A stretch of 24,349 nt of DNA from the IMG/VR virus record IMGVR_UViG_3300047121_000799, positions 1-24,349 of that record. One strand, written 5' to 3'. Every line of letters begins with the position of its first letter. The stretch's first letter is position 1. Of this stretch, positions 1-24,349 are shown one piece after another. The notes below the pieces were generated by a model that saw only the letters and a program-made list of their open reading frames with translations, had not been told where the DNA came from and searched no databases. Both the position numbers and the translations under genes were made by a program. Origin of the DNA: a virus.

Positions 1-1
1 T

Positions 2-1680
2 GAAATTTCAGGTAATACAGCGAATTTTAGCACAAGTGTTCAATCGCCATTAATTACGGTAACAGGTAATAGCAATGTTGGATTAATCACCAATGGCAAT
101 AGCAATATTGGAATTACTGCTAATGGTAATGTTACTATAAGTTCTACAGGTACTGCTAACGTATTGGTAGTTTCAAGTGGTGGTACAAATATTACAGGTA
201 ACTTAGATGTTACACAAGCATTGACAGGTAATACCGCCAATTTCAGTGGTAATGTTGTAACACCAAATCTAACAGTAAACCTTGAATTAAGTGGCAATAC
301 TGCTAATTTTAGTGGTAATGTACAAGTTGCCAACTTAGACGTAAATGCAGAAATTAGTGGAAATACAGCTAACTTTAGCGGTAATGTCATCGTACCTAAC
401 TTGACCGTTAATTTACAGTTAGCAGGTAACACAGCTAATTTCAGTGGTAATGTACAAGTTGATAATCTAGATGTAAATGCAGAAATTAGTGGAAATACAG
501 CTAATTTCTCAGGTAACGTAATAGTACCAAACCTTACAGTTAATCTAGAATTAGATGGAAATACAGCTAATTTCAGTGGTAATGTACAAGTTGCTAACTT
601 AGACGTTAATTCAGAAATTAGTGGAAATACAGCTAATTTCTCAGGTAACGTAATAGTACCAAACCTTACAGTTAATCTAGAATTAGATGGAAATACAGCT
701 AATTTTAATAGTGCAAATGTTACAGATTTAATAGTATCAAATACAGCAAACTTAGGCAATGTTGGCAATGTCATTATTACGGGTGGTAGTAATGGCTACT
801 TCTTAAAGACAAATGGTAGTGGTGCACTTGATTGGGCAGCAATAAGCACAAGTAGTATTAGCAATGGCAATAGTAATGTAGATATCCCTGCTGCTAATGG
901 AAATGTCAATATTTCTGCAGTAGGTAACGCAAACGTAGTAGTTGTTACAGGTACAGGTGCTAATGTTTCAGGCACTGCAAATATCACAAGTGATATTATT
1001 GGTGGTGGTAATTTAAATATCAGTGGCAATGCAGTCATTGGTGGAAACTTAACTGTTGATGGAAATCTTGTTTATGTTAATGTAACTGATTTAGCAGTAG
1101 AAGATCCAATTATTCAGTTACAAGTCGAACCAAACAATCAACCATTAACATCAAATACAGGTAAGGATGTTGGTACTGCGCTTAATTATTATGACACAAG
1201 TGCAAAAACTGCATTTATGGGTTGGGACGTAAGTAATGCGGAAATTGGTTTTGGTTCACAGGTATCGATATCAAGTGAAGTAGTAACATTCACTGAATAT
1301 GCAAACATTCGTGCAGGTAATTCAACGCTAGGTAATTTAGCATCAGCAAATTTCGTTCAAGTTTCAAGTAACTTAACTGTAAACTTAGAATTAGACGGTA
1401 ACACAGGTAACTTTAATAATTTAACAGTAGGGGACTTAGTTGCTTCTAATACTGCCAACTTAGGTAACGTTGGTAACGTCATCATTACAGGTGGCAGCAA
1501 TGGCTATTTCTTGCAGACAAATGGTAGTGGTGCACTTGATTGGGCAGCAATAAGCACAAGTAGTATTAGCAATGGCAATAGTAATGTAGATATCCCTGCT
1601 GCTAATGGAAATGTTAACATTTCTGCAGAAGGTAATGCAAATGTATTAGTTGTCACAGGGACAGGAATTAATGTAGCGGG
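2..1680 (+). repeat. Large internal duplication, copy 1
   Basis: Positions 2-292 match copy 2 at an offset of 3723. Positions 689 to about 1680 match at an offset of 3327. The difference, 396 bp, equals six 66-bp units present only in copy 1. Shared landmarks are the NYYDTSAK...FMGWDVSNAEIGFG segment and the IIGGGNLNISGNAVIGGNL segment. The copy probably extends left of the window. Confidence 0.85.
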
Positions 1681-4600
1681 AACATTACATACAACAGGTA
1701 ATGCAAACGTCGCAAACTTGTCAGTGGTAGGTGATATTGCCAATGCAGGTAATATTAGTATTACCAATAGTTTAAACGCTGTGCTTGGTACATTCAGCGG
1801 AAATGTTACTGCAAATGCTTTTGTAAGTACAAGCACAAGTGCACCATCTATTACAAGTAATGGTGCATTAACATTAACTGCAAATAGTAATATTAATTTA
1901 GGATCAGCAGGTAATGCAAATATATTAGTTGTAACAGGAACAGGCGTAAACGTTACAGGTACATTAAATGCAACGGGTAATGCTAATGTAGGAAATCTTG
2001 GTACAACAGGATTGGTTGTTGCAGGTGTAGCCAATCTCGGTGCAGTTGGTAACGTTATTATTACAGGTGGTTCAAATGGACAAGTTCTTTCAACTAACGG
2101 TAGTGGTAATTTAAGTTGGATATCAGTTAGTACTAGTAGCATTAGTAACGGTAATAGTAACGTAAATATACCTGCTGCTAATGGTAATGTTAATATTTCA
2201 GCAGTAGGTAATGCAAATGTAGTAGTTGTAACAGGTACGGGTATTAATGTTTCAGGTACATTAAATGCAACGGGTAATGCAAACGTTGGTAATTTGGGAA
2301 CAAGTGGGGAAATTATTGCAACGGGTAATATTACTGCTAGCTCATTTATTAGTACAAGTTCAAATTCACCATCAATTTCTAGTGCAAATAATTTATTAAT
2401 TACATCAAATACTGCAGTAAGCATTAGTAATATTAATGTTATATCAAATGGAACAAGTAATTTATCTATACCTGCGGCTAATGGAAATGTTACCATTTCT
2501 TCAGCAGGTAATACTGTATTAGTTATTACAGGAACAGGTGTAAACGTTACAGGTACTATTAATGCCACACAAGCACTAGATGGAAACACAGCAAACTTTA
2601 GTGGTAATGTTGTCGTACCAAACTTAACTGTAAATCTTGAATTAGATGGCAATACTGCTAACTTTAATAGCGCAACAATAGGTAACTTTGTTGTATCTAG
2701 TACTGCTAATTTAGGTAATGTTGGTAACGTTATCATTACAGGTGGTAGTAATGGGCAAGTACTTACCACTAATGGCAGTGGTAATTTAAGTTGGGCTAAT
2801 TTAACAGCTACGTCGATTGAAAATGGAACATCCAACGTAAGCATTCCTACAGCAAATGGCAATGTAGTTATTTCTGTTAACGCTAATTCTAATGTATTAA
2901 CTGTTACAGGAACAGGAATTAACGTATCAGGTACGATTAATGCCACACAATCACTAGATGGAAACACTGCTAATTTCAGTGGCAATGTCATTGTACCAAA
3001 CCTCACAGTTAATACTGAATTAAGTGGAAATACAGCTAATTTTAGTGGTAATGTGCAAGTTGCTAATTTAGACGTTAATTCAGAAATTAGTGGTAATACC
3101 GCTAACTTCAGTGGTAATGTTATTGTACCAAATCTTACTGTAAATCTTGAATTAGCAGGTAATACAGCGAATTTCAGTGGTAATGTAGTTGCACCAAATC
3201 TCACAGTTAATACTGAATTAAGTGGTAATACAGCTAATTTCAGTGGTAACGTACAGGTTAATAATTTAGACGTAAATGCAGAAATAAGCGGTAATACCGC
3301 TAATTTCAGTGGTAATGTTGTCGTACCTAACCTTACCGTAAACCTTGAATTAGATGGAAATACTGCTAACTTTAACAGTGCAAATGTCTCTGATTTAGTG
3401 GTAGCTAACACTGCAAATCTTGGTAACGTAGGTAATGTCACCATTACAGGTGGTAGTAATGGTTACTTCTTAAAGACAAATGGCAGTGGCGCACTTGATT
3501 GGGCAGCAATAAGTACTAGCAGTATCAGTAATGGCAATAGTAATGTAGATATCCCCACAGCAAATGGAAATGTCACTGTAAGTGTGGCAGGTAACGCAAA
3601 TGTATTAGTTGTAACAGGTACGGGTATTAATGTATCAGGTACTATCAATGCTACGCAATCAATAGATGGAAATACAGCTAACTTCAGTGGTAATGTTGTA
3701 GTTCCTAATTTAACAGTTAATAACGAAATTTCAGGTAATACAGCGAATTTTAGCACAAGTGTTCAATCACCATTAATTACGGTAACAGGTAATAGCAACG
3801 TTGGATTAATCACCAATGGTAATAGCAACATTGGGATTACAGCCAATGGAAATATTGCTATAAGTTCTACAGGTACTGCTAACGTATTGGTAGTTTCAAG
3901 TGGTGGTACAAATATTACAGGTAACTTAGATGTTACACAAGAATTGACAGGTAATACAGCTAATTTCAGTGGCAATGTTATAGTACCAAACCTAACAATT
4001 AATCTTGAATTAGATGGAAATACAGCTAATTTTAACAGTGCAAATGTTACAGATTTAATCGTTGCAAATACTGCAAACCTTGGTAATGTAGCTAACGTCA
4101 TTATTACAGGTGGTAGTAATGGTCAAGTCCTTTCAACTAATGGTAGTGGTAACTTAAGTTGGGTATCAATTAGTACAAGTAGCATTAGTAATGGCAATAG
4201 TAATGTTGCAATACCTGTAGCGAATAGTAATGTTGAAATATCTGTAGCAGGTAATGCAAATGTAGTGGTTGTCACAGGTACAGGTGCTAATGTTTCAGGC
4301 ACTGCAAATATCACAAGTGATATTATTGGTGGTGGTAATTTAAACATCAGCGGTAATGCTGTAATTGGTGGTAACTTAACTGTTGATGGTAATTTAGTTT
4401 ATGTCAATGTCACTGACTTGGCAGTACAAGATCCAATTATTCAGTTACAAGTAGAACCAAATGGCGCACCATTAACTTCAAACACAGGTAAAGATGTTGG
4501 TACTGCACTTAACTATTATGATACTAGTGCAAAAGTTGCATTCATGGGTTGGGATGTAAGTAATGCGGAAATTGGTTTTGGTTCACAAGTATCGATTTCA

Positions 4601-7600
4601 AGCGAAGTAGTAACATTTACTGAACATGCAAACATTCGTGCAGGTAATGCGGTACTAGGTAATTTAGCATCAGCAAATTTTGTTAATGTTTCAAGTAATT
4701 TAACCGTTAATTTAGAACTAGATGGTAATACAGGTAACTTTAATAGTTTAACAATAGGTGATTTAGTTGCTTCTAATACAGCCAACTTGGGTAATGTTGG
4801 TAACGTCATTATTACGGGTGGTAGTAATGGACAAGTATTAAGTACCAATGGAAGTGGTAACTTAAGTTGGGTATCAATCAGTTCAAGTAGTATTAGTAAT
4901 GGCAATAGTAATGTAGACATTCCCGCAGCGAACGGAAATGTTACTGTCAGCGTGGCAGGTAATGCGAATATATTAACGGTAACAGGTACAGGTATTAATG
5001 TATCAGGTACCATCAATGCTACACAGTCATTAGATGGTAACACTGCTAACTTTAGTGGTAATGTAGTTGTTCCAAATCTTACTGTAAATCTTGAATTAAG
5101 TGGTAACACTGCTAACTTCAGTGGTAATGTACAAGTTGCTAATTTAGATGTTAATAGTGAACTAAGTGGTAACACTGCTAACTTTAGTGGTAACGTCATT
5201 GTACCAAATCTATCAGTCAACCTTGAACTTGCAGGTAATACAGCTAACTTTAGTGGTAATGTACAAGTTGCTAACTTAGATGTTAATTCAGAAATCAGTG
5301 GTAATACAGCTAACTTCAGTGGTAATGTTATAGTTCCTAATTTAACTGTAAATCTTGAGTTAGATGGAAATACAGCTAATTTTAATAATGCTACAATTTC
5401 TGATTTAAGTGTATCAAATACAGCTAATTTAGGTAATGTAGGTAATGTTACCATTACAGGTGGTAGTAATGGTTATTTCTTGCAAACAGATGGTAGTGGG
5501 AATCTTGATTGGGCACAATTAAGTTCAAGTAGCATTAGTAATGGCAATAGTAATGTATCAATACCTGTAGCAAATAGTAATGTTGAAATATCTGTAGCAG
5601 GTAACGCAAATGTAGTGGTTGTCACAGGCACAGGTGCTAATATTACAGGTACATTGAATGTATCAGGCAACGCAAATGTTGGCAATCTAGGTGTAGCAGA
5701 AGTTTTAGCTACAGCAAATGTAACTGCACCACAATTAATATCAAATATAAGCACAGGTACTGCACCATTAGTTGTAACATCAACAACCGTGGTTGCTAAC
5801 TTAAACGCAAATGCACTACAAGGAAATACGCCAAGCGATACAGCAACAGCAAACAGTATTGCACAAAGAAACGCAGATGGTAATATTACTGCTAATTTCT
5901 TTATAGGTAATGGCAGTCAATTAACAGGTATTACTGCAACAAGTATATCAAATGGTAATAGTAATATAAACATTCCTGCTGCCAATGGCAATGTTAATAT
6001 TTCTGCAGTAGGTAATGCCAATGTACTAGTTATCACAGGAACAGGAATTAATGTTGCAGGTACTATTAACGCCACACAAGCACTAGATGGAAACACTGCT
6101 AACTTTAGTGGTAATGTCGTTGTACCTAATTTAACTGTAAATCTTGAGTTAGCAGGTAACACAGCAAACTTTAGTGGTAATGTACAAGTTGCTAATTTAG
6201 ACGTAAATGCAGAAATAAGTGGTAACACAGCTAACTTCAGTGGTAACGTAATAACACCTAATTTAACTGTAAATCTTGAATTAGATGGCAATACAGCTAA
6301 CTTTAATAGCGCAACGATTGCAGATTTAATAGCATCTAATACTGCTAATTTAGGTAACGTTGGTAATGTCATTATTACAGGTGGCAGTAACGGTCAAGTA
6401 CTTACAACCAATGGTAATGGTAACTTAAGTTGGGCTAATTTAGCAGCTACATCAATTGAAAATGGAACATCAAATGTAAGTATTCCTACAGCAAACGGTA
6501 ATGTAGTTATTTCTGTCGATGGTAACGCAAATGTTGTAACATTTACATCAACTGCATTGGTTACAGGAAATGGATCAGGCGGTAATATTACAGGTGTTGA
6601 TGTATTGTCAGCAAGCACTGCTAATATTTCAGGTAACGTTATTGCTAATAATATTAATGTTAATGCTAATCTTACCACAGCCAATTTTTCAGCAACAACA
6701 GCCAATTTGGGTAACGTTGGTAATTTAACGATTTTAGGTGGTACTGCAAATTATGTATTGTCAACTGATGGTTCAGGTAATCTATTTTGGCAGTTTATAA
6801 GTGGATCAGGATCACCATCAAACTTAGTTAATGGTAACAGTAATATTGATATTCCTGCAGCCAATGGTAATGCAACAATTAGTGTGGCAGGTAATGCAAA
6901 CGTATTAGTTGTAACAGGTACAGGTATTAATGTTGCAGGAACGATTAATGCAACACAGGCGTTAGATGGCAATACAGCTAACTTTAGTGGTAATGTTGTC
7001 GTACCAAACTTAACCGTAAATCTAGATCTAGCAGGGAATACAGCTAATTTCAGTGGGGATGTTGAGTTTGATGCAAACATCTTAGTAAATTTAGAATTGA
7101 CAGGAAATACAGCTAGCTTTAATAATGCTAACATTGTAGATATTATAGTTTCTAATACAGCAAACTTAGGTAATGTTGGTAACGTTACAATTACAGGTGG
7201 TAGTAATGGTCAAGTTTTAAGTACTGATGGTAACGGTGTATTAAGTTGGTCTACTCCATCAAGTGGATCAAGTTCAAATATCGCTAATGGTAACAGTAAT
7301 GTAAGCATCAGTACTGCAGGTGGCAACATTGATTTTTCAGTAAACGGTACAGCAAATGTATTCCAAGTAGCAGCAGGTGGTAACTTAGTTGGTAACTTTA
7401 TTAAAGTTTATTCTAACGGACAAACTATTTTAGGTAATGCAGCAACATCTAATATTGCAAATGGTATTGCAATTGGACATACTGCTAATTCATTTGGAAC
7501 TTATGGTATTGCAATTGGTCAATCATCGAAAGCAGGGCCTGGTGGGGTAAGTTTAGGTCGTTCTGCGTTTTCAAACGCAAATAGTATTGCTATTGGAAAT

Positions 7601-10600
7601 GCTGCTTTAGGTGGATTCGGTGCAGGAGCTAATGTTGTAGAATCAATCGCAATTGGTTCAGAAGCATTATTATTTGGCGGTGCTACTTTAATTACAGGTG
7701 CTGTATTTGTTGGAACACGTGCAGGTTCTATTGTACAAGCGGGTGGCACAGGAGCAGTTGCAGTAGGGTGGGAAGCAGGTGGGTCTAATAGTTCTTACGT
7801 TTTTACAGGTTCAGGTAATAGATTTATTGCAATTGGTAATGTTGCAGGTTATAAACCACCTAATGATGATTCTATCGTAATTGGTTCAAATGCAGGTTGG
7901 AACGCAGGTAGAAATACAAATGGTATTACGCTTGACACAAATGCCGCTAATATTATAGCAATTGGAACTTTAGCAGGACAAAGTGCAAATGGTAATTATA
8001 ACATTGCAATTGGTGCAAACGCAGGATTTACAGGTAATAGTAATTCTATAGCGATTGGTGCAAGTACAGGTTCTAATGCAGCAGCTAATTCAATTTCAAT
8101 CGGTGTTAATGCAGGTGCAAGCAATGTTGGTGCTAATGCCATATTAATTGGTGCAAATGCAGGTGTAGGTAATGCAACTGCAGCTAATGTTATTGTTTTA
8201 AATGCAACAGGTGCGAATTTAGAAGCAACCACTGCGAACACATTTACAGTAAAACCCGTACGTCAAGCTAATACAGCAAACGTCATGTACTATAACAGTA
8301 CAACAGGCGAAATATCATATGATGTATTATCAGGTGGATCATCAATTGCTAATGGAAACAGTAACGTTTCAATTCCTGCTGCAAATGGTAATGTCAATAT
8401 TTCTGCAGTAGGTAATGCAAACGTAGTAGTTGTAACAGGTACAGGCGCAAATATTACAGGTAGTTTAGGTGTAAGTTTAGATATAGTTGGTAATACAGCT
8501 AACTTTAGTGGTAATGTCATTGTACCAAACTTAACAGTTAATCTAGGGTTAAGTGGAAATACTGCTAACTTTAGCGGTAACGTTATCGTACCTAATTTAA
8601 CAGTAAATCTTGAATTAGACGGAAATACAGCTAACTTTAATAGTGCAACCATTGTAGATTTTGTAGCTTCAAATACTGCAAACCTAGGGGCAGTGGCAAA
8701 TGTCATTATTACAGGTGGTAGTAATGGACAGGTTCTTTCTACTAACGGAAGTGGTAACTTAAGTTGGGTATCAATTAGTTCAAGTAGCATAGCTAATGGC
8801 AATAGTAATGTAGACATCCCTGCTGCTAACGGTAATGTCAATATTTCATCAGCAGGTAATGCAAATATACTAGTTGTTACAGGTACAGGAGTTAATGTAT
8901 CAGGAACGTTTAACAGTACCGCTAATGCTACTGCTGCAAATTTTGTCACAGTAGGTGGATTATACTCACCTTATCATTATGACGCTCAAACAGGTGTGTC
9001 ACATTTATTTGTTGGTAATACATTAATTAATCTTGTTGTAAATACTGTAAATCAAGCTACCTTTACAGCATATGGTTTATCACTTGGAAATACAGGTAAT
9101 ACTTCTCCATCACCTAACGTTCTTCAAATTGGAACTAACGCCCAAGCAGTTTATGCTAACAATATAGCTATTGGTCAAGGTGCTAGAGGCAATGGATCAT
9201 CAGGTAATTCAATCGCTATTGGGCATACTACTTTAGCGGGTTCAAGAGGAATCGCTATAGGATCAAATTCAAGAACAGGTGATGGCAATTTTGATTCAAT
9301 AGTGATAGGTGCTAATGCAGGAGCAAGTGATACAGCAAATAATACGATTATACTTAATGCAAGTACTTCCGCATTAAACGCAACCACTGCGAACACATTT
9401 ACAGTAAAACCCGTACGTCAAGCCAACACTGCAAATGTCATGTACTATAACAGTACAACAGGCGAAATATCATATGATGTATTATCAGGTGGTGCGCTTA
9501 TATCAAATGGTAACAGTAACGTTAATATATCTGCAGCAAATGGCAATATTAGCATGTCTGTTGCAGGTAACACAAATGTAGTAGTTGTTACAGGTACAGG
9601 GGTTAACGTAGCGGGTACATTGAATGCAACAGGTAATGCAAACGTAGGAAATCTAGGTACAGGTGGCTTAATTGCTGCAACAGGTAATGTAAGTGGTGGC
9701 AATTTTACTACTGTAGGAGTTGTTGAAGCTACAGGTAATATTATAACATCTGCAAATATTGTTACAGACTTTATTTTAGGTAAAACAAATAGTGTAACAA
9801 TTGCTGCAGCAGGTACTAACCAAGATATTGAATTAAAACCAAGTGGTACAGGTGTAGTTGATGTATGGGGCGCAAAAATATCTAATCTTGCTACTCCTGT
9901 TGCAAGTACAGATGCTGCTACAAAAGATTATGTTGATCAAGTTGCACAGGGATTACATACACACGCAGCTGTTGCAGCAGCAACACCTGACACATTGGCG
10001 AATGTTACTAGTGGTACGATCACTTACAATAACGGTACTTCAGGAGTTGGTGCAACATTAACAACAACAGGTAGCTATACAACTATTGACGGTGTAAACA
10101 TTGCAAGTTCAGGTACAAGAATTCTTGTTAAGAACGAAGCCAATGCTGCACATAATGGTATCTATACTTACACAAGTTCAACAGTTATTACACGTGCTAC
10201 TGATTTTGATACACCAACTGAAATGGCAGGTGGTGACTTTACATTTGTTCAAAACGGTACATTATACAATGACACAGGATGGGTGATGGCTGATCCTGTT
10301 ACTACAGTTGGAACGACTGCAGTAAATTGGATACAGTTTAGTGGTGCAGGTACATACACAGCAGGTACAGGTTTAACATTAAACGGTACACAGTTTAGTA
10401 TTAGTAACACAACAGTCACTGCTAATAGTTATGGTAATGGTGATGTTGTTGCAACATTTACTGTTAACAGTCAAGGTCAAATAACTTCCGCAGCTAATAC
10501 TGCTATTACAGCAAATGCAGCTAATTTAACAGGAACAACACTAGCATCAAGTATCGTAACATCAAGTTTAACAACAGTTGGTACATTAGGGTCATTATCA

Positions 10601-11920
10601 GTAACAGGTAATATCACATCAGGTAATGCTAATTTAGGTAATTTAGTAACTGCTAATTTCTTTACAGGTACATTAACCACTGCAGCACAACCTAATATTA
10701 CAAGTGTTGGAACATTAAGTACATTAACAGTCAATGCAGTAACATATGCAAACACTGATGGTACAAACGGTCAAGTTCTTACAACATATGGTAATGGCAT
10801 TACTTATTGGTCAACTGTTACAGGCGGCGGTGGTGGGGGCGCATCTATTAGTAATGGTACGTCAAACGTTAACATCGCAACCGTAGATGGTAATGTAACA
10901 GTTGGAGTTGCAGGTAATGCAAATATATTAACTATCACAGGAACAGGTGTTAATGTAAGTGGTACATCAAATACAACGGGTAATTTAAGTGCAGGAAATA
11001 TTTCTACAGGTGGTGTACTAAGCGTTACAGGAAATGCTAATGTTGGTAATTTAGGTACAGCAGGATCAATTATTGGTCGCACACTTGAAAGTAATGTTGC
11101 ACAAGGTACTGCTCCAATTATTGTAGCTTCAACCACAAAAGTAACTAATTTAAATGCAGACTTATTAGATGGTTATGATACTGCTACTGCAGCAACAGCA
11201 AATACAGTAGTAGTACGTGATGCAAATGCAGATATAACTGCAGCAAACATTATTGGTACACAGGGTAGATTTAGTGCTAATGTTACAAGTCCTGTATTGA
11301 TTTCTAATGTATCTACAGGTACTGCTCCATTAACTGTAACAAGCACAACACGTGTTGCTAACTTAAATGTTTCACATGCAAATGTTGCAGATCTTATTAG
11401 TATTAGTGATGTTAATACAGGTACTTATTATCCTATTTTAGCTAATGCTGCAACAGGTAATGTATCTGAAGGATCAAACGCAAATCTTTCGTTTAATGCT
11501 GCAACAGGAGCATTGAGCACAACATCGTTAACTACAACGGGTAAAGTTACTATGGGTACTGTTCAGTATGCAAATACTGATGGTACAAATGGTCAAGTTT
11601 TAACAACGTATGGTAATGGTATTACTTATTGGGCAACAGCAGCAGGTGGTGGTGGAGCAAGTATTTCCAATGGTACATCAAACATAAATATAGCTACATC
11701 GGATGGAAATATTACTGCGGGTGTTGGTGGTACAGCTAATGTATTAATTTTAACAACAACAGGTGCAAATATTACAGGTACATTTAATGCTACAGGTAAT
11801 GCAAATGTTGGAAATATTGGTGCAGCAGCAGGGGTGTTTACAGGAAATGTAACATCAAATGGACAACAACTAACAACCACAGGTAAAGCAATTGCGATGG
11901 CTATAGTTTTCGGAGGATAA
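2..11920 (+). CDS. Giant repetitive tail-fibre-like protein, 5' partial
   Basis: The frame is open to the left edge of the window (first full codon GAA at 2), so the gene starts outside and the TTG at 164 is not a real start. At least 3,972 residues are visible, very rich in Asn, Gly, Thr, Ser and Val, and I see no cysteine. From left to right there are arrays of a 22-residue unit (core GNTANFSGNV), GQVLxTNGSGxLxW modules, YadA-head-like xIAIG repeats (about 7440-8210 and 9150-9360), a TDAATKDYVD segment followed by an ILVKNEANAAHNGIYTY domain (about 9880-10385), TAAQPNITSVGTL-type modules, and the end GKAIAMAIVFGG. These modules are known from fibres of marine T4-like phages and from trimeric adhesins. 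The likely role is a trimeric, beta-rich distal fibre contacting the host. There is no Peptidase_S74 chaperone at the C-terminus. The position in the virion is inferred. Confidence 0.85.
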   Translation, partial: EISGNTANFSTSVQSPLITVTGNSNVGLITNGNSNIGITANGNVTISSTGTANVLVVSSGGTNITGNLDVTQALTGNTANFSGNVVTPNLTVNLELSGNTANFSGNVQVANLDVNAEISGNTANFSGNVIVPNLTVNLQLAGNTANFSGNVQVDNLDVNAEISGNTANFSGNVIVPNLTVNLELDGNTANFSGNVQVANLDVNSEISGNTANFSGNVIVPNLTVNLELDGNTANFNSANVTDLIVSNTANLGNVGNVIITGGSNGYFLKTNGSGALDWAAISTSSISNGNSNVDIPAANGNVNISAVGNANVVVVTGTGANVSGTANITSDIIGGGNLNISGNAVIGGNLTVDGNLVYVNVTDLAVEDPIIQLQVEPNNQPLTSNTGKDVGTALNYYDTSAKTAFMGWDVSNAEIGFGSQVSISSEVVTFTEYANIRAGNSTLGNLASANFVQVSSNLTVNLELDGNTGNFNNLTVGDLVASNTANLGNVGNVIITGGSNGYFLQTNGSGALDWAAISTSSISNGNSNVDIPAANGNVNISAEGNANVLVVTGTGINVAGTLHTTGNANVANLSVVGDIANAGNISITNSLNAVLGTFSGNVTANAFVSTSTSAPSITSNGALTLTANSNINLGSAGNANILVVTGTGVNVTGTLNATGNANVGNLGTTGLVVAGVANLGAVGNVIITGGSNGQVLSTNGSGNLSWISVSTSSISNGNSNVNIPAANGNVNISAVGNANVVVVTGTGINVSGTLNATGNANVGNLGTSGEIIATGNITASSFISTSSNSPSISSANNLLITSNTAVSISNINVISNGTSNLSIPAANGNVTISSAGNTVLVITGTGVNVTGTINATQALDGNTANFSGNVVVPNLTVNLELDGNTANFNSATIGNFVVSSTANLGNVGNVIITGGSNGQVLTTNGSGNLSWANLTATSIENGTSNVSIPTANGNVVISVNANSNVLTVTGTGINVSGTINATQSLDGNTANFSGNVIVPNLTVNTELSGNTANFSGNVQVANLDVNSEISGNTANFSGNVIVPNLTVNLELAGNTANFSGNVVAPNLTVNTELSGNTANFSGNVQVNNLDVNAEISGNTANFSGNVVVPNLTVNLELDGNTANFNSANVSDLVVANTANLGNVGNVTITGGSNGYFLKTNGSGALDWAAISTSSISNGNSNVDIPTANGNVTVSVAGNANVLVVTGTGINVSGTINATQSIDGNTANFSGNVVVPNLTVNNEISGNTANFSTSVQSPLITVTGNSNVGLITNGNSNIGITANGNIAISSTGTANVLVVSSGGTNITGNLDVTQELTGNTANFSGNVIVPNLTINLELDGNTANFNSANVTDLIVANTANLGNVANVIITGGSNGQVLSTNGSGNLSWVSISTSSISNGNSNVAIPVANSNVEISVAGNANVVVVTGTGANVSGTANITSDIIGGGNLNISGNAVIGGNLTVDGNLVYVNVTDLAVQDPIIQLQVEPNGAPLTSNTGKDVGTALNYYDTSAKVAFMGWDVSNAEIGFGSQVSISSEVVTFTEHANIRAGNAVLGNLASANFVNVSSNLTVNLELDGNTGNFNSLTIGDLVASNTANLGNVGNVIITGGSNGQVLSTNGSGNLSWVSISSSSISNGNSNVDIPAANGNVTVSVAGNANILTVTGTGINVSGTINATQSLDGNTANFSGNVVVPNLTVNLELSGNTANFSGNVQVANLDVNSELSGNTANFSGNVIVPNLSVNLELAGNTANFSGNVQVANLDVNSEISGNTANFSGNVIVPNLTVNLELDGNTANFNNATISDLSVSNTANLGNVGNVTITGGSNGYFLQTDGSGNLDWAQLSSSSISNGNSNVSIPVANSNVEISVAGNANVVVVTGTGANITGTLNVSGNANVGNLGVAEVLATANVTAPQLISNISTGTAPLVVTSTTVVANLNANALQGNTPSDTATANSIAQRNADGNITANFFIGNGSQLTGITATSISNGNSNINIPAANGNVNISAVGNANVLVITGTGINVAGTINATQALDGNTANFSGNVVVPNLTVNLELAGNTANFSGNVQVANLDVNAEISGNTANFSGNVITPNLTVNLELDGNTANFNSATIADLIASNTANLGNVGNVIITGGSNGQVLTTNGNGNLSWANLAATSIENGTSNVSIPTANGNVVISVDGNANVVTFTSTALVTGNGSGGNITGVDVLSASTANISGNVIANNINVNANLTTANFSATTANLGNVGNLTILGGTANYVLSTDGSGNLFWQFISGSGSPSNLVNGNSNIDIPAANGNATISVAGNANVLVVTGTGINVAGTINATQALDGNTANFSGNVVVPNLTVNLDLAGNTANFSGDVEFDANILVNLELTGNTASFNNANIVDIIVSNTANLGNVGNVTITGGSNGQVLSTDGNGVLSWSTPSSGSSSNIANGNSNVSISTAGGNIDFSVNGTANVFQVAAGGNLVGNFIKVYSNGQTILGNAATSNIANGIAIGHTANSFGTYGIAIGQSSKAGPGGVSLGRSAFSNANSIAIGNAALGGFGAGANVVESIAIGSEALLFGGATLITGAVFVGTRAGSIVQAGGTGAVAVGWEAGGSNSSYVFTGSGNRFIAIGNVAGYKPPNDDSIVIGSNAGWNAGRNTNGITLDTNAANIIAIGTLAGQSANGNYNIAIGANAGFTGNSNSIAIGASTGSNAAANSISIGVNAGASNVGANAILIGANAGVGNATAANVIVLNATGANLEATTANTFTVKPVRQANTANVMYYNSTTGEISYDVLSGGSSIANGNSNVSIPAANGNVNISAVGNANVVVVTGTGANITGSLGVSLDIVGNTANFSGNVIVPNLTVNLGLSGNTANFSGNVIVPNLTVNLELDGNTANFNSATIVDFVASNTANLGAVANVIITGGSNGQVLSTNGSGNLSWVSISSSSIANGNSNVDIPAANGNVNISSAGNANILVVTGTGVNVSGTFNSTANATAANFVTVGGLYSPYHYDAQTGVSHLFVGNTLINLVVNTVNQATFTAYGLSLGNTGNTSPSPNVLQIGTNAQAVYANNIAIGQGARGNGSSGNSIAIGHTTLAGSRGIAIGSNSRTGDGNFDSIVIGANAGASDTANNTIILNASTSALNATTANTFTVKPVRQANTANVMYYNSTTGEISYDVLSGGALISNGNSNVNISAANGNISMSVAGNTNVVVVTGTGVNVAGTLNATGNANVGNLGTGGLIAATGNVSGGNFTTVGVVEATGNIITSANIVTDFILGKTNSVTIAAAGTNQDIELKPSGTGVVDVWGAKISNLATPVASTDAATKDYVDQVAQGLHTHAAVAAATPDTLANVTSGTITYNNGTSGVGATLTTTGSYTTIDGVNIASSGTRILVKNEANAAHNGIYTYTSSTVITRATDFDTPTEMAGGDFTFVQNGTLYNDTGWVMADPVTTVGTTAVNWIQFSGAGTYTAGTGLTLNGTQFSISNTTVTANSYGNGDVVATFTVNSQGQITSAANTAITANAANLTGTTLASSIVTSSLTTVGTLGSLSVTGNITSGNANLGNLVTANFFTGTLTTAAQPNITSVGTLSTLTVNAVTYANTDGTNGQVLTTYGNGITYWSTVTGGGGGGASISNGTSNVNIATVDGNVTVGVAGNANILTITGTGVNVSGTSNTTGNLSAGNISTGGVLSVTGNANVGNLGTAGSIIGRTLESNVAQGTAPIIVASTTKVTNLNADLLDGYDTATAATANTVVVRDANADITAANIIGTQGRFSANVTSPVLISNVSTGTAPLTVTSTTRVANLNVSHANVADLISISDVNTGTYYPILANAATGNVSEGSNANLSFNAATGALSTTSLTTTGKVTMGTVQYANTDGTNGQVLTTYGNGITYWATAAGGGGASISNGTSNINIATSDGNITAGVGGTANVLILTTTGANITGTFNATGNANVGNIGAAAGVFTGNVTSNGQQLTTTGKAIAMAIVFGG
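227..688 (+). repeat. Array of seven 66-bp (22-aa) fibre repeats
   Basis: Seven consecutive in-frame units each begin GNTANFSGNV. They alternate between a type with PNLTVNLEL and a type with NLDVNAEIS or NLDVNSEIS, giving a 44-residue super-period. The array ends where the next unit changes to GNTANFNSAN at 689. The regular spacing suggests a repeating beta-structure in a trimeric shaft. Confidence 0.9.
2960..3355 (+). repeat. Array of six 66-bp (22-aa) fibre repeats
   Basis: Six in-frame copies of the GNTANFSGNV unit, ending at a GNTANFNSAN unit at 3356. The alternation of the two subtypes is imperfect: units three and four are both of the PNLTVN type, a sign of past unit-level gain or loss. 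Confidence 0.88.
3725..5007 (+). repeat. Large internal duplication, copy 2
   Basis: Second copy of the fibre module at 2-1680. It carries a single 22-residue unit (3950-4015) where copy 1 carries seven. Downstream the protein stays collinear with copy 1, without gaps, until about 5007, where the sequences diverge. Confidence 0.85.
5036..5365 (+). repeat. Array of five 66-bp (22-aa) fibre repeats
   Basis: Five in-frame GNTANFSGNV units with strict alternation of the PNL(T/S)VN and NLDVNS subtypes, followed by a terminal GNTANFNNAT unit at 5366. Confidence 0.88.
6089..6286 (+). repeat. Array of three 66-bp (22-aa) fibre repeats
   Basis: Three GNTANFSGNV units followed by GNTANFNSAT at 6287. 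Shorter versions with one or two units occur near 2580, 3668, 3950, 6968 and 8490. Confidence 0.85.
8226..8337 (+). repeat. 112-bp near-identical repeat, copy 1
   Basis: Encodes a TVKPVRQANTANVMYY...TTGEISYDVLSGG segment directly after the first YadA-head-like cassette. It differs from the copy at 9381-9492 at four bases by my reading, all synonymous. Confidence 0.9.
9381..9492 (+). repeat. 112-bp near-identical repeat, copy 2
   Basis: Second copy of the segment at 8226-8337, here after the shorter YadA-head-like cassette. Both copies close an IAIG-rich domain before the fibre returns to Asn/Gly-rich modules. Confidence 0.9.
11912..11916 (+). promoter_or_regulatory. Ribosome binding site overlapping the fibre gene end
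   Basis: GGAGG lies inside the last codons and stop of the giant fibre gene, six bases before the ATG at 11923. This indicates translational coupling of the small downstream gene to the fibre gene. Confidence 0.75.
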
Positions 11921-11922
11921 AA

Positions 11923-12279
11923 ATGGCAAACCCAAATATTGTTAATGTAACACAAATTTATGGAATTAGTAACGTAGCTGCACTTACATCAAGTACCGCA
12001 AATATTGTGACTAACCCATCAGGTAGTAATGAAGTATTAAAATTAAACTCAGTTTCTGTTGGAAATTATTCAGGTGCTAATATTACTTGTAATGTTATGA
12101 TTAATAGAAGCGGGACTGTTTATTATTTTGCGGGTAATGTTACTGTTCCATCTTATTCAACATTAATTGTTGTTGGTAAGGATAATGGTGTTTATCTTAA
12201 TGAAGGTGACGTTTTACAAGCAAATTGTAACGCAAGTCCTGCAGGAACAATTATTGCATCTTATGATGAAATTGGATAA
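11923..12279 (+). CDS. Small conserved marine-phage protein (MANPNIVNV family), probably structural
   Basis: This 118-residue protein starts MANPNIVNVTQIYGISN, a beginning I recognise from small proteins encoded beside fibre genes in marine T4-like phages; their function is not established. The sequence alternates hydrophobic and polar residues (for example VMINRSGTVYYFAG and STLIVVGKDNGVYL), which fits a small beta-sandwich, and it ends SYDEIG. It has two cysteines and no signal peptide or membrane segment. It starts two bases after the fibre stop with a strong GGAGG site, so it is made together with the fibre. A fibre-associated or virion-surface role is inferred from position only. Confidence 0.7.
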   Translation: MANPNIVNVTQIYGISNVAALTSSTANIVTNPSGSNEVLKLNSVSVGNYSGANITCNVMINRSGTVYYFAGNVTVPSYSTLIVVGKDNGVYLNEGDVLQANCNASPAGTIIASYDEIG

Positions 12280-12282
12280 ATA
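12275..12282 (+). promoter_or_regulatory. T4-like late promoter box (GATAAATA)
   Basis: GATAAATA overlaps the stop of the preceding gene and lies about 30 bases before the ATG at 12313. It resembles the T4 late consensus TATAAATA, and similar boxes precede other structural genes in this window. A chance A+T-rich match is possible. Confidence 0.4.
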
Positions 12283-12304
12283 ATTTTAGATTTTTTCTAA
12301 AATT
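12282..12304 (+). other. A+T-rich hairpin before the polyglycine gene
   Basis: AATTTTAG (12282-12289) and CTAAAATT (12297-12304) pair perfectly over eight bases around a seven-base loop. It contains few G-C pairs and is followed by only two T residues before the pattern breaks, so it is a weak terminator or a 5' leader hairpin rather than a clear stop. Confidence 0.4.
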
Positions 12305-12312
12305 TTATAGTT

Positions 12313-13308
12313 ATGAGATCACAAACTAATCGTGCAATAACGGGTAATGGGTTACCGACTACAAGTAACCTTGGCCCAGGTATTAACACCATTCAAGATA
12401 TGCAGCAGTCACAAACTGCTGTCGCCCCAGGCCCCTCAGGTCCTAATAAAACACCTTCGTTTGATTACTTAGTTGTTGGGGGTGGTGGCGCAGGTTCTCC
12501 AGGAGTTTCCACAGGACCAGGTACAGGTTACTTTTCTAGAGGTGGTGGTGGTGCAGGTGGATATAATAGTGGTAATGTTACAACTTATTTAGATGGTCTT
12601 ACATTAAATGTAACAGTTGGAGGTGGTGCACCTGCTTTTCCTGCTTCAGGTGTATCAAGTTCTATAACCTGCCCTGCTTTAGGTGGAAGTATCATTGGAT
12701 ATGGTGGTGGTTCAGGTAATAGTACAGGTAATAGACCAACAGGAACAGTAGCAGGTATACAGTCAACTAACGCAGGAAGCGGTGCGGGTGGTGACCCAAT
12801 GGCAGGTTGGGGTAGAGGACTCCCAGGTCAAGGCACCAATGGTGGCAGATCAGAAAATCAAGCATCTAACCAAGCAGGAGGTGGTGGTGGCGGTGCAGGT
12901 GGAGGAGGTGGCAACGCAACTTATCTTAGTTTAGGTGCATCAGCAGGTGGTGGTGGTGGCGGAGGAGCAACATGGCTTAATGGTATCACATATGGTGGCG
13001 GTGGTGGTGGTGGATCAAAAGGACCTACCGTAGGTAGATCAGGTGGTGGCGGTGGTGGTGGGGGCGCAGGTGGCGCACAAACTCCTGGAAATACTGCAGG
13101 AATAGCAGGATCTTCAAATACAGGTGGCGGTGGAGGGGGATCTGCAGCACCATCCGCTGGTGTAGGAGCAGGTGGTAGTGGCATTGTAATTATCCGTTGG
13201 CCCGACACATACGATGCAGCAAATGCTACAACAGGATCTCCTACTGTATCTACTTCAGGTGGGTATAGATATTATACATTTACAGGAAATGGAAGCTTAA
13301 CTTTTTAG
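12313..13308 (+). CDS. Polyglycine-rich adhesin-like protein, copy 1
   Basis: 331 residues. A short N-terminal region (about 1-50, ITGNGLPTTSN, then a Pro-containing linker) leads to a glycine-rich domain opening with YLVVGGGGAG. Long runs of glycine (about residues 190-275) follow, then the motif GSGIVIIRWPD and a C-terminal YRYYTFTGNGSLTF. Glycine-rich proteins with the GSGIVIIR and TFTGNGSLTF signatures are common beside tail-fibre genes in marine phages. T4-like gp38 adhesins also use packed polyglycine helices to carry receptor-binding loops. A fibre-tip adhesin role is therefore likely but inferred. The next gene is a paralogue. No strong ribosome binding site is visible; a late-promoter-like box lies upstream. 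Confidence 0.75.
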   Translation: MRSQTNRAITGNGLPTTSNLGPGINTIQDMQQSQTAVAPGPSGPNKTPSFDYLVVGGGGAGSPGVSTGPGTGYFSRGGGGAGGYNSGNVTTYLDGLTLNVTVGGGAPAFPASGVSSSITCPALGGSIIGYGGGSGNSTGNRPTGTVAGIQSTNAGSGAGGDPMAGWGRGLPGQGTNGGRSENQASNQAGGGGGGAGGGGGNATYLSLGASAGGGGGGGATWLNGITYGGGGGGGSKGPTVGRSGGGGGGGGAGGAQTPGNTAGIAGSSNTGGGGGGSAAPSAGVGAGGSGIVIIRWPDTYDAANATTGSPTVSTSGGYRYYTFTGNGSLTF

Positions 13309-13318
13309 GTTATAAAAT

Positions 13319-14503
13319 ATGAAAGAAAGACCAAATAAAAATATTATTGGAAATTCTTTTCCAATGACTTCAAATGTACAAGGAATTACATCGTTGCAGT
13401 CATGGCAACAATATAAAACCACACCTGCTTCACCAAGTCCATCACCCGCCCCAAGCCCAGGTCCCGCTCCAAATCCCGCCCCTGGCAAAACAAACAGCAT
13501 CACTTATCTTGCAGTTGCAGGTGGAGGGGCAGGGGGTCCTGGGGGGCCTAACTTACCTATTAACTCAGGTTATGGTGGTGGAGGTGGCGGAGGGTTTTTA
13601 TCAGGAACATTGTCACAAAATTTTCAAGCAGGTACTGTTTTTACAGTTACTGTAGGGGGTGGTGGCAGTGCAGGTGCTACGGGTGGACAAGGACAAGAAG
13701 GCACAAATGGTGGCGATTCTATTATAGAATGTCCCGTTATGTTGGCAAGTATTAGAGCGTATGGTGGAGCACCTTCAAGCTCGCAAGTTGCGAGTACTCC
13801 ACAGCAGCCTGGGGTGCAGACTAGAATGGGTGGAAGTGGGGGTGGCGGTGGAGGATGGTACTCCCAACAACGCCAATTCCAAGGTGGTCCTGCAGTAGAA
13901 GGTCAAGGTAACGCAGGTGGTAACAACGCTCCTACAGGAGGTATTAACCAAGGTGGCGCAGGAGGCGGGGGTGCAGGTGGTGCAGGTGGTAATGCAGCAG
14001 CATGGACTGCAGGCGGAGGTGGTTCAGGCGCACTATGGCCTGTTACAGGTGCGTATTATTCAGGCGGTGGCGGTGGCGGATCACGTGGAAACACACCCGC
14101 TCTTACTGCAAGATTAGGTGGTATGGCAGCAGGAGGTATTGGGGGTGGTGGTGCAGGTGGGTATGGACCAAATGGTACTTATGTCGCCCCAGGCCTGACT
14201 CCCGCAGTTAGAGCAAATTTCCCAAACAATGCCTTATGCGCAGGGCAAAATGGTGGTACAAATCAGGGTGGTGGAGGAGGTGGAGCAGGTAGAAATGGTT
14301 TTGGTTCACCCGCACCCGCACAATTTACAGGCGACACATACCCTGCTCGATCAGGTGGCGCAGGAGGTTCAGGCATTGTAATTGTGCAGTGGTCAACATC
14401 ATTCCCTGCAGCAGCATCTACAACAGGATCTCCTACGTATAACGGTGGTGCAGGTGGCGTTCATAGGTATACATTTACAGGAAATGGTTCATTTACATTA
14501 TAA
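13319..14503 (+). CDS. Polyglycine-rich adhesin-like protein, copy 2
   Basis: A 394-residue paralogue of the preceding gene. The N-termini align (IIGNSFPMTSN against ITGNGLPTTSN), as do the YLAVAGGGAGG opening, the GSGIVIVQW motif and the YTFTGNGSFTL end. This copy has a longer Pro/Ser/Ala linker (about residues 36-58, repeating PSP and PAP) and different, longer glycine-rich loops with charged and aromatic insertions such as GGWYSQQRQF. Conserved ends with a divergent middle fit alternative receptor-binding tips. It starts ten bases after its paralogue, so the two are co-transcribed. The role is inferred as for copy 1. Confidence 0.75.
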   Translation: MKERPNKNIIGNSFPMTSNVQGITSLQSWQQYKTTPASPSPSPAPSPGPAPNPAPGKTNSITYLAVAGGGAGGPGGPNLPINSGYGGGGGGGFLSGTLSQNFQAGTVFTVTVGGGGSAGATGGQGQEGTNGGDSIIECPVMLASIRAYGGAPSSSQVASTPQQPGVQTRMGGSGGGGGGWYSQQRQFQGGPAVEGQGNAGGNNAPTGGINQGGAGGGGAGGAGGNAAAWTAGGGGSGALWPVTGAYYSGGGGGGSRGNTPALTARLGGMAAGGIGGGGAGGYGPNGTYVAPGLTPAVRANFPNNALCAGQNGGTNQGGGGGGAGRNGFGSPAPAQFTGDTYPARSGGAGGSGIVIVQWSTSFPAAASTTGSPTYNGGAGGVHRYTFTGNGSFTL

Positions 14504-14519
14504 AGGAGATTAAAAATTT

Positions 14520-14981
14520 ATGGCTCATTTCGCAAAATTAGATGAAAATAATAAAGTTATAGAAGTTAACGTTGTAAACAATGCAGTTTTACTTGACGAA
14601 AATGGTATTGAGAAAGAAGAATTAGGTATTCAATTTTTAGTTGAATGGTCAGGTGGTCATACTAATTGGAAACAAACATCATACAATGGTTCTTTTAGAA
14701 CACGATACGCAGGTGTTGGATATACATATGATCCTGTTAGAGATGCATTTTTACGAGTAAAACCTCATCATTCATTTATTTTAGACGAGAATACCTTGGA
14801 TTGGATTCCTCCAATTCCAAGACCTATTTACGATCCTGAACAATATCATTATGATTATTATGATATTGATAAAGAAGAATGGGTTTTAGTACCTAATCCT
14901 CCACAACCTGATGATGAACAATACGCTAATTATTTTGACGAATTAAAAAGGGAATGGATAAGAATTCCACGAGATAGTTAG
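14520..14981 (+). CDS. Conserved marine-phage protein of the MAHFAK type, unknown function
   Basis: 153 residues starting MAHFAKLDENNKVIEVNVVNN, an opening I recognise from proteins encoded beside fibre genes in many marine phages. The middle carries TSYNGSFRTRYAGVGYTYD, also typical of that family. The C-terminal third is rich in Pro, Asp, Trp and Tyr with repeats of the kind WIPPIPRP, EEWVLVPNPPQPDD and REWIRIP. No enzymatic motif is visible. AAGGAG at 14503-14508 overlaps the previous stop and sits 11 bases before this ATG. A structural or fibre-accessory role is inferred from context. Confidence 0.7.
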   Translation: MAHFAKLDENNKVIEVNVVNNAVLLDENGIEKEELGIQFLVEWSGGHTNWKQTSYNGSFRTRYAGVGYTYDPVRDAFLRVKPHHSFILDENTLDWIPPIPRPIYDPEQYHYDYYDIDKEEWVLVPNPPQPDDEQYANYFDELKREWIRIPRDS

Positions 14982-15014
14982 TAATTTTTTTACTACACAT
15001 AATATCATGTAAAT

Positions 15015-15704
15015 ATGATTATTATGAAAAAAACCCCTAAACTTATGGATGAAGTAAAATATGTAAAAGGTGACATGAATGAAAATGCAATGATTCATGA
15101 TCCATATTTTAATGCACAAATGTCTGAAAATATCATCGATTACATACGAATATACTCAAATGTAATCGATGAAAAAAGTTGCAAAAAGTTTTGTAAAAAA
15201 CTAGATAAATCAAAGCTATGGACTACACATGCATATTACGATACAGTTAAGAAAGAAAACGTAGTATATGAAGATGAGTTAGAATGTATTTTTGATTATG
15301 GACTAGAACAAGAATTAGTCGATTTTAGTAAAGATTTAACAGATAAATTATGGCATGTTCTAAACTGCTATATAAACACCGATATTAAACTACCATGGTT
15401 TAATAGTTGGCAAGGTTATAGTCCTATTAGATATAATAGATATAATATTAAAAGTAAAATGAGATTACATTGTGATCATATTACGACTATTTTTGATGGT
15501 GAACGAAAAGGTATTCCAACTTTAACTATTTTGGGTAGTTTAAACAATGACTACGAAGGTGGTGAATTAGTATTAATGAATAATCGTATTTGTGAACTTA
15601 AAGCAGGATCTGTGGTAATTTTTCCAAGTATATTCTTATTTCCACATTTGGTTAGACCTGTAACTAAAGGAAGAAGATATTCTTTTGTTTCGTGGGTATG
15701 GTAA
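15015..15704 (+). CDS. 2-oxoglutarate/Fe(II) oxygenase, prolyl-4-hydroxylase-like
   Basis: 229 residues. The C-terminal half has the double-stranded beta-helix signature: an HxD pair at H152-C-D154 in RLHCDH, the segment YEGGELVL, then FPHLVRPVTKGRRYSFVSW with the distal metal ligand H211 and a 2-oxoglutarate-binding arginine (R220 or R221). All three metal ligands are present, so the enzyme is probably active. Family members hydroxylate protein side chains or small molecules using 2-oxoglutarate and O2. The substrate is unknown; tail-fibre or adhesin residues are candidates by position. Two starts are possible (15015 and 15024, both ATG), without a clear ribosome binding site. The stop overlaps the start of the next oxygenase gene. 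Confidence 0.8.
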   Translation: MIIMKKTPKLMDEVKYVKGDMNENAMIHDPYFNAQMSENIIDYIRIYSNVIDEKSCKKFCKKLDKSKLWTTHAYYDTVKKENVVYEDELECIFDYGLEQELVDFSKDLTDKLWHVLNCYINTDIKLPWFNSWQGYSPIRYNRYNIKSKMRLHCDHITTIFDGERKGIPTLTILGSLNNDYEGGELVLMNNRICELKAGSVVIFPSIFLFPHLVRPVTKGRRYSFVSWVW

Positions 15705-16309
15705 TGGATATTATACAATTATTTCCTAAATGTGTTGGTAAGTTTGAACTTGATCGTGAATTAACAAAAAAAGAAAAAAAAGTATTAATAAATGCTTCAC
15801 AACGACCAAATGAAGGTAATACTTCAAGCTTAGACAATTATATATTAGAAAACAAAGAATTAAAGAAGCTTAAATCTTTTATTCAAGAATCTATAGATCA
15901 ATATTTTATAACAACTTTTTGCCCTAAAAAAGATACAGTTTCTTTAAGAATAACTCAATCATGGACTAATAATTCTAAACACACACAATATCATCATAAA
16001 CATCAACATCCCAATTCGTTATTAAGCGGTGTGTTTTATATACAATCATCCGAAAACGACAAAATTACTTTTCATGATGAACCTTACGAACAACTTCGTA
16101 TACCTCCTGCAACATTTAATGTTTATAATAGTCCTTCTTGGTGGTTACCTGCAACACAAGGATTATTATATATATTCAAATCAAGCTTGACACACAGTGT
16201 TCCAAATGTTGTAGATAACCAAACACGAATTAGCTTAGCTTTTAATACATTTCCTGTTGGTAGTTTGGGCGATGATTATGAACTAACAGGGTTGAAGTTA
16301 AAGGGCTAA
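15704..16309 (+). CDS. Putative 2-oxoglutarate/Fe(II) oxygenase (2OG-FeII_Oxy_5 type)
   Basis: 201 residues from the ATG that overlaps the preceding stop (TAATG). An in-frame GTG at 15692 would add four residues but is less likely. The N-terminus LFPKCVGKF, the segment QSWTNN, the histidine cluster H97-H98-x-H100-x-H102-PNS followed by SGVFYI, and the distal THSVPNVVDNQTRISLAFN (H164, R175) match the second oxygenase family common in marine T4-like phages. The expected histidines and arginine are present, so activity is plausible; the substrate is unknown. The coupling to the preceding oxygenase suggests the two act in one process, perhaps modifying the fibre or adhesin proteins encoded upstream. 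Confidence 0.72.
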   Translation: MDIIQLFPKCVGKFELDRELTKKEKKVLINASQRPNEGNTSSLDNYILENKELKKLKSFIQESIDQYFITTFCPKKDTVSLRITQSWTNNSKHTQYHHKHQHPNSLLSGVFYIQSSENDKITFHDEPYEQLRIPPATFNVYNSPSWWLPATQGLLYIFKSSLTHSVPNVVDNQTRISLAFNTFPVGSLGDDYELTGLKLKG

Positions 16310-16327
16310 TATTAATTTTGCTATTAA

Positions 16328-16335
16328 GATAAATA
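16328..16335 (+). promoter_or_regulatory. T4-like late promoter box (GATAAATA)
   Basis: GATAAATA in a 97-base intergenic region, 71 bases before the ATG at 16407. It resembles the T4 late promoter element and is followed by a structured leader, so the downstream gene probably has its own late transcript. Confidence 0.55.
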
Positions 16336-16354
16336 CTATTGTTCCGTGTGAACT

Positions 16355-16392
16355 CATAACTACATGGGGTAGTTATGGCTCCTAGAACGAGC
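16355..16392 (+). other. Two-hairpin 5' leader of the putative virion protein
   Basis: CATAACTAC (16355-16363) pairs with GTAGTTATG (16369-16377) around the loop ATGGG. GCTC (16378-16381) and GAGC (16389-16392) can form a second, weak stem. The ribosome binding site AAAGGAA (16394-16400) follows immediately. The leader could stabilise the mRNA, position the ribosome or bind a regulator; which of these cannot be seen from sequence. Confidence 0.55.
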
Positions 16393-16406
16393 TAAAGGAA
16401 ATTATA

Positions 16407-16928
16407 ATGGCAAAGCTAAAAATTCAAAAAACAGGTAATATTGATGTTGGTATTCCTGCTCAAACAGAGGTAGGAAATATTGGTGTCGTTGGTGGTGCTA
16501 ATGGCTTAGGTGCAGTCAGTGGTGGTAATACAATTCTTTGTGTTGCTAACATCGAATACTCAACAGGCAATTATGCAGCAGGTGATGCATACATTGTACG
16601 TCAAAAAGGTAAATCAAAGTTCTTAGTTGCAAACACTGCAGATCCTACACAAACACAAATTTGTATTCTTGTTAATGAAGCAGACGCAAACGTTGCTAAT
16701 TTAACATCAGGACAAATGGCAATCCAAGGTATTGATGCTTCAGCAGCAAATGTTGCAATCTTTAGTATTATTAACTCACATGCTGAAGGTTTTGCACCTG
16801 ACTATGTAGACAGTAACAATATTGGTAACATGGCAAATGCAACCGCATATCACGTTTCTTTTGTTGCAGCAAATGCAACACCACAAACAGGTTCTAACTT
16901 GACAATTATTCAAATTCCAAGTCAGTAA
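16407..16928 (+). CDS. Putative virion structural protein
   Basis: 173 residues, rich in Ala, Asn, Gly and Val, with little charge beyond the first ten residues. The segment YIVRQKGKSKFLVAN...QICILVNEADANV resembles a virion structural family found in marine T4-like phages, in which a VKQKGSRRF-like motif is followed by a TEICTLV-like strand. I am recalling this resemblance, not searching for it. No enzymatic motif, signal peptide or membrane segment is seen. A dedicated late-promoter box, a structured leader, a good ribosome binding site and a strong terminator suggest a separately transcribed, abundant product such as a capsid decoration or tail protein. Confidence 0.6.
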   Translation: MAKLKIQKTGNIDVGIPAQTEVGNIGVVGGANGLGAVSGGNTILCVANIEYSTGNYAAGDAYIVRQKGKSKFLVANTADPTQTQICILVNEADANVANLTSGQMAIQGIDASAANVAIFSIINSHAEGFAPDYVDSNNIGNMANATAYHVSFVAANATPQTGSNLTIIQIPSQ

Positions 16929-16944
16929 AAAGATATGCTTTAAT

Positions 16945-16975
16945 AAAACCCACAGCAATGTGGGTTTTTTATTTT
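16945..16975 (+). terminator. Strong Rho-independent terminator, probably bidirectional
   Basis: AAAACCCACA (16945-16954) pairs perfectly with TGTGGGTTTT (16959-16968) around a GCAA tetraloop, followed by TTATTTT. On the other strand the same stem is followed by TATTAAAG, less ideal but usable. It lies between two convergent genes, 17 bases after the plus-strand stop and adjacent to the minus-strand stop. Confidence 0.9.
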
Positions 16976-17409
16976 ATAGCATCATGAATTAATGCTATCT
17001 TTTGTTGAATTATATCGTAATTCAATGTATTAAACAAACCACGATGTAATGGTTTTGGATATAATTGACTATCGCACCAACAATATCCTAAATGTTCATG
17101 ATTTAACGTTGGAATAAATTCAGATTGTACAAATGAATAAAAAGTATGATACACAAATCGTTTATCATCACTTGTAAATTGTTCAATGGGAAATAATTTT
17201 ACTTCACTCGGCCAATAACCAATTTCTTCAATACACTCACGCTCTAACGCAGTACGTAAATTTTCACCACGCTCCACCTTCCCCCCAGGCAATCCCCAAG
17301 TGTTTATTTTCTTATCATTACGTAATAAAAATAAGTGACGATTTGTATTTAAAGCGCAAAATAATATACCAACACTGTTGTTTAACTTGTTTAAATGACG
17401 ATGTTCCAT
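16969..17409 (-). CDS. Nudix hydrolase
   Basis: 146 residues. A complete Nudix box spans residues 43-65 (GKVERGENLRTALE then RECIEEIGY), fitting G-x5-E-x7-RE-U-x-EE-x-G-U with all catalytic glutamates present. It is preceded by the usual strand and loop (FLLRNDKKINTWGLPGG). Nudix enzymes hydrolyse nucleoside diphosphates linked to another group, such as damaged nucleotides, NADH, ADP-ribose or capped RNA; the substrate cannot be told here. The gene begins 19 bases inside the end of the gp15-like gene and shares its transcript, so it is probably expressed late. The stop codon falls within the T-rich flank of the terminator. Confidence 0.88.
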   Translation of the reverse strand: MEHRHLNKLNNSVGILFCALNTNRHLFLLRNDKKINTWGLPGGKVERGENLRTALERECIEEIGYWPSEVKLFPIEQFTSDDKRFVYHTFYSFVQSEFIPTLNHEHLGYCWCDSQLYPKPLHRGLFNTLNYDIIQQKIALIHDAIK

Positions 17410-19013
17410 GAACCTTGATTGTAAAATCCCTCAAAAGATTTTGTCCATCCTGTATCCCTACCATATCGATATTGAACACTAGTGTACAAATTTACAACCC
17501 ATTCAGGTCTTGTCGCTGCTTGACTATCAAATGATACTTCCCAATTTGTTCCATTGTATTCGATAATATCATTTTGGTTAGCCATAATATCACCCCATGC
17601 ACTTGACATATTATAAGTTGTAGTTAATATTCTAACACCATTGTCAAGATCTACAAGTGTTGGATTATCTACAGTTATCGTATTTGTCATGGTATCAATT
17701 GCTATAATTTTGGTATCTGCACTAAAAATAGCTTGCATACTTGAATTTCTTGCACTTACGATACTATCGATCCAATTACTTGATGCTGATAAATTCAATC
17801 CACTTACTGTTATAACAGTTGAACCTGCAGGTAATATTGATGGCTCCGCACATACTAAAACTTGTGACTGATCATTGCCCATACTATTTGTAATTAAATA
17901 ACGTGTGCCTACAGTAGGGATCGGCAAATTCAACCCAGGCCCCTGCGCCAACGGATCCACCACACGATCAATAGCTTGTAATGTATTGGCAGGAATTGTG
18001 TCAGGGTTAATCGTAAAATTTAACAAACGATCATCGATAGGATCAAATGTAATCGTACCCATGATTTCAGTATCCATGTAAGGATTTTCTAGCGTTATCA
18101 TCGAGATCCCAGGTCGTACCGTTCCATAAACATTTAATACTGCTTTCCAATACAAATTAGTATTTGGGCTAGGAGGTAATTCTAGAGTATCATTACTAGG
18201 ATACTGTGGTTGTTTTGCAGGTAATATTTGTAATGTATTACCTAATAATAAAACTTGATAACCATACGGTGTAACTTTTTGTCTTGTACCTAGCAATAAT
18301 TCATCATCTTGCATATCACTTAGTGCGGTACCTTTATAGATACTATTAATTACTTTATAAATGACACCATACTTTTGTACTTTAATTGGGCTTGAAATCC
18401 ATATTGGCATGTAAAATTTCCATGTCATAATATCAATAGGATTTGACGTGCCAATTGGAATAGTTCTACTTGTATAATTTAAACTTTCTTGGTATACAAC
18501 ACTTAATGAAGTCCAATCTATAAAGTTATCTGTACTTTGTATTTCTAACGATGGATTAAACAATACACCTAACTGTTCAAACAGTTGCATTTTTTGATTG
18601 TAGTTACTTGTCCAAAAATCAACCGTTACACTTAGACGATATGGTACAGGCATTAATCGTTTTATGTTAAACGCTTGTCCTTGTGTATTTTCATATTCTT
18701 GTGTTTCATTATTATATGTTCGTTGTCGTACAGATAAATTGTCAACAAAGTAAGGATCTTGTGTTCTATTTTGTTCGTAAGTTAACCCACTGATGTAGTA
18801 AGTAATTTGTGGTACAGTAGGTAAATTACTTGGACTGTTGTTATTAATAATGTTGGCAACGTTTCTACTTTGATCGCCATACATAATTGGTACACGTTTT
18901 AGAATGGGATTACCATTAGGATCAAACCCATCCTCTACATACCAATTACTCAATATCTTAGCAAATTGTATTAAAAATCTTCTAACTTGCTTATCGTAAA
19001 AAAACTCTGCCAA
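17391..19013 (-). CDS. gp15: T4 gp15-like tail sheath stabiliser and completion protein
   Basis: 540 residues, about twice the length of T4 gp15 (about 270). The first 230 residues follow the T4 protein block by block from memory: FFYDKQVRRFLIQFAKILSN against FYNSSFRRYATLMGDLFSN, KRVPIMYGD against IRVPITYAS, then PYRLSVTVDFWTSNYNQKMQ...FNPSLEIQS, and SNPIDIMTWKFYMPIWIS. gp15 forms the ring that closes the tail and joins it to the neck. The extra C-terminal half includes NDIIEYNGTNWEVSFDSQ and WTKSFEGFYNQGSWNIVI, seen in marine phage structural proteins. The start is TTG at 19013, preceded at a good distance by AAAGGA, which overlaps the upstream stop; no nearby ATG competes. Confidence 0.75.
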   Translation of the reverse strand: MAEFFYDKQVRRFLIQFAKILSNWYVEDGFDPNGNPILKRVPIMYGDQSRNVANIINNNSPSNLPTVPQITYYISGLTYEQNRTQDPYFVDNLSVRQRTYNNETQEYENTQGQAFNIKRLMPVPYRLSVTVDFWTSNYNQKMQLFEQLGVLFNPSLEIQSTDNFIDWTSLSVVYQESLNYTSRTIPIGTSNPIDIMTWKFYMPIWISSPIKVQKYGVIYKVINSIYKGTALSDMQDDELLLGTRQKVTPYGYQVLLLGNTLQILPAKQPQYPSNDTLELPPSPNTNLYWKAVLNVYGTVRPGISMITLENPYMDTEIMGTITFDPIDDRLLNFTINPDTIPANTLQAIDRVVDPLAQGPGLNLPIPTVGTRYLITNSMGNDQSQVLVCAEPSILPAGSTVITVSGLNLSASSNWIDSIVSARNSSMQAIFSADTKIIAIDTMTNTITVDNPTLVDLDNGVRILTTTYNMSSAWGDIMANQNDIIEYNGTNWEVSFDSQAATRPEWVVNLYTSVQYRYGRDTGWTKSFEGFYNQGSWNIVI

Positions 19014-19024
19014 TTTATTATCCT

Positions 19025-20911
19025 TTACATATCAGGTTGAATTCTTAGTGCATCACTCAGTGATTGGCGACTTGGTATGAATCCACCATCTGTTGTTTGT
19101 ACTACTTGATCATTGTTAATGAAACCACTTAACTGTGAACGATCACTTGCTGTAAATCCTGTAGTTGTTCTAACATTTTGACTAATCTCTACCCACAATG
19201 TTCCATCAAACCTGAACAATTTTTGTGGCAAATAATCAATGCGTAAGAAGTAATCACCTTGTTGTGGTGCAGCGGGGAATTGAATACCTGCACCTGTTGC
19301 TTCACCATTAGGTGCACTACCGTCTCCTGCCATATAACCTGCAATATATCCAAATGATAATGGTGATACACGTTTAATAAACGTAAAGCGTGGATCATTA
19401 TCAGCACGATAGTCTGCATCTTGCGTCACGATGCCAGCAAAGTTTGACGATACAACAATAATTTGCCCATCTGCCACTTCATTTTGTATAGGTTCACTTA
19501 ATTCTACTGTTTGACTATCAATAACATTCACCACCCTTGTCCCAGGCAAGAACGGCTGCACCAACGCCCCAGGTGTATCTATCACTAGTAAGTTTGACAA
19601 ATCTTGTGTTAAATTTTGTATACGTAAAATGTATGACCCACGAATATTGGTGTTACCCTGTGCTTTTACTTCAAAGCGTAAATATTCATCTGCATTGATA
19701 TAAGTATTATCTGCAGTGCCATATGGTCCTGTTACAGGTCCCATTACAGTTGCTGCGATAACTAATGAACCATTAACTTGTCCACTGCCTGATGGTAGTT
19801 GTTCAGGAGCAATTTCTGCTTTTTCTAATGACAATGAAATAAATTTATCAATAGAGTTAGCTAAACCCTTTGATGCTGCAGCCATTGATCTAAATTGGTC
19901 TAATGCTCCTGCACTAATAGAAATTACAGGACTTGCGTTAGTGTATAAGTCACTTGAAAAATAAATGATGGTTCCTCTAGTTGGAACAGGAGAACCATTA
20001 TTAATAATAACATTAACAGGAGGAGCAGGTTGTCCATCAAGATAGGATGGTGCAACATATAGTTGGTCACGATTGTAACCACCTTTAGGTACAAGACGTG
20101 CTGCTTCTTCAAGATTTTTATTATTAATTTCAATATTTTTATTGTAGGTAGAAATAATATCTTTTAATTGTTGCTGTGTACTTAATTCCCAATAAACAAG
20201 ATCAGGTGGAGGAATACCTGCAGGTACGGGTTGCTTTGGTGTATAAACTTTATCACCATACATGACGGTGTAGCCTGGTTCGTAGGTTACGGTGTTGTTC
20301 CAATCACCCATAAAATTATCCGTATCAATTGGTTGTCGTAATATATCTGCAAATTCTTGACTATCAACAAGTGGTTCTGCTTTTAGTCTCCACATATGCG
20401 GAAACCATGTTTGGCTAAAACCTTCACTAGCAAAATTCCCATCAGTGACTTGATAAAACCTTCTTAATCCTACGGGAATGGTTTCATTTAATGGATGATA
20501 ATCAATCAAGTGAGGTAATTCAAGCACATCACCAACCATTAATTTTCTACCTAGTATGTCAATCATATCATTGTAATGTACAGTGATAAAAATAGTATCA
20601 TTACTTAAAAACAATCCAAATTGACTTAAATCGAAATCAATGTTAGACACGTTATAGTGACCACGTAAACGATATATGCTAGAATCGTATTTACGATCAC
20701 GGTTTTCTAACCACATTAAGTCTTGAATATTAGTAGGATCTAACTGATCATAGACAGGCGTGGTAACGTCATTGTTGCGTGGATTATTTGATCCAATATA
20801 CTTATGAATATAAAGATCAGTTGCTCCAACCGTGTACATTTCTTTGATTGTTTTATCAAAGAAGCGGTAATCATTTGATTTTTGTGGTCTCCACAGACTT
20901 AGTTTTGGCAT
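19025..20911 (-). CDS. Virion neck or tail protein, gp14-like
   Basis: 628 residues, starting MPKLSLWRPQKSNDYRFFD. Residues about 65-190 (ENRDRKYD, then FDLSQFGLFLSNDTIFITVHYND, GRKLMVGDVLELPHL, WFPHMWRLKAEPLVDSQE) follow the layout of T4 neck protein gp14 (SNFGMQVQDEVTLSIN, then PKEGDLIYFP). The similarity is weak and the protein is far longer than gp14 (256 residues). A Trp/Tyr-rich stretch at about 200-245 (GDWNNTVTYEPGYTVMYGD...YWEL) resembles a CBM5/12-like fold. The C-terminus carries GDYFLRIDYLPQKLFRFDGTLWVEI. Its place directly before the gp15-like gene supports a neck or tail-completion role; unspecified virion protein is the fallback. Confidence 0.6.
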   Translation of the reverse strand: MPKLSLWRPQKSNDYRFFDKTIKEMYTVGATDLYIHKYIGSNNPRNNDVTTPVYDQLDPTNIQDLMWLENRDRKYDSSIYRLRGHYNVSNIDFDLSQFGLFLSNDTIFITVHYNDMIDILGRKLMVGDVLELPHLIDYHPLNETIPVGLRRFYQVTDGNFASEGFSQTWFPHMWRLKAEPLVDSQEFADILRQPIDTDNFMGDWNNTVTYEPGYTVMYGDKVYTPKQPVPAGIPPPDLVYWELSTQQQLKDIISTYNKNIEINNKNLEEAARLVPKGGYNRDQLYVAPSYLDGQPAPPVNVIINNGSPVPTRGTIIYFSSDLYTNASPVISISAGALDQFRSMAAASKGLANSIDKFISLSLEKAEIAPEQLPSGSGQVNGSLVIAATVMGPVTGPYGTADNTYINADEYLRFEVKAQGNTNIRGSYILRIQNLTQDLSNLLVIDTPGALVQPFLPGTRVVNVIDSQTVELSEPIQNEVADGQIIVVSSNFAGIVTQDADYRADNDPRFTFIKRVSPLSFGYIAGYMAGDGSAPNGEATGAGIQFPAAPQQGDYFLRIDYLPQKLFRFDGTLWVEISQNVRTTTGFTASDRSQLSGFINNDQVVQTTDGGFIPSRQSLSDALRIQPDM

Positions 20912-20919
20912 GATTTATA

Positions 20920-20927
20920 TATTTATC
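20920..20927 (-). promoter_or_regulatory. T4-like late promoter box (GATAAATA) on the minus strand
   Basis: Reading the minus strand, GATAAATA is followed directly by TATAAATC and, eight bases after the first box, by the ATG at 20911. If used as in T4, transcription would begin almost at the start codon. No ribosome binding site is visible between box and ATG. Confidence 0.5.
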
Positions 20928-20948
20928 TGAATGTTTTGACTAAATTGT

Positions 20949-20956
20949 TGTAAATA
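20949..20956 (+). promoter_or_regulatory. Possible late promoter box (TGTAAATA)
   Basis: TGTAAATA, one base different from TATAAATA, lies 20 bases before the plus-strand ATG at 20977 in the 65-base divergent intergenic region. It is plausible because a promoter is needed here, but the match is weak. Confidence 0.3.
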
Positions 20957-20976
20957 GAGTACATTGGAACCTTGAT

Positions 20977-22137
20977 ATGAGTAAGAAAAATAAACACATG
21001 AAAAAAGATGAGCAGAAATCAACGATTAAGGATTTAGTCCCTAGGGACACTGACTACAAATACTATGGTTATGAGCCTAATTTTATTATGCAACCTGATC
21101 CTGATTTACGTGCACATGCCTTAGCAAGATCGTTTACATGGTATACACGTTTCTTTGACAAAAAAGATGGTAAAGAAATGTTAGTACAATATTTAGAATG
21201 GTTAGGGCATACTGACCATGCCAAAGCAATGCGCAATGTCAGTGATAGTGAATTTATGGTGACCTTATGTTGGTTAGCTAGAATGAACATGCGTGGTTTA
21301 GAATTAACAGACCATGAATCAAATATACTATCAAATGAAGTAACAAGATTATTAGAAACATTAGCCAAACCAACCATTATTAAAAAAGAAGAAAGTCATA
21401 AACCAAACATACAAGAAATCATGCGTGAACGTGCGCATGAAGTATGTGGTGAACTTGAAGGTGCGTTTGACGATTATTTTTTAAGCAGGACTAAAAAACA
21501 AACTGAACTTAACACAGTCGCTATATTAACTGAAAAAAATATATTGCCACAGCATGCATCGATTTTAATTGATACTTGGCAAAAAAGATTGGATGAATTT
21601 CAATCTGTTTATAACCAAAAAGATAAAGACTTAGTTTTAGGATATTCTCATTTGACTAAAACTCAAATTAAAAATTTGATTAAGTTTTGTGAAACCATTA
21701 TTTCAGATATTAATGGGTATGTTAATATCAAAAAGTCACAGCAACCTGTTAGAAAGAAAAAAGTAGTTACACCTGAACAGCTTGTTAAAAACATTAAGTT
21801 TCAATTAAAAGAAGAAACGTTGGGACTACGTAGTGTCAATCCATCTAAATTAGTTGGCGCAACGGAGATTTGGTTGTATGATACAGCTAAACGTAGACTA
21901 TCATATTTGGTTGCTGATCAACATGCACAAACCATGACTGTAAAAGGTACAACTATAGTAGGGTTTGATAGCGTACAAAGTGGTACAAAAACGTTACGTA
22001 AACCTGCTGAACAATTAAAAGAGTTGTTTAGTGGTGGCAAACCTGCAGCTAGAAAGTTTTTTAAGGATATCAAAACCTTACAAACCATACCTAGTGGTAG
22101 GATGAGTGAAACAGTTATTATACTAAAGGTAAATTAA
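20977..22137 (+). CDS. Conserved phage protein of unknown function
   Basis: 386 residues. I do not recognise a named domain. The N-terminus is Lys-rich (MSKKNKHMKKDEQKS), followed by a region with many aromatic and charged residues (FTWYTRFFDKKDGKEMLVQY) and a helical middle (about 110-235) with a coiled-coil-like character. The C-terminal 120 residues carry ATEIWLYDTAKRRLSYLVADQ and TTIVGFDSVQSGTKTLRKP. It is cytoplasmic in appearance, without a signal or membrane segment. Its stop overlaps the mazG start by one base (TAATG), so the two are translated together. Function should be left open. Confidence 0.75.
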   Translation: MSKKNKHMKKDEQKSTIKDLVPRDTDYKYYGYEPNFIMQPDPDLRAHALARSFTWYTRFFDKKDGKEMLVQYLEWLGHTDHAKAMRNVSDSEFMVTLCWLARMNMRGLELTDHESNILSNEVTRLLETLAKPTIIKKEESHKPNIQEIMRERAHEVCGELEGAFDDYFLSRTKKQTELNTVAILTEKNILPQHASILIDTWQKRLDEFQSVYNQKDKDLVLGYSHLTKTQIKNLIKFCETIISDINGYVNIKKSQQPVRKKKVVTPEQLVKNIKFQLKEETLGLRSVNPSKLVGATEIWLYDTAKRRLSYLVADQHAQTMTVKGTTIVGFDSVQSGTKTLRKPAEQLKELFSGGKPAARKFFKDIKTLQTIPSGRMSETVIILKVN

Positions 22138-22574
22138 TGAAACAAATTGATCTAAACAAATACCAAGATTTTGTAAAAGCAGTAACAAGTGAAGCAAGTA
22201 ATGATCTTACTACATTTATGAATAGGTTGGATGTTATTGATGGTAATTATGATTTTGCCAATAATCAACATGGACCGAATATTAATGTTCCATTGATGTT
22301 AACAGGTGTTATGGGGTTATCTTCTGAAACAGGTGAACTTATGGAAATCGTTAAAAAAATGGTTTTTCAGGGTAAACCTCTTAATGAAGAAAACTTATTT
22401 CACATGAAGCGTGAACTTGGTGATATTATGTGGTATTGGGTTAACATGTGTCGTGCGTTGGACTTAAACCCAAATGATGTGATTGCTGAAAATGTAACTA
22501 AATTGCAATCACGATATCCAAGTGGTTCATTTGATCCATGGTACAGTGAAAATCGTAAAGAAGGTGATCTTTGA
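22137..22574 (+). CDS. mazG: MazG-like nucleotide pyrophosphohydrolase
   Basis: 145 residues. The metal-binding pattern ExxE-(12-28)-ExxD is present: E64-T-G-E67 in GLSSETGELME, then 25 residues to E93-L-G-D96 in RELGDIMWYW. The C-terminus AENVTKLQSRYPSGSFD is typical of phage MazG proteins. Enzymes of this family hydrolyse nucleoside triphosphates to monophosphates and pyrophosphate. In marine phages the proposed role is recycling or balancing nucleotides, and an earlier suggestion of ppGpp hydrolysis is not settled. AAAGGT at 22125-22130 is a good ribosome binding site and the ATG overlaps the preceding stop. The next small gene starts inside its last codon. Confidence 0.88.
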   Translation: MKQIDLNKYQDFVKAVTSEASNDLTTFMNRLDVIDGNYDFANNQHGPNINVPLMLTGVMGLSSETGELMEIVKKMVFQGKPLNEENLFHMKRELGDIMWYWVNMCRALDLNPNDVIAENVTKLQSRYPSGSFDPWYSENRKEGDL

Positions 22575-22747
22575 ACTTGTTTGTCAAATCTGTTGAAGTA
22601 ATGCAAACGACAACAGAGCAATCTACATTCAGCATTCTTAAAGGTGAGTGTGGGCATGTGCATGGGTTTGTGTATGTTTCACAAGCTTGTTGCTTTATTT
22701 GCCCTGATTGTGGCAATCAATATGAAATACAGGATGAAACTGAATAA
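22571..22747 (+). CDS. Small zinc-ribbon-like protein, 58 residues
   Basis: A short frame runs from TTG at 22571, overlapping the mazG stop, to TAA at 22745-22747. AAGGTG just upstream gives the TTG a reasonable ribosome binding site; an ATG at 22601 (48 residues) is the alternative. The protein contains C27-G-H29-x-H31, then C40-C41-x2-C44-x2-C47, ending CPDCGNQYEIQDETE. The C-x-H and C-x2-C pairs look like ligands of a zinc ribbon. The dense Cys/His content and tight fit between mazG and the next promoter argue that it is real. The function is unknown; small zinc ribbons often bind nucleic acid or protein partners. It may be missed by annotation because of its length and start codon. Confidence 0.65.
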   Translation: MNLFVKSVEVMQTTTEQSTFSILKGECGHVHGFVYVSQACCFICPDCGNQYEIQDETE

Positions 22748-22750
22748 ATA
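22743..22750 (+). promoter_or_regulatory. T4-like late promoter box (AATAAATA)
   Basis: AATAAATA overlaps the stop of the small zinc-ribbon-like gene and lies 23 bases before the ATG of the gp13-like gene, a fitting distance for a T4-type late promoter. Confidence 0.55.
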
Positions 22751-22773
22751 CTTTCACAACCTGAGAGTACATT

Positions 22774-23547
22774 ATGTCCGTTACACCTGTATTACCACCA
22801 CTTCAACAACAAAAAGAAGCTTTATTCAATAATATTCGCTTACGTTTAGGTGGGGGAATAGTTGATTTAGAATTAGATCCTGAGCATTATGAGGCAGCAT
22901 ATCAATATGCGATTGCAACATATAGGCAACGTGCTACTAATGCTTATGAAGAATCGTATAGCCTACTTACCGTAGAAAATAATCAATACACTTACATCCT
23001 TCCACAAGAAGTTACAACAGTACGTGAAGTATTTCGTAGAACAGTTGGTTTAGAGACAGGACCTGCTGCATCATCATTTGATCCATTTTCTAGTGCCATT
23101 TTAAATACATACTTATTAAACTATAACTATGCAGGTGGATTAGCTACGTATGATTTTTATGCAGGTTATATTGAGTTAGCTGCACGTATGTTTGGTGGAT
23201 ATGTAATTTTTACGTTTAATCCTGTAACTAAAGAAATTAGTTTTGTGCGTAATTTTAAGGGTAGTGGCGAACAGTTATTATTGTGGACATACAATATGAA
23301 ACCTGAAATTACGTTATTGCGTGACCCATCTATTGCAAATTGGATAACAAGTTGGACATTATGTCAGTGTAAGATGATTATAGGTGAAGCACGTGAAAAG
23401 TTTGCTAGCATTGCAGGACCAACAGGTGGCACTACACTTAATGGTGCAGCCATGAAAGCTGAAGCGAAAGAAGGTTTTGCTGAATTAATTGATGAACTTA
23501 AGCGTTATGTTGATTGGTCACAACCTTTAACTTGGGTACAAGGGTAA
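22774..23547 (+). CDS. gp13: T4 gp13-like neck protein
   Basis: 257 residues starting MSVTPVLPPLQQQKEALFNNIRLRLGGGIVDLELDPEHYE, which I recognise as the start of the gp13-type neck protein of marine T4-like phages. Other family segments are ILPQEVTTVREVFRR, a Tyr/Gly-rich middle (NYNYAGGLATYDFYAGYIELAARMFGG), and the C-terminal AREKFASIAGPTGGTTLNG...YVDWSQPLTWVQG. It is shorter than T4 gp13 (309 residues) and intact at both ends. gp13 joins the filled head to the tail through the neck ring. Its own late-promoter box lies just upstream. The gp14/gp15-like partners lie on the opposite strand, unlike the collinear 13-14-15 order of T4. Confidence 0.78.
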   Translation: MSVTPVLPPLQQQKEALFNNIRLRLGGGIVDLELDPEHYEAAYQYAIATYRQRATNAYEESYSLLTVENNQYTYILPQEVTTVREVFRRTVGLETGPAASSFDPFSSAILNTYLLNYNYAGGLATYDFYAGYIELAARMFGGYVIFTFNPVTKEISFVRNFKGSGEQLLLWTYNMKPEITLLRDPSIANWITSWTLCQCKMIIGEAREKFASIAGPTGGTTLNGAAMKAEAKEGFAELIDELKRYVDWSQPLTWVQG

Positions 23548-23560
23548 TATTCTAAATTAC

Positions 23561-23588
23561 TTGAAATCTGTAATAAGTATGACATAAT
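23561..23588 (+). promoter_or_regulatory. Sigma70-like promoter before the dNMP kinase gene
   Basis: TTGAAA (23561-23566) and CATAAT (23583-23588) are separated by 16 bases, with TG one base before the -10 element (extended -10). This fits host-type early transcription and differs from the late boxes of the structural genes. In A+T-rich DNA chance matches are common. Confidence 0.45.
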
Positions 23589-23608
23589 ACGCCTATGTGG
23601 AGGGCATT

Positions 23609-24271
23609 ATGATTGTAGGTATTTGTGGATTAATTGGTAGTGGCAAAGATACGATTGCAAGTTACTTAATTGATGAGCATGGGTTTAGACGCATGTCATT
23701 TGCTGAAAGTTTAAAAGATGCAACTGCTGCGGTGTTTGGTTGGGATCGTGAAATGCTTGATGGTGTAACCAAATCAAGTAGACAATGGCGTGAACAAGTA
23801 GATACATGGTGGTCAGAACGATTAGGTATACCCAATCTTACACCAAGAATGGTATTACAACATTGGGGAACAGAATTATTTCGTAATCATTTTCATGATG
23901 AAATATGGGTAGCTAGTGTTGAGCGTAAGCTAATGAAAACCGAAGACAATATAGTGATTACTGATTGTCGATTTAAAAATGAGGTTGATGCCATACATCG
24001 TTCAGGTGGTATTGTAGTACGTGTCAAGCGTGGTCCTGAACCATCTTGGTATGAAGCAGCAGTTTCATATAATGCAGGACCAAAAAATATGGGATGGGCA
24101 CTTGCTAGGAATGAATTAGAACATGCTAAAATTCATGCTAGTGAATATAGTCATTGTGGTTTAAAATTTGATGCTGTTATAGAAAACGATTCTACTATTG
24201 ATAATTTACATAGAAAGATTAATAGTCTACTTGAAGATCGCCAACTTTCCATGCACTCTGTTTTCGCTTAA
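23609..24271 (+). CDS. 1: Deoxynucleoside monophosphate kinase (T4 gene 1 type)
   Basis: 220 residues from the ATG at 23609, chosen because GGAGGG (23599-23604) sits four bases upstream; the in-frame GTG at 23597 lies before that site. The P-loop GLIGSGKDT (residues 7-15) ends in KDT, as in T4 dNMP kinase. Further matching blocks are MVLQHWGTELFRNHFHDEIWV (80-101), IVITDCRFKNEVDA (115-128), VVRVKRGPE and the C-terminal FDAVIENDSTIDNLHRKINSLL. The enzyme phosphorylates dNMPs to dNDPs to feed phage DNA synthesis. The last 53 bases overlap a convergent gene on the other strand. Confidence 0.88.
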   Translation: MIVGICGLIGSGKDTIASYLIDEHGFRRMSFAESLKDATAAVFGWDREMLDGVTKSSRQWREQVDTWWSERLGIPNLTPRMVLQHWGTELFRNHFHDEIWVASVERKLMKTEDNIVITDCRFKNEVDAIHRSGGIVVRVKRGPEPSWYEAAVSYNAGPKNMGWALARNELEHAKIHASEYSHCGLKFDAVIENDSTIDNLHRKINSLLEDRQLSMHSVFA

Positions 24272-24349
24272 TTACTTCAACACAATTTAGGCATACACTA
24301 CGTAGGTTAATTAGTTCGCAATTGTTTAAATTGCCATCAACATGCCATA
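24219..24349 (-). CDS. HNH/zinc-finger-like phage protein, N-terminus off the right edge
   Basis: The minus strand is open from the right edge to a TAA at 24221-24219, giving the last 42 residues of a protein. They begin WHVDGNLNNC, continue NLRSVCLNC and end AWKVGDLQVDY. This matches, from memory, a small protein of marine T4-like phages with HIDGNLNNC, NLKTVCANC and a C-terminal WRQGDLxPDF, which resembles an HNH or zinc-finger fold (H, the N pair and a C-x2-C pair). Whether it cuts DNA is unknown. It covers the otherwise empty 78 bases after the dNMP kinase gene and overlaps that gene tail to tail by 53 bases. Confidence 0.72.
   Translation of the reverse strand, partial: WHVDGNLNNCELINLRSVCLNCVEVIKRKQSAWKVGDLQVDY

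Follow-up and report, generated by a model that had tools for sequence, protein, structure and literature searches.

Unequal repeat arrays in two copies of a cassette within a putative giant phage fibre gene

How did two copies of one cassette, within a single phage gene, come to carry seven tandem repeat units in one case and one in the other? The gene lies in the linear IMG/VR contig IMGVR_UViG_3300047121_000799, a metagenome-derived sequence of 24,349 bp, referred to here as the window. Positions 2–11920 form a single open frame of 3972 codons, truncated at its 5' end and made of “ISNGNSNV...” modules, several of which contain tandem 22-residue units (“GNTANFSGNV..PNLTVNLEL”). The complete gene is found in contig G003, where it runs from about 11324 to 23992–23995 and has about 4223 codons, some 20 modules and a putative GTG start. 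G003 reaches 12 kb upstream of the window, and three more repeat-fibre genes precede the giant gene there (2074–6786, 6821–7795 and 7807–11274 in G003). Later genes in the window match tail sheath stabiliser, head-tail adaptor and jumbo-phage structural proteins, and the neighbouring structural genes are closest to those of jumbo phages such as Atu_ph07 and PA5oct. The window is probably best explained as holding most of a giant modular virion-fibre gene from an uncultured jumbo-type myovirus.

Other parts of the window also contain adjoining or duplicated sequences. Two adjoining glycine-rich proteins at 12313–14503 both match phrog_2295 and resemble a tandem gene duplication, and two adjoining 2OG-Fe(II) oxygenase genes at 15015–16309 overlap slightly. 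Among relatives of the structural gene at 19025–20911, one strain (L125, compared with L115–L118) has a tandem 36-bp in-frame duplication (EFSNILSQPLEK). Near the far end of the window, G003 is 99.96% identical up to 22277 and has many mismatches from there to its own end (~22660), which points either to recombination between strains or to a chimeric end of the contig.

In the duplicated cassette (11876–13639 and 15599–16966 in G003), a block module precedes a domain module. Its parts in the window are as follows.

2–11920, plus strand: giant modular fibre/structural gene, 3' part, running off the window start and complete in G003
2–226, plus strand: 225-bp block (GNTANFSTSVQ...NLDVTQALT), copy 1, 98.7% identical to the block in the upstream gene (G003 8608–8832)
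689–856, plus strand: closing block of module 1 (GNTANFNSANV...GALDWAAISTSS)
857–1564, plus strand: copy 1 of the DPIIQLQVEPN...FMGWDVSNAEIGFG domain, within the second module
3524–4183, plus strand: second block module, a duplicate carrying a single unit
3725–3949, plus strand: 225-bp block, copy 2, 95.1% identical to copy 1
4184–4891, plus strand: DPIIQ-domain module, copy 2, 84–85% identical to copy 1

The initial annotation described two module copies that match at an offset of 3723 before the repeat array and 3327 after it, and both offsets were confirmed. At an offset of 3723, identity in 66-bp windows is 88–98% from position 1 to about 264 and then collapses; at 3327, it is 67–94% from about 661 to 1584 and then fades. 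The match is far beyond chance, with 291 bp matching at 92% identity and 942 bp at 84%. The limits proposed for the copies, 2–1680 and 3725–5007, can be refined. The left limit is only the contig edge; in G003, the matching stretch begins at a module boundary (11876) that lies about 200 bp upstream of the window's first position. The specific match ends near 1564/4891, and similarity in the tail at 1565–1680 is near the background for any two “ISNGNSNV” modules. Two further sets of exact repeats occur in the gene. An exact 100-bp repeat (807–906 = 1515–1614) spans the boundary between modules 1 and 2, which are otherwise more divergent, and probably reflects recent conversion. Exact 44- and 56-bp repeats at 8225–8337 and 9380–9492 lie in the TANTFTVKPVRQANTANVMYYNSTTGEISYDVLSGG segment, which comes after each of two “NSIAIG” repeat regions.

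Could the difference in unit number be an assembly artefact? A short-read assembler might collapse or expand an array, and the window was assembled from metagenome data and includes exact 94- and 100-bp repeats. These are the longest exact repeats in the giant gene, so none exceeds 100 bp, and only one pair of array units (those starting at 491 and 623) is identical in DNA sequence. Moreover, contigs from separate metagenomes agree with the window without gaps. G001 and G003 are 99.96–99.97% identical to window 1–14891 and cover all of the arrays; G002 is 99.93% identical over 1774–14891, and covers only the arrays from 1774 on. This gap-free agreement indicates that the array was neither collapsed nor expanded. 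An artefact is already largely refuted and is very unlikely.

The arrays are built from two types of unit, A and B.

227–688, plus strand: array 1, seven 22-residue (66-bp) units, A B A B A B A, with unit starts at 227, 293, 359, 425, 491, 557 and 623
425–688, plus strand: two BA pairs 132 bp apart (425–556 and 557–688), 93.9% identical
2960–3355, plus strand: six units, A B A A B A
3950–4015, plus strand: the single A-type unit of copy 2
5036–5365, plus strand: five units, A B A B A
6089–6286, plus strand: three units, A B A
8489–8620, plus strand: two A units

The counts of seven units at 227–688 and one at 3950–4015 stand when read in frame. The arithmetic behind a difference of exactly six units is also correct (3723 − 3327 = 396 = 6 × 66), but it carries little evidential weight because every array has exact 66-bp spacing, such that a whole-unit difference is expected. 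The order of the units is more informative. Along the giant gene, the unit orders are ABABABA, A, ABAABA, A, A, ABABA, ABA and AA; every array starts and finishes with A, and B never adjoins B. None of 100,000 permutations reproduced the A(BA)n pattern, in a post hoc test that used A/B classes assigned by eye. Within the two BA pairs of array 1, there is an exact 94-bp repeat (480–573 = 612–705), and duplication of the pair at 425–688 is the youngest step in this array. A near-identical pair 132 bp apart (98.5%) is also present in the upstream gene. The step by which unit number changes is possibly two units, or 132 bp. A more elaborate version proposes that fibre length changes in 44-residue (132-bp, two-turn) steps, with unlike half-units A and B forming one structural repeat, A(BA)n as the grammar, and arrays adjusting the reach of fibres in a population as natural variable-number repeats. 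We regard that version as doubtful. The array in a related phage, L017, is a run of one unit type, and therefore A/B alternation is not obligatory. Another phage, L174, follows the same grammar, with a nine-unit ABABABABA array in a fibre gene of a different kind (residues 212–409 of the frame that starts at 5728). Repeat lengths in the related fibres of L013, L020, L085 and L234 are often multiples of 11 residues (22, 33, 44, 77 and 99), which suggests an 11-residue sub-repeat.

The initial annotation attributed the two copies to a large segmental duplication within one gene. Duplication is upheld, but a single within-gene event is not. The 225-bp block is present at least three times in the genome, in two genes, with one copy in the adjacent upstream gene, where the order is the 225-bp block, one unit, an array of A-type units and then a DPIIQ-type domain. 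For the block, copy 1 is 98.7% identical to the upstream gene and 95.1% identical to copy 2, and copy 2 is 96.4% identical to the upstream gene. For the domain module, the corresponding values are 80%, 85% and 83%. The block of copy 1 is therefore nearest the upstream gene and its domain nearest copy 2, meaning that the segments have different histories and the cassette is a mosaic. One within-gene duplication is insufficient to produce these identities; gene conversion or repeated ectopic exchange is sufficient. Long exact runs within the divergent copies, attained by shuffled sequences with P values of 0.0009 and 0.009, point the same way. A simple two-copy duplication in one gene is ruled out by the third block in the neighbouring gene together with the mosaic identities. 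Apart from the cassette, four of the few SNPs that separate the window from G001, G002 and G003 fall within 16 bp (9523–9538), in a pattern like a small gene-conversion tract; a search for a donor of this patch gave no exact donor.

What process could have produced the seven-versus-one difference? We think it likely that recombination between mispaired repeats changes the number of units and modules in this virion-fibre gene, with the difference between the two copies being one outcome. The 22-residue units would be turns of a repeating beta structure in a shaft segment. Recombination between mispaired repeats would cause in-frame tandem duplications and deletions, continually altering unit and module numbers, and gene conversion would act among modules and also between adjacent paralogous fibre genes. 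The cassette of block plus domain would have been copied by duplication, and the seven-versus-one difference would have arisen after or during that duplication, most likely by gain in copy 1 and at least partly in 132-bp (two-unit) steps. Gain or loss of units should alter shaft length while leaving the fold and the reading frame intact. Gain in copy 1 is favoured over loss in copy 2 because two of the three block copies carry a single unit.

Two other routes to the difference have some evidence behind them. A ready-made seven-unit array may have been imported by ectopic gene conversion, with another array of this fibre gene or of a neighbouring one as the donor (for example the six-unit array at 2960–3355). 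For most units, the closest match lies in another array (the unit at 557 is 95.5% identical to that at 3026, and the unit at 425 is 89% identical to that at 6155), and the block before the array is common to another gene at 98.7%. However, no other array matches all of array 1, with the six-unit array in register reaching 74%, and the pair 425–556/557–688 is a local duplication. Wholesale import is tentative and on balance unlikely. Exchange between arrays is a broader matter. Only 8 of the 35 units have their nearest neighbour in their own array, a mild excess over shuffled sets (mean of 3.4, maximum of 13), and therefore inter-array exchange matters as much as growth in place. Alternatively, the ancestral cassette may have had many units, with copy 2 losing six of them in one deletion between the first and last unit. 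Consistent with this, the first half of the unit in copy 2 is similar to unit 1 (0.88) and the second half to unit 7 (0.91), and the best breakpoint falls inside the unit at 3950–4015. That internal breakpoint beats a breakpoint at the unit edge by four matches only, and a single unit is likewise present in the third copy (upstream gene), so a one-unit start is more parsimonious. Hence, loss in copy 2 seems improbable to us, and gain in copy 1 by recombination between repeats is retained as the preferred reading.

Near-identical phages that differ by whole in-frame fibre repeats occur among the relatives, rather than for the array at 227–688. No strain variant of that array was found; all near-identical contigs spanning it have seven units in copy 1 and one in copy 2. 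Among the relatives, L017 differs from L016 and L018 by exactly two identical 66-bp units, with 99.96% identity over 10.8 kb and 99.3–99.5% identity after the array. The exact repeat in L017 is 217 bp, so its count of four units may be wrong, although the difference from L016 and L018 is hard to explain without extra units. The sister phages L013 and L098 are 98% identical in this gene and differ by one 297-bp and one 231-bp module; exact repeats at these offsets in L013 are 56–74 and 85 bp. The L013 orthologue has about 1500 codons and is without 22-residue arrays. Other near-identical pairs have in-frame tandem differences in fibre genes of 111 bp (L019/L021), 99 bp (L234/L235) and 93 bp (L042/L068), and a difference of 189 bp between L039 and L040 is less clean. 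Unit counts in all of these relatives come from metagenome assemblies that are presumably short-read. Since near-identical strains differ by whole in-frame units, recombination between repeats is the natural reading, and the relatives lend good support to the view that fibre repeats change in this way. Thus, the proposal that recombination between repeats remodels fibre genes is well supported by whole-unit differences in relatives, and its extension to fibre length is something we infer.

Is the encoded protein a fibre, and would unit number set its length? AlphaFold2 models of the array have a pLDDT of about 76–86 and an identical two-strand pattern every 22 residues, so each unit plausibly forms a single regular step in a beta shaft. 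If so, more units would mean a longer shaft, and unit number would set fibre length. A Foldseek search with the array model gave no significant match (none below E 0.05), with beta-helix proteins as the best PDB hits, and sequence searches of the PDB gave only chance-like hits. The whole 3972-aa protein matches no PHROG or Pfam family; scores for YadA head repeats of the trimeric autotransporter-like type (PF05658, 16.3 bits in 7280–8344, cut-off 25) and for a bactofilin-like beta-solenoid (PF04519, 23.2 bits, cut-off 27.9) fall below threshold. The domain module at 857–1564 matches phrog_697 (E 3.2e-16), and its structural model is poor (pTM 0.36). The DPIIQ domain has 231 matching records, all but one from cyanophages and all under 60% identity. 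In cyanophages these relatives carry the labels “structural” or “tail fiber”; PHROG files the domain's relative under “head and packaging”. Given the PHROG label and the lack of a Foldseek match, the protein may be a tail fibre or another virion fibre. We infer that it is an adsorption fibre, and unit number may affect host attachment and infection. Among cultured phages, there was no DNA match to 2–5007 and no protein match to the array.

What does this locus add to what is known of phage fibres? The principle is already established. In the Xanthomonas oryzae phages OP1, Xp10 and Xop411, tail-fibre domains have been duplicated or lost, giving arrangements such as 1-2-3, 1-2-2-2-3 and 1-2-3-3-3; short repeats in and around the domains have been proposed as mediators, and OP1 host-range mutants carry tail-fibre domain changes (PMC2248197). 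For T4 gp37, duplications of a small domain are described as affecting the adhesin of the long tail fibre and expanding host range (Tetart et al. 1996, J Mol Biol 258:726, as cited in PMC2248197). The distinguishing points here are the clean 66-bp unit, the possible two-unit (132-bp) step and the exchange between neighbouring fibre genes. The locus and its relatives add environmental evidence, at the level of strains, for whole-unit changes in giant phage fibre genes, and fibre-length evolution becomes measurable in metagenome time series. As in OP1, Xp10 and Xop411, near relatives differ by duplicated or lost fibre repeats. Unlike in those phages, whose changes tie to host range, the giant fibre gene is known from sequence alone, the unit and the phage are unrelated to theirs as far as tested, and shuffling also crosses neighbouring genes. 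As in T4 gp37, a small repeated domain of a fibre has been duplicated, although shaft-like repeats of a giant fibre gene are involved here rather than an adhesin of the kind described in that citation. Finally, the DPIIQ domain of the cassette is common to the structural and tail-fibre proteins of cyanomyoviruses (phrog_697). Unlike those proteins, the giant gene has 22-residue arrays of a kind not found in cultured phages, and it sits beside structural genes that are nearest to those of jumbo phages.
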